Source of the DNA: Bolinopsis microptera
Taxonomy: Eukaryota; Ctenophora; Tentaculata; Lobata; Bolinopsidae
Length of the DNA stretch: 64,000 nucleotides
Assembly: GCF_026151205.1 (NCBI RefSeq)
Contig: NC_087075.1
Location: forward strand, 7,086,858-7,150,857
Direction of reading: 5' to 3'
In this document: positions 1-64,000 of the stretch, in pieces
How positions within the stretch are numbered: the first letter of the stretch is position 1
How the letters are laid out: the number at the start of each line of letters is the position of its first letter
Position numbers and translations under genes: made by a program
The notes under the pieces: model-generated
What the model was told of the DNA's origin: nothing
Seen by the model: only the letters and a program-made list of their open reading frames with translations
Database searches by the model: none

Positions 1-1
1 C

Positions 2-1765
2 AAGCCACCTTTGTACCCTGGGAGGATGATTACTACTGGATGTGGTTCGTACATTGAGAACCTATCTGCCCTGACTGCATACGAATTGAAGAAGGCTATT
101 TTAGATTATAGAATTATTGACACCCCTCATTTTTTGAGGAAGATTGATAGCTTGAATGAGTCCACCATATTGTTGGGTAAGGAGGTGATACATGTTGCCA
201 TAGATATATCCAACATGTTCACCAATATCCCCAGGGATATGGGGATCCAACAATGCACCAAGCACCTGAATGAAAGAAGTAGTTATGATCAATTGTTCAG
301 TACAGAATGCATTATTAGTGCTCTAGAAATCACTCTTGATTACAACATAGCTTCGTTCAACGGTATAACATACCGTCAGGAGCGTGGAGCGGCGATGGGT
401 CCTAATAACTCATGTGAGTATGCAGATTGTGCAATGGATAAGATCGATATTTTAGTTAATGAAAGAGATTTAGAACATGGCCCGCCACACAGACCAGCAT
501 TCTGGGGTAGGTTGCGTGACGATATATACATGGCCTGGCCTGGTACTGTTGAGGAGCTTCTACAATTTATGGAATGGCTCAATAGTATCCATCCGGACCT
601 TGTGTTTACTTACGACTACTCTAAGGATGGTGTTGAGTTTTTAGACACCTATGTCTATGCTGTTGGCGATGTTATTCATACCAAACTTTACTCTAAGCCC
701 AGTGACACCCACTGCTATCTCATCCCCACCTCATGTCATAGGAGCCATGTTCTCAAAAACATACCCTATGGTGTGGCGAGGCGAGTGAGGCAGAACAATA
801 GTGAAGACACTAATTTCTTAGAGCAAAGGGAGGTATATACTGGTTACCTTGTAGCCCGTGGTTACCATTCTAGTATTGTAGACGATGCTTTCAACAAATT
901 TAGTGATATAACCAATAGGAAAAACTTGTATGCCCCTAAAAATAAGGATGAGACGACTACTTGTCTAATACCCATGGTGATGGATCAGAATCCAGCACTT
1001 CCCAACATGGGGAGCATTATTCACAAGTATAAGCACCTTCTTAATCTCGATCCAGCCTTGAAGAAGCTAGTACGTGCTGACAGTGTATTTGTAAGTCACC
1101 GAAAGAATCAAACTATCGGTGGCATGCTTGTACACAATAAGTATCGTGCTAGTGGAACTGTAAGCAGTGATAGAGATGGAGAAGCCACTGCTAGTCAATT
1201 TCTTGAACCAGACGCTGCAATATTGCCGGCTGTTCGGGAGGCTGACAACGCAGGGTGCCATGCCTGTGGAAAATGCTATGTTTGTAAGCAAAGTTTCCTG
1301 TCCCCTTGTTCCAAATTTAGTAGTCACCATTCTAAACAAGTTTTCCCTATTACTAAATATATAACTTGTCAGAGTAATAACCTTATTTATTTAATGGAGT
1401 GTAGAACTTGTAAACAGTCGTATGTAGGATATACTACTTCTAATCTCCCTAAGAGATTTTCTAATCATAAGAGCCACATTAAGAAAGGTATCAGAAGTTG
1501 TAAGTTAGTAAATCACTTTTTAGATATTGATCATGATTTAGATTTTAGTTCAGTAGCCTTATATAACACTTCACTTAGTACGCACCTTTCTGTTATTATA
1601 GTGGACGCTCTTGAATTTAAACCTGAAATAAGTCAAGCAGATAGGGAAAAGGCCATGGAAGCTAGAGAGGGGTTCTACCAGACCCAATTGAAAACCCTTG
1701 AGCGTTATGGGGGTATGAACACCCTCGATAGTAACCACATCCTTTTTAAATCCGCTGGAGCTTAG
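2..1765 (+). CDS. Penelope-like element reverse transcriptase with GIY-YIG endonuclease (5' end outside window)
   Basis: The frame is already open at base 2, so the listed start is the window edge. Seen in order: an RT motif with DISNMFTNIP (about residue 65), the GAAMG motif, an RDDI box standing for the RT catalytic YxDD, the FLD motif, a Cys cluster (CHACGKCYVC), then LIYLMEC with YVGYT about 20 residues later and an RF/R helix. That is the GIY-YIG nuclease core, and a Glu in the final helix (EAREGFYQTQ) fits its metal ligand. RT followed by GIY-YIG is diagnostic of canonical Penelope-like elements, which copy themselves by target-primed reverse transcription. No frameshift is visible up to the TAG, so this copy may be young. 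The RDDI variant of the catalytic box is unusual but keeps both Asp residues. Confidence 0.85.
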   Translation, partial: KPPLYPGRMITTGCGSYIENLSALTAYELKKAILDYRIIDTPHFLRKIDSLNESTILLGKEVIHVAIDISNMFTNIPRDMGIQQCTKHLNERSSYDQLFSTECIISALEITLDYNIASFNGITYRQERGAAMGPNNSCEYADCAMDKIDILVNERDLEHGPPHRPAFWGRLRDDIYMAWPGTVEELLQFMEWLNSIHPDLVFTYDYSKDGVEFLDTYVYAVGDVIHTKLYSKPSDTHCYLIPTSCHRSHVLKNIPYGVARRVRQNNSEDTNFLEQREVYTGYLVARGYHSSIVDDAFNKFSDITNRKNLYAPKNKDETTTCLIPMVMDQNPALPNMGSIIHKYKHLLNLDPALKKLVRADSVFVSHRKNQTIGGMLVHNKYRASGTVSSDRDGEATASQFLEPDAAILPAVREADNAGCHACGKCYVCKQSFLSPCSKFSSHHSKQVFPITKYITCQSNNLIYLMECRTCKQSYVGYTTSNLPKRFSNHKSHIKKGIRSCKLVNHFLDIDHDLDFSSVALYNTSLSTHLSVIIVDALEFKPEISQADREKAMEAREGFYQTQLKTLERYGGMNTLDSNHILFKSAGA

Positions 1766-3983
1766 TGTTTAGTTTATTTATTTTATTTGACATGATCTCA
1801 GCCTATTAACCCGTGTTTAGTTTACAATATTGCTATCAGAGACGTGTTATATCCATTACTATTTATATATGTTTACTGCTTGATTCAGAGAAATCTAGCT
1901 TTTTCCGAGAAACTAATCTTTAATAGATTAGATAAAATGTACGCAGCCATTTTTTTCGTTTGATTATTACTCAGTATATTTTAGTTTTGTACCGTTTTAA
2001 GTCACATAGTTTTGTACGTCTTCCTAAGACTTGTTTTCCTTTCCTAGTTTGTAAGTTATTTTAAAGATTTGTGAATATTCCAGTTGCTTTTAGAACAATT
2101 TTATCTCAGATAACGATGTTTAATAAAATGATGCAAAGACTTATTTCGAAGATCTAATCAACACCGACTTTTAATGTGTAGGAGTACAGCTACAAAATAT
2201 ATATACATATTATAAGTGCAGTCAATAACTCCTTTAAGGGTTGTTCACATATTACGTTATCACTTTTTGGCCCATTTTTACCCCCCCCCCCCCCACCCTC
2301 CCCTCCGTAATCAGTTTTACATAATATAGCTATTAGCTATTTTGTCAAAATTACACTAGCTTAATCATCTAGAAACCCCTCCTCTCCTCCCTCGCGTCGG
2401 CTGATTTCGTGATATTTGAACGACCCCTAATATTGGTTATTTAGTTACCTTCTGATTAGCTTTAATCTATATAATAAGTGCAGTTAGTAACTAATTTATT
2501 GGTTATTTGGTTACCTTCTGATTGGTTCGTCTTTGACAAGGTCTATAACCTCGTCTGGAATTCTCATGTATTTAATTGTGTTTCCTCTGATGAAACATTC
2601 TGGTATCTTCCAAAACTGATCGCCTGAAAAAATAACACGATTGATACCACACAGAAAAAAAATCAAAAAGAATTATTTGATATCTCCAGAAATAGCCCAA
2701 TGGCTTAAAATGGCATAAAATGGAGACTATTTCTATGGAGAAAATGGAAAAACCTATGAGTAATTCTCCATGTTCTCCATTTATGCCATTGCATATTACC
2801 ATCTTTGCTAGTGCAAATGAAGTAATGTAAATGCAAATTACCATCTTTGCTAGTGCAAATGACGTCGCGAAGGTAAATGTTCATCCACGTGTCACATTTC
2901 ACCAGGTTACCATTGTACGTTTCTCCTGCGAAAGTTAAGTTTAATACCATCTGTATCTATCTTTTCAGTAGGGAAGAGTTTTTTCCCGGGATTCTTTTTA
3001 AGTCAATGGGAAATTTCATTGCTAGATATTAAAATTAAAAGCATTATCGCCAGCGCATAATTTGACAGCATAATAATAAATAGTACTAATAATTACTTAC
3101 CATTTTTAAGCTCGATCAACATGGGATGGTCGATGGCAGTCTGTATAAGTGATAGTGGCAGCACCATGTCTACATGGTTATTTGGTTAATTATAGTAGTA
3201 TATAGTAACAGTATAGTAGCATGTAGTAATAACAAATTTTCTACTTTTTAAAATATTACAGTAAGTATATAAACAATAAATTTACTTTCTTGAACAACTG
3301 AAAGTAAACGACAAGGGCCAGGGGTTCTAAATTTTTCGTTAAGCTCATTTTTCCTTTTTTTTTGAGTTACAAGAGTTTTCCAATCGGTATTAAAACAGTA
3401 AAATAAAAGTGCGGATTTAGTAAAACATACCAGTTATTACAGCGGGATTTTCAATAAATTATTATAAAAACATCTGATGTCCTTCAGTTTTAAGGTTAAT
3501 TAGAGACAAGTTTTAGAGATAGTTAATTAACGGGTGATTAAATAAATGAACATTAGACTGCTTTAATCCAGGTAAACACACAATAATTAACGCTGACTGC
3601 TTTATTACTGTTACCATGGTTACCGGGGAAACTGACAGTGCGATAAAATAGATCTGAATTTTTAGATCGTTTTCCGAATGGAGTCGAGCATGAGTAGTCC
3701 CTAATAGAAACTACTCTTACGAGATAATGTGAACAGGAAATACTAAATACTCGGTCAAAACAGTAGTTTAAGTTTGGTCCTGATGAAATTACTCTAATAA
3801 ACAATTAAACATGTGGGACGATTTTAAAGTGGGATTTTCTCTAAAAATGGTAGTTAACCGTTTTACTGTTACCATGGTTTTCGGACCCGACAACTTATAT
3901 TCAAACAAGAATCCCAGTCACAACCAAGTCACGTGACTTCTCACAATTTGAAACTATTTACTGAGTGGTCGATCCAGCTCGTT
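1766..3983. other. Gene-free stretch between the Penelope-like ORF and the PHRF1 3' end
   Basis: No ORF with protein-like composition is seen on either strand. It holds a poly-C run near 2281-2294, a partial direct repeat around 2435-2530 (TTGGTTATTT plus ACCTTCTGATT, twice), a 26-bp direct duplication at 2797-2861, and AT-rich filler. The first few hundred bases are probably the 3' untranslated part of the Penelope-like element. The stretch next to 3983 should hold the PHRF1 3' UTR on the minus strand; I could not fix its poly(A) site. Confidence 0.5.
2797..2861. repeat. 26-bp direct duplication
   Basis: ATTACCATCTTTGCTAGTGC followed by AAATGA occurs at about 2797-2822 and again at 2836-2861, separated by 13 bp. 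It is a simple local duplication with no coding meaning seen. Confidence 0.8.
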
Positions 3984-4127
3984 TCAGAGGGCAGCTTGTT
4001 CGACAGTTTTTGTCACTTTTGCTTTTGCTTTGTGGTGTTTGGACTGCTTGATGTACAATGCCACCATTTCTGTAATCTTATCAGGTCTGAGAGGGTCCCC
4101 CCGTTTCACATGCCGACTTTCGTACAC
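3984..4127 (-). CDS. PHRF1: PHRF1 exon 12 (last coding exon, end of SRI-like domain)
   Basis: Acceptor CATCAG precedes 4127, phase 0. It encodes [20 protein letters not shown], then [17 protein letters not shown], and ends in TGA at 3984-3986. The Lys-Ile/Val then Tyr-Ile/Val helix followed by a basic tail corresponds to the last helix of the vertebrate PHRF1 C-terminus. It is only 48 codons long, and the reading frame on the other strand here is a shadow. Confidence 0.8.
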   Translation of the reverse strand: MYESRHVKRGDPLRPDKITEMVALYIKQSKHHKAKAKVTKTVEQAAL

Positions 4128-7100
4128 CTGATGGGTTGGTTTGTGTCACGTGGTGTAAATTATGTGCTCTGATTGGTGAGTTTGTGTCACATTGTGTTAA
4201 TAATGTGTTACGTTTGATTATTTTGCGTCACATGGTGTAAATAATGTGTTACGATTGATTATTTTGTGTCACATGATGTAAATAATGTGTTCTGATTGAT
4301 TATTTTGTGTCACATGGTGTTAATAATGTGTTCTGATTGGTTATCTACCTTGCTGACAACTTGCTTCATGATGTTCTTGTATTCCTCTTTAGTAATTTTC
4401 TTCTTTTTGTAAGGAACTTTTAGAGCAAGTTTGACGATATTTGCTATCTCTTGCTGTACGTTTCCATTGGTGCCATGTTTACCAGGCTTTCCGTCACTCT
4501 TATCTTTATCACTCTTATCTTTCTCTCCTGAACCTTTCACTTTAGGTTTTATCTGAAATATAACAGTGATGCAGAGGGTTGTATTAAAGGGGCGGTACTA
4601 GATAGATGAAAGGGTTATTGCTTATCGCTTATCTTTCAAAAGTTTTTGTCTACTCCTGGCCTCTCAAACATTACCCGGTAAATCAACAACAACAAGAAAT
4701 GCACTTTTGAAAGGTAAGGGTTATTATGCTAACCTTAGTATTAGTAGTTGTGGTTATTATGCTAACCTTAGTATTAATAGTTGTGGTTATTATGCTAACC
4801 TTAGTATTAGTAGTTGTGGTTATTATGCTAACCTTAGTATTAGTAGTTGTGGTTATTATGCTAACCTTAGTATTATTAGTTGTGGTTATTATGCTAACCT
4901 TAGTATTAGAAGTATAGGTTGTGGTTATTATGCTAACCTTAGTATTAATAGTTGTGGTAATTATGCTAACCTTAGTATTAATAGTTGTGGTTATTATGCT
5001 AACCTTAGTATTAATAGTTGTGGTTATTATGCTAACCTTAGTATTAGTAGTTGTGGTTATTATGCTAACCTTAGTATTAGTAGTTGTGGAGGCAGGGGGT
5101 GGTAAGAGAGGAGTGGTGCTAGGAGAGAGGTGGGAGGGTTGCTGAGTTGCTGGAGGAGGTGGTGGTGGAACATCGTCCTCCTCAATGTCCATATCCTCAC
5201 TACCTATCGTGTCCAGTAGCTCCCTTCAATGCTCTCCATTATCATCTTTAGAGGGTTGCTGGCTGTGTTCATTCGAGTCTCTGGCAAGTTATTTACGTGA
5301 GGTTTTGAAGTTACGATTCTCTTCGGGAAACTATTAACAATCACTTTTAGGGAAGGTGGGGTGGGGTGGAGGTGGGGTGGAGTGCAGGTGGGGTGTTCAG
5401 CACAAATAACTTAAAATACCTCTAGCAGTAGTACCTCTAGGATCTATAGGAGTACGGTTGTCCGGAGTTGCTCGATGATTGTCAGGAGTGCTATGCTGAT
5501 TGTCAGGGTTGTCCGGTTTTGTCTCACTTTCATCTTCTCCTGCAGATTTTAACTAAGTACTAAATTCGTTGAAATTAGGTAAGTTCTTTGAAATATTCCG
5601 GCCGTATCATGTTTTGCGGCCTAGAATTCAGTTGCTGTACACTGTACAGGCCACAGGGGGCCAGTGGCCAAAAGTCAGAAAACATACGTTCGGGCTTATT
5701 TTTCAGTCATTGAGTGCCCGATTGAAATACTTCTTTGTGGTATTTCTTGCTATTATCACTCATTCGAGGAATAGATCAAATATTATGTTGTGTTAGGAGT
5801 AGAATCATGCGTTATAGCACAGCATAAAGATCAAAATATTGAAGATCAGTGATTTAAATGCTGTGTACTCTAATAATAGAGTACTGGAGTAGTTCCAATA
5901 GAACAGCAACTCACTTCTTGTAAGGTTAAATCTTTTGGGCTCTGAAATTTTCGAGGGGAAAAAGTTTAAATCAACGAATCTCATAAGGCATTTAAACACT
6001 TTTCACCAGCTAGCATGCAAAATATTGATTGACGATGTCAATCCCTTCCATCTCGTAGCTTTGCTAAAATCTTGTCTGGTAGTGCATCATAATGTTTGCG
6101 GCGGCGCGCCACAAGTAACAAGAAGGAAAATGATTCTAATAAGGACAAGCAATTACCTGGAGTGTAAGAGGTGGGAGACTGCGCCTCCCTGGACCACGCA
6201 TCATTGAACTGTTCTAGTGCATAGGAGTCATTCAGTGCAGTGAGCATGATGGATGGAGAACCCATTATATCAGTTACTGACATGGTGGACGGGGCAGGAG
6301 GGTCCAATCTGGAGCGCTTTCTCACCATTGATCCATTGCTAAAATCGAGAGTTGCTAAATTTGAGAGTATGGAGGTAGGTTGGGAGTTATTGTTAACATA
6401 TACTAAAGGAGCTGAGCAGCTCTTGCCGTTAGCCAGGGGGCTTCTACCCGCAGAGTCAGGTACAGTAGAGGCAGTTACAGTCCTGCTAGATTCAGTGGAG
6501 GTGGCTGCCTCTCCGTGATCCTGTATAACTAGAGATCCACGAGGGGGAGGGGGAGGGGGTGGTGGCGGAGAAGCGTCCAAGAGAGGTATCACTAGTTTCT
6601 TATTCTCTCCTTCGCCTCCTTCAGAGAGCTTCCTTTTCTTGTCAACGTCCTGTGAGGTCCTCTTTGACTCAGAATGTTTCCTGGTTTCTCTACTAGACGC
6701 TTTTTTACCTCCAGTTTCACTTTTCTTTCGCTCTTCAGTTCTGGAGGATGTCCGACTGTCTCGAGATTTTCTGTTGGAATCTGAAGGTCGCCTTCGCTTA
6801 TCTGTATCTGAGGAGCGTTTTTTCCTATCAGGAACCGGGTGCTTCTCTTCTCTGCTTCTCTTCTCGATTTCAGTTTGTTTTCGGACCCGATCCCGTCGCC
6901 TTTCCTCTTGAAGTTCAGGAGGAGTCATCAAGTATTCCGGGGTGGAAAGACCAGGGGAAGCTGCAGGTGGTGAAGTGATGGGCCCCGCACTGGGCTCCGC
7001 AAATCCTGGTGAAGTTTCCTTGATGAGAAATTCCGGAGTTTTTGGAGAAGGTGTCTTTATATTGTTCATTTCCTCAGCTCGCTTCATCTTTATAACGAGG

Positions 7101-10100
7101 TCGGAGACAGTGTTTATCTGGGGCGATGAGGGTGAACACTCAGTATCATCTCCATCGCCTGAGTCGATGATCATGTCGTCCGAGTCACCAGTCTCAGAAC
7201 CACGCTCCTTCGCGATATTCTTCATGGTGTTCGAGAATCCAGGTGCTGCTAATTTCTCAACGATAGATGTCAGTGAGGGCAGCTGTACCTGGGACAAGTT
7301 AGGCATAGTGGATGCCTCTTCAGTTTCAGTGGCTTTACTCTTCGTCGGCCAAACATCGTCTAATGGTGATTCGTCACCAGGCGAATACACATCATCAAGA
7401 GATCCTAACGCTCCCGTGAAGTTATCTGAAATACTGGTACTGTTGGTCTTCTGTTCCAGTTTTTGGAGAGAGGAGGGCGGACTAGGAATTTCATTGAGTC
7501 TGATTGTGCCCTTAAGGATTTCTAACGAATGATGAGGCGAAGAGCTTTTCTTACTTTCAGACTCAGCTTTTCTTAGAGTCTTGTCTCGGCCAAATTCATC
7601 TAGCTTCATTGAAGTTTTCCGTTTTCTTCCTTTCGTGCTCCGTTTATCTGAATCTCTTCCTCCTGAGTCATTCCTTCCTGCTCGAGAATGTTTAGCATGA
7701 GAAGAGCTGCGATGTTTGTGTGATTGCGAGCTGTTGTCCTCTTGGTCAGGCTTATCACTGTATTTGTCGCGGAGATTTTCTATGATGTGCAGAGAATTTG
7801 ACCTTGATCTAGATCTAGATACGGAATGAACCCGAGATCTAGACCTAGATAAAGAGCGTACTCTAGATCTTGATCTAGATAAGGAGCGTACTCGAGATCT
7901 GGAACTAGATTTGGACCTCGATTTTGGTTTCTTGAGCGATTTCTTCTCCTTAGAACTAACCCTATCTTTCGATTTTAGTTTCTTTTTCTTCTTTCGGACC
8001 TTTTTCTTTTTTCCTTTTCTTCGCTTCTTTTTCAACACTCGTATTTTCGTTTTCATTTTCTTTTCCCAATTTATTATTTCGTGACGATTTCGACTTGTTT
8101 GAAGATGCCTTGTCGGACTTTTCGTCGGACCTCTTATCGGTCTTTACATGTGTACTTTCGAATGATTTAGCATGCTTACTCTTTCTAACGTTTTTCGTTC
8201 CCTCAGGAGCCGTGCTTGACGTCTCTTCTTTCCCATCATCTTTATTATCACTGAAACTACCAGTCTTACGTTTATCGTCCGACGAAGATTTCTTCTTTGA
8301 AGATGATGTTTCTTTATCCGAACATTCAGTTTTGGGTAATTTCGCACTCTTCTTTTCATTCTCTGATATTTCCTTTCTCTCCTGAGAGTCAGACGCTTTT
8401 ACAACATCCTCCTTCCCTGCAGAATCTTTTACAGCGGGCACCTCACTACTGTTCTCGGAAACAATGCTGTCGTTCGCCTCTTTTTTAGTTTTAGGAGGAG
8501 ACTTAACAGATTTGCTCGATCTTCTACGTCGAGGGGAGGAGCTGTAAGATCTACTTCTGCTGCGCGACTCCTTTTTACTAGACTTGCGCTTTCCACCTCC
8601 AGATTTAGACTTTTCTGATGATTTATCACGCTTCTCCGATGATTTATCAAGCTTTTCTTCAACTTTTGGACGCTTTTCAGAGGTTGAATCTCGTTTTCTT
8701 TTGGACGACTTCTTTTCTTCGGATTTAGATGGAGAACATTTACTCGAATCTATTCTCACTTTACGTTGACGGACGGGACATTCTTGATCGACTGATTGTT
8801 TGGGTGCATTTTTTGTATCTTTCTCTTTCAGTACTTCGTCTCGGGTCTTGTAAACGATGTCTCCCTTTTTATCTACGGTGGCAGTTTTAGAAGTAGCGTT
8901 AATGATGTCAGCAGTGATGAGATCAAGTACGTTTACAGGAGTGGGGTTCACTGCACTGTCCCTTTGAGTGGAAGGTCCGGGTTGAGCCTCTTCAAAGTAA
9001 CGATGAGCACCCAGAACAGACTCCGCCTTCGGTGCTTTGTGGGCCCGTATTGCAGCGGTAGAGAATCCAGCCACCTCACTACTGGTCAGATCTGATGGTC
9101 TTGTATCTGAAAAGTGGTTTGGTTAATGTATGATGTTACTGCATTTAAATCATCTCTACCGTTACTGCTTCAGCTCAGCTAGTGCTTTAAATTTAAATAC
9201 AAATCATCGGTAACGTATATGCATCTCAGCTACCCCTAGCACATAATAACCCAACTATAATGTAACACTCCTATCAGCATCCCCTTGTACCCCCTGATAT
9301 GAACAAAACTACTATAGTATTGAGTATTCCATCTGGATAGATAGTCCAGCGCGCGCGGCTCTTGCCGCGCGCTCTCACAAATTGTTGGAAAATTGTTTTG
9401 TATCGACAAAAATCTCTTTGCGCGCTACGCACAAATGTAATTTGGATCGGCATATTCAGACTTTCGCGGGACAAAACGCTACAGAAACTACAAACCTTTC
9501 TAAATTTTAATGTAAATATTCCTCAAAGAGCCCTCGCTACCTATCAGTAATGCTTCTAATGATTCGGACTTAAAATCAACCAAAATTTACCAGTGAGGCC
9601 CCGACAGTGACATAACAGAGGACCCAATCAAGATAACATTTGATAGCTCGGAGCAGACCAGACCTCGAGGGTTTGAGCACATGCGGTTACCTTCCATTCC
9701 TGGTGCAGCTCTAAACATCAATCACATGAATCATTCCCATAGATTTAATGATAGAGGAAGAAGTGGCAAAAGAAGCCCTCAGACTTAAGTTCAACCGCTG
9801 GATAAATTAAACTATGGTCAACCAGATGGAAGCTAACCACCAACACAAAACTCAACGAACAGTTACTAAATGCTACCATCTTCAACTCTCAGGGATAAGA
9901 CCAACGGACTACATCTATGAATGTGGACTTTGGTTTTACCACCGAAATCCATCGTATTTCGGAGTACCAGGACGATAAGGACAATACCAACACTACCCAA
10001 TGCTACACTGATGGCTCCAAAATGAGCGAACAAGTCAGAACAACAATTGTAGAACAACAATTGTAGAACAACAGTTGTAGAACAACAATTGTAGAACAAC

Positions 10101-13100
10101 AATTGTAGAACAACAATTGTAGAACAACAATTGTAGAACAGCAATTTTAGAACAACAATTGTAGAACAACAATTGTAGAACAACAATTGTAGAACAACAA
10201 TTGTAGAACAACAATTGTAGAACAACAATTGTAGAACAACAATTGTAAAACAACAATTTTAGAACAGCAATTTTAGAACAACAATTTTAGAACAACAATT
10301 GTAGAACAACAATTGTAGAACAGCAATTGTGGATAACGACACTTCTCCACAAGCTAAGGGCTTCAAGAAAATCAATTATATTATAACTCTTCGAACAAAA
10401 AATAAACAGCTATGTTTGCTATAATAACTATGGTGACTATCAGTTCCACCGATATATCTTAAAATTAAAGAGTTTAAATGATGATTACAACACTTTTGAA
10501 ACACCGAATTTTATTTATTAATACTCTAAAAATGTAATGTATTTCCTGAAGACTATTATTAAAACTTCAACAATTGTGATTATTTGCTGAGGTTTGCCTA
10601 CCTCGTTGGTTCCAGGCTTCCAAACGTTCTGGACTAGATTTACGTGGTGGACTCCAGGCCCTGCAAGAAGGGTTTTAAGGAGGAGTTGTGAGGAGGGAAG
10701 TATCAGGTATTTTACAATTACTCCAAATAACATCCAGAGCAGTATAAAACTGAATTTGTAAAATAAGCAACATCGACTACTACAGTAAAACCTCTATATC
10801 CCGCTTTACCGGGACTCTCGGAAAGGAAACGTGCACGGTAAAGAAAAACCCGGTATAGAGAGGTTGACATAATCCAATCATCAGTATCTGTAGTCTAGAA
10901 AATAGCCTGTCAAGCAGTTAAGCGTCCCATTAGGAGCTGATATGCACTTAATGTGTCGTATTGTGATGATGGAATACAGCTCGATAATATATACTCAAAT
11001 CACTACCAAATACGATATGAGCTATGATGATACACATTTCTTGCACAACACGAGCTAATTAACTAAAAGTCTGTGAGAAAGAAGAAGCACAGTATATAAT
11101 TGAGGTTTTGCTGTACTTGTATGCAAAGGAAAGCTAGAATCCAACTTAATTAGCATTAAAATATTGGTTAATGTGGTAACTTACGCAGAGTTTGCAGCTC
11201 GTCTTTTGGAACGTTTGTTTCGTTTGTTCCTCAGTCCCCTAAGAGTATGAATACCAACAGTTCTAGTTGCTATCCGCGCTAATTTAGCACCCTGAAACAC
11301 GGAACATTAATAAAGTATAAAAGTGTGGATATCAACAGTTCTAGTTGCTATCCGCGCTAATTTAGCACCCTGAAACACGGAACATTAATAAAGTATAAAA
11401 GTGTGGATACCAACAGTTCTAGTTGCTATCCGCGCTAATTTAGCACCCTGAAACACGGAACATTAATAAAGTATAAAAGTGTGGATATCAACAGTTCTAG
11501 TTGCTATCCGCGCTAATTTAGCACCCTGAAACACGGAACATTAATAAAGTATAAGAGTATGAATACCAACAGTTCTAGTTGCTATCCGCGCTAATTTAGC
11601 ACCCTGAAACACGGAACATTAATAAAGTATAAAAGTGTGGATACCAACAGTTCTAGTTGCTATCCGCGCTAATTTAGCACCCTGAAACACGGAACATTAA
11701 TAAAGTATAAGAGTGTGGATACCAACAGTTCTAGTTGCTATCCGCGCTAATTTAGCACCCTGAAACACGGAACATTAATAAAGTATAAGAGTATGAATAC
11801 CAACAGTTCTAGTTGCTATCCGCGCTAATTTAGCACCCTGAAACACGGAACATTAATAAAGTATAAAAGTGTGGATATCAACAGTTCTAGTTGCTATCCG
11901 CGCTAATTTAGCACCCTGAAACACGGAACATTAATAAAGTATAAGAGTATGAATACCAACAGTTCTAGTTGCTATCCGCGCTAATTTAGCACCCTGAAAC
12001 ACGGAACATTAATAAAGTATAAGAGTGTGGATACCAACAGTTCTAGTTGCTATCCGCGCTAATTTAGCACCCTGAAACACGGAACATTAATAAAGTATAA
12101 GAGTGTGGATACCAACAGTTCTAGTTGCTATCCGCGCTAATTTAGCACCCTGAAACACGGAACATTAATAAAGTATAAGAGTGTGGATACCAACAGTTCT
12201 AGTTGCTATCCGCGCTAATTTAGCACCCTGAAACATGGAACATTAATAAAGTATAAGAGTGTGATACCAACAGTTCTAGTTGCTATCCGCGCTAATTTAG
12301 CACCCTGAAACATGGACATTAATAAAGTATAAGAGTGTGGATACCAACAGTTCTAGTTGCTATCCGCGCTAATTTAGCACCCTGAAACATGGAACATTAA
12401 TAAAGTATAAGAGTGTGGATACCAACAGTTCTAGTTGCTATCCGCGCTAATTTAGCACCCTGAAAGACATTAATAAAGTATAAGAGTGTGGATACCAACA
12501 GTTCTAGTTGCTATCCGCGCTAATTTAGCACCCTGAAACATGGAACATTAATAAAGTATAAGAGTGTGGATACCAACAGTTCTAGTTGCTATCCGCGCTA
12601 ATTTAGCACCCTGAAACATGGAACATTAATAAAGTATAAGAGTGTGGATACCAACAGTTCTAGTTGCTATCCGCGCTAATTTAGCACCCTGAAACATGGA
12701 ACATTAATAAAGTATAAGAGTGTGGATACCAACAGTTCTAGTTGCTATCCGCGCTAATTTAGCACCCTGAAACACGGAACATTAATAAAGTATAAGAGTG
12801 TGGATACCAACAGTTCTAGTTGCTATCCGCGCTAATTTAGCACCCTGAAACACGGAACATTAATAAAGTATAAGAGTGTGGATACCAACAGTTCTAGTTG
12901 CTATCCGCGCTAATTTAGCACCCTGAAACACGGAACATTAATAAAGTATAAGAGTGTGGATACCAACAGTTCTAGTTGCTATCCGCGCTAATTTAGCACC
13001 CTGAAACATGGAACATTAATAAAGTAAAAGAGTGTGAATACCAACAGTTCTAGTTGCTATCCGCGCTAATTTAGCACCCTGAAACACGGAACATTAATAA

Positions 13101-16100
13101 AGTATAAGAGTGTGGATACCAACAGTTCTAGTTGCTATCCGCGCTAATTTAGCACCCTGAAACACGGAACATTAATAAAGTATAAGAGTGTGGATATCAA
13201 CAGTTCTAGTTGCTATCCGCGCTAATTTAGCACCCTGAAACATGGAACATTAATAAAGTATAAGAGTGTGGATACCAACAGTTCTAGTTGCTATCCGCGC
13301 TAATTTAGCACCCTGAAACATGGAACATTAATAAAGTATAAGAGTGTGGATACCAACAGTTCTAGTTGCTATCCGCGCTAATTTAGCACCCTGAAACATG
13401 GAACATTAATAAAGTATAAGAGTGTGGATACCAACAGTTCTAGTTGCTATCCGCGCTAATTTAGCACCCTGAAACATGGACATTAATAAAGTATAAGAGT
13501 GTGGATACAAACAGTTCTAGTTGCTATCCGCGCTAATTTAGCACCCTGAAACATGGACATTAATAAAGTATAAGAGTGTGGATACCAACAGTTCTAGTTG
13601 GTATCCGCGCTAATTTAGCACCCTGAAACATGGGACATTAATAAAGTATAAGAGTGTGGATACCAACAGTTCTAGTTGCTATCCGCGCTAATTTAGCACC
13701 CTGAAACATGGAACATTAATAAAGTATAAGAGTGTGGATACCAACAGTTCTAGTTGCTATCCGCGCTAATTTAGCACCCTGAAACATGGAACATTAATAA
13801 AGTATAAGAGTGTGGATACCAACAGTTCTAGTTGCTATCCGCGCTAATTTAGCACCCTGAAACATGGGACATTAATAAAGTATAAGAGTGTGGATACCAA
13901 CAGTTCTAGTTGCTATCCGCGCTAATTTAGCACCCTGAAACATGGAACATTAATAAAGTATAAGAGTGTGGATACCAACAGTTCTAGTTGCTATCCGCGC
14001 TAATTTAGCACCCTGAAACATGGGACATTAATAAAGTATAAGAGTGTGGATACCAACAGTTCTAGTTGCTATCCGCGCTAATTTAGCACCCTGAAACATG
14101 GAACATTAATAAAGTATAAGAGTGTGGATACCAACAGTTCTAGTTGCTATCCGCGCTAATTTAGCACCCTGAAACATGGAACATTAATAAAGTATAAGAG
14201 TGTGGATACCAACAGTTCTAGTTGCTATCCGCGCTAATTTAGCACCCTGAAACATGGGACATTAATAAAGTATAAGAGTGTGGATACCAACAGTTCTAGT
14301 TGCTATCCGCGCTAATTTAGCACCCTGAAACATGGAACATTAATAAAGTATAAGAGTGTGGTGACCATGCTCCAACATTTGAATTCACTGACATCGAATT
14401 TGAGGTTGGTCCAAAAAGTGAAAAACATGTCCAGTACTACGACTTCAGTAATGCCAACCTTAATAAATTCCTAACCCTACTGAACACTGACCTCTCAAAG
14501 CTCCACACTTCTCATGAATTCTCGGATTTTACTAAATTATTTGATCGTGTACTTGATGCAACATGCAAACTTGTAAAGCCAAAAACTACTAAACGGAATC
14601 CTATCAATAACCCCTGGATAACAGATAGTATCTCAGCAGCTGTTGAAAAAAAACATGAATTAAAAGATAACTGGATTACATCTAAAACTAAGGCAAACCC
14701 TGATGGAGACCATGTTCTCGAACAAACCTTCAAAGTATACCGAAGGATCCTCAAATCTGTAATTAACTCTGCAAAAAATACTTACTCTTGCAACCAAATC
14801 ATAGAAAATAAGCACGACCGTAAGAAGACATGGCAGATCATTAATGAACTTAGAGGGAAGTGTAAAAAGACTATAAAACCCTCATTTATAATCGACAACA
14901 GAAAAATAACAGATAGAAGGGTTATTGCAAACGAGTTCAACAAATACTTTAACTCAATTGCCTCCACTCTAAATGAATCAATAGCTGACCTGCCTATACA
15001 GGCTTCTGAATTTTCAACATTTGAAGACTACCTCCTGCCATCCAACAATAACTCTATATTCCTATCTGACTGTTCACATACTGAGCTCATGGAAATAATT
15101 TCCAAGTTGGAAAATGGCAAATCTAGTGATATTCCGATCCGTATAATCAAAAAGTCAGCTCATTTAATCTGCCCTGTTTTAGCCCAACATTTCAACAAAC
15201 TCATGATGAGCGGGGTATTTCCTGATGTTTTGAAAGTTGGGAAAGTTACTCCCATATTTAAGAAAGGAAACCAAGAGGATGTAGGAAACTACAGACCTGT
15301 CTCTACACTGCCTATATTTGGTAAGATATTTGAAAAAGTGATATACAGCCGTATCTACAGTTTCGCTCTGTCACAAAATATCCTTGATGAAAACCAATTT
15401 GGCTTCCGCAAGTCCCATTCTACTAGCCATGCTGTTAACTACTCTGTTAGGATTATTGAAGATAGCATAAAAAAACGAAACCATGTTCTAGGAATATTTA
15501 TAGATTTGAGTAAAGCATTTGATACAATCGACCATAGTACACTCCTAACAAAACTAGATAGGTATGGAATAAGAGGCAATGCAAACTGTCTTATTAAAAG
15601 CTACTTATCAAATAGAACACAGTATACAGAAGTCCTTAATGAAAAATCCGAAAACCTTATCATTAAATATGGAGTTCCACAAGGCTCTGTTTTGGGACCG
15701 CTCCTTTTTCTTCTATACATAAATGATATTGCCAATTCCTCGGATTTAGGAACCTTCATACTATTTGCTGACGACACCAACATTTTTATTGATGGAAAAA
15801 CTGTAGAAGAAGCTTATGAGAAAGGCAACAAATTGCTAAGCTGTATAAAAAAGTATATGATCCTTAACAAACTTCACATCAACATGTCAAAGTGCTGTTA
15901 TATGCATTTTAAACCAAAGGCTAGTAAATCAGTAGAATTGCCAGATTCGCTTCAACTCCATATTGATGGCTTTCCAATTAAAAAAACCAAAGCAACTAAG
16001 TTTCTTGGAGTTGTTATTGACGAACAGCTTTCCTGGGGGCCTCATATAACAGCACTTAAACGAAAGTTAAACTATGCCTCTGCCACCTTAAATAGAATTA

Positions 16101-19100
16101 GGGACTCTGTACCAAAGGAACTCCATAAAGACCTCTACCACACACTATTTGAATCCCACCTCACATATTGTATCTCAGTTTGGGGTGATGCAGCACTCTT
16201 TAGGACAGCAAGTATCTGGCTGTCTCAGAAGCACTGTGTACGGGTCCTCTTTGGTGATAAAGAGGCATACCTAAACAAGTTCCTTACATGTGCAAGAACA
16301 AGAGAGTTTGACAGCCAGGCACTTGACCATACATTCTTCCAACTAGAGCACTGTAAACCACTTTTCAAGCAACAAAACATCCTGGCTTTCAAAAATTTAT
16401 ATACATATCACACATTTATGGAAGTTTTCAAAATACTAAAACTAAGGTGCCCAGCATCACTGCAACAGCATTATCAGTCATCTTCTAGAAAGGAAACCAC
16501 TATCATTTCACAACTCCCATCTAATGACTTTATATCAAGATCCACCAAAATTTGGAACACAATTGCACCTAAACTTAAGCTCTTTGACTACTCCTACAAG
16601 ATTAGCCTTGCTAAAAGTCGCCTGAAAAAGGCACTTCTAAAGCTGCAACATCTTACTATATATAAAGCGAGACGATATATATATATTTATTTATCCGCAC
16701 CATTTTACTGACACCACGGCATCAACTTAAACACGGGTTTCCGCAAAAACCGTACAAGATATAAAACTGAAACTTTTTTAACTGATTCAAATGCTTTAAT
16801 GGCCTTCTAATCAGCATGAAAAAATCGAAAATCGGCCAAGGAATAAGAATTTTAGTACCCAAAATTTGGACCCCCAAGTGGTGTCAAAAACGCGAATTAA
16901 ATAGGTAATAATTATTTTTACTGGGAGACTTTAGGGTAGGAAACTGATCCGGCCACCAAAGGGCCTTGACACCAGTCTTAAAGGTTTGACGGGTTCCTGC
17001 TAGTGCTTATAATGATTCGGCATGGACCACAAGCGATTATGACATAATGCAGCTGTCATTTGAAAACAATCCCCTTCATCAAATTTAATTCAGTGATCTC
17101 GGCCCACAGGCTCCTCCTATTAAACAATTTTGATTTTGGTAAATGTGTGCTGACTCCACCACCTATGTATTTAACCTAATATTTAGTGTATTACAGGTAG
17201 AAATTGACTTAGGTAGGTATTTTTATCTTAGGTAGATATTAAGAATTTGGATAATTTCTTAATTGTATGACTATTTCCATTACTGAGACGTTTTTAATAT
17301 TTAATTTAGGAGGGTTTTTGGAATTTTTTTTTAGGACTGGTTCACAGAGTGAACAGATTCCAGATTTATATATTTTTAAACTGATATTTAATAAATGATT
17401 AAAAGAACAAATTTTAAAGTTGCCATTAGATCCAAAAATACACCCATTATGCTCACTTAAAAACAACTCTAAATCAGTAGGCTGTCACTCTATTAATGCA
17501 CCACACCGCTACCTCCACTGCACTAATAGTTATACAATAAATTCTACAATCCTAATTTTGTGTCGTGATGGAGACCGGTGTTCATACAAAACATTTACTA
17601 GGTTGCCGTTTGGTGTGAGCAATAGCGAACAGCACGCACACTCCTTTGCCCCGTCAACCTATATCTAATCTATTTAAAGAGTGACAACCATACTGCACAT
17701 TGAATTAGAATTCCGTTAAATATCAAATTGATTTATTGTAAACTTGTTTAATCTGTAATAAATGGCATAAAATTGAAATTTTTGTTTAACTGAAATTTTT
17801 GTTTAACTGATACCAACAGTTCTAGTTGCTATCCGCGCTAATTTAGCACCCTGAAACATGGGACATTAATAAAGTATAAGAGTGTGGATACCAACAGTTC
17901 TAGTTGCTATCCGCGCTAATTTAGCACCCTGAAACATGGAACATTAATAAAGTATAAGAGTATGGATACCAACAGTTCTAGTTGCTATCCGCGCTAATTT
18001 AGCACCCTGAAACATGGAACATTAATAAAGTATAAGAGTGTGAATACCAACAGTTCTAGTTGCTATCCGCGCTAATTTAGCACCCTGAAACATGGAACAT
18101 TAATAAAGTATAAGAGTGTGGATACCAACAGTTCTAGTTGCTATCCGCGCTAATTTAGCACCCTGAAACATGGAACATTAATAAAGTATAAGAGTGTGGA
18201 TACCAACAGTTCTAGTTGCTATCCGCGCTAATTTAGCACCCTGAAACATGGAACATTAATAAAGTATAAGAGTGTGGATACAAACAGTTCTAGTTGCTAT
18301 CCGCGCTAATTTAGCACCCTGAAACATGGAACATTAATAAAGTATAAGAGTGTGGATACCAACAGTTCTAGTTGCTATCCGCGCTAATTTAGCACCCTGA
18401 AACATGGAACATTAATAAAGTATAAGAGTGTGGATACCAACAGTTCTAGTTGCTATCCGCGCTAATTTAGCACCCTGAAACATGGAACATTAATAAAGTA
18501 TAAGAGTGTGGATACAAACAGTTCTAGTTGCTATCCGCGCTAATTTAGCACCCTGAAACATGGGACATTAATAAAGTATAAGAGTGTGGATACCAACAGT
18601 TCTAGTTGCTATCCGCGCTAATTTAGCACCCTGAAACATGGAACATTAATAAAGTATAAGAGTGTGGATACCAACAGTTCTAGTTGCTATCCGCGCTAAT
18701 TTAGCACCCTGAAACATGGAACATTAATAAAGTATAAGAGTGTGGATACCAACAGTTCTAGTTGCTATCCGCGCTAATTTAGCACCCTGAAACATGGAAC
18801 ATTAATAAAGTATAAGAGTGTGAATACCAACAGTTCTAGTTGCTATCCGCGCTAATTTAGCACCCTGAAACATGGAACATTAATAAAGTATAAGAGTGTG
18901 GATACCAACAGTTCTAGTTGCTATCCGCGCTAATTTAGCACCAGGGGTGTAGGAATGATTTTCTTCATGGGGGGGCCAAATTCTAAATATTTTTTGGCGC
19001 TTCGCGCCACAGCCTAAATTTTTTGGCGCTTCGCGCCAAAGCCTGAATTTCGAGGTTAAGGACAAAAGTGAAAAGGAAATTGCAGCATGTGCGGTATCGC

Positions 19101-22100
19101 GATTTTTCACGTTTGCCGCGACAAGTCGCGATTTTTCAGATCCTGGCCTCACGAAAAATCGCGATTTTTTCAGTTCTCCGCGTCAAATTGCGAATTTTCC
19201 TTTAAATCTGAGAACCAAATTCGTGTATTTTCCTTCAAATCTGTGGGCCAAATATTACGTTTTCTATAATTAGTATATGAAACCAATCAGTATTACATCC
19301 ACAACCTTCCGAATGTAGGTACGGACTTCAAAAAACCGAAAAAAATATTTTCGGCTCAGAATGATCAGGGTAGCATAAAACATGAACAAAAGTAATTTCC
19401 AGAAAAACTTTTAAAAATTTTGACTTAGAAAATTTTCGGTCCGAGTCATTCACGATACGTACCTCTAAAAGCAGAGCTCCCGCTTCCGAGCTCGTATTAC
19501 TATTACGAAGGGGAGGCCTGCCTTCCGAGATCGCATCACAAAGGGGAACCCACGAGTTTAAAATCGTATATCGAAGGGTAGGTGCGGACTTCGAAAACCG
19601 AAAAAAATATTTTCGGCTCAGAATGATCAGGGTAGCATGAAACATGAACAGAAGTAGTTTTCAAGAAAACTTTGAAAATTTTTGACTTAGAAAATTTTCG
19701 GTCCGAGTCATTCACGATACGTACCTCTGAAAGCAGAGCTCCCGCTTCCGAGCTCGTATTGCGAAGGGAGGCCTGCCTTCCGAGATCGCATCACAAAGGG
19801 GAACCCTCGAGTACAAAATCGTATGTCGAACTTCGAAAACCGAAAAAAATATTTTCGGCTCATAATGATCAGGGTAGCATGAAACATGAACAAAAGTAGT
19901 TTTCAAGAAAACTTTGAAAATTTTTGACTTTAAAATTTTCGGGGGAAAAAAAATTTTCCCAAAAATTTTTAAAAGCCTAAATTAAAAAGTTGGCCCTTTT
20001 TGGCCCCTTGCCCAAATTTCATGGGGGGGCGATGGCCCCCCCTGCCCCCCCGCTTCCTACACCCCTGTTTAGCACCCTGAAACATGGGACATTAATAAAG
20101 TATAAGAGTGTGGATACAAACAGTTCTAGTTGCTATCCGCGCTAATTTAGCACCCTGAAACATGGAACATTAATAAAGTATAAGAGTGTGGATACCAACA
20201 GTTCTAGTTGCTATCCGCGCTAATTTAGCACCCTGAAACATGGAACATTAATAAAGTATAAGAGTGTGGATACCAACAGTTCTAGTTGCTATCCGCGCTA
20301 ATTTAGCACCCTGAAACATGGAACATTAATAAAGTATAAGAGTGTGGATACCAACAGTTCTAGTTGCTATCCGCGCTAATTTAGCACCCTGAAACATGGA
20401 ACATTAATAAAGTATAAGAGTGTGGATACCAACAGTTCTAGTTGCTATCCGCGCTAATTTAGCACCCTGAAACATGGAACATTAATAAAGTATAAGAGTG
20501 TGGATACAAACAGTTCTAGTTGCTATCCGCGCTAATTTAGCACCCTGAAACATGGAACATTAATAAAGTATAAGAGTGTGGATACCAACAGTTCTAGTTG
20601 CTATCCGCGCTAATTTAGCACCCTGAAACATGGGACATTAATAAAGTATAAGAGTGTGGATACCAACAGTTCTAGTTGCTATCCGCGCTAATTTAGCACC
20701 CTGAAACATGGAACATTAATAAAGTATAAGAGTGTGGATACCAACAGTTCTAGTTGCTATCCGCGCTAATTTAGCACCCTGAAACATGGAACATTAATAA
20801 AGTATAAGAGTGTGGATACCAACAGTTCTAGTTGCTATCCGCGCTAATTTAGCACCCTGAAACATGGGACATTAATAAAGTATAAGAGTGTGGATACCAA
20901 CAGTTCTAGTTGCTATCCGCGCTAATTTAGCACCCTGAAACATGGAACATTAATAAAGTATAAGAGTGTGGATACCAACAGTTCTAGTTGCTATCCGCGC
21001 TAATTTAGCACCCTGAAACATGGAACATTAATAAAGTATAAGAGTGTGGATACCAACAGTTCTAGTTGCTATCCGCGCTAATTTAGCACCCTGAAACATG
21101 GAACATTAATAAAGTATAAGAGTGTGGATACCAACAGTTCTAGTTGCTATCCGCGCTAATTTAGCACCCTGAAACATGGAACATTAATAAAGTATAAGAG
21201 TGTGGATACCAACAGTTCTAGTTGCTATCCGCGCTAATTTAGCACCCTGAAACATGGAACATTAATAAAGTATAAGAGTGTGGATACCAACAGTTCTAGT
21301 TGCTATCCGCGCTAATTTAGCACCCTGAAACATGGGACATTAATAAAGTATAAGAGTGTGGATACCAACAGTTCTAGTTGCTATCCGCGCTAATTTAGCA
21401 CCCTGAAACATGGGACATTAATAAAGTATAAGAGTGTGGATACCAACAGTTCTAGTTGCTATCCGCGCTAATTTAGCACCCTGAAACATGGAACATTAAT
21501 AAAGTATAAGAGTGTGGATACCAACAGTTCTAGTTGCTATCCGCGCTAATTTAGCACCCTGAAACATGGAACATTAATAAAGTATAAGAGTGTGGATACC
21601 AACAGTTCTAGTTGCTATCCGCGCTAATTTAGCACCCTGAAACATGGAACATTAATAAAGTAGCACTCATATATAGAGAATATAGAGTTATAGTTATTAT
21701 AGACCCATGATTTTAGATACAAATTTCAAAAAGTATAGTCTTGAAATATCCAATAACCTTAGCAGTGCGGGCCCTGCCCGTGATACTTGAGATGAGTTGA
21801 ACAGCTTGGGATATGGAGCTGGATCTACGGCGCTCTGCGCGTGAAGTGCGACGATCTGAGGTGCGCCGTGTGCGTCTCAGCAACTCCTCCATCGCTAGAC
21901 GCCTCGTTGTGGATGGGAGTCGGAACTGTATCGAACCTGAAAATAATATCACGTAACTGTAGACTGTTTCTGCATCTGAACAACTTTAACAGGAATTTCT
22001 CTATTTATACCGCTCTTGTACCGTCCTTCCAAAATATTACTACCGTTCACCGTATATCCCTGGCCTGGTTTGTGTATTTACCTGAGCCAGGGTTGATGTC

Positions 22101-25100
22101 TAGTTCCTGGTTTGTGTATTTACCTGAGCCAGGGTTGATGTCTAATTCCTGGTTTGTGTGTTTACCTGAGCCAGGGTTGATGTCTAGTTCCTGGTTTGTG
22201 TGTTTACCTGAGCCAGGGTTGATGTCTAGTTCCTAGTTTGTGTATTTACCTGAACCAGGGTTGATGTCTAGTTCCTAGTTTGTGTATTTACCTGAGCCAG
22301 GGTTGATGTCTAATTCCTGGTTTGTGTGTTTACCTGAGCCAGGGTTGATGTCTAGTTCCTGGTTTGTGTATTTACCTGAGCCAGGGTTGATGTCTAGTTC
22401 CTGGTTTGTGTGTTTACCTGAGCCAGGGTTGATGTTTAGTTCCTGGTTTGTGTATTTACCTGAGCCAGGGTTGATGTCTAGTTCCTGGTTTGTGTGTTTA
22501 CCTGAGCCAGGGTTGATGTCTAATTCCTGGTTTGTGTATTTACCTGAGCCAGGGTTGATGTCTAGTTCCTGGTTTGTGTGTTTACCTGAGCCAGGGTTGA
22601 TGTCTAGTTCCTGGTTTGTGTATTTACCTGAACCAGGGTTGATGTCTAGTTCCTGGTTTGTGTGTTTACCTGAACCAGGGTTGATGTCTAGTTTCTGGTT
22701 TGTGTGTTTACCTGAGCCAGGGTTGATGTCTAGTTCCTGGTTTGTGTGTTTACCTGAGCCAGGGTTGATGTCTAATTCCTGGTTTGTGTGTTTACCTGAG
22801 CCAGGGTTGATGTCTAGTTCCTGGTTTGTGTGTTTACCTGAGCCAGGGTTGATGTCTAGTTCCTGGTTTGTGTGTTTACCTGAACCAGGGTTGATGTCTA
22901 GTTCCTGGTTTGTGTGTTTACCTGAGCCAGGGTTGATGTCTAATTCCTGGTTTGTGTGTTTACCTGAGCCAGGGTTGATGTCTAGTTTCTGGTTTGTGTG
23001 TTTACCTGAGCCAGGGTTGATGTCTAGTTCCTGGTTTGTGTGTTTACCTGAGCCAGGGTTGATGTCTAGTTCCTGGTTTGTGTATTTACCTGAGCCAGGG
23101 TTGATGTCTAATTCCTGGTTTGTGTGTTTACCTGAGCCAGGGTTGATGTCTAGTTTCTGGTTTGTGTGTTTACCTGAGCCAGGGTTGATGTCTAGTTCCT
23201 GGTTTGTGTGTTTACCTGAGCCAGGGTTGATGTCTAATTCCTGGTTTGTGTGTTTACCTGAGCCAGGGTTGATGTCTAGTTTCTGGTTTGTGTGTTTACC
23301 TGAGCCAGGGTTGATGTCTAGTTCCTGGTTTGTGTGTTTACCTGAGCCAGGGTTGATGTCTAGTTCCTGGTTTGTGTGTTTACCTGAGCCAGGGTTGATG
23401 TCTAGTTCCTGGTTTGTGTGTTTACCTGAGCCAGGGTTGATGTCTAGTTCCTGGTTTGTGTGTTTACCTGAGCCAGGGTTGATGTCTAGTTCCTGGTTTG
23501 TGTGTTTACCTGAGCCAGGGTTGATGTCTAGTTCCTGGTTTGTGTGTTTACCTGAGCCAGGGTTGATGTCTAATTCCTGGTTTGTGTGTTTACCTGAGCC
23601 AGGGTTGATGTCTAGTTCCTGGTTTGTGTATTTACCTGAGCCAGGGTTGATGTCTAGTTCCTGGTTTGTGTGTTTACCTGAGCCAGGGTTGATGTTTAGT
23701 TCCTGGTTTGTGTGTTTACCTGAGCCAGGGTTGATGTCTAGTTCCTGGTTTGTGTGTTTACCTGAGCCAGGGTTGATGTCTAGTTCCTGGTTTGTGTATT
23801 TACCTGAGCCAGGGTTGATGTCTAGTTCCTGGTTTGTGTATTTACCTGAGCCAGGGTTGATGTCTAGTTCCTGGTTTGTGTATTTACCTGAACCAGGGTT
23901 GATGTCTAGTTCCTGGTTTGTGTATTTACCTGAGCCAGGTTTGATGTCTAGTTCCTGGTTTGTGTATTTACCTGAGCCAGGGTTGATGTCTAGTTCCTGG
24001 TTTGTGTGTTTACCTGAGCCAGGGTTGATGTCTAGTTCCTGGTTTGTGTGTTTACCTGAGCCAGGGTTGATGTCTAGTTCCTGGTTTGTGTGTTTACCTG
24101 AGCCAGGGTTGATGTCTAGTTCCTGGTTTGTGTATTTACCTGAGCCAGGGTTGATGTCTAGTTCCTGGTTTGTGTATTTACCTGAGCCAGGGTTGATGTC
24201 TAGTTCCTGGTTTGTGTATTAACCTGAGCCAGGGTTGATGTCTAGTTCCTGGTTTGTGTGTTTACCTGAACCAGGGCCAGGGTTGATGTCTAGTTCCTGA
24301 TTTGTGTATTTACCTGAACCAGGGTTGATGTCTAGTTCCTGGTTTGTGTGTTTACCTGAACCAGGGTTGATGTCTAGTTCCTGGTTTGTGTATTTACCTG
24401 AGCCAGGGTTGATGTCTAGTTCCTGGTTTGTGTATTTACCTGAGCCAGGGTTGATGTCTAGTTCCTGGTTTGTGTGTTTACCTGAGCCAGGGTTGATGTC
24501 TAGTCCTTCCTCGTCTTCTTCTCCGCCTCCACTGCACTGTACGCAGAACCAGTCACCGTCAGGTATGTTGTCAAGTTGGGGTCTCAAGCAGTGTGTGTGA
24601 TATGCCTCGTCACACCCGTCACACAGCAGTAATAACTCTGTGGTGCACATCATTAAACCAAATTGCAACTATTGATCATCAAAACATGTATCGTTATGTT
24701 GTTGAAATTCTATAAGAATCTTTCTAGGGCCGATTTTTTTCTCATATATATTACTGAATTAAGAATCCATTGAGCACCAACCCTTGCTTCAGGCCGGGAG
24801 AAATTCAGGATTTACAAAAGTAGAAAAGTATAAAGTTAGATTTAAAGATTAATAACTTTTTTAAATAACCACCTTCATTTTGACCACTGTGGCAAATCTG
24901 GCAAACATAATGCTCTACTTCCACAGTTACACTGTCTTTGGACTTGTACTGTATCTTGACCTTGGTGGAGTAGTCGCCTCGCAATGTGTCGCACGTACAC
25001 AGGTGATCGAACCTGACAAAACAGAGGGTTTATAAGTTTAATTAGTTTAATTAAGTTTAATTAAACAGATGGTTTATGAGTTTAATTTTTGAAGTTACTC

Positions 25101-26636
25101 TCCATTGCATAAGTGGCTCCAGGCCTAACAAATATATTCGGCTAAAAGGTCTAAACAGCATATAATTGAGGTGTGATGGGGTTAACCTTACTTCCTAGAA
25201 GTACGAAAGGTATTTTTAAAATGAAGAGAGGCAAAAAGGTAACTAAACTTGAATTAATTTAGAAATTGCGATGGTGACATTCGATTAATCTCAGCCGATT
25301 AATCTCAGCCAAACTTTCTTGAAAAAAGTGAAGAATAGCGACAAATTTCCTGTGTAAAGTGTAAGAGGTGAACTAGTTGTGATGGAAACTATTCTAAGGA
25401 TAGTACGCACTACGCAACCCACGTGAAGCTCAGTCCTATTATCAATAATATCGATAGTTAATAGTTATGCTTATAACTCCATTGCTGATATAATAGCAAA
25501 CAACGAACCTGTTTCTACAAATAGGACATGTGTCTGCGTTCTTAGACCACTCAGTAATGCAGGGTTCACAAAACACATGTTCACATTCAGCTAGCTTGGC
25601 AAATGAGTCTAATTCTTCCTCTCCTCCCTGGCAAACGGGGCACAGAAACTCTTCTTCTGAAAAATAAATCATGCCATCAAAAATAAGTTTGACTACAATT
25701 GACTTAGAAATTAATGTAATCCTGACACACTGAAACTTGTCTGCTTCCATAAATATTTGATACTAACATTTTGCTCACGAAACAAAACGAAACGAAACAC
25801 TGTATTTAATATTTATCCCCTGCTACTATGGGACAAAGATATTGTATAAAATATAACTAAATAATTTACACAATACGGTGCCCATGTCTGAGCGGCTCCC
25901 TTCAAAAACTTTCTCTCCTCATCGGAGCAGAAACACGGGTCTCATAAAATAAAAAAAAACTAAATAAAGTTAAAGAGATAATATCATATTAACTGTCGCA
26001 AAAAATGGTAATAGTATGTATACTATTACTATGTATAATTATTATTATGTATACTAAAAACTAGTTGGTTTTTTCTGTGTGTCAATAAAATCAATTATAT
26101 TGTATGCATATGTATACATAAAACCAACTGGTTAAACCAAAGAACAAGAAATGGATACTCGAAAAAATTACACAAAAAAGAGTAAGCCACTAGCAATACC
26201 CTAGGCCTAACCAGGCTATAACTGATCATACAATGCAAATAGTTCTTCAACTTACTCTTAAAAGACACAATATTATCAATTTTACGGACATCAAGAGGGA
26301 GAGATTTAGCTAAAGAGATTTAGCTAAAGAGAATTAGCTAAAATTTAGAATAAGAATTGTGATATTTGGGGTCACAACTTTACTTCGGGATCACCCTGTA
26401 AGCTGTTTGAAAACTGTAAAATGAAACAAACCTTCAGTAGCTTCCTCATCATCGTCTCCATCTTCGTCATCCTCTTGATGTTCCTCAGCATATTCTGCTG
26501 ATATTTCAGCTTTTTCTTCTTGATCCTCCAGAAGGTTTTCTGTCTCAGGGTGATGATCGCCTTTTATCTTCTTGTCCATTTTAGGACTTCCATTTTCTGA
26601 TATTAATATTTTGCCCCCATAGAGGACATTTGACAT
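3984..26636 (-). CDS. PHRF1: PHRF1-like gene (PHD and RING finger protein), whole span of 12 coding exons
   Basis: PHRF1 is a nuclear RING E3 ligase and PHD chromatin reader with an SR-rich body and a C-terminal segment that binds the phosphorylated Pol II tail. All of these are present in order: acidic N-terminus, C3HC4 RING (exon 2), C4HC3 PHD (exons 3-4), Arg-rich block (exons 5-6), large Ser/Arg/Lys-rich exon 8, and the SRI-like helix pair (exons 11-12). RING text [12 protein letters not shown] and C-terminal [12 protein letters not shown] closely match the vertebrate protein as I remember it. Every junction is GT-AG and the phases match from exon 1 to exon 12 if exon 8 has one extra base and exon 10 lacks one. 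The predicted protein is about 1560 residues, near the vertebrate length (about 1650). Most of the 22.6 kb is intronic satellite DNA and transposon insertions. An upstream non-coding exon is possible. Confidence 0.85.
4128..4348. repeat. 41-bp minisatellite filling PHRF1 intron 11
   Basis: The whole 221-bp intron is about five imperfect copies of a 41-bp unit (plus strand: TTTTGTGTCACATGGTGT, then AAATAATGTG, then TTCTGATTGATT). The array touches both the donor (4348) and the acceptor (4128). On the gene strand each unit carries AATCAATCAG, a possible weak acceptor. Confidence 0.85.
4349..4552 (-). CDS. PHRF1: PHRF1 exon 11 (SRI-like Pol II CTD-binding segment)
   Basis: The exon lies between acceptor ATTTCAG and donor AAG/GTAGAT, is 204 nt long and phase 0 at both ends. 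A Lys/Gly-rich linker is followed by [20 protein letters not shown] and [10 protein letters not shown]. The vertebrate counterpart has the same VKLAxKPFYxKxxxTKEEYK pattern. In PHRF1 this segment joins the hyperphosphorylated C-terminal domain of RNA polymerase II. This is the strongest single match behind the PHRF1 call. Confidence 0.88.
4716..5090. repeat. 33-bp minisatellite at the exon 10 donor of PHRF1 (11 copies)
   Basis: The unit on the plus strand is GGTTATTATGCTAACCTTAG followed by TATTAGTAGTTGT; one copy is 3 bp longer. On the gene strand each unit contains AATACTAAG/GTTAGC, the exon 10 donor. All copies are multiples of 3, stay open in the PHRF1 frame and encode the repeat [11 protein letters not shown]. 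So the exon end plus 5' splice site has been copied 11 times with the phase kept. Confidence 0.9.
5070..5343 (-). CDS. PHRF1: PHRF1 exon 10 (proline-rich; single-base frame break)
   Basis: Acceptor CTAAAAG sits behind a C-rich pyrimidine tract. The exon enters in phase 1 and reads [19 protein letters not shown], through MIMESIEG, then must shift by one base near 5220 to continue as [20 protein letters not shown], and ends at donor AAG/GTTAGC in phase 0. The length is 274 nt; adding one base gives exactly the phase needed to join exon 11. The break lies at a GGG run (GAAGGGAGC), so a lost G in the assembly is the simplest reading; a true pseudogenising mutation is the alternative. The donor used could be any of the 11 tandem copies. 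Confidence 0.65.
5420..5539 (-). CDS. PHRF1: PHRF1 exon 9
   Basis: The exon lies between acceptor ATCTGCAG and donor AGAG/GTATTT, phase 1 at both ends, 120 nt. It encodes a hydrophilic segment containing three PDN motifs ([20 protein letters not shown]). No known domain. It is assigned by splice signals and phase continuity with exons 8 and 10. Confidence 0.7.
5630..5790. repeat. Dispersed repeat copy (family also at 56.6 kb)
   Basis: It lies in PHRF1 intron 8 and shares an ordered set of blocks with 56655-56790: CAGGGGGCC, CAAAAGT, ACATACGTT, TCAGT.A.TG, GATTGA, CTTGCTATTA, CACTCATT, GAGGAATA. There is no coding capacity. It is probably a short non-autonomous element, SINE or MITE; ends are not defined. 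Confidence 0.55.
6157..9106 (-). CDS. PHRF1: PHRF1 exon 8 (large SR- and Lys-rich exon; single-base frame break)
   Basis: Acceptor TTTTCAG at 9107, donor CTCCAG/GTAATT below 6157. The exon starts in phase 1 with [20 protein letters not shown], includes [18 protein letters not shown] (the probable counterpart of the vertebrate LFGDPYELDPF segment), then a long Lys/Ser-rich tract, RS dipeptide runs ([15 protein letters not shown]), Pro-rich motifs and a poly-Pro run. The 5' part reads in one frame down to 7962, the 3' part in another from about 8056; both frames overlap in an A-rich stretch. Removing one base makes the total exactly phase 1 to phase 1, so an extra A in the assembly is likely. 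Low-complexity SR regions are typical of the middle of PHRF1. Confidence 0.75.
9560..10035 (+). mobile_element. Degenerate LINE fragment with an RNase H motif (inside PHRF1 intron 7)
   Basis: Just before the 14-bp satellite the plus strand reads [23 protein letters not shown] is the first catalytic block of the RNase H domain of R1/I-type LINEs. The upstream 400 bp has no long ORF and is assumed to be a decayed part of the same element. Limits are approximate. Confidence 0.45.
10037..10330. repeat. 14-bp minisatellite, 21 copies
   Basis: Unit AGAACAACAATTGT, exactly 21 units in 294 bp with a few substitutions. The core ACAATTGT is its own reverse complement. It begins directly at the end of the RNase H fragment and lies in PHRF1 intron 7. 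Long frames on the minus strand here are repeat artefacts. Confidence 0.92.
10602..10660 (-). CDS. PHRF1: PHRF1 exon 7 (59-nt exon)
   Basis: Acceptor CTTCTTGCAG, donor CGAG/GTAGGC. It joins phase 2 (exon 6) to phase 1 (exon 8) and encodes [19 protein letters not shown]. Its polypyrimidine tract is good, and the phases fit on both sides only with this exon included. This is what supports it despite the small size. Confidence 0.75.
10781..10875. mobile_element. Possible remnant of a small inverted-repeat DNA transposon
   Basis: TACAGTAAAACCTCTATA at the left and CGGTATAGAGAGGTTG at the right form a short inverted repeat (ACCTCTATA.CCCG against CCGG.TATAGAGAGGT). CAGTAAAACCTC-type ends are seen in pogo/Tigger-like MITEs. 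It is short and degraded, with no clear target duplication. Confidence 0.3.
11185..11291 (-). CDS. PHRF1: PHRF1 exon 6 (basic segment; source of the 78-bp satellite)
   Basis: Acceptor GTTTCAG, donor TCTGC/GTAAGT, phase 0 to phase 2. It encodes [20 protein letters not shown] and a Lys/Arg-rich tail, comparable to the vertebrate RSRIARTLGLRRP segment. The first 46 nt of this exon together with its branch region and acceptor form the 78-bp unit repeated upstream about 74 times. This is the 3'-most copy and the only one that continues into an open exon; the others meet TAA after 60 nt. Confidence 0.8.
11245..14360. repeat. 78-bp minisatellite, block A (about 40 copies), carrying the exon 6 splice acceptor
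   Basis: The unit on the plus strand includes CCAACAGTTCTAGTTGCTAT, CCGCGCTAATTTAGCACC, CTGAAACAYGG, ACATTAATAAAGTATAAGAG. Read on the minus strand each unit is TTTATTAATG (branch-like), TTCCATGTTTCAG (acceptor), then the first 46 nt of exon 6. Some units near the exon keep the exon-like GTATTCATACTCTTA, while distant ones read GTATCCACACTC, so homogenisation is in patches. A few units lack one base. Confidence 0.95.
14363..16711 (+). CDS. LINE ORF2, 5'-truncated: endonuclease end plus reverse transcriptase
   Basis: The frame opens directly at the insertion junction with DHAPTFEF (end of the AP-endonuclease, GDH-type motif) and runs without stop to 16711; the first Met is only at 15089. The RT is complete: [69 protein letters not shown] and the catalytic FADDTNIF, then the thumb and a Cys/Arg segment ([20 protein letters not shown]) shared by all LINEs of this group here. 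It is translated from no start of its own, so this is a dead-on-arrival copy although the frame is intact. The last about 15 codons ([11 protein letters not shown]) are foreign and come from the dispersed repeat at 16690. Confidence 0.85.
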   Translation, partial: DHAPTFEFTDIEFEVGPKSEKHVQYYDFSNANLNKFLTLLNTDLSKLHTSHEFSDFTKLFDRVLDATCKLVKPKTTKRNPINNPWITDSISAAVEKKHELKDNWITSKTKANPDGDHVLEQTFKVYRRILKSVINSAKNTYSCNQIIENKHDRKKTWQIINELRGKCKKTIKPSFIIDNRKITDRRVIANEFNKYFNSIASTLNESIADLPIQASEFSTFEDYLLPSNNNSIFLSDCSHTELMEIISKLENGKSSDIPIRIIKKSAHLICPVLAQHFNKLMMSGVFPDVLKVGKVTPIFKKGNQEDVGNYRPVSTLPIFGKIFEKVIYSRIYSFALSQNILDENQFGFRKSHSTSHAVNYSVRIIEDSIKKRNHVLGIFIDLSKAFDTIDHSTLLTKLDRYGIRGNANCLIKSYLSNRTQYTEVLNEKSENLIIKYGVPQGSVLGPLLFLLYINDIANSSDLGTFILFADDTNIFIDGKTVEEAYEKGNKLLSCIKKYMILNKLHINMSKCCYMHFKPKASKSVELPDSLQLHIDGFPIKKTKATKFLGVVIDEQLSWGPHITALKRKLNYASATLNRIRDSVPKELHKDLYHTLFESHLTYCISVWGDAALFRTASIWLSQKHCVRVLFGDKEAYLNKFLTCARTREFDSQALDHTFFQLEHCKPLFKQQNILAFKNLYTYHTFMEVFKILKLRCPASLQQHYQSSSRKETTIISQLPSNDFISRSTKIWNTIAPKLKLFDYSYKISLAKSRLKKALLKLQHLTIYKARRYIYIYLSAPFY
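16690..17060. repeat. Dispersed repeat copy within the LINE 3' region
   Basis: CATTTTACTGACACCACGGC followed by ATCAACTT and AAAAACCGT matches 56586-56640 closely. The block ends near GATTCGGCATGGACC, and a related TTCTAATGATTCGG occurs at 9552. It lies between the LINE stop codon region and its 3' tail, so it probably inserted into the LINE. Confidence 0.45.
17810..18941. repeat. 78-bp minisatellite, block B (about 14.5 copies)
   Basis: It is the same unit and orientation as block A, resuming after the LINE. Most copies have the CATGGAACATT form. The last copy stops at TTTAGCAC, where the hAT-type MITE inserted. Confidence 0.95.
18942..20067. mobile_element. Non-autonomous hAT-type transposon (MITE), 1126 bp
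   Basis: The ends are CAGGGGTGTAGGAA and TTCCTACACCCCTG, a perfect 14-bp inverted repeat. TTTAGCAC is duplicated on both sides (18934-18941 and 20068-20075). An 8-bp target duplication with CAGGGGTG ends is the hAT signature. The inside holds no transposase frame but three copies of a roughly 250-bp block, each with the near-palindrome CCGAAAAAAATATTTTCGG (near 19340, 19600, 19840), G-rich and C-rich subterminal runs, and GCGATTTTTC repeats. A 5' end of a second copy is at 35127. Confidence 0.88.
20068..21662. repeat. 78-bp minisatellite, block C (about 20 copies)
   Basis: This is the continuation of the array after the MITE, running up to AATAAAGTAGCACTC at 21662, about 95 bp from the exon 5 donor. 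Intron 5 of PHRF1 (11292-21757) is thus about 5.8 kb of amplified acceptor plus two transposon insertions. Confidence 0.95.
21758..21936 (-). CDS. PHRF1: PHRF1 exon 5 (arginine-rich segment)
   Basis: Acceptor TATTTTCAG, donor GCTAAG/GTTATT, phase 1 to phase 0. It encodes [40 protein letters not shown] and [10 protein letters not shown]. The vertebrate protein has a similar Arg-rich stretch after the PHD finger (SRLRP..RTRAIARTRQ). An in-frame ATG exists but the exon is internal. Confidence 0.8.
22064..24506. repeat. 42-bp minisatellite at the exon 4 donor of PHRF1 (about 58 copies)
   Basis: The unit on the plus strand is CCTGGTTTGTGTATTTACCT, GAGCCAGGGTTGATGTCTAG, TT. On the gene strand each unit reads GACATCAACCCTGGCTCAG/GTAAACACAC, i.e. 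the 3' end of exon 4 plus its 5' splice site, repeated. The unit is 14 codons ([14 protein letters not shown]); the first seven or so stay open from exon 4 until a TAA at 24219-24221. The 646-residue frame on the plus strand is an artefact of the repeat. Confidence 0.95.
24482..24637 (-). CDS. PHRF1: PHRF1 exon 4 (second half of PHD finger)
   Basis: Acceptor GCACCACAG, then [44 protein letters not shown]. Together with exon 3 (CQIC) this gives a full C4HC3 PHD finger with the canonical LLLCDGCD..YHxxCL..P..WFCxxC signature. The donor CTCAG/GTAAAC at 24481 is the first of about 58 tandem copies, all leaving phase 1. If later donors are used, 14-residue units are added to the protein just after the PHD finger. 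Confidence 0.88.
24873..25012 (-). CDS. PHRF1: PHRF1 exon 3 (RING to PHD linker, first PHD cysteines)
   Basis: Acceptor TTTGTCAG, donor GAAG/GTGGTT, phase 2 to phase 1. It encodes [20 protein letters not shown], a Val/Lys-rich linker, and [18 protein letters not shown] matches the residues that follow the RING in vertebrate PHRF1 (RTLFKCICIR). It is too short to appear as a long frame of its own. Confidence 0.82.
25509..25656 (-). CDS. PHRF1: PHRF1 exon 2 (C3HC4 RING finger)
   Basis: Acceptor TTTTTCAG, donor AACAG/GTTCGT, phase 1 to phase 2. The zinc ligands are all visible: CPVC, then [37 protein letters not shown] resembles the vertebrate LDCIVEWSKNANSCPVDR. The domain would recruit an E2 ubiquitin enzyme; vertebrate PHRF1 acts on TGIF in TGF-beta signalling (known of the family, not visible here). 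The vertebrate protein has Asp where this one keeps the last Cys. Confidence 0.88.
26432..26636 (-). CDS. PHRF1: PHRF1 exon 1 (acidic N-terminus)
   Basis: ATG at 26636, donor TGAAG/GTTTGT, ending in phase 1 so that GAA GAA GAG of exon 2 is restored. It encodes [16 protein letters not shown], then a Glu/Asp-rich tract ([18 protein letters not shown]). Vertebrate PHRF1 has a similar acidic region before the RING. The ATG is the first in frame; an earlier exon cannot be excluded because the upstream bases are not clearly a promoter. Confidence 0.7.
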
Positions 26637-26763
26637 AGCAAACCTACAATTGGTGCAATTTTATTAGTAACACAATCACCAGGCCAGATGTCTCACTTTC
26701 CCACAAACATCAATTGCAGTGATAGCATCCACCTGTAATGTTTGAACACGGCATATGTAACTT

Positions 26764-26903
26764 GCCAAACCAAACTAGCAGTCAAGGACAAAAAGTCATA
26801 CACCAAATGGGCATTATATTTTATGAATTGTTTTACATCTTTTTATTCTGTAAAATGTGCTAAAATTAAATTTCTTGTTTCATTGAATTTCTTATTTCAT
26901 TGA
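26764..26903 (+). mobile_element. LINE 3' end fragment (same family as the 46.4-50.5 kb copy)
   Basis: It shares CAGTCAAGGACAAAAAGTCA, TACA.CAAATG.GCATTATA and the dimeric tail ATTTCTTGTTTCATTGA with 50333-50463. It is a severely 5'-truncated copy of only about 140 bp, lying just upstream of PHRF1 exon 1 on the opposite strand, so it may sit in the PHRF1 promoter region. Confidence 0.75.
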
Positions 26904-28652
26904 TATGATTCTTCAAGCTAACTTTTATTTATATAACGAAATCCTAATTCCTATCTAATTGTTAATACCTACCATCTATTTCTTAGGCGTTTGAACAGGA
27001 GTATATCTATATTATAATTCGAAAGATTGTTGCATGTATGTATGACCGCGCCGCCCACGTGCAAATTAGATGAGAAATATGAAGTTAGGTAAAAAATCAA
27101 AAGGTTGTATAGCAACGGTGTTTGAATGAGCACTTGCAATGATTGTTGGAACGGCATTTTGATCGGCTTTGTGGTAATTACGTTGTGTTTAAAGTTTTTT
27201 AAATTTAAATCGTCAGTATCTTCGGTTGGGATGGATATTTTTTGATGCGATTAAAAACTTTCTTTCTTTCAAAGAATACTATTAGCTTCATCCCTGTTAC
27301 CACGGGCTTTCTAGTTTTATGTAAAATTATTGCTGTAATCTTATATGTTTGAAAGTTTTAAATTTTAAAAATTAAGTTACAGTAATGTAAATTACTGTTG
27401 CAACCACAAAGTTAGGAAAACAAATTTTTTAGGAAAACAAATTTAAATTTTGGTATTTATTAATAACAATCAAAACATATCATATCATAAAAATAAAGCC
27501 GCGCGTTGGTTGACTGCCTCAGTAAGGTGAATAATTTAAGCTTGAAGGTGCCCTGCGCATTTACAGAACCTTATGCGGCGATCACATATTCACGAGGACC
27601 TGTGAGCGCCAAAATTAATTTAAAGTTTCTAGAAATCATACATCACTACGAGTTACTCATGCTTTTGGATTATAAGAGTGCGGATTGTCAGGTATTTCAT
27701 TCATTCATACTTAATCGGTTTAAAGCTGTATATTTAGAACTCACTATTGTTTAAACTACGAAAGCAGAACGTAGATAATGGACAATATACCGACGACAAT
27801 ACCAAGGACCCGAGTGCCGCATTGACTTTTCCGGATCCGTTTTTACCGAAGGCTTATCCACCAGTTACTCATGCTGCATGTATAGTCTGATAATATTTTG
27901 TCTTATCTCTAGCAAGCATTCTGTAAATTGAAGTGTCGTATTTATTATAGAAGAGCCAGCCAACCTCCGCATTATAATCTTTTGTGTGCCAAGTTCGTTT
28001 ATAAAATCTAATCATATAATAAGATTGATCCAATAGTCTAAGATGAACGGTATATCATAGCTCATCGTTATTAAAATCCGAATGGATGAATTAATCAAGT
28101 AATGTTCCCTTTCAACACAACTAAACAACAAACAAATGCTTGCTCACCAGTGGTGACGCAATCGTAGGGGCATGCAGTTGGTTCAGATAACTCTCACCCC
28201 GACGACGGCGTCTAGAAATTATCAAATTATGCATTTGCGCCATACTGGACACATTTTATATTTAATATTTTGTGGTTTGTAGAAATTAGTGTCATCTACA
28301 GTATAGCTTAACTGGCGAGCAAGCATCGTCCCACTCGGCCGGGACGAAAATACCGAGTCCAATCACAGAAAGTTAACCAAAAGATAAAAATAAGAGCTCG
28401 GATATCAACAAAAATCACACGCTCCAGACGACGGGGGAAGAGAGGAAAGGAAGTAAGCTGCTGGGCTCAACAAATTTTGATAATTGTAAACAAATTCGTT
28501 CTTGTGCCCTATAATAATTTGGTATTGAGGTATGACCCTGTACTGTGCGTGATAGTGAAAATGAAAGTGAATGTGAATCTATAATGCGAACGAAATGAGT
28601 TATGGCCAGACGATTCTTCAATTTCAAAATAATAAAGTCAAAGGACTCTGTT
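26904..28652. other. Region with no recognised gene between PHRF1 and the AlkB LINE
   Basis: It is AT-rich with short frames only; the longest (27506-27754, plus, 82 codons) has no recognisable motif. The PHRF1 promoter should lie near 26640-27200. The right-hand part (from about 28300) probably includes the 3' UTR of the minus-strand LINE, but I could not find its terminal repeat. Confidence 0.4.
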
Positions 28653-31600
28653 TTAAAATACAAGCTCATTCTTATCGAAGTTTAATTCTGTCCATTCTAA
28701 TTCTTCGTACCTGGACTGTATCTTGAGTAGCTCACTTTTCAGTGTTACTTTAACTAAGTTCGTTGACTTAGTAAAGCTTATCAAACTGTCAATTTTTCGA
28801 CAGTCGTTCCACATTTTTGTTGATTGATAAATGAAAGAGGAGGATGGGTTCGGGGTGATGAACTGGTCTGAACGTCTTTGTGATGGTGATCTGTGGAGTA
28901 AAGATAGGAGTGAGATTGGAGATTCTAATCTGACAATTTTGAACAGTTCTAATAGACATGTGTATTTGTACAGGTTGTGGACGGTAAGAAGGCCGTTCTT
29001 GTTAAACAACGGCTTTGTATGCTCTTTTTCAAAGAATTCCCTTCCTAGGATTTGTTCATCTATACAACGTGTTCTGGCACATGTTCTAAATTTATCTAGA
29101 TATGCTTCAAGGTCACCAAATAGTATTCTGATACATTTTTTCTGAGTGATGAAGACAGGTTGAAGCATATTGTTACTCGACCCACCCCATACCGATATTC
29201 CAAATCTTAGGTGTGACTCAAATAACGTGTGGTACAATTCTTTATGGTGTTTTTTCGGGATAACGTGTCGTATTCTACTGAGTCTTCCGATCTCACACCT
29301 AAGTTTCGAGTTGAGGGCTCTTATTTGAACATCCCATTTTAGCTTTTCGTCAATAATAACACCTAAAAACTTGGTCTCTTTAACTTGCTTTATTACCGTA
29401 TTATTCAGAGTTAGTATATATTCTGATTCGTTATCTGCCTCATTATCAGTAGCTGTACGTGACGGATTGAAGTGAATGTAGCAGCATTTCTTTATATTTA
29501 TATGCAATAGATTGCATTTCATGTACTGGTGTAACAAACGGAGAATTTCGTTTGCTCTTTCATACAGTTTTTTTCTACATTCATCTACTACGAATATGTT
29601 TGTGTCATCTGCAAATAGTATGAACTTGCCCAGATCAGTTGTTCTAAATAAGTCGTTAACATATATTATAAATAGCAAGGGTCCGAGACAAGAGCCTTGG
29701 GGAACTCCAAAGAGAACAGGCAGCTTGTCAGACTCTTCGCCCAGTACAGAGACATATTGATATCTATTAGAGAGATAACTAGCGATGAGTCTATTGGCGT
29801 TTCCACGTATTCCATAGTTGTCTAGTTTATTAAGTAGTTTTTCATGTGAGATCGTGTCAAACGCTTTAGATAGATCAATAAATATTCCAAGTACATGCAG
29901 TTTTTTGCTAAGACAGGATTCTATGTAATTCACTGAGGAGTTGAGGGCATGGCTTGTGGAGTGATTTTTTCTAAATCCGTACTGGTTCTCGTAAATCATT
30001 TTCTGGGACTGAAAGAAGCTATACAGTCTGTTGTAAATAACTTTTTCAAATATCTTACCAAAAACAGCTAAGGTTGATACTGGCCTATAGTTTTCCAGCA
30101 ATTCCTCATTATCCTTCTTATAGATCGGACTGATCCTCCCAGTCTTTAAATCATCTGGGAATACTCCATTCCTCATGCATTCACTGTATAATAAAGATAG
30201 TATAGGACAGATCACTTTAGACGATTCTTTAACTATATGTATTGGGATGTCGGATGACTTCCCATTCTTCAGTTCAGATATAATCATTCTAACCTCGTCA
30301 GCTGTACAGTCATTCATGAAAATACTGGACGTGTTTGCTCTAGGCAGGTAGTCATAAAAACTAGGAAGAGTGTTAATAGTTAGTTCTCCAATTTCATTAT
30401 ATGCCCCGTTTAAATTAGACGCTAGAGAAACAAAATACTTATTAAATTCATTGGCTATTACTGTACGATTGGTTATCTTCTCATTGTTTATAGTAAACAG
30501 TGGTTTTATTTGCCGTTTCTGTTTGCCCCGTATTTGATTAATCAGTTCCCATGTCTTCTTACTATTACCGTTTGTGTCTGCAAATTTTCCCATAAAATAC
30601 TTAGTTTGAACATCTTTGCGATCTTTTTTAACCATCCTTCTATAATCCTTATAAGTTTTGTATCTAGAACGTTTTTCACAACATTTCAAGCATTGACATG
30701 TTCCACCTTTATAATCAGTTTCACCAAGTTTACATTTTTTCTTTCTAACTTTAGCCCAATTGTCATAGAGTTGGTGCTGATGCTTGATTTTGGCTATAAG
30801 CCCAGGTGTGATCCATGGGTTATTTTGTGTAGTTCTTTTGGAAGACTTAGGGGTTGCCAACTTACACGTTTTATCGATACTACTTTTGAAAACATCATGA
30901 AATACCGTGAAGTTGTCAATTACTTTATTCTCTAATTCATGTTCCAAGTCCTTTACAAAAGAGGTAACATTAGACTTACAGTAGTCGTAATATTGTTTAT
31001 ATTTTAGGTTACTCTTAGTGGATCCCATACTCTTTTCAAATATTTGAAAGACTGGTGAGTGGTGGGATATACGATCAGTAAGTGTGCCTGAGGCTATTAT
31101 ACTCTCTACATCGTTAGTTATAATATTGTCAATACACGATGCTTTACAACCTGGCTTCTCATGAGTTGGCAGAGATATTAGGGGAAAAAATCCTCTACTG
31201 AACAGGACTTCCTCATAACGTTTTACAATCGCATTATCCTTATTATGTAGATCAATGTTGAAATCACCTGCCAGGTAACTGCATTTCGGCAAATTATCGA
31301 GAATTGCTGAGAGTTCTAATAATGCAACATTTACATCACCACTTGGAGGGCGATAAACTACACCAACAGTGACCGGAGTATTCTTGCTGCTTATCGTAAC
31401 AAATAGAGTTTCTAGGTTTTCAGATATATGGGACAAATTGCCATTTACTGTAGCACTGAGGGTATCACATACATAAAGAGCGACTCCAGTGCCTTTTCTT
31501 TTATCTTGCAAAGTGTTTTGGTAGAAACTATTGTATCCAGTCAGTTGGTAAAGGTCACTTAATTCGGGGCCTTCATTTGTTTCTGCTAAAGCAATGATCG

Positions 31601-32021
31601 AAAATTTCATATATCTCTGTAGTTCTATTGCCAGAGTATCAAAGTTAGATTTATTACCATCGATATTTTGAAATAATAATGATGAGTACTCGTTCATTTG
31701 GTTGAAAAATGTTTTATTAAATTCTTTAACACTATATGGGTTACAGTTATTGAGTAATCGGTTGATGTTTACAAGTGTTTCATCAATGTCAGTACTATTA
31801 TTTTCAGAGTCAGTATCTTCATATATAAACGGATTGTAACGAGTACTTGCTAAGTGTACACAGTTAGGGCAGTAAAAATCGTCATATATTTTGTTTGTAC
31901 TGGATTTAGTATAGCATTTATGGTGCATAGCACAGTCACACCTACAACATTCAGCAATGAATTGGCCAATGGAAATGAATTTTGTACAGACAGGGCATAC
32001 CTCTTTGGTCAATTTATTCAT
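28653..32021 (-). CDS. LINE ORF2: PHD finger, AP-type endonuclease, reverse transcriptase
   Basis: 1122 residues. An N-terminal zinc finger of PHD type (C9 to C54: CPVC, CCRC, HHKC, CPNC) precedes an exonuclease-endonuclease-phosphatase domain: catalytic N119 (QNIDGN), E147 (ALAETN), GDFN (D253, N255), CIDNI (D298). The last motif, normally SDH, reads ISHHSPVF. The RT covers roughly 590-870 with [37 protein letters not shown] and FADDTNIFV. It ends with the family C-terminal block (CIRILFGDLEAYLDKFRTCA). The enzyme would nick chromosomal DNA and prime cDNA synthesis on it. ATG at 32021-32019 overlaps the ORF1 stop, implying reinitiation after ORF1 translation. Confidence 0.9.
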   Translation of the reverse strand: MNKLTKEVCPVCTKFISIGQFIAECCRCDCAMHHKCYTKSSTNKIYDDFYCPNCVHLASTRYNPFIYEDTDSENNSTDIDETLVNINRLLNNCNPYSVKEFNKTFFNQMNEYSSLLFQNIDGNKSNFDTLAIELQRYMKFSIIALAETNEGPELSDLYQLTGYNSFYQNTLQDKRKGTGVALYVCDTLSATVNGNLSHISENLETLFVTISSKNTPVTVGVVYRPPSGDVNVALLELSAILDNLPKCSYLAGDFNIDLHNKDNAIVKRYEEVLFSRGFFPLISLPTHEKPGCKASCIDNIITNDVESIIASGTLTDRISHHSPVFQIFEKSMGSTKSNLKYKQYYDYCKSNVTSFVKDLEHELENKVIDNFTVFHDVFKSSIDKTCKLATPKSSKRTTQNNPWITPGLIAKIKHQHQLYDNWAKVRKKKCKLGETDYKGGTCQCLKCCEKRSRYKTYKDYRRMVKKDRKDVQTKYFMGKFADTNGNSKKTWELINQIRGKQKRQIKPLFTINNEKITNRTVIANEFNKYFVSLASNLNGAYNEIGELTINTLPSFYDYLPRANTSSIFMNDCTADEVRMIISELKNGKSSDIPIHIVKESSKVICPILSLLYSECMRNGVFPDDLKTGRISPIYKKDNEELLENYRPVSTLAVFGKIFEKVIYNRLYSFFQSQKMIYENQYGFRKNHSTSHALNSSVNYIESCLSKKLHVLGIFIDLSKAFDTISHEKLLNKLDNYGIRGNANRLIASYLSNRYQYVSVLGEESDKLPVLFGVPQGSCLGPLLFIIYVNDLFRTTDLGKFILFADDTNIFVVDECRKKLYERANEILRLLHQYMKCNLLHINIKKCCYIHFNPSRTATDNEADNESEYILTLNNTVIKQVKETKFLGVIIDEKLKWDVQIRALNSKLRCEIGRLSRIRHVIPKKHHKELYHTLFESHLRFGISVWGGSSNNMLQPVFITQKKCIRILFGDLEAYLDKFRTCARTRCIDEQILGREFFEKEHTKPLFNKNGLLTVHNLYKYTCLLELFKIVRLESPISLLSLLHRSPSQRRSDQFITPNPSSSFIYQSTKMWNDCRKIDSLISFTKSTNLVKVTLKSELLKIQSRYEELEWTELNFDKNELVF

Positions 32022-34246
32022 GGGTACGGTACGTAACCTTCCCCTAGTTGAGTCGCAGCAGCAGCAGGAGAGGAACCACCCATCGTCTGGGAGTATAAGC
32101 GATTGTCAACTTTATCCGATCTCTTCTTCCTTCTATCAGTCCCTCCATTCATCCTTAAAAGTATTGTATCACGTATAAGAACCCCCAGTTTTGCTGTACC
32201 ACTCCAATTGAGGTGTAAATAGTCCGGTCTCTGGTTTCGTCCAATGTTCCTAGAGAATTGCTGGCTTAGGAGCCCAGCCTCATCACAGAACATGTCAAAA
32301 CCAGGTACCAAAGTCACACCAAAGTTGGAATGGAGCAACTCCTTAAAAATTAATTCATTATAATGTACAACTTTACGATTTAGCTCAACGAGTTTGGTTG
32401 GCAGCAGCGGACACACAAATATATTCGCTTTGGGGTTAAGCGCTTGGATCATTTCTACTTTCTGAACAAATGGTGTAAAAACATTGTTCTTTATATCAGC
32501 GGTATTTTTGATCTCAGGTTTCCTGATATCATTTATACCACACATCAAGAGAACATTCCTGTATCCACATGAAACTATAGGATTTATATCCCCCACTACC
32601 GGAGCAAAATACTGTTTTCCGGGGAGCCACTGCCCAAATGATTTTTTGGGGTCCAGCCCGAATTTGAGACCACCAGTATGCGAGTCTCCGATGATGCATG
32701 TAGAGTTCCTGTTCCTAAAGCTAACTGAACGAAAAGTTAGGCTGTATCTCACCCCACCAGTTATTGCCCCATCCTCGATACAGTGGCTGTAGAACTCTTG
32801 GCTACGTCGAGTCATGCGATACATGGATCTTGGCACACATGTATGGTCAAGAGCCATATGATCCGTCTTCTTATCAAAGAATTTGATGTTGCACTGGCCT
32901 CCAATAGACACAGTGAAAATTTCGGATTCAGGGTGGATGGTAGCTTCATCATCCGAGTGTTTCGGTAGGGAGCCATCCTCTTTGAAGCGGTTGATCAGCA
33001 GGCTATTGATCTTCGGTTTTTCACCACTACAGAATGCACCATTGATTTTGTCCATTAGATTGGAGAAGCTAGTTGAAGCTAGTTGGCCATTGGATGACTT
33101 GGAGCCATTATACTTGTATGGTTCTCCCAAAGAATACACAGCACGAGCTCCCTCCACAACAAAATCCTCCTCAAGTGATTGGCAGGCAAGGAGGAGAGTT
33201 TTCTGCTCTTCTGTGGTAATAAACTCTTCTATAGCGCCTACAACTGGTTCTTCTTTTGATTGGAGATGCTCATTAGCTATTAGGTCTGGGCCAGGGGCAA
33301 GTGAAGAACTGGTAAGTTGGACGTTTAAATGGTCAGAAGAAGCCAAAGAATTTCGCTCAAGAGTGTTCAAAGACTGTCTAATGGCTGTTAGCTCCTGATT
33401 TGTCTCCAGAGACTGCTTGGAATTTAGCTCATGGAGATTCTTCTCTATTTTTTCCATGAGATCATTGGTCTTGGATGAAGATTGAGCACTTACTTGAGGA
33501 ATAGAAAAGTCCTGCAGTTGCTTGTTCAACACTTTAATCTGTTCTGTTAGGCCACTATCAGTCTCAGAAACCTTTCCGAGTGTAGAGTCAACTGAAGTTT
33601 TCAGCTGCTTTAGATTTCCTTCCATCACTTCAACCCATGCTGGAGCAGTGCCCTTGTCACTAACCAGTAGGTGCTTGATATGGAGGTCAAGGTTCTGGAT
33701 GGCAGCAATGCTGTCGTTTAGACTGTCAAAGTCAACCTTGGCAAGCTTTTCACCAAAAGCTGTGATGGTATTAAGCTTCTCTGTGGCAATAGCTGTCTCA
33801 CACTGACTGTTAGATTTTTGAAGTGTCAGACTGTTCCTACACACATAACACACATCTGCATCAGTTTCGAATGTGGGAATTGGTGAAACCAAACAAAAAG
33901 GGCAGTGCCAATTGGTCATGCTGTTGACATTTTTCTGGTTGAGTCCATTCATAGTTAGACAGTCTATGTGCCAATATTGCTTGCACTTTACACAGTCAAT
34001 CTTCCATGACGATATTGACTTACTACATGGACATTTCGTCTTGTCCCTGTGTGAACTGTCAAACTTTGGGGGTGTTACATCACTGTCTACAACAATAGTT
34101 TCACAAGATACGTCCTTTCCCTTCGCCTCTGGTCCTGGAGTGTTGTTCTTGATTCGGGACTTTGCCTTTTTGTCCGCAGGGGAAGGAATCCGAGACATAT
34201 TGGTAATAGATGAGGCTCTCTTGTTACTCTTGTTGTTGTCACCCAT
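32018..34246 (-). CDS. LINE ORF1: PHD finger, coiled coil, AlkB-like dioxygenase, SGNH esterase
   Basis: 742 residues from the ATG at 34246 (an upstream TTG is in frame but not used). Order: basic N-terminus; PHD-type finger C72-C118 (CPCSKS, CVKCKQYWHIDC, WHCPFC); likely coiled coil about 150-300; AlkB-like domain about 350-515; SGNH hydrolase about 515-700; basic tail. AlkB evidence: NSLLINRF strand, iron ligands H430, D432 (KHSDDE) and H488 (YSHCIED), and the 2-oxoglutarate motif RYSLTFR (R500, R506). The 58-residue His spacing and R-x5-R fit the family. SGNH evidence: GDSH (S522), GIND (N572), DYLH (D675, H678), the complete catalytic set. CR1-type ORF1 proteins with an esterase and PHD are known; an AlkB domain in between is not one I recall. 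Likely role: RNA binding plus alkylation repair or demethylation of the element's RNA (inference). Confidence 0.85.
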   Translation of the reverse strand: MGDNNKSNKRASSITNMSRIPSPADKKAKSRIKNNTPGPEAKGKDVSCETIVVDSDVTPPKFDSSHRDKTKCPCSKSISSWKIDCVKCKQYWHIDCLTMNGLNQKNVNSMTNWHCPFCLVSPIPTFETDADVCYVCRNSLTLQKSNSQCETAIATEKLNTITAFGEKLAKVDFDSLNDSIAAIQNLDLHIKHLLVSDKGTAPAWVEVMEGNLKQLKTSVDSTLGKVSETDSGLTEQIKVLNKQLQDFSIPQVSAQSSSKTNDLMEKIEKNLHELNSKQSLETNQELTAIRQSLNTLERNSLASSDHLNVQLTSSSLAPGPDLIANEHLQSKEEPVVGAIEEFITTEEQKTLLLACQSLEEDFVVEGARAVYSLGEPYKYNGSKSSNGQLASTSFSNLMDKINGAFCSGEKPKINSLLINRFKEDGSLPKHSDDEATIHPESEIFTVSIGGQCNIKFFDKKTDHMALDHTCVPRSMYRMTRRSQEFYSHCIEDGAITGGVRYSLTFRSVSFRNRNSTCIIGDSHTGGLKFGLDPKKSFGQWLPGKQYFAPVVGDINPIVSCGYRNVLLMCGINDIRKPEIKNTADIKNNVFTPFVQKVEMIQALNPKANIFVCPLLPTKLVELNRKVVHYNELIFKELLHSNFGVTLVPGFDMFCDEAGLLSQQFSRNIGRNQRPDYLHLNWSGTAKLGVLIRDTILLRMNGGTDRRKKRSDKVDNRLYSQTMGGSSPAAAATQLGEGYVPYP

Positions 34247-34262
34247 ACTCAGCAAAAGTTAA

Positions 34263-35126
34263 AAACAAACAGCCAGCAAAAGTCAAAACAATCAGCTGTT
34301 AAAGCAACGTGTAAACTTACGACGTTTATTTACACTATGTTAATTTTATTCTATCTAAAGTACTTTAAGATGACTTGTCTCTGGGGGTATTAAGTTAAGC
34401 TGCTATGATACTTTTAAAATTGACAGGTAACCAATTGCAATGTGTATGGACAAAATTGTTTGATCAGGAATAGGACCCCAAAAAAGGGGAGATAACATAA
34501 TGGTTGAGCAACAAATGATCATATGAAGGGGCCATTTTAACAATTTGTATTGAATACATTAAATTTATAATAATAATATTATCATGATTAGTAAAGTATT
34601 CACTATACAGTATACATGATTAAATAATATATGATATCAACAATGGATGTGGATTCTGGTCATGGTGGGGAGTTGAAGCAAATCAGAGGTGAAGCAAATT
34701 TTGGAACAATTTTGATTCTTGTACTCCTGTTACTCCTGTTACTCCCTAATTAGGAAAGGAAAACAAAATTTTTTTAATGGCTGATCTTTTCAGCTAGGTG
34801 CCTCAAAACTGAGATGCCTTTGGTGCTATTCCTCATGATGCACTGAAAAGTAGTGAGTTGAAGATGGCTTTTTCAACATTCAGTAGTCGACTCTTTGATT
34901 TTATTCACGTTTTTTATTACTCTCGTGTGCTCGGCACAGTTGGACTGGGCTTGAGGGTGAAGTAACCTTACATCTGTGAATGCTGTGTTCAACGGCAACC
35001 AGAAAGATCTGCACTAACGTTTAGTATAGCACCATCTTGTCTGTTGGTGTGTGTATCTGAGTGAGTTGTGTCTTACAACCTCATTCCTGCCCATTTGATG
35101 GAGTAGATGTGTATATATTTGATTGC
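34263..35126. other. Gene-free stretch upstream of the AlkB LINE
   Basis: No protein-like frame on either strand. The first about 150 bp is probably LINE 5' UTR. Short tandem CTCCTGTTA (three times near 34724-34745). Nothing else recognised. Confidence 0.4.
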
Positions 35127-35245
35127 AGGGTGTAGGAAGAGGGGGGGCAGTGGGGCGACCGCCCCCCCCCCCCCCCCCCCCCCCCCCATAAAATCTGGGC
35201 AAGGGGCGAAAAGGGGCCAACTTTTTTGGCCTCATTTGGCATATC
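35127..35245. mobile_element. End of a second hAT-type MITE copy with a 27-base poly-C run
   Basis: GGGTGTAGGAAG, GGGGGGGCAGTGGGGCGA, poly-C (about 35161-35187), then AAATCTGGGCAAGGGGC and AAAAGGGGCCAAC match, in reverse complement, the right end of the element at 18942-20067. The other end is not found, so the copy is truncated. Poly-C expansion is local. Confidence 0.75.
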
Positions 35246-35319
35246 CTGTCTGCATAGTCTAACTGCACGCTAGTCACCCCTTGTAGTTCAAATCTACATC
35301 AAATCTACATTCCTCATTA

Positions 35320-35544
35320 CTACGATTCATTCCTTAAAACATGGTTTGATGTTACTTGGTTCCCAACAGACACACGTAGGACTTCTGTAAGCAGCGGAAA
35401 AATCGTATCTGAGTGAGAAAACATCAAAGAATTCATGATTGTTGAAAACATGGCCACATGCTTTAATGGTTCTGTTTTACATTTTGGCTGTGCTTCACTG
35501 AGTAGAGACATCAGGCACATGACATGACAGTGTATACCATCCAA
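35320..35544 (-). other. Short unassigned open frame with protein-like composition
   Basis: 75 codons containing CLMSLLSEAQPKCKTEPLKH and SDTIFPLLTEVLRVSVGN. The composition looks like an alpha-helical protein and not like random AT-rich DNA, but there is no start context, no clear splice signals and no family I recognise. It could be an exon, a decayed gene copy or chance. Confidence 0.2.
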
Positions 35545-36226
35545 TGTCCAAGTGAACTGGTGTCACCCTGTTCTCTGTATTGTACCATGCTGAGATTTCT
35601 CAGAATAGAAATATAAAATGTTTCGAACAGTAAACAGGTAATTTCAGCAATGATAATTGTATGGCCATAAGGATAGACACCCTCGAAAAATGAAAAACCA
35701 ATTCAGTAAATTAAAATAGATTAAAATGCTATAAAAATGGTTCAAATTTAAAAACTGGGGTGAAAAAACAAAACCCTTTGTAATATAAAAATGGTCAACT
35801 AAGAATAGAATTGTCATACCACATACGTTGTATGACCCGCCGCGCACGGGTGCGCGGCTCTCCCTGTATCGTTGAAACTCTACTATAGTGAAGCGGCAGT
35901 GGGGTCACCACGTGATACAAGAATAGAATGGAAACAAATTTTGTCGGGTGAATCATGGATTAAAATCCCACAAAACGGTATTAAAATTACCCAACAGTTT
36001 TTAATTTTTATATAAATTTATAACATTGTAGCGTGGTGCACTACTGATTACTTTAGTACTGGGCCGCGCCGCGCATATCATCCAATAATCCTTAACTTCT
36101 CAAACCACATTTTCATTAAATCGGCAAAATTCACTATTGAGCCACGCCAAGCTGCTTGCTCTATCCAGAGCCCTTGCGCTTGCAGTGGCGCGCGCCCACC
36201 TCCCAGTGAGTCCCGGGCGGGCGTCA

Positions 36227-36471
36227 CAGGGGGAGCTGAAACCAGGTTTTCGATCAAACGCTGCCATGTGTAGTCAAACGTCGCCAAAAGTTGCTCTCGT
36301 CCAATGAAATCGCTGCATTATGTAAGCCAAGCTCCGCATATGAATATATGTAATTCAATTATGCACACTAACTTGCAAAATGCAGCGATTTCATTGGACG
36401 AGAGCAACTGTTGACGACGTTTGACTACAAATGGTAGCATTTGATCGAAAAGCTGGTTTCAGACCCCCCTG
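36227..36471. mobile_element. Foldback MITE, hAT-like
   Basis: Two arms of about 95 bp (36227-36322 and 36378-36471) are inverted copies: CAGGGGGAGCTGAAACCAGG, TTGCTCTCGTCCAATGAAAT, CGCTGCAT on the left and their complements on the right, ending CCCCCCTG. The flanks GGGCGTCA and TGGCGTGA could be an 8-bp target duplication with two changes. No coding content. The spacer is about 55 bp. Confidence 0.75.
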
Positions 36472-36654
36472 TGGCGTGAAACAAGCGTGATCAAACAACT
36501 TGTGAAACAAGCGCGCCCGCAGTGGCGCGAAAGCACATGGTTTGGTGAACCAAGCTGAGAAGGATTGACATCATCAATGGTCAATTAATCTATTATATAA
36601 TGTATAACAGTATTTAAAATTTACAATTTTTGCGTTTTTTATTTATATTTTATC

Positions 36655-37034
36655 ACACAGAAGCACTGTGTAAGGATCCTTTTTGGTGATCTCGACTCAT
36701 ATTTAGATAAACAATCAACATGTGCACGTACTAGACCGTATGGTATGCAAAAATTAGACCATAAACACTTTGAAAAGGAGCATACAAAACCCATTTTTAA
36801 TAGACTAAAAATTCTAACGGCTCAAAACTTGTATTGTACAAATATCACTGCATTTTAGAATTCTCTAAGATTATCAAGTACCACTGCCCCTACTCCCTTT
36901 ATGAGGCCATCAACATTTCAAACCGTGCAACGAGTCTAACTGTTATTCTTCTAAATAAATCAAATACCTTTTTGTTTAATGCAGCCAAGCTTTGGAACAC
37001 AGTTCATAAAAAATTTTATCTTCAAGCAATTGCC
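36655..37034 (+). pseudogene. LINE ORF2 C-terminal fragment
   Basis: It reads HCVRILFGDLDSYLDK, TCARTRPYGMQKLDHKHFEK, EHTKPIFN, then after a frameshift near 36830 continues KYHCILEFSKIIKYHCP and LWNTVHKKF. This is the post-RT block common to the LINEs in this window. It is 5'-truncated and frame-broken, a short dead copy directly upstream of the next LINE. Confidence 0.8.
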
Positions 37035-37334
37035 TAGAAACTTCCATTAACTTGATAATTGATAAAATTGAGAACCAAAGCACTATTAGTACCACCTTCC
37101 CTTACCCAAACATCCACAAGCACTCAACAACTTAAGAAATCAATTCTCTTTTATGGTATTTTCAATGAAAAAATTAAATATTAGGTATATTATAAAGTTT
37201 TAAGTAATCAATGTCCCCTTTCTCCATTATAAATCAGACGTCCACCCATGATCTACTCATTTCAGGTGCAGCTAATTTGCCGGTGGTGGCAGCCTGGAGG
37301 GCACTCAGCACATCCCCTTGATCAATCAACAGTC

Positions 37335-40300
37335 ATGAAGAGTACTCCACCACCACCACCAGAAACCAGACGCTCGCCCAGAAACGCCTCTCCTGCAGCA
37401 TCTGTTAAGGCTAAGGCTACTCCACCTCATTCTCCTAAAGTGACTAATCCTCTTCACAGGAAGAGCCCTCTCGCCAATAAGGCTAATCTAAAGAACCCTG
37501 CAGCCAACATCTCAGGACGACGAAGATCTAACAGTCTACCAACTAAGTCAGCTGCAAAGCAGGCTACTGTTTCTCCATTGGGACCATCAACTTTACAGCC
37601 ACCTTCATCTCTCATCCTAAAAATCAGTCCTAGCCATGTAATAGACCCTGTTTGCCTAAAAGATAGTCCGCAGAGCCCTATGAGCCCTATCTACAAACCA
37701 TTCCCACCCTTCCATGTAGAAGAAGAAGAAAAGGATCAACCAAGTCCAACGCAACGTGCCAACAAAGGTAACTGCCCTTGTAGAGCAAGCTCCGAGGGCA
37801 AAGAATGGCTTCTCAAATGTTGCAGATGCTCTCAGCATTGGCACGCCTCCTGCAGCAACCTGAAGGGATCAAACCAGATTGGTCAGATTGATCTTGATGC
37901 CATCCTTCAGTACTGGGAATGTCCATGGTGCGGTGCTTCACGTCATTTCATCCCAAACCAAACAGCAGCACCGCGTCTAAATTTGATAAAGCTCTCCAGT
38001 CTAGTGTTGACTACAGTAAAAACATCCAAGCTGTATCTGATGCCATCTCGAGTGCTGTATCTAACAGCATACCCACTGTGGAGATATCTTCATTGGAGGC
38101 CAGACTTTCACAACTGAGTGAAGAGATCCACTCCTTCCAAAAATCAAGGAATCATCCCGCCTCTACCCATGATGCAGCAGTGAAACGAGAGAGTAAGCCG
38201 TCAGTAGCTCTCCCTAAATGTGTACAGCCACCGATAAAGGACTACCAAGTAGACATCTTGGACAAAGATCTGCTTGATGAGGTATCCAGATTTCTCACTG
38301 AGAGCAAAGATTCTGGTAAGTTTAGCCAGATGAATGGAAGGGCAGTCCTCAAATACGGCGAAAGCTACAACTATTCTGGAGACTCAAATGCCCCGTCATC
38401 AGCAGCCATTCCACCAGTTTTAACAGCTGCCATTGATAGAGTCACGTCTCAGTGCAAACTCACGCACAGGCCTAACTCTGTGCTCATAAACTACTTCCCT
38501 CCAAGCAGCGGTGCAGAGGAAAGTATGTTGCCCTTTCACTGTGATGACGAGCCAGAGATCCTCGCTGACTCTGACATAGCCACAATTTCTATAGGAGAGG
38601 TCAGAAAAATAAGTTTCATGCCCATCCACGAAGGACAAACACCCACAAAAAACACTGAAATGTCCCTGGAATCAAACTCAGTTTATATCATGACACGTTC
38701 CTCACAGGCATGGTTCAAACATGGTATTAAAGCTACCCAACAGACCAAGGTAACCCCGTCCATAGGACGTTACTCAATTACCCTTAGAACAGTTGACAAA
38801 AAATTTCGAAGAAGCACCATCATACTTGGAGATTCCAACACCAAAACTATCAAGTTTGGGAGCGGTGTTGGTACTATGGGTCAGTCTTTCCCTGGCGAAA
38901 GAGTTAAGGCGGGCAAAGTTGGTTTGATTGACCCATGTCACTGTATCGGATACAGCAATGCTGTTATTGTATGTGGTACAAATGACCTTCGAGTAGACAA
39001 CCTTAGAGGAGAGAATGCAATCTATCAGCTGGTTGACATTCTCCGCATGAAGATTGAACATGAAGATGAAAGCACCGTGTATTCAATTCCTAACTACAAT
39101 AGTTTTTACCAGAATACTGTAGGTAATAAATCCAAAGGAACTGGTGTAGCATTATATGTTCAAGATAGACTTAGCAGTATTGTGAACGAACTTGCGTCAG
39201 ACGTAACCGAGAATTTAGAATCACTATTCGTAACTAGTCGTAAAAACTCAGAAGAAGTAACTTTTGGGGTTATTTACCGACCACCCAGCGGTAATTTTGC
39301 AAGCTTCCTGACAGAATTATCCAGAATACTCCAGCTATTGCCTAAAAAATCTGCATACATAATGGGAGATTTTAACGTCAACCTTCATGCTAATAGTAAA
39401 GAAGTTAACAATCTCGAGGAGATAATGTTTAGTGCTGGTTTCTCACCTCTTATATCAACACACACGCACGAGAAACCGGGATGTAATCAAACGTGTATTG
39501 ACAACATTTACACAAATGATATTAACAAGGTTGTTGCCTCAGGTACAGTATCTGACAGAATCTCGCATCATCTGCCAGTTTTCCATATTTTTGAAGACTT
39601 AGCTGTAACTAACTCTGAACCTCAAGTTAAACATACCCAATATTATGATTACAGTGAATCGAACGTTCGACTTCTTGTTTCGTCTTTAAACCAAGATTTC
39701 TCTGAGCATCCACCAAGAAACTTTAATGAATTTCATGACACATTCAAAACGAATCTAGACAAATCATGTAAACTCAGTAAACCTAAAGTCTCCAAAAGAA
39801 CGCCAATGACAAATCCGTGGATAACAGGAGGATTAATCGCGTCTATAAATAAAAAACATGAGCTGCACGACCACTGGCATAAAGCGAAGAGAGAAAAATG
39901 TTTGCATAATCCAGGTAAACTTTGTCGTGAGATCAAGGAAGCCTGTCACTGCAATCCTTGTAATGATGCCAGGGAAAAGCATGCTAATTTTACTGACAAA
40001 CGTAGGAGACTTAAACACGTAATACGACTAGCTCAACGCCACTACACGTGCAACAAAATTGAGGAGTGTCAGGGTGACAGTAAAAAAACCTGGCAGTTAA
40101 TTAATAAAGTGCGAGGAAAGCAAAATAAGCAAATGAAACCGTCATTCATGATAAACAATGAGCGTGTTATTTGTCGACGAGTTATTGCTCATGAATTTAA
40201 CAAGTACTTTGTGTCAATCGCCTCCAATCTGAACGAGGTCTATGAGAGGAGGATTGATGAAGATCCTATAATTGCTAAATCATTCACTGACTACTTGCCA

Positions 40301-42085
40301 CAGTCCTGTCCGTCAAGTATTTATCTCGCTGAATGTACAAGCTCTGAAATAATACAAATTATAAGTGAATTTAATAACGGTAAAGCTAGCGACATACCGG
40401 CACATGTAATGAAGCAGTGTAGTCAAACTATATCAGAACATCTTGCCAGAATTTATAACAACTGCATGAATGAAGGTGTCTTCCCTGATCAACTGAAAAC
40501 GGGTAAGATAACCCCGATATATAAAAAAGAAGATGAGGAATTACTCGAGAATTACAGGCCAGTATCAACATTACCAGTATTTGGTAAAATATTTGAAAAA
40601 ATTATTTACAGTAGATTATACAACTTTTTCTTATCTCGAGGAATAATATTCGAAAATCAGTTCGGCTTTCGAAAAAACCACTCGACAAGTCATGCTCTTA
40701 ATTACTCCGTAAATCATGTCGAAGAAAAACGGAATAATAAAAACCACGTATTAGGAATATTTATCGATCTCTCTAAAGCATTTGATACCTTACCATTTGA
40801 TATGCTACTTAAGAAACTTAGTAATTACGGAGTTAGAGGAAACGCACTAAAGCTGCTCTCCAGCTATCTAAATAATAGATACCAGTATGTTAGTGTACTT
40901 GGTGAAGAATCAGAGCCTCTCCCAGTTAAACTAGGCGTACCACAAGGATCCGTTTTGGGCCCCTTGCTTTTTCTTATCTATATAAATGACATCTATAGAT
41001 GTAGTACATTAGGAAAATTTGTACTATTTGCAGATGACACAAACATCTTTGTAGCTGCTGAAACTAAGGAACAAGCATACAAAATAGCGAATGAAATTCT
41101 CGACTCTGTGTGCCAATATATGCGCCATAATCTACTGCACATTAACGTTAAAAAATCTTGTTACATGTACTTCTCGCCTACTAAACGTAAGACCATTGAT
41201 ACTACTGAAAATGACTTGAATCTAGAAATTGATGGAATCCCGATCAAACAGGTTACTGAAACGAAATTTCTAGGTGTTATTATTGATGACAAACTGAGTT
41301 GGACACCACATATCGATAAACTAACTAAGAAATTAAACAGCATATGTGGCCGTATTTATCGAATAAAAAACTCCCTCCCCAGCCAGCTGTACAAACAAAT
41401 ATACCACACTCTTTTTGAATCTCATCTAGGATACGGTATAACTGTATGGGGTGGTGTATCAATTAATAAGCTTTCACCGCTATTCCTTGCACAGAAGAAA
41501 TGTGTCCGAATCTTATTTGGGGACTCGGAAGCATTTAGCGACAAGTTTAAAACTTGTTCTCGTAGCAGGCCAATCCAGTGCAGTATAAACAAGAAAGGTC
41601 AAATATCCAATGAATCAACTATACCTCACATTAAACCGTGTTCTATATGTATCAGCTTGAGGAAGACTGGTGATAGACAAGTAAGGCCACATCGCTGCCA
41701 AATACTTGGGGCAGAATTCCACTCTAGAGAATCAACAAAACCGATTTTCCAATCTAAGGAACTAATGACAGTACATAACATATATAGATACAGATGCATT
41801 ACTGAAACAATGAAGATAGTGAAGAGTCATCAGCCCATATCCATGTATTCTCTCTTTAAGAAGTCTGAGCTCAGAGATGACAGATTTGTGACACCACACT
41901 CATCTCACAATTTCGCATATAAAGGGGCAAATCTATGGAATACGTTTCTTGAGCAGTCAAATGCACGTGGTAAAATAGGTTCACTAGGTTCAATTAAATC
42001 CCAATTGAAGCATTCTATCATGAAGGCTCAACACCAACCTGACAATATTAACTGGCAGGACTTAAACTTCAACACTTTCCTATGA
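37335..42085 (+). mobile_element. Second AlkB-bearing LINE; ORF1 and ORF2 fused by an internal deletion, plus a frameshift
   Basis: From MKSTPPPPPETRRSPR (37335) a Pro/Ser-rich start leads to a PHD finger (NCPCRASSEG, CCRCSQHWHASC, WECPWC). A frameshift near 37960 moves to the frame that runs to 42085: coiled coil, AlkB-like domain (SVLINYFPP, FHCDDEPEI, FKHGIKA, GRYSITLRTV) and the first SGNH blocks (ILGDSN, CGTNDLR). At about 39070 the esterase stops and mid-endonuclease text follows in frame (NYNSFYQNT, GTGVALYVQ, GDFNVNL), then a full RT with FADDTNIFV and the C-terminal block. Missing: esterase DxxH, ORF1 end, ORF2 PHD and first endonuclease motifs. It is clearly a different family from the 28-34 kb copy. 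The protein can no longer nick DNA properly. Confidence 0.85.
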
Positions 42086-42984
42086 AAAGACCCCCATTTA
42101 TATTTGTATCTTTTACATTTTACACCTGTCACTCACATCATATATACACCACAAAAGAAAAAAGATTCATTCAATCATTACATTATACACTCACTCCACC
42201 ACACATGCACACAAACCATTGAAGCAGGTTACACGCGGGTGTAACGTTCACTTTATCCGAAGGGAAAAATGATACTTTACGTAACGCGCGATTTACGTCT
42301 TGGTAGCTAAATTATTCAAGCGCTATTTGTCAGAGCGACACAAATGCGCGCGCGAGCGCTTGCGCGGCTCACCTATCCAACACTCATGTTTACATCGTAT
42401 CAGGCAATGGTTCAGTTTAATTATGGTAAGGGCACAGCCTGTCAAAAACCCTTTTCGCATGATCCGTCGACACCGCCTGAAGGTGACTGCATGATAACGG
42501 ATCAGCGTGGAATCAAACGTTAATAAGCTTGCAGCTTCCGATGACAATGTATTCAACCTGGTGTCATGCTTGAATTGGTTTTGGACCTCTTCATGCTTTT
42601 AATTAATTTATTATTGTTATTTGGTATTATGAGCTGATATGTATATATACATACGGTATCTAAAATTAAGCGTATACTGAGCATATTTAACAATTTTTAA
42701 GCAATAATGTATTGCGAGCAGCTGTAACTTAAATATTGCATATTTATATAATTATAACTCAAAACTAAAATTTTATTGGAATATATAGGTTAAACTAAGA
42801 TAAAATTAATCTCAGACCCGTCGCCACTCTCAGCAGTCAACCAGGGCTCATAAAAGCTTAACAGCGCCTGGGTCCGTTCACCAACTGTGCTAATGTGAGT
42901 GGCGGTGTGGTAAAACCCATTTTAACAGCGTGAATATTTATCAAATACAAGCGCGCTAGCTGCTAGCATACTTGTATCATTTAA
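42086..42984. other. Gene-free stretch with a CG-rich patch
   Basis: The first part is probably the 3' UTR of the preceding LINE. A CG-rich patch at 42340-42370 (GCGCGCGAGCGCTTGCGCGG) stands out from the AT-rich surroundings. No gene is recognised. Confidence 0.4.
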
Positions 42985-43082
42985 TTTTAAATCAAATTTA
43001 TTCGGATATATATTTATTGATTATGTATTGAATTGGTGATAAATAATAAAATTGTCTTTTCTCAAAAAAATTGTCTTTTCTC
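42985..43082 (+). mobile_element. LINE 3' end fragment with dimeric tail
   Basis: TTTATTCGGATATATATTTA, GTATTGAATTGGTGATAAAT and the tail AAATTGTCTTTTCTC in two copies match, inverted, 54085-54175. A 5'-truncated copy of about 100 bp. Confidence 0.75.
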
Positions 43083-43084
43083 AA

Positions 43085-43378
43085 CAGATAAAAAAGCTCT
43101 CCCCTAAAATCAAACTCTTTGTCACCGCAGTCCTCCCAACCAGACTGCCCCAAATGAACAAGAACATCATGATCTTCAACCGACTAGTCGATGAATTGTT
43201 GAGTGCCAACTTTAACCAGACTGTATGGCACATTGGAGTTGGCCACTTTCTGGACAGTAGTGGACTCCTTGCCACTAATCTGACCAGAAGTGGTGATGAT
43301 ATACATTTAGGTATTTATGGTATTGCAAATACCATAATACCATTATTTATATTAAAAACAGTTGCAATGCTTCATTAG
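43085..43378 (+). pseudogene. LINE ORF1 C-terminus: end of an SGNH esterase
   Basis: It reads LSPKIKLFVTAVLPTRLPQM, then FNRLVDELL, HIGVGHFLDSSGLLA and SGDDIHLGIYG, ending in TAG at 43376-43378. DDIHL is esterase block V. It ends exactly where the next frame begins, so this and the following ORF are the remains of one LINE whose ORF1 is truncated on the left. Whether it once had an AlkB domain cannot be told. Confidence 0.75.
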
Positions 43379-46152
43379 TGAGCTCATTTTTAAAAGCACC
43401 AGACTCTTTAGCTATTAATGTCAATACCTCTGGTGGATTGATTAGTATTTGTTGTATTTATAGGTCTACCTCTTTGAATTTAAAACAGAATAATATGTTA
43501 TTATCTTGCATCAAGAACATATCTAGTGAAAAGAATGTTTTTGAAACCATTATCATAGGAGATTTTAACCTACCTAATGTATCTTGGGAAACTGGTAGTG
43601 TAAATAGTGGGATTTCTAGTAAGAATCAGGTTTTAATGATTCAACAAAAGTATATTGATTTATTTAATGACAGTGGTTTGACGTGGTACTTTACTAACGA
43701 AACAACCAGAAGACGGCTTGTGAAAGATACTCTCCAGGAGAGTCTTCTTGATCAGGTTTTGTATACAAATGATGCTCTTGTCAACGGTTGTAAGATCGTT
43801 TCTCCGCTTGGCAAAAGTGATCATGTTGGGATACTAGTCGAACTGGTTGTTTCGCCCAATACTAACAAAAGTCCCAAACAAAAGATTTTAAAGCCTATTT
43901 GGGGTAAGATTTCCTCAGAAGAGTTATTTAACTTTAGTATGAATAATATTGACTGGGATTATAGTTGTACAAATAATGTTCAAGATATGTGGGTTGAACT
44001 ACATGGTAAATTGGAGTCTGTTGCTGCAGCTGTCCCAGCTGCTTCGGTTTATCTCGACAACAGACCTGTCAAGTTGCCACGGAGTACAACTTCACTTAAA
44101 AGAATGAGGAAGAACAAGGACAGAGCATGGGCTGAATTTGATATTAATCCTTCGGATATTAACTTTAGCTGTGCAAATAGCAAGCAGCGTATTTTTGAGG
44201 TGGCAGAAATTAAAGCTAAAGTAAATTATGAAAAGAAGATTACATCTAATTTAAAACAGAATTGTAAATCTTTTTACTCGTATTTGCGTAATAAACGTCA
44301 AGTTAAGTCAAGTGTTGTTTCTTTAGATAGAGGAGATGGTACACGCACAGATAGTTCATCTGAGTCAGCTGAGGTACTTGCTAGTGCCTTTAGTTCTGTG
44401 TTTGTGCGTGAACCACCTGGCCCTCTTCCCCAAAATGAGAGTTATAACAAAGAGGTTATTGATGATATGGAAATTAGCAGTTCTGATATCAAGAAGCAGC
44501 TTTTAAAGCTTAATGTTTTTAAGAGTTCTGGTCCGGATGGCGTTCATCCAAAGTTGTTGAAATCCTTAGCATACGATGAAAAGTTTGTTGAAGCTGTAAC
44601 TAAATTATTTGTTAAGTGTTCAGAAACAGGAGTCCTGCCTGACATTTGGAAGACAGCATCTGTTGTAGCATTGTTCAAAAAGGGTGTTAAATCTGATCCC
44701 TTAAATTATAGACCTGTCTCATTAACTTGTATTTTGTGCAAAGTGTATGAAAAGTTGGTGAGGGCACATTTATTAACATTTTTAGAAGAACGAATTTCAA
44801 AGCATCAGCATGGATTTGTGAAGGGTAAATCTTGTCTATCTAATCTCTTAGAGACATTTGATAATATTCTTGATATTTTAGACGAAGGTGCTCCTGTCGA
44901 TCTTTTGTATTTTGATTTTAGTAAAGCTTTTGACACAGTCCCCCACTTTAGACTTCTATCTAAATTGGAGGGGTTTGGGGTCAAGGGAAAAGTTTTAGAT
45001 GTTATAAAAGACTTTCTGACAGACAGAACCATGAGGGTTTGTGTAGAAGGACAATGGTCTGAGGTGAAACACGTGTTATCTGGTGTTCCCCAGGGGTCAG
45101 TATTGGGTCCTTTGCTATTTATTCTTTATATAAACGATTTACCTGACAATGTTAAAAATAAGATTAAATTATTTGCAGATGATCTCAAGTTAGTTTGTAA
45201 TGCAGCTAACCATAGAAGTGTATCTGATGATATTTTAGAACTCGAAATTTGGGAGAGTATTTGGCACTTAAACTTCAATCCTGCCAAGTGTAAAGTAGTC
45301 CATATTAATCTGAATAATAATCCTAACTCGAATTATATTGTAAATGGAGTAGAACTAGAAGTATCTGCACAGGAAAAAGATTTGGGGGTTATTACCCATA
45401 GCTCCTTGCTTTGGAATGAACAGATAAAAGCATGTATTTCTAAAGCAAATCGTATGATCTGCTGGATTGTAAGGAACTTAGTTATTAGAGAAAAGGTTGT
45501 AATGATAGCTATTTATAAAGCTTTGATAAGACCTCATCTTGAGTATTGTGTCCAATTGTGGAATCCAGTTGCGGCTCATGGAAGTTGGGGGACTGTTTTG
45601 GAGCTGGAGAGCGTCCAGAGGCGGTTTACCCGTCTTATTGATGAGGTGGGTACTCTTCCATACAGCTGCAGACTGGATATCCTCAATTTGACAACGCTGG
45701 CAGAGCGGCGAATACGTGGGGACCTTATCGAAGCTTTTAAAGTAACTAGTGGTTTGACTGAATATGGATCGGGTTTGTTCAGAATGAGCAGATCTGGTCT
45801 TAATCTAGTTTCAACCAATAGGTGTAATAAGAGTGTAACTAAAGTTAAGAATCTCCAGTCTTCTTTTCTTCCGGAGCGAGTCATTCCTTACTGGAACAAA
45901 CTCCCTTCAGATGTCAAGAACTGCTCGACAGTTTTAAGCTTTAAAGTTAGATTGGAAGGATTTAAGAAAGAAATGATTTCTAAAAACAGTGTAAATGATT
46001 TTTATTTTTGGAATGTTTCGAATGAAGTTTTAGGGAAAATTGAAGGACCCAGTTATTTAAGCAATAAGGAGACACATAATGAATATCTTTGGTTTCATCC
46101 TTTTGTGGCAAAGAAGCGTTTCATAAATCTTTATTCCACTGGGAAGTATTAA
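43378..46152 (+). CDS. LINE ORF2 of a second CR1-like lineage (endonuclease partly deleted)
   Basis: The frame is open for 924 codons from 43378; no good ATG start. It begins inside the endonuclease (LISICCIYRS, IIIGDFNLPNVSW, LLDQVLY, GKSDHVGIL with the normal SDH motif) and lacks the first about 130 residues holding the Asn and Glu motifs. [78 protein letters not shown]. These differ strongly from the other LINEs here and resemble CR1/Rex-type RTs. The frame is uninterrupted, so the deletion is recent. The 3' UTR runs to a CTTA tail at 46308. Confidence 0.8.
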   Translation: MSSFLKAPDSLAINVNTSGGLISICCIYRSTSLNLKQNNMLLSCIKNISSEKNVFETIIIGDFNLPNVSWETGSVNSGISSKNQVLMIQQKYIDLFNDSGLTWYFTNETTRRRLVKDTLQESLLDQVLYTNDALVNGCKIVSPLGKSDHVGILVELVVSPNTNKSPKQKILKPIWGKISSEELFNFSMNNIDWDYSCTNNVQDMWVELHGKLESVAAAVPAASVYLDNRPVKLPRSTTSLKRMRKNKDRAWAEFDINPSDINFSCANSKQRIFEVAEIKAKVNYEKKITSNLKQNCKSFYSYLRNKRQVKSSVVSLDRGDGTRTDSSSESAEVLASAFSSVFVREPPGPLPQNESYNKEVIDDMEISSSDIKKQLLKLNVFKSSGPDGVHPKLLKSLAYDEKFVEAVTKLFVKCSETGVLPDIWKTASVVALFKKGVKSDPLNYRPVSLTCILCKVYEKLVRAHLLTFLEERISKHQHGFVKGKSCLSNLLETFDNILDILDEGAPVDLLYFDFSKAFDTVPHFRLLSKLEGFGVKGKVLDVIKDFLTDRTMRVCVEGQWSEVKHVLSGVPQGSVLGPLLFILYINDLPDNVKNKIKLFADDLKLVCNAANHRSVSDDILELEIWESIWHLNFNPAKCKVVHINLNNNPNSNYIVNGVELEVSAQEKDLGVITHSSLLWNEQIKACISKANRMICWIVRNLVIREKVVMIAIYKALIRPHLEYCVQLWNPVAAHGSWGTVLELESVQRRFTRLIDEVGTLPYSCRLDILNLTTLAERRIRGDLIEAFKVTSGLTEYGSGLFRMSRSGLNLVSTNRCNKSVTKVKNLQSSFLPERVIPYWNKLPSDVKNCSTVLSFKVRLEGFKKEMISKNSVNDFYFWNVSNEVLGKIEGPSYLSNKETHNEYLWFHPFVAKKRFINLYSTGKY

Positions 46153-46307
46153 TGAATTATTTATAGATAATGTATTAGATTTTATTAATTAATAAAATTG
46201 AATTTGATAAATTATTAATGTTGATGGAAAAATATATTTATTTAAATTATTTTTTTATTTAGTGCAATGATATTTTGTAGACACTTGTGATGATGTTATG
46301 TCATAAT

Positions 46308-46332
46308 CTTTACTTACTTACTTACTTACTAA
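46308..46332. repeat. (ACTT)n tail at the 3' end of the preceding LINE
   Basis: CTTTACTTACTTACTTACTT closes the AT-rich 3' UTR. Short tandem tails in place of poly(A) are usual for CR1-like LINEs. Confidence 0.6.
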
Positions 46333-46441
46333 AATTTGTGAGATGTGTGAAGCACTGGGTGTATGTGAGAGCGAGGCAAGAGTGGACAAGACGTGGAAAA
46401 CACAACCAGTCAGTGGGGTCTAACAACCCCACTTAGTAAAA

Positions 46442-49400
46442 ATGAATATAAAACTGATTAAAGATGTGTGTGGCCCATGCAGCAGATCTATTAACATTGG
46501 ACAACCTTTACTGGAGTGTGAAAACTGCAATAATGCAATCCATACCAAATGCTTCAAATCTGCCAAATATTCTTGCAAAAATGGTCTGTGGATGTGTTAC
46601 GAGTGTGCTAGTTCTGCAGAGGAACGATACTATCCATTTCCATCTAATGAAGAATCTTATGACTCTGACAAGTGACAGATTCTATGAAAATAGGAACCAG
46701 GAGGATACCCTGATTGCATCGTATTCCCTTGTACTTGAACGCTGTCGTCGCTACTCTAAAATTGAATTTCTAAATGCAATTAAGCAGCTTAATTCCTTAA
46801 AAAAACCCATGTTATCATCTCTATTCTACAATGTGGATGGAAATGCATCCAACTTTGATAGCTTCTTGATTGAGCTCAGAAGTATAGGACACTCGTTTGA
46901 TATGATAGGCCTTGCTGAAACCAATACTGATCCTGCGCAGCAGGGTCTGTATCAAATTCCAACATACACAGGATTCTATGGGGAAACATTGGCGGGCAAG
47001 AAGAAAGGCACTGGTGTTGCACTCTATGTATCTGACAATCTAAACACTGTGGTCTTAGAAAAAGTATCACATTGTACTCCAAATATTGAAAGCCTCTTTG
47101 TTGAAACCACAGATAGCGCAGGCTGCAAAATTGTTCATGGAGTCATGTACCGACCCCCAAATGGCTGCTTTGACAGCTTTTGTGAAACGCTGGAGTTAAT
47201 TGCAAGACAGCTAAATGGAAAAACTGTCAATTTGTTGGGCGACTTTAACTCAAACATACTTAATATTTCTACCAGTTCCCAGCTCTTTGAGGATACATTG
47301 TACAGAAATGGCTTCTATCCGACTATATCCATTGCAACACATTTTCGTCAAAACTGTAAAAGTTCATGTATTGATAACATTTTAACAAATAAAATAGAGA
47401 ATGTAGTCTTATCAGGTGTTATCGAGGAGCGGCTTGGTGAGCATGCCCCTATATTTACCTTTACCTCAGCAGAGACCCCTCGCAATACAGAGCCCCAGAA
47501 ACATGTCCGATATTATGATTACTCAAGCTCCAAATTAAAAAGTTTTGTAACTGAACTTGAGGTGAAGGTAAACCAGCTGACTCCTTCGACACAATTTGAT
47601 GAGTTTACGGCATGTTTTGACCAGACACTTGATAAACACTGTAAACTGGAAGTACCAAAAGTGACAAAAAGAACTCCGAAACTCAACCCATGGATTACAG
47701 ACGGTATCATCCAGTCGGTAGAAAGAAAACATGAACTACGTAAGGAGTGGTCTGACACTGTTACCAATAAGAACCCTGGTGGTAATCTCTTGTTCTACCA
47801 AGTATTTAGCAATTATCGTAGGATGCTTAAAGCCATCATTAAAGCTGCCAAACGTTCGCATTACTGCAACGAAATCCTCAACAACTGTGAAAACAGCAAG
47901 AAAACTTGGCAAATTATCAATGAACTTAGAGGCAAGAAGAAGAGACAAACCAAACCCCCGTTTATCATTGATAATCAAAGAATAGTTGATAGAAGGACAA
48001 TCGCTAATGGATTCAATGCTTGGTTTGTCTCTATTGCACCCAAGCTGAATGAGACGCTTAATGACCTATCTCATGGCATGCCTATATTACCCATGAAAAC
48101 TTTTTATGACTTCCTGAATAAAAGAAATGAAAAAACTATTATGCTAGAAGATTGCTCCCCGACCGAAATATTGAAAATTATAAATCAGTTTGAAAACGGC
48201 AAAGCTAGTGACATTCCAATAAGTGTAATAAAAAAGTCATCTCATATAATTGCACCTGTCTTATCAAATTACTTCAATATCCTTATGGCCGAAGGTATAT
48301 TTCCAGATGTCCTGAAAACTGGTAAGATAACACCTGTATATAAGAAAGGTAACCCTGAAGAAATTGAGAACTACCGTCCTATCTCCACACTGTCTGTCTT
48401 CGGTAAAATCTTCGAAAAGCTCATTTACTCAAGAATATACGGATTTGTTAGCTCTCAAGGAGCCATATCGGAGACACAGTTTGGATTTAGGCAATCCCAT
48501 TCTACATCTCATGCAGTCAATTACTCTGTAGATTTAATTACAAAATCTCTTAAACTCAAGAATCATGTTCTAGGAATATTCATTGACTTAAGCAAAGCCT
48601 TTGACACTATCGACCATTCAACACTACTTATAAAATTAGAGGGCTGTGGAATTAGAGGAGTAGCAAATAACCTTATAAAAAGCTACTTAACAAATAGACT
48701 ACAATACACCGAAGTTGTGGGAGAAAAATCAGACACCCTATCTATTCAATTTGGTGTCCCGCAGGGTTCAATACTTGGACCTCTCCTATTTCTCCTCTAC
48801 ATGAACGACATCTCAAACAGTTCTAAACTAGGATCATTTGTTACATTTGCTGATGATACCAATATATTTGTTGTAGGAAAAACAAAACGTGAGGCCTATG
48901 AACGTGGAAATAAGCTTCTTTCATCATTGCAGTCTTACATGCGAGCAAATAAGTTACATATAAATATGTCCAAGTGCTGCTACATACACTTCAAGCCTCC
49001 CATGAAAGGTTCTAAGTCAGAGACTCTATCAGATGATGAAGTAGGACTTACTATAGACAACTTTCCGATAAAAAAGTTTCATCCACTAAATTCCTTGGAG
49101 TTATAATTGATGAAAACCTTTCATGGGAAGAACACATTAAAGCCCTTAAGCGAAATCTAAATCATTCCACTTCCACCTTATGTCGACTTCGCTGCTCCCT
49201 TCCAGAATTTCTACATCAACAACTATACTATACTTTGTTTGAATCCCATCTCTCTTACTGTATATCTGTCTGGGGTGGGGCAGCGAAGCATCGTATAAGC
49301 TCTCTGTTTACCGCCCAGAAGTACTGTCTTAGGGTTATGTTCGGTGATAGGGAGGCTTACCTTGATAAGTTTAAGACCTGTGCACGTACCAGACCAATAG

Positions 49401-49855
49401 GGCACCAAAGACTTAACAACAAGTTTTTCATAAAAGAACATACTAAACCGCTATTCAAACATAATAATATCCTAGCTATCCAAAATCTCTATACATACCA
49501 CTGTTACCTCGAGCTCTACAAGATAATGAAATTTCGTGCTCCAATATCCTTACATGAAGGCTACACATGCTCGACAAGGAAGCCGACCCTACTTATTTGT
49601 CAGGCTGACCCACCTGATAACCATAATACAAGATCAACCAAAATTTTTAACATGATTACTCCAAAAATTAGAATGGATGACTTTACCATGAGTGTGATGT
49701 GTTTGCGGGGAAAGCTTAAACGTGCACTATTAAATAATCAACACAGCCACGCCCCGCTTGATTGGACAATCAAAGATTTTGACTGCAACAATATTGTCTT
49801 CGAAAGATCACTACTTGCTGGTCACACACATGTCAGCGAAATTCCCCTAGTCTAG
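46442..49855 (+). pseudogene. LINE ORF2 with PHD, endonuclease and RT, broken by two frameshifts
   Basis: ATG at 46442 begins MNIKLIKDVCGPCSRSINIG with a PHD-type finger (CGPC, CENC, HTKC, CYEC). The frame shifts near 46670, then reads the endonuclease (FYNVDGNASNFD, GLAETNTDP, GDFNSNIL, CIDNI, GEHAPIF) and RT ([34 protein letters not shown]). It shifts again near 49075 to finish with FLGVIIDENLSWEEHI and the C-terminal block to 49855. The endonuclease motif is GEH where SDH is usual. It belongs to the same broad group as the 14.4 kb and 28.7 kb copies. Confidence 0.85.
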
Positions 49856-50463
49856 TGTTTTCCAAGTCTTGTTCTGTGAGAAAAGTATGTGTGAGAAAGT
49901 CTTTAATAAAATAAAATGAATGTATATTTTTGAATTTTTAACATTTAATTTGATAATGCAGTATAAAGAAATTTTTAATTAGCACTGTATAGTTTAAGAT
50001 ATTTATATTAGCTTATTATAACCATTGATACAACGACCATAATTTTTCAACAGCTCTCCAATATCCATCTTAAAGTTGCATCTTATATCCTCAAACTACA
50101 CAATTTAAACTTAGGCATATATATAGTGTAGACTTTCTGTCACAACAAGACTGTAACCCATAGTAACAAACACAAACAGAACCCCTAACGTCTGCTAACA
50201 ATTTTCTTCTGATCCTCATATGAGCCCTGTCTCTAAAAACTCAACTGAACTAGCGTTTTGGTGTGTGCAAAAGCTTTCAGGCACGCACATTCCCTGCCCC
50301 GTTAGTTGCCTGTCCCTTCAAAATCAAACTAACAGTCAAGGACAAAAAGTCATACATCAAATGAGCATTATATTTTTATAAATTGTTTTACATCTCTTTA
50401 CTCTGTAAAATGTGCTAAAAATTAAATTTCTTGTTTCATTGAAAAATTTCTTGTTTCATTGAG
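49856..50463 (+). mobile_element. 3' untranslated region and tail of the preceding LINE
   Basis: It ends in two copies of ATTTCTTGTTTCATTGA (50424-50463). The last about 140 bp is nearly the same as 26764-26903, which fixes this as the true 3' end. Confidence 0.75.
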
Positions 50464-50702
50464 TACAATCACAGGCAGCTGACTTAAAAGATACCTGGAC
50501 TCCAACCAATTTTAAATTGCAGTAATTAAATTGCACATGCAGCGGCACACACCTAATATTGCTATCATGATTGAACTATAAGCTGATAAGCTTTCAGATC
50601 CATTTTAACCACTTGATGTAATGTTTTTAATAATTAAATATTTTAGTTTACAAATTTATATCAGATCGAACCTATATTTGATAATCGAAATTTAGGGAAC
50701 CT

Positions 50703-52298
50703 GTGTCTGTTCCTCCTGAGCAAATCTTGGAGAGCCTCAACGAGTGTTCAGCCAACTTCGCCACCCGTATGGCTAGGAAACATGGACTTTCATGTTTGGA
50801 ATTCCAGGATTGGAAAGATGAGGTCTCCCGGATCTTCACCAATCGCCTTAACTTCCTCTCCTCCTCCCCTAATAACTTCACTCCCTACAATTCCATTCTA
50901 CAAAGGGATGATGTTAAATCTTATCTCGACAGTCTTTCTTCTTCTTTTATTATTTGCTCCGTAGATAAAGCTTCAAATAATTATGTTTTTGTCTGCAAGA
51001 AGTTTTATCTTCTAACCCTTCTCAACGAACTTGGCTACGATCTCACTTCTCTAGAGTGTCGTGGCAATTCTACTTATCATCCGGTTAACTCTGTAGAGGA
51101 TGATATTATTCAGGAACATGTGAACTTCATTAAAGATAACTTTAATATTCGTGTCTCTGAGGACAACCTTTGTCTACCGAGAATCTTTTGGATTCCTAAA
51201 CTTCACAAGAATCCTTATAAGTCTAGATTTATAGCTGGGGCCAGTAAATGTACCACTAAGCAGATATCAGTTGTAGTCAACAAAGCTTTAAAAGTTTTAA
51301 AAGAATACTTTTCCAAATACTGCAACTCTATCTACAACAATACTGGAATTAACTGCGACTGGAGCATTAACAGCTCTAAACAGTTCCTGGAAAGGCTGCC
51401 TAGACTAGAGATTTTTAATATGCAGGTATACGACTTTACCACTCTGTATACCAATCTAGACCTTCAGGTTGTACAGTCACTGCTTTTCGAGCTAATAGAT
51501 CTCCTCTTTAGTAATACGAATAAATTTATTTGTGTTTCTCTGTATAAGAACAACAATTTTTTCTCGAAAAAGGAATATAACGGATACTTATGTTTTTCTG
51601 CTGATAAACTCAAAACAGCTATTACATTTATTCTGTTTAACACTTTTGTTTGTTTTGGGGATCAGATTTTAAGACAAACGAAAGGCATTCCCATGGGAGG
51701 GAATTCTAGTAGCCAGTTCGCTGATCTTTCGCTAGGGAAGTGTGAATTCAACTACATGACACGCCTAATCAAAGAAAAGAAGTTCGGTCTCGCTAAGCTC
51801 CTCTCAAGAAACTGCAGATATGTCGACGACCTCAACACCATGAACTATTTGCATTTCTCTAACCTAATCAGGTCCATTTATCCACCTGACCTGCTTATGG
51901 AGAGGAGTGGTGACGACAATAAGTCCGTAAACTATCTCGACATCAACATCTCGATGAATAACTCCGGACACGTCGCCACCAAGCTTTACAACAAACTTGA
52001 TGACTTCAACTTTCCTGTGGTCATGTACACCTTTCCTAACAGTAATATTTCCTCTTCTGTTGGTTATAATGTTTTTTACGGTCAGGTCCTTCGTTACTCT
52101 TCCATTATCTCTGACCTTGATTCTTTTCTGTGTTCTACCAACACCCTTTATAGGACACTTCTTTCAAGATGTTATAATGACAGACTCCTGAAGAGTAAAT
52201 TCAGAAAGCTTCTGAAAGACCGACCTAGTATTCTGTACAAATACAGTATACTTGATGTCAGCGACATCCTTGACATCACATTTAACGTGAACAGGTGA
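50703..52298 (+). CDS. Reverse transcriptase of Penelope-like type without GIY-YIG domain
   Basis: 531 codons, no internal stop; the first codon is GTG and the true start is unknown (likely 5'-truncated). Motifs: FWIPKLHKNPYKSRFIAG, VYDFTTLYTNLD (catalytic Asp), TKGIPMGGNSSSQFADLSLG, and CRYVDDLNTM (YVDD catalytic pair), then VNYLDINI. PKLHK, YTNLD, GIPMGG and RYVDDL are the Penelope/telomerase-side RT signature. The ORF ends soon after the thumb, with no GIY-YIG nuclease, as in endonuclease-free Penelope-like elements. The motif ATTCGATAATC near the 3' flank (52588-52625) resembles TTTGATAATCG just before the ORF (50679), possibly repeated element ends. Confidence 0.7.
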   Translation: MSVPPEQILESLNECSANFATRMARKHGLSCLEFQDWKDEVSRIFTNRLNFLSSSPNNFTPYNSILQRDDVKSYLDSLSSSFIICSVDKASNNYVFVCKKFYLLTLLNELGYDLTSLECRGNSTYHPVNSVEDDIIQEHVNFIKDNFNIRVSEDNLCLPRIFWIPKLHKNPYKSRFIAGASKCTTKQISVVVNKALKVLKEYFSKYCNSIYNNTGINCDWSINSSKQFLERLPRLEIFNMQVYDFTTLYTNLDLQVVQSLLFELIDLLFSNTNKFICVSLYKNNNFFSKKEYNGYLCFSADKLKTAITFILFNTFVCFGDQILRQTKGIPMGGNSSSQFADLSLGKCEFNYMTRLIKEKKFGLAKLLSRNCRYVDDLNTMNYLHFSNLIRSIYPPDLLMERSGDDNKSVNYLDINISMNNSGHVATKLYNKLDDFNFPVVMYTFPNSNISSSVGYNVFYGQVLRYSSIISDLDSFLCSTNTLYRTLLSRCYNDRLLKSKFRKLLKDRPSILYKYSILDVSDILDITFNVNR

Positions 52299-52400
52299 TC
52301 ACTGACGAGTGATTGCTGGGGGGTCTTGGCACATTAAACCGGTACAGGTATTAAACCCCCGAAACCGGTGTGCCAAGTCATCTGCTGATGATGTTCACAT
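52290..52400. other. Structured hairpin region after the RT stop codon
   Basis: CTTGGCAC...ACCGGT pairs with ACCGGTGTGCCAAG around a loop with CCCCCGAA, and an upstream ATCACT/AGTGAT stem directly spans the stop region. It is probably an RNA structure of the element's 3' end. Confidence 0.45.
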
Positions 52401-52966
52401 AACATTATTTCCTCTCTCCTTTATTCCTTCCGTCTTTTCTTAAACTTACAGTTCAGTTACTTTATTTCACCAGGTCTACCTAAGGATCAATTATTCTTTG
52501 GTGGGGTTTCACTTCTGGTATTGGCTTCATTCCCGTTCCTTTTCCTTATTCTTTATACTTATTTTTTATATAGTTTAATGAGATGAGACTATATTCGATA
52601 ATCAAACCTGTATTCGATAATTAAATTTATGCGATAAATTGATATTGATATTATTATTGTTGAATGAAGTTAACTCCTGGGATAAATTTTATTAATTTTT
52701 AACAAAGGGACTTGGAGTATAAACGACCAAGTTCGCATAAATGCCTACCCAACCAAGAATTTAGGAGGCAAGGGTGGGTGCGTAAACTTCACGGTCTGCA
52801 CTCTCTGATCCTGTATCACCCTGGATTCTTTTTGACGTATTTTTGTAATAGGTATATACCTTCTATCCATTCTCTTGCTACTCCAAGTCCCCTAAGATAT
52901 CTGGTAAAAAGGTCCTGCTAGTTATATATAAAATATATTTATGTTTGCTTTAATTGATACTAAATA

Positions 52967-53000
52967 AAATTGTTGTTTTCTTGAAATTGTTGTTTTCTTG
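52967..53000 (+). mobile_element. LINE-type dimeric 3' tail
   Basis: AAATTGTTGTTTTCTTG occurs twice in tandem, the same layout as the other LINE tails here. The body of this copy (from about 52700) is unrecognised. Confidence 0.5.
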
Positions 53001-53248
53001 TTCACTTCATTTTAGTATTTTTATAATTGTTATCATGCAATGGGTAAATTTAATTTTAAATTTAATAAAAAGTACTATCATAATGTAAATAAATTAATTT
53101 GAAATATAAATGCTGCCAATAAAAAATGAATTTTAACATTTAAGTACAATTTTTGAAGTGCCGCGATATTTGGAGCGATTAATTGTTAAGAAAAACAAAA
53201 TTTTTATTCACCACAAAACAATCAATACATATTATGTTATATTAATAT

Positions 53249-53560
53249 ACACAGCCCGCCGCGCACACAGCCACACATTGTTGAGAAATCCTTAGGTGCC
53301 GTTGTAAGCGCCGCGCGCACAGCGCAGGGTCTATTCAATTGTTGTTTTACAATTACATGTCATATTTATTAATTGCTCAGTACATTTCATGCAGTTATTC
53401 ATAGATAAATTCAAATTTGAAGTTCAACCATATACACACTGTCACACTAACACACTACACAGCCCACCGCGCACACAGCCTCTCATTGTTGGGAAATCCT
53501 TAACAATACCGAACTGTGAAATTTTGCCACACGTTGGGCCCGCCGCGCATGAGTTCGCGA
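53249..53560. repeat. Imperfect direct repeats rich in CCGCGCA
   Basis: CACAGCCCGCCGCGCACACA, then ATTGTTG.GAAATCCTTA at 53249-53300 recurs at 53457-53510 with few changes, and a partial third copy (GGGCCCGCCGCGCATGAG) lies near 53538. Similar CCGCGCACGGG text is at 35838. No coding content is accepted. Confidence 0.6.
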
Positions 53561-54084
53561 CTATATATTGTGGCTTTCACCATGGTAGTAGACCTAAGCG
53601 AAAATTCAGTCGAACTTCAATAATCAAAACCGCCAAATTTCGGTCAAGGAGACAAAAAAAAAGCTCCCCTTCAAAAATCGTCCAAAATCTCTTTTTATAT
53701 TCTGATGATTTTGCAGGCTATATACTGTAAGAGCCCAGATTTCCACTCAAATACTTAGCTTGCCACTGCATAATGCTATAGGACAACGAAATCAAATTGA
53801 ACCTTACAAATTCCACTTATTTATATACTAGCATAACATTTCTAAATTATTCCAACTCATTACGATTATTTTTTAGTCGTAAGGATGCAAGGACGATATC
53901 CTTGCATCCTTGTATCAATGTATCATTATCAACACTACCTTAAGGTTCTCCATGACTCAGATGACATTCATTTTGATTTCGTGAGATCTCAACTCGATGA
54001 AAAGAATCCAACAATACTCTGCCATCTCCGAGACGTGCAGAAATTCTTACTATGGAAAGCAGAACATTTCAGAGAAAAGACAAT

Positions 54085-54175
54085 TTGAGAAAAGACAATT
54101 TTATTATTTATCACCAATTCAATACACAATCAATCAATAAATATATATCCGAATAAAGTTGGTTAAACTTAATCA
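54085..54175 (-). mobile_element. LINE 3' end fragment, inverted relative to the 43.0 kb copy
   Basis: Reverse complement of 42985-43082, including the doubled GAGAAAAGACAATTT tail. It is about 90 bp, 5'-truncated. Confidence 0.75.
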
Positions 54176-54189
54176 GCACTGAAGTTCAG

Positions 54190-54597
54190 GGCTGTGATTT
54201 AAGTGACATTGCCCAGAGAAACCTAGAACACATTTTGTTACTGCCCCAAAAGACTTATAAGTACACCAAAGGAATGATACAGCAATTCACAGAACTTCTT
54301 TGGCAAGAAAGTATACAAAACCTACTGATGACGGAAGGATGGTCTGAAATTCCAAGAGTCTCCTGCAGCCCCCTTCCTATCCCCTTGGGAGTAAGCCGCG
54401 AGGTGGAAGTATTGGTTATGAGTCTCTTGTACAAGAACAATCTACTGAACTCGTTTCTCTTCAGAGTTGACAGAGCAGGGGCCTCTCCGCTATGCATTTG
54501 TGGCTCAGATGAGCAAACAGCACTGCACCTACTTTCAAGCTGTGAACTTGTTGACATGGATTTAAAATGTCAAGCTAAACGCATCATCACCCTGTGA
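54190..54597 (+). pseudogene. C-terminal piece of an RNase H-type LINE ORF
   Basis: It reads GCDLSDIAQRNLEHILLLPQ and ends LCICGSDEQTALHLLSSCEL. The Cys-x-Cys-Gly ... His ... Cys pattern after an RNase H region is usual for R1/I-type LINE proteins, and the 9.6-10.0 kb fragment holds an RNase H motif of that type. No RT is present. Assignment is by pattern only. Confidence 0.4.
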
Positions 54598-55137
54598 TAT
54601 TGTCATAATATTATGGCAATAGCTTTTCTATTTGAGCTGCTTAGTTCACAGAAAAGCAGATATAATGGGCTGCTTTATATTGATATTTTGGAAACAGTTT
54701 GTTTCAGTAACCATTGAGAACCAGTGCTCTTTGGTAACTGCATCTTCAACCTCAGTTTCATTTTGAAACGTCGAGTGACTGGTAAAGTCAAATATTTTGT
54801 TCTATGAACATTTATTCTAGTATTTTGAAGTGTAGTAATTGTTAATATCTTTAATTTTATACTGAATTATTGAGGTTTTATAACATTTTAGCGGGTATAA
54901 TTTGTTATGTGGGTATTTAAAATTAGTCTGTTGGAATTTAAAGTTTTTGATCTTTACTATTTATTGTTAATAAAATGCTCATTGTAGCCAGTTATTTTAA
55001 GATTTTCATCATCATCATCATCATCATGTATCATTGTATCCTAATACATGCATTACATTAGATTGAACATTAAGTCTACCTCGGTATTATTATTATAATT
55101 ATATTATTATAAATTATTATCAACCAATTTCTTGCAG

Positions 55138-55269
55138 CAACAACTCATGTCTGTAACAAGAGAATACATCAATGATAAGAATATCGAGACACTGTTTGAG
55201 GAGCTAATGAGGCTTGTGATTAGTAACAAGCCTGAAAACCCCATTCACTTCTTGATTCATACTTTGCAG
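55138..55269 (+). CDS. RIIa-domain gene, first visible exon
   Basis: Acceptor TTTCTTGCAG, donor TTTGCAG/GTTTGA, 132 nt, phase 0 at both ends. It encodes the docking helices. Missed by simple ORF calling because it is 44 codons long. Confidence 0.65.
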
Positions 55270-56447
55270 GTTTGAATTTTTGTGTGGTTTTAAAATAACG
55301 GTTATCACAAAGAAAACAATCGATCGTATTATGTTTCATCATGTTTTTAGCAGTGCACCCAGTTGTGTAACAAATGCTAGGTCAGCCTGGCTTCGTTGCG
55401 CAAAAGATGTAACATAGTAATTAGTAACACTGTGTGTATACGTTTATTTTTAGATTGGACTTTAGCATAAGCTTGTTTATCACATTGCCTCCCTTTTTCA
55501 GGATAAAGGAAACTCACTTTTACAAGGAAAAAAGAAAAAAGAGATCTCCTCAGATGGACCAAGAAGACATCGACAAAGTACAAAAAATATATCATGTGAT
55601 GGGCAGGCACTTAACATACGAAAGAGCTTAGAGAGAATTCTTCCAAAGTCTGTTGACCCAAAACCTACGTTACTTTCCGGTAAAGATTGATTATTTTTTC
55701 ACTGCAAGTTTTAAATCTCATGTGTACCGAAATTTGAAGTTGTCGAAACCTGATTTACGGAGACCATTTCCCTAATCCCAAAATCCAAATGTTTTGGATC
55801 ATCCAACCACGTTTTACCGTGGTTGTGACCTATTCCCCCGTAAATCAGTGTTTTACTGTAATAGTGTAATTAGTTCAAATGTAACAAAATCTACAGATGA
55901 ACAACAAATAAAAACCACAAATTACACAGTTAATTTAGAAACATTCTTCATAATAAAAATTGATAAATTAAAAGACATTGAATTATTAAATAAAAGTTTA
56001 TTTTCCGGCTTATTTTCCGGCTTATTTTCCGGCTTATTTTCCGGCTTATTTTCCCAGTCTGCTTCTGTATTTGACTGATATACTAGAAATTCGGTCATGG
56101 ATCTCGTTCAGTTTAGCCTCAGGATTTTTCTGTTTGATCTCTTTTGGTCCACAGGCCCAATTATGAAAATAACAGCCCGTATAACAACGTTTCATTTTCT
56201 ATTCCCAACTCAGTTTACACTAAATGATTATTCAAAGTATTTTGAACACATAATTGTAATAAATAATATTGATATTTAATAAATAGTAAATTAACAGAAA
56301 AATTCCCAGATAAAGAAGAACAGAGAATATCTAGTCTAAATGTGACTCTACCCAATACTTGCAACGAAGAGAAATTGGATGAAAACTGTAGCGACATTGT
56401 TGTGTCCACAGAATATGTTCAAAAAGTGCAAAGCATTTTTACCTTTG
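55138..56447 (+). CDS. RIIa docking-domain protein, C8orf34-like (three exons seen; both ends open)
   Basis: Three exons with GT-AG borders and matching phases give about 150 residues. The first has YINDKNIETLFEELMRLVIS and PENPIHFLIHTLQ. This is the dimerisation/docking fold of the PKA RII regulatory subunit (helix, LF.EL, then P..P..FL...L). The vertebrate protein C8orf34 has LFEELMTKLI..TPDQPIPFLIDHLQ followed by a polar Gln/Lys-rich region, and the second exon here (DKGNSLLQGKKKKEI) fits. Such domains dimerise and bind AKAP-type amphipathic helices. The gene likely begins upstream (exon 1 enters after an acceptor, though an ATG lies at 55147) and continues past 56448. Adenylate kinase-type or ropporin-type docking proteins are alternatives. 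Confidence 0.55.
55502..55679 (+). CDS. RIIa-domain gene, second visible exon
   Basis: Acceptor CCTTTTTCAG, donor TTTCCG/GTAAAG, phase 0 to phase 1. It encodes DKGNSLLQGKKKKEISSDGP, RRHRQSTKNIS, and LERILPKSVDPKPTLLS. Basic and Ser-rich. Confidence 0.65.
55725..55862. mobile_element. Short inverted-repeat element in an intron
   Basis: CCTGATTTACGG near 55749 is inverted as CCGTAAATCAGTG near 55840, with an inner near-palindrome AACCACG/CGTGGTT; the right end GTTTTACTGTAAT matches CAGTAAAAC-type transposon ends as at 10784. Probably a pogo-like MITE remnant. Confidence 0.4.
55999..56054. repeat. 12-bp tandem repeat, four copies
   Basis: TTATTTTCCGGC repeated four times. It lies in an intron of the RIIa-domain gene; the frame reading FSGLFSGL is a repeat artefact. 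Confidence 0.9.
56298..56447 (+). CDS. RIIa-domain gene, third visible exon
   Basis: Acceptor AATTAACAG (weak tract), donor CTTTG/GTAAGT (strong), phase 1 to phase 1. It encodes EKFPDKEEQRISSLNVTLPN and VVSTEYVQKVQSIFTF. Accepted because the phases match the previous exon and the frame is open throughout. Confidence 0.55.
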
Positions 56448-56589
56448 GTAAGTTTTCATAAGCTACACGTTATGATATATATATATATATGAGACAAGAG
56501 AAACGCCATCTTCAAATGTGAGAAGGATTAGGAATCCTACTACATTAAATCGATTCCTTCTGTAATGTTCTCAATCTTATCTGTTGTCA

Positions 56590-56810
56590 TTTTACTCACA
56601 CCACGGCATCAACTTTAACATGACTTTCCTCAAAAACCGTGAGAGAAATACAGGGGGCCAAAAGTTGGGGCACATACGTTGGCGTTAATAGCTAAGTCAG
56701 TGAGTGGCTGATTGAGTTAATTTTTTTCTAGAATGACTTGCTATTACCACTCATTTGAGGAATATATCGAATCAAAGAATATTCATGTTAATTTTTTTCG
56801 AATGAAGGTT
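56590..56810. repeat. Dispersed repeat copy (with 5.6 kb and 16.7 kb)
   Basis: The left part (ACACCACGGCATCAACTTTA, AAAAACCGT) matches 16711-16760. The right part (CAGGGGGCCAAAAGT, ACATACGTT, CTTGCTATTACCACTCATTT, GAGGAATA) matches 5650-5780. This copy spans both halves and defines the family. Short, non-coding. Confidence 0.6.
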
Positions 56811-57558
56811 TATTTTCGCATTTGTTTGATGGATAAATTGTATTGGATCGTGATTGGCCATTCCAATTACATTTGCTCTGAAAAAATGAGAGTTCTAGCT
56901 TCTCAGTTGACCGAGATATGAAGCATAGCGAGTTTATTCATTACGTGTGATTGGGCTGATACTAGATCCACATTATGGGAATCGTGCAGAGAGCCTAATT
57001 ACGATATTAGAACAAGCTATCACAGAGCCTAATATAACGAGATAAACAAATTGCTTGATAACTTCGTCATTTTACATCAGTTTTACGCCATCTTTTTATA
57101 TCATATTCCTGATTTCATGACATATAGCAATATGTTACAACGGAGTCTTTAAACATGTTTAACATGTTCACAAACACGAGTATACGCAAATTAATATTGA
57201 TTGGATATGGACCCTGAAAATTTAATTCTCAAATTTTGGTTTCGGAATCCTCGAATGATTAGTTACAGTATACCATCTGCAAAATTAAGTCTCAAATAAT
57301 TAAAACACGGCGGTGATATAAGACCCAACATATGTGCACTGACTTTTTCAACCGCGCATTAGTCATTGAAAATATTCTTATCGCTACCTTACTCCATGGT
57401 CTTTATCTCGTAATTCATTCGATATCCATGAGAATATTCAACTTAACTGCAGAATTGAAACAACAATCAAATAATATGTCATGGAAATAACAATGGAAAA
57501 AGAATTTGATTTTCATTAAAATTGCACATTGGCCATGATAACGATCCTTTTATGAATT

Positions 57559-58684
57559 AGTGCTGTTTGTGTTACAATAATCGCAGTGCTGTTTGTGTTA
57601 CAATAATCGCAGTGCTGTTTGTGTTACAATAATCGCAGTGGCTGTTTGTGTTACAATAATCGCAGTGCTGTTTGTGTTACAATAATAGCAGTGCTGTTTG
57701 TGTTACGATAATCGCAGTGCTGTTTGTGTTACAATAATCGCAGTGCTGTTTGTGTTACAATAATCGCAGTGGCTGTTTGTGTTACAATAATCGCAGTGCT
57801 GTTTGTGTTACAATAATCGCAGTGCTGTTTGTGTTACAATAATCGCAGTGCTGTTTGTGTTACAATAATCGCAGTGGCTGTTTGTGTTACAATAATCGCA
57901 GTGCTGTTTGTGTTACAATAATCGCAGTGCTGTTTGTGTTACAATAATCGCAGTGCTGTTTGTGTTACAATAATCGCAGTGCTGTTTGTGTTACAATAAT
58001 CGCAGTGGCTGTTTGTGTTACAATAATCGCAGTGCTGTTTGTGTTACAATAATCGCAGTGCTGTTTGTGTTACAACAATCGCAGTGCTGTTTGTGTTACA
58101 ACAATCGCAGTGCTGTTTGTGTTACAATAATCGCAGTGCTGTTTGTGTTACAATAATCTCAGTGCTGTTTGTGTTACAATAATCGCAGTGCTGTTTGTGT
58201 TACAATAATCGCAGTGCTGTTTGTGTTACAATAATCGCAGTGCTGTTTGTGTTACAATAATCGCAGTGCTGTTTGTGTTACAACAATCGCAGTGCTGTTT
58301 GTGTTACAACAATCGCAGTGCTGTTTGTGTTACAATAATCGCAGTGCTGTTTGTGTTACAATAATCTCAGTGCTGTTTGTGTTACAATAATCGCAGTGCT
58401 GTTTGTGTTACAATAATCGCAGTGCTGTTTGTGTTACAATAATCGCAGTGCTGTTTGTGTTACAATAATCGCAGTGCTGTTTGTGTTACAATAATCGCAG
58501 TGCTGTTTGTGTTACAATAATCGCAGTGGCTGTTTGTGTTACAATAATCGCAGTGCTGTTTGTGTTACAATAATTGCAGTGCTGTTTGTGTTACAATAAT
58601 CGCAGTGCTGTTTGTGTTACAATAATAGCAGTGCTGTTTGTGTTACAATAATCGCAGTGCTGTTTGTGTTACAATAATCACAGT
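57559..58684. repeat. 26-bp minisatellite, about 43 copies
   Basis: Unit GTGCTGTTTGTGTTACAATA, ATCGCA. Variants with an extra G (GTGGCTG) recur at spaced positions (every 4-5 units in the first half), pointing to higher-order amplification. Each unit ends in TCGCAG after a T-rich stretch, i.e. acceptor-like on the plus strand, and the array may lie in an intron of the RIIa-domain gene. Confidence 0.93.
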
Positions 58685-58971
58685 GTTTTCAGTAGATGAG
58701 TAGATGATCCTTGGTTCAGGTAACTGTTTTGCTTCGAGCTCTTCACTTCTCCCGTTTCTTGCCTGCGTTAGTGCGTTGACCACTCAATTTCTCTTTCCAA
58801 TTTTAAGGAAACTGCTATTTTATATTGATATCATCCGTTTCGGCTGATAAACATTACGTAGTTAATTTGTTCCGAAAAGTAAATTTTATGTGTTATTTAT
58901 TGGCCTGGGTTTACCTGTTAAGCCTTTAAGCGATTCATGTTTGACTGTAGTAAGTAGTTCCACAGCCAACT

Positions 58972-59071
58972 TAAAGTTTCATTTTTACCAACTGGCAGGG
59001 GACTTCGAACGATGTAATGATACATATCATTATATCGTTCGAAGTCCCCTGCCGGTTGAAATGAAACTTTA
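58972..59071. other. Near-perfect 100-bp hairpin
   Basis: The left arm AAAGTTTCATTTTTACCAAC, TGGCAGGGGACTTCGAACGA, T.TAATGAT is mirrored by the right arm around a 4-base loop (ACAT). There is only one bulge and a few G-U or mismatched pairs. It could be a tiny foldback MITE or a small-RNA precursor; the two cannot be separated from sequence. Confidence 0.85.
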
Positions 59072-59905
59072 AAAATGAAGCTTAAAAAATGAAACTTTAT
59101 TTACAAATAGAATTACATATTATTTGGTATTATATTATACTGCTCAATGGTCATTTTGATTATAACGGATTATAACGATTGATCTTGAGCGTACCAACTA
59201 CCAATGCAAGCTATAGCACCAGACCCAAAGTAGCAGCTAAGTCGTTGTTGAATTGTAGTGATAAGAGATGAGATAAGAGAGCTCAGTAATCATTGTTAGA
59301 ACTTTAGAACCCTTCTGTGGGTTACTGGATTACAAAGAATACACAATTATAACAAAACAAATATAATAATAAAATTAGAGTAATACAATGAAAACGTGCA
59401 AAACTTGTGTTACTTTGCAATCTCTTGATACTCAAACAATAACTCCAATTAAATCTAGGAATGGATAAGTGAATGATCTGAATGACTCAACTCACTCTAC
59501 TTAATTACAACCTAGCTACTATATAAACATCTCAACACTATAATAAATTAAATGTAAATAAAGTCTTCTTTAGATTAAACTATTAAATTATCTTCTTAGT
59601 ATAAACTACAAGATATCTTACAGAAACTCCTGTTTCGTTAAACTCCTGTTTCGTGTAGGCTTCTCTATATTAGGTGAATACTTGTTGATGAAATGGAACT
59701 AAAACTGGAACTGATAAAATAATCCTGGGGGAAACTACCGTGAGAGAATAGTAAAAGGAAAAGTAAAACCAAGTGAAACTAGAAAAGGGAAAGAGGAAGC
59801 AGGAACTCCTAGACAAACAAACTATACTATTTAAACTATAAACTACTTACCACTCTTTCCGCGTCACAGAACACAGATCGTATCTGTCGACCGGAATCTG
59901 TGGAA

Positions 59906-60500
59906 CACTTAAATACTGGACACTCCTCTCTCTTCTGCTAAACCGCTAGAGTCTGGAGTCACTTAAATACTGGACACTCCTCTCTCTTCTGCTAAACCGC
60001 TAGAGTCTGGAGTCACTTAAATACTGGACACTCCTCTCTCTTCTGATAAACCGCTAGAGTCTGGAGTCACTTAAATACTGGACACTCCTCTCTCTTCTGC
60101 TAAACCGCTAGAGTCTGGAGTCACTTAAATACTGGACACTCCTCTCTCTTCTGCTAAACCGCTAGAGTCTGGAGTCACTTAAATACTGGACACTCCTCTC
60201 TCTTCTGCTAAACCGCTAGAGTCTGGAGTCACTTAAATACTGGACACTCCTCTCTCTTCTGCTAAACCGCTAGAGTCTGGAGTCACTTAAATACTGGACA
60301 CTCCTCTCTCTTCTGCTAAACCGCTAGAGTCTGGAGTCACTTAAATACTGGACACTCCTCTCTCTTCTGCTAAACCGCTAGAGTCTGGAGTCACTTAAAT
60401 ACTGGACACTCCTCTCTCTTCTGCTAAACCGCTAGAGTCTGGAGTCACTTAAATACTGGACACTCCTCTCTCTTCTGCTAAACCGCTAGAGTCTGGAGTC
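59906..60500. repeat. 54-bp minisatellite, 11 copies
   Basis: Unit CACTTAAATACTGGACACTC, CTCTCTCTTCTGCTAAACCG, CTAGAGTCTGGAGT; 595 bp, exactly 11 units with almost no divergence (one GATAAA variant), so a very recent expansion. It lies between the hairpin and the transporter gene. The flanks contain no gene. Confidence 0.95.
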
Positions 60501-60946
60501 GAACCGATCTTCCTTCTCCCCAACACTGTATATACATCACTGGAACTAAACCTTTGCTAAAGGGAAATACAGGGTTAGATAGGTTGAGTACATTCACAAA
60601 CTACAAGGTAACGAACTTAAATAGAATTAAGATTCTAACAATCATCGCGTAATAAAACTACACACATATTACAATGACATTAATATTGTTGTAACTTTTG
60701 ACTTCATTTTCATTGTCCTGCATTTATTTTAGAGTGGGGTTACAATGAAAATGAATAGATTTGGAATCACTAAAATCATATCTTATAATTATGCTAGATG
60801 ATAATTTACCCAAATTAAAATCCATAATTGAAATATAATGTGTTACATACTGTATTATATCTTTTAATATTGATTATCGGATTTAATAGATAGAAATTCT
60901 TCAAAAAAGTTGTCTATGAAACGTTCGGCCGACAAGTTCTCCAAAC

Positions 60947-61852
60947 CTATTTAACCAGGTTACAAAGAAATAGTCCCAACGTTAAAAACACACCGAGTCC
61001 GGAAATCACAGCTATAGTTGGAATTTCACCCTCTTCTGTCAAAGACAGGGCTGATACGACAGTTCCCAAAATTGAAGAAACACTAAGAACAACGTTGTAG
61101 ATCTTGGCAGCCTTTTCTCCGAGGCCGCTGTTGTCCAAATTCCACTTTTCGTAAAGGTAAAACTTGGTAGGGGTATAGAGATTAACATGGCAAGCCTCCC
61201 CTAGTCCAATTAGAACTAATCCTATCACCACTTGGTAGGTGAAGTCAAAGAATTTGAAATCACTTGTTGTCGCTCCGAATGCCATTACTGCACCAATGTG
61301 ATAGAAGAAGTTTCCTATCGCCATAGTGGTTATGAAATTAAACTTTTTAATTCTACCTGCTATAAAGCTCAATGTCAAAGCAGAAATTAATGAGACAATG
61401 CTGAAGATGTGCAGAAGTTTTACGGCTGAATTAAGAGAAATTGTGGTGGAATACAAGATCCTCGCTGGAAGCACATATGTTATGAGATCACATACCGCAT
61501 TATTCAGGAGCAAGACTACATCGGGAAAGTAGAATGCGATTTTTTGTGACCATAGCGAAATTGGTTGAGGACAGATGCTCTTACTTCCATCTGTCGATTC
61601 TTGGGGCTCCTTGTCGGTGGAATTAACTTTTTGTCCACAACTATTCTTCGCCTCTATGTTTGTTAGGAATGGCAGCACTAAAAGAGGGAGGATGTTGAAG
61701 GAGGCTATACCAAAACCAACTAATACCCACCCACCAGCTACAAATAGCTCAGTGCCTAATATTGCTGAGACGATTGCCCCAACTTGTATGAAGCTGCTAA
61801 TTAAGATCATCGCCTTCTTATCTTCCTTAAGATATAAATCTATAACCTCTCC
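60947..61852 (-). CDS. MFS transporter, last exon
   Basis: Acceptor TATTTCAG precedes GGA GAG GTT ATA; 302 codons with a stop. It contains the middle loop and the C-terminal six-helix bundle (LSLIRILYS-like TM, VVIGLVLIGLGEACHVNLYT, ISGLGVFLTLGLFLC). GEACH in TM10 is notable. Confidence 0.75.
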   Translation of the reverse strand, partial: GEVIDLYLKEDKKAMILISSFIQVGAIVSAILGTELFVAGGWVLVGFGIASFNILPLLVLPFLTNIEAKNSCGQKVNSTDKEPQESTDGSKSICPQPISLWSQKIAFYFPDVVLLLNNAVCDLITYVLPARILYSTTISLNSAVKLLHIFSIVSLISALTLSFIAGRIKKFNFITTMAIGNFFYHIGAVMAFGATTSDFKFFDFTYQVVIGLVLIGLGEACHVNLYTPTKFYLYEKWNLDNSGLGEKAAKIYNVVLSVSSILGTVVSALSLTEEGEIPTIAVISGLGVFLTLGLFLCNLVK

Positions 61853-62784
61853 CTGAAATACATTAATGATAACTACATCTGCAATATAGAAAATAAATAC
61901 ATTAAAGTTGGCAATTTTTGAATGCTGTAAATCATATGCTCTGCACTTGGCACAGTTTACAATTTAAATGGTAAAAAAGATAGATGACCGGAGATAAAAT
62001 AATTCCTCACCTGAACTAACACAAGCATGATGCCCATTGAAAACCCCTGAATACCCCTCAGTAATGCTATAGTTCCGAAAATACCTGAAGCACCAGAGTT
62101 CATATCAATGAAAACTTTGATCAAAGCCATCATGGAGGAGCAGATCAGGTTCAAAAGGCTCGCACACAAATATCTTTTGAAAAGGGACGCGTTTCTGATG
62201 GTTTTTGGTAGAAAGTTGTAAATGTATGGGCCAGCAGGCGACGTTATTAGAGCTGCAGAAATGGAAACAGTGCCTGAAAAAAAAACAGTGATACTTGGAC
62301 ATTATTTTACTTCTATCTCGATGCATCTTCCATGGAACTGCAGCTAAAGATAATGCGAACATTTTAATGTCTGGAAAAGCTCGAAAGTTTGTAATTGAAT
62401 ATGTTATCAGAATCTCACTCACCTATTATGGTACTGAAGCCAGATTTTTTGAGGAAGTCTAAATAAAATCCGGAGGGATACAGCCGGGTCATAAATACGA
62501 CGTACATTCCAAGGCAAGCAAAGATCACTATTGTCCTCCGATGGCATATTGTCATTCCTGCAAAGGTTATAATTAAAGGTAGTCTTGGACATTTCGTATT
62601 GTGAATTCTAAGTCACCGTACAGAGTACAGACTATGGAGTATTCTTGCTTTCGTGCTCGTAAAATAACTGAAAATAAATATTTACCCTCCGAACGTTCTT
62701 TGTCATCTGATGACACCGGTTTGTCGTCATCGTTCCCTTCTGAAGTATCACCAAAAGCAGTAATTTCCAACGTCTGGCTAGGGT
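60947..62784 (-). CDS. Major facilitator superfamily transporter (SLC18B1-like?), four clear exons
   Basis: Exons 62686-62784, 62423-62557, 62011-62273 and 60947-61852, all GT-AG with consistent phases, give about 465 residues ending CNLVK and a stop at 60947. The protein starts with an acidic tail (SEGNDDDKPVSSDDKER), then TIVIFACLGMYVVFM as TM1, and a two-bundle pattern with a long polar middle loop between TM6 and TM7 (NSCGQKVNSTDKEPQESTDG). RGIQGFSMGIMLVLV in TM4 resembles the R..QGFG segment of SLC18/VAT-type carriers. The substrate cannot be told. The last exon holds TM5-TM12. A short upstream exon is likely (see 62972). Confidence 0.65.
62011..62273 (-). CDS. MFS transporter, exon with TM2-TM4
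   Basis: Acceptor TTTTTTCAG, donor GTTCAG/GTGAGG. It encodes TVSISAALITSPAGPYIYNF, LNLICSSMMALIKVFIDM and LLRGIQGFSMGIMLVLVQ. Confidence 0.75.
62423..62557 (-). CDS. MFS transporter, exon with TM1
   Basis: Acceptor CTTTGCAG, donor AATAG/GTGAGT. It encodes MTICHRRTIVIFACLGMYVV and LYPSGFYLDFLKKSGFSTII. Confidence 0.75.
62686..62784 (-). CDS. MFS transporter, acidic N-terminal exon
   Basis: Acceptor AGTTTCAG, donor GGAGG/GTAAAT, phase 1 to phase 1. It encodes PSQTLEITAFGDTSEGNDDD and SSDDKERSEG. There is no ATG, so an upstream exon is needed. Confidence 0.6.
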
Positions 62785-62971
62785 CTGAAACTATGATTTA
62801 TCGTCAGCCTATCGTGAAAATTCTTGGAATTGCAAAATGCAAATGGATGCACTATTTGCTATTACATTTTTTTAAAGTAATGATTCAACCCTATTTAACC
62901 GGAAAAAGGCAAGTAACGTGAAAATTTTCAATTTTGCTGATCACATTTTGTTTTGTTTTGAGTAGATTCAC

Positions 62972-63107
62972 TTCCAGAATTATCGAAGTCCTGAACGTTC
63001 AAAACAGAATTCGCTATGACCAAGTTTTCGTTTAAAATGTTTCTGTCTGAAAATGACTCCAATGATAAAAATGTTACTCTAATGATAAAATTTAGCCCAT
63101 TCTCCAT
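62972..63107 (-). CDS. Candidate first exon of the MFS transporter
   Basis: An ATG at 63107 starts MENGLNFIIRVTFLSLESFS, and the frame reaches TCTGGAA/GTGAAT, a modest donor leaving phase 1, which fits the next exon. It lies beside the 7-bp satellite at 63141. Composition is protein-like; the donor is weak. Confidence 0.35.
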
Positions 63108-63140
63108 GAAGCAGCAGTATGTAGGACTCTTGACAGGAGA

Positions 63141-63289
63141 GGTCACTGGTCACTGGTCACTGGTCACTGGTCACTGGTCACTGGTCACTGGTCACTGGTC
63201 ACTGGTCACTGGTCACTGGTCACTGGTCACTGGTCACTGGTCACTGGTCACTGGTCACTGGTCACTGGTCACTGGTCACTGGTCACTGG
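63141..63289. repeat. 7-bp tandem repeat (GGTCACT), about 21 copies
   Basis: Perfect or nearly perfect runs of GGTCACT over 149 bp, very recent. It lies just upstream of the probable transporter start, so it may sit in its promoter or 5' UTR. GGTCA is also a nuclear receptor half-site sequence, here probably by chance. Confidence 0.95.
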
Positions 63290-64000
63290 ACCCAATGACC
63301 ACTCATGCTGTCTACCATTATTTTAAAATATCCATTTTTCCCAGCTATCCGCGGCTCTTCGGGTCTTTATTCAGTGGCCATGGTACATATTTTTGGCTGA
63401 TTTTTCCTGTAAATAAACAACTTTAGGAAAATATGACTGCTGCACTCCTTGAGGAGGAGATAGTCTAAACGCGGTAGTTAGCGCTAGCTATGCGATATTG
63501 TCGAACCTAATAGTTTGCACAATAAATTTAATAGATCTGCAGTGTTGTACTTAGTTTAAAACGTGTTACGGTGTTACCACACATTTTACACATTTTACCA
63601 CACATTTTATAACCAAGTGAAACGTCTATCTAATGGGCTGATTTTTATGGTTTAAACTTAATGGCCAAACAGGAATCAAACTGCAGAGTGCAGCTCTCTA
63701 TCTTGTTTCTGAATTGAATCAAACGTGGGGCTGGGGGCAACATTCAATGTTCCATTAAATTGTTAAATTGGTTAACTTCACCCTAAGTTTGTCCAATAAC
63801 TGTCCGCAGTTATTTTCGTATAAATGTGGCGCGCGGCAACATTTAATTATTGCAAAACAAATAAAGAAGCAGTGAGTGTATTGTTTCAACTAGCTCGATC
63901 GATCGATCTATCTATAGAACAGTAATATTCAGAAACGATATAAACAGTCTACGTCTGGTGATAATGATTTAAATATTGCTATTCTCTGGATCGTGTTTAT
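63290..64000. other. Gene-free window end
   Basis: No coding frame or RNA gene recognised. It contains a GATCGATCGATC run at 63896 and a direct repeat of CACATTTTA near 63580-63610. Probably the upstream region of the transporter gene. Confidence 0.4.

Follow-up and report, generated by a model that had tools for sequence, protein, structure and literature searches.

The window considered here, a 64-kb stretch of the Bolinopsis microptera genome, contains on its minus strand a two-ORF LINE (non-LTR retrotransposon), which we judge from its domain build to be a CR1/L2-like member of the Jockey superfamily (Table 1). ORF1 (742 aa) runs from an ATG at 34246 to a TGA at 32020-32018, and both its limits and the residue positions within it are exactly as given in an earlier note on this DNA; residues are counted from this ATG, and counting from the TTG at 34255 makes each number 3 higher. 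The ATG of ORF2 (32021) shares the sequence ATGA with the ORF1 stop, such that the two frames overlap. ORF2 matches RVT_1 above the Pfam cut-off (E value of 2.5e-37) and Exo_endo_phos below it (E value of 4.9e-4), with the motifs of an APE-type endonuclease (E147, GDFN, and SHH) and of a reverse transcriptase (FADD) in place; since these motifs are present, both ORFs look coding-intact. Ahead of the endonuclease, ORF2 opens with a Cys/His finger (31842-32009) that weakly matches Prok-RING (E value of 0.038).

Table 1. Coordinates of the LINE, its domains, and its relatives in the window
Feature	Position	Strand	Content or basis
ORF1, 742 aa	32018..34246	-	PHD-type finger, middle part, AlkB domain, SGNH esterase, basic tail
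PHD-type C4HC3 finger, residues 66-120	33887..34051	-	ligands read; similar stretch in second copy at 37761-37940
Middle part, residues about 150-335	33242..33799	-	named coiled coil in the earlier note
AlkB dioxygenase domain, residues about 336-509	32720..33241	-	PF13532, phrog_21963, predicted fold
Iron ligands H430-S-D432, then D433-E434	32951..32959	-	alignment
Third iron ligand H488	32783..32785	-	alignment
Conserved arginines R500-YSLTF-R506	32729..32749	-	alignment
SGNH/GDSL hydrolase domain, residues about 514-700	32147..32707	-	GDS, GxND, DxxH blocks
Basic stretch RRKKRSDK	32102-32134		in ORF1, C-terminal to esterase
ORF2, 1122 aa	28653..32021	-	N-terminal Cys/His finger, endonuclease, reverse transcriptase
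Diverged LINE with the same architecture (second copy)	37248..42085	+	PF13532 (E 1e-16) and RVT_1 (E 8.2e-37) in one frame
Third related element, fragment with SGNH only	43058..43327	+	tblastn, E 4e-9

The PHD part recognized in the earlier note retains all eight C4HC3-type ligands (C72, C74, C85, C88, H93, C96, C115, and C118), but the Pfam PHD model falls below its cut-off on ORF1 (E value of 0.11). Similarly, the SGNH hydrolase, which had been called complete, has all of its blocks (GDS at residues 520-522, GxND at 570-573, and DxxH at 675-678), but Lipase_GDSL_2 is under the cut-off both across ORF1 (E value of 7.6e-4) and on the SGNH domain alone (E value of 2.5e-5; 25.3 bits against a curated cut-off of 32.9). 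The basic stretch that follows is possibly a nuclear-localization or RNA-binding tail.

Elsewhere in the window, two frames (11-1765, with a GIY-YIG domain at a Pfam E value of 1.7e-6, and 50703-52298, with no Pfam match at an E value of 0.01) are presumably Penelope-like, judging by their type of sequence. Two arrays of a 78-base satellite (11240-14361 and 17809-21662) flank a relative of the LINE at 14366-16648, and a 42-base tandem repeat in 58 copies (22064-24504) has one frame open for 646 codons, with a repeated protein motif. Further tandem arrays, with periods of 26, 54, and 7, occupy 57559-58685, 59906-60500, and 63141-63289.

The AlkB domain of ORF1

PF13532 (2OG-FeII_Oxy_2) matches the region of ORF1 that follows the middle part and precedes the esterase, with an E value of 2.4e-11 and a score of 44.6 bits (cut-off, 31.2). 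Scored with a profile built from 56 AlkB sequences of bacteria and viruses, this copy reaches 46.0 bits and the second copy 58.5 bits, and the best of 1000 shuffles (500 per LINE copy) reaches 5.9 bits, so the AlkB assignment made in the earlier note stands well above chance. Both copies also match phrog_21963 ("alkylated DNA repair"), with E values of 4.1e-8 for this copy and 5e-8 for the second. When the PDB was searched with a profile built from both LINE copies of the domain, 21 sequences were returned at E values of up to 10, among which 17 are ALKBH2, ALKBH3, or ALKBH8 (E values of 0.0098 or better) and the remaining 4 are unrelated (0.21 or worse). As a single query, this copy gives a weak match (ALKBH2; E value of 0.08), and the second copy gives better ones, to ALKBH8 (8.5e-4) and ALKBH3 (0.0027).

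The ligand set H430-x-D432, H488, R500, and R506 sits where it had been placed by the earlier note. In an alignment of 58 rows (the 56 AlkB sequences and the two LINE copies), N419, H430, D432, E434, G449, Q483, H488, R500, T504, and R506 are identical throughout, such that the HxD...H iron triad and the C-terminal RxxxxxR are present in every row. Three places depart from this pattern in both LINE copies: in the N-x-Y contact to 2-oxoglutarate, N419, contributed by NSLLINRF (residues 414-421), is kept, but the tyrosine of all 56 other sequences is Phe421; in the GxTQ motif, Arg480 replaces a glycine found in 54 of the 56; and in the final motif, Ser502 replaces an asparagine common to all 56. 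Cofactor or substrate handling may differ as a result. The HxDDE motif reads HSDDE and HCDDE in the LINE copies, compared with HSDDE in ALKBH3 and HRDDE in ALKBH2.

The predicted model of the domain matches double-stranded beta-helix enzymes of the AlkB family in a structure search and superposes on ALKBH2 at 2.0 Å, although the confident model took the 56 AlkB sequences as its alignment, an input that favors an AlkB fold. A double-stranded beta-helix of the AlkB kind, whose absence had been set beforehand as a refuting test, is thus seen in the predicted model, and from the superposition it follows that H430, D432, and H488 should cluster in that model. The top VIA match is ALKBH2, and ALKBH2 and ALKBH3 rank first in structure, although ALKBH2, 3, 6, and 5 all lie within 3 Z units. 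On sequence and model, the domain belongs to the AlkB family of Fe(II)/2-oxoglutarate dioxygenases and is ALKBH2/3-like, and we infer that it has enzyme activity.

Diverged relatives and selection

The second LINE with the AlkB-SGNH build, on the plus strand, was absent from the earlier note. Its PHD part lies in a frame of its own (37248-38117), and a frame of 1388 aa (37919-42085) joins the AlkB domain (about 38216-38809) and half of an SGNH domain, across an internal deletion, to the endonuclease and reverse transcriptase. The latter frame corresponds to a single-protein LINE derivative that is probably dead, since it lacks the N-terminal part of its endonuclease. The middle part of ORF1 has no tblastn match in this copy at an E value of 1e-2.

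The two copies are far apart: 53 of 161 residues are identical in the AlkB cores (33%), as are 28 of 71 in the SGNH halves and 51% in ORF2, and all seven blastn matches between this element and the stretch of the second copy lie in ORF2, with no ORF1 match. Over the 161 AlkB codons, positions 1, 2, and 3 are identical at 46, 55, and 30%, respectively, against 27, 26, and 25% under random codon pairing (standard deviation of about 3.5), and synonymous differences are saturated. Even so, no difference between the copies touches the iron triad, the arginine pair, or N419 (chance of six of six, about 0.001). The simplest reading of these sequence comparisons is that the AlkB domain was already in the common ancestor of both LINE families and has since been held by protein-level selection.

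Within this one 64-kb window, AlkB is present in both of the two copies that cover its place. The count stands at two because the other relatives are fragmentary or start within ORF2: the SGNH-only fragment, which has no AlkB match upstream (tblastn; E value of 1e-2), was left out, as were the matches at 14366-16648 and 36649-37010, which set in partway through ORF2 and do not reach the AlkB place. Another LINE (43378-46152; RVT_1 and Exo_endo_phos_2) lies between the SGNH fragment and an ORF2 at 46442-49855 that is related to the AlkB LINE, and it looks nested in the two.

Relation to known systems

The domain has the fold, iron ligands, arginines, and HxDDE motif of ALKBH2/ALKBH3-type dioxygenases (PF13532), from which it differs in sitting inside ORF1, and it is set apart from the 56 bacterial and viral AlkB sequences by the Phe, Arg, and Ser described above. 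PHD fingers and esterases are known in CR1/L2 ORF1s (PMC4120745, PMC3905857), as the earlier note had it, with the esterases ascribed to two vertebrate groups in one source (PMC4120745) and to many animal phyla in the other (PMC3905857). The esterase-type (type IV) ORF1 of CR1/L2 elements such as ZfL2-1 likewise has an SGNH esterase (PMC3905857, PMC4120745), whereas the LINE here adds an AlkB domain ahead of the esterase, as well as a PHD-type finger. The terms AlkB, dioxygenase, oxygenase, and 2OG have no hits in the text of a survey of 448 elements (PMC4120745), nor do AlkB and dioxygenase in that of PMC3905857.

An AlkB dioxygenase has, however, been described in a retroelement, the Ty3/Gypsy AlkB element of the orchid Phalaenopsis (PMC9289625). 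That element is of the LTR type and carries AlkB in an additional ORF, which is ALKBH5-like, with plant RNA demethylases nearest to it (PMC9289625), whereas in this LINE, AlkB lies in frame within ORF1, beside ORF2, and is ALKBH2/3-like. Fungal DNA transposons have likewise taken up 2-oxoglutarate dioxygenases, but of another family (TET/JBP), which act on 5mC in DNA and are thought to be directed at modification-based defense (PMC12730594). A krill alkB2 gene (PMC11294593) is not relevant here. The earlier statement that the architecture is undescribed holds to the extent that, among the open-access matches listed, we found no paper on AlkB within a LINE, which is not proof of absence; given the orchid element, the novelty is smaller than that note supposed.

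RNA viruses with AlkB inside a polyprotein are likewise genetic parasites, and they are not known to use reverse transcription. Picorna-like and grapevine virus polyproteins are among the best 50 structural matches of the predicted model, and a viral origin of the LINE domain is therefore possible. AlkB is known from alpha/betaflexi- and closteroviruses (PMC9289625).

Possible roles of the domain

Clearing m1A/m3C-type marks benefits an element whose own RNA is the template for reverse transcription. We regard as the best explanation, with a probability of roughly 0.55, that the AlkB domain of ORF1p removes m1A and m3C from the template RNA and, perhaps, from single-stranded cDNA as well, which narrows the "alkyl marks" of the earlier note, by inference, to those that block reverse transcription. 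ORF1p would coat the LINE RNA, and its AlkB domain would hold the nucleic acid and oxidatively strip N1-methyladenine and N3-methylcytosine from the template; these marks hinder base pairing and reverse transcription. Single-stranded cDNA might also be cleared during target-primed reverse transcription. D433, which we take to be the counterpart of D135 in E. coli AlkB, occupies a variable column (40 of the 56 AlkB sequences have D there, 15 have N, and 1 has Y), such that the argument from it is soft as a guide to substrate. Residue D135 of the E. coli enzyme touches N6 of m1A, and the D135I variant gains activity on m6A (PMC7968990). AlkB prefers m1A and m3C, whose removal relieves blocks to reverse transcription (PMC7968990), and the substrates of ABH3 are m1A and m3C in single-stranded DNA and RNA (PMC11431407).

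The domain, which lies C-terminal to the middle part and N-terminal to the esterase, may also be the nucleic-acid-binding module reported to be lacking in other esterase-type ORF1 proteins. As a counterpoint drawn from related elements, the esterase-bearing ORF1 proteins of Repbase, which have no known RNA-binding domain, would bind RNA through a proposed arginine-rich peptide (PMC3905857). Because the ZfL2-1 esterase binds phospholipids and has hydrolytic activity (PMC3905857), the ORF1p of the present LINE would be a particle protein with two enzymes.

The domain could instead strip m6A off LINE RNA and so escape epitranscriptomic control, the role proposed for the orchid Ty3/Gypsy AlkB, which demethylates m6A in vitro (PMC9289625). 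Although both writers and erasers of m6A affect L1 (PMC7873242), the writer helps that element and the eraser ALKBH5 suppresses it (PMC7873242), so that m6A erasure would run opposite to the interest of the element; together with an HxDDE motif and best sequence matches that point to ALKBH2/3/8 and not to ALKBH5/FTO, and with ALKBH2/3 at the top of the structural ranking, this makes an m6A eraser unlikely. We attach similarly little weight to a role on the DNA side, in which alkylated single-stranded DNA would be repaired during insertion, either where the target is nicked or in freshly made cDNA, as would suit ALKBH2 being the top VIA match and the assignment, in a review, of ABH2 to double-stranded DNA and of ABH3 to single-stranded DNA and mRNA (PMC11431407).

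The three substitutions common to both copies, and the missing RNA-binding domain of the esterase-type ORF1ps of Repbase (PMC3905857), would also suit a catalytically weak or dead AlkB fold kept as a nucleic-acid-binding module, but the retention of iron ligands, arginines, and N419 at 33% identity, with its chance of about 0.001, argues against such decay and renders it improbable. Chance resemblance, contamination, or an assembly artifact is scarcely credible in view of the distance between real and shuffled scores and of the shared reading frame that links AlkB to further parts of ORF1 or ORF2 in both diverged elements.

We advance only tentatively, and with some doubt, the broader view that this is a long-lived LINE lineage with its own template-repair enzyme, ORF1p clearing m1A/m3C-type marks just before the reverse transcriptase, much as AlkB treatment does in tRNA sequencing, and base methylation of retroelement RNA being a host restriction that the element answers. 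LINE ORF1 proteins have been viewed mainly as packaging RNA, the esterase kind being without a known RNA-binding domain (PMC3905857). A demethylase fold inside ORF1, kept by selection in two diverged families, makes it directly testable whether base methylation limits the reverse transcription of retroelements and whether the elements fight back, and it would mean that LINEs, too, have taken up AlkB, as plant LTR elements and RNA viruses have.
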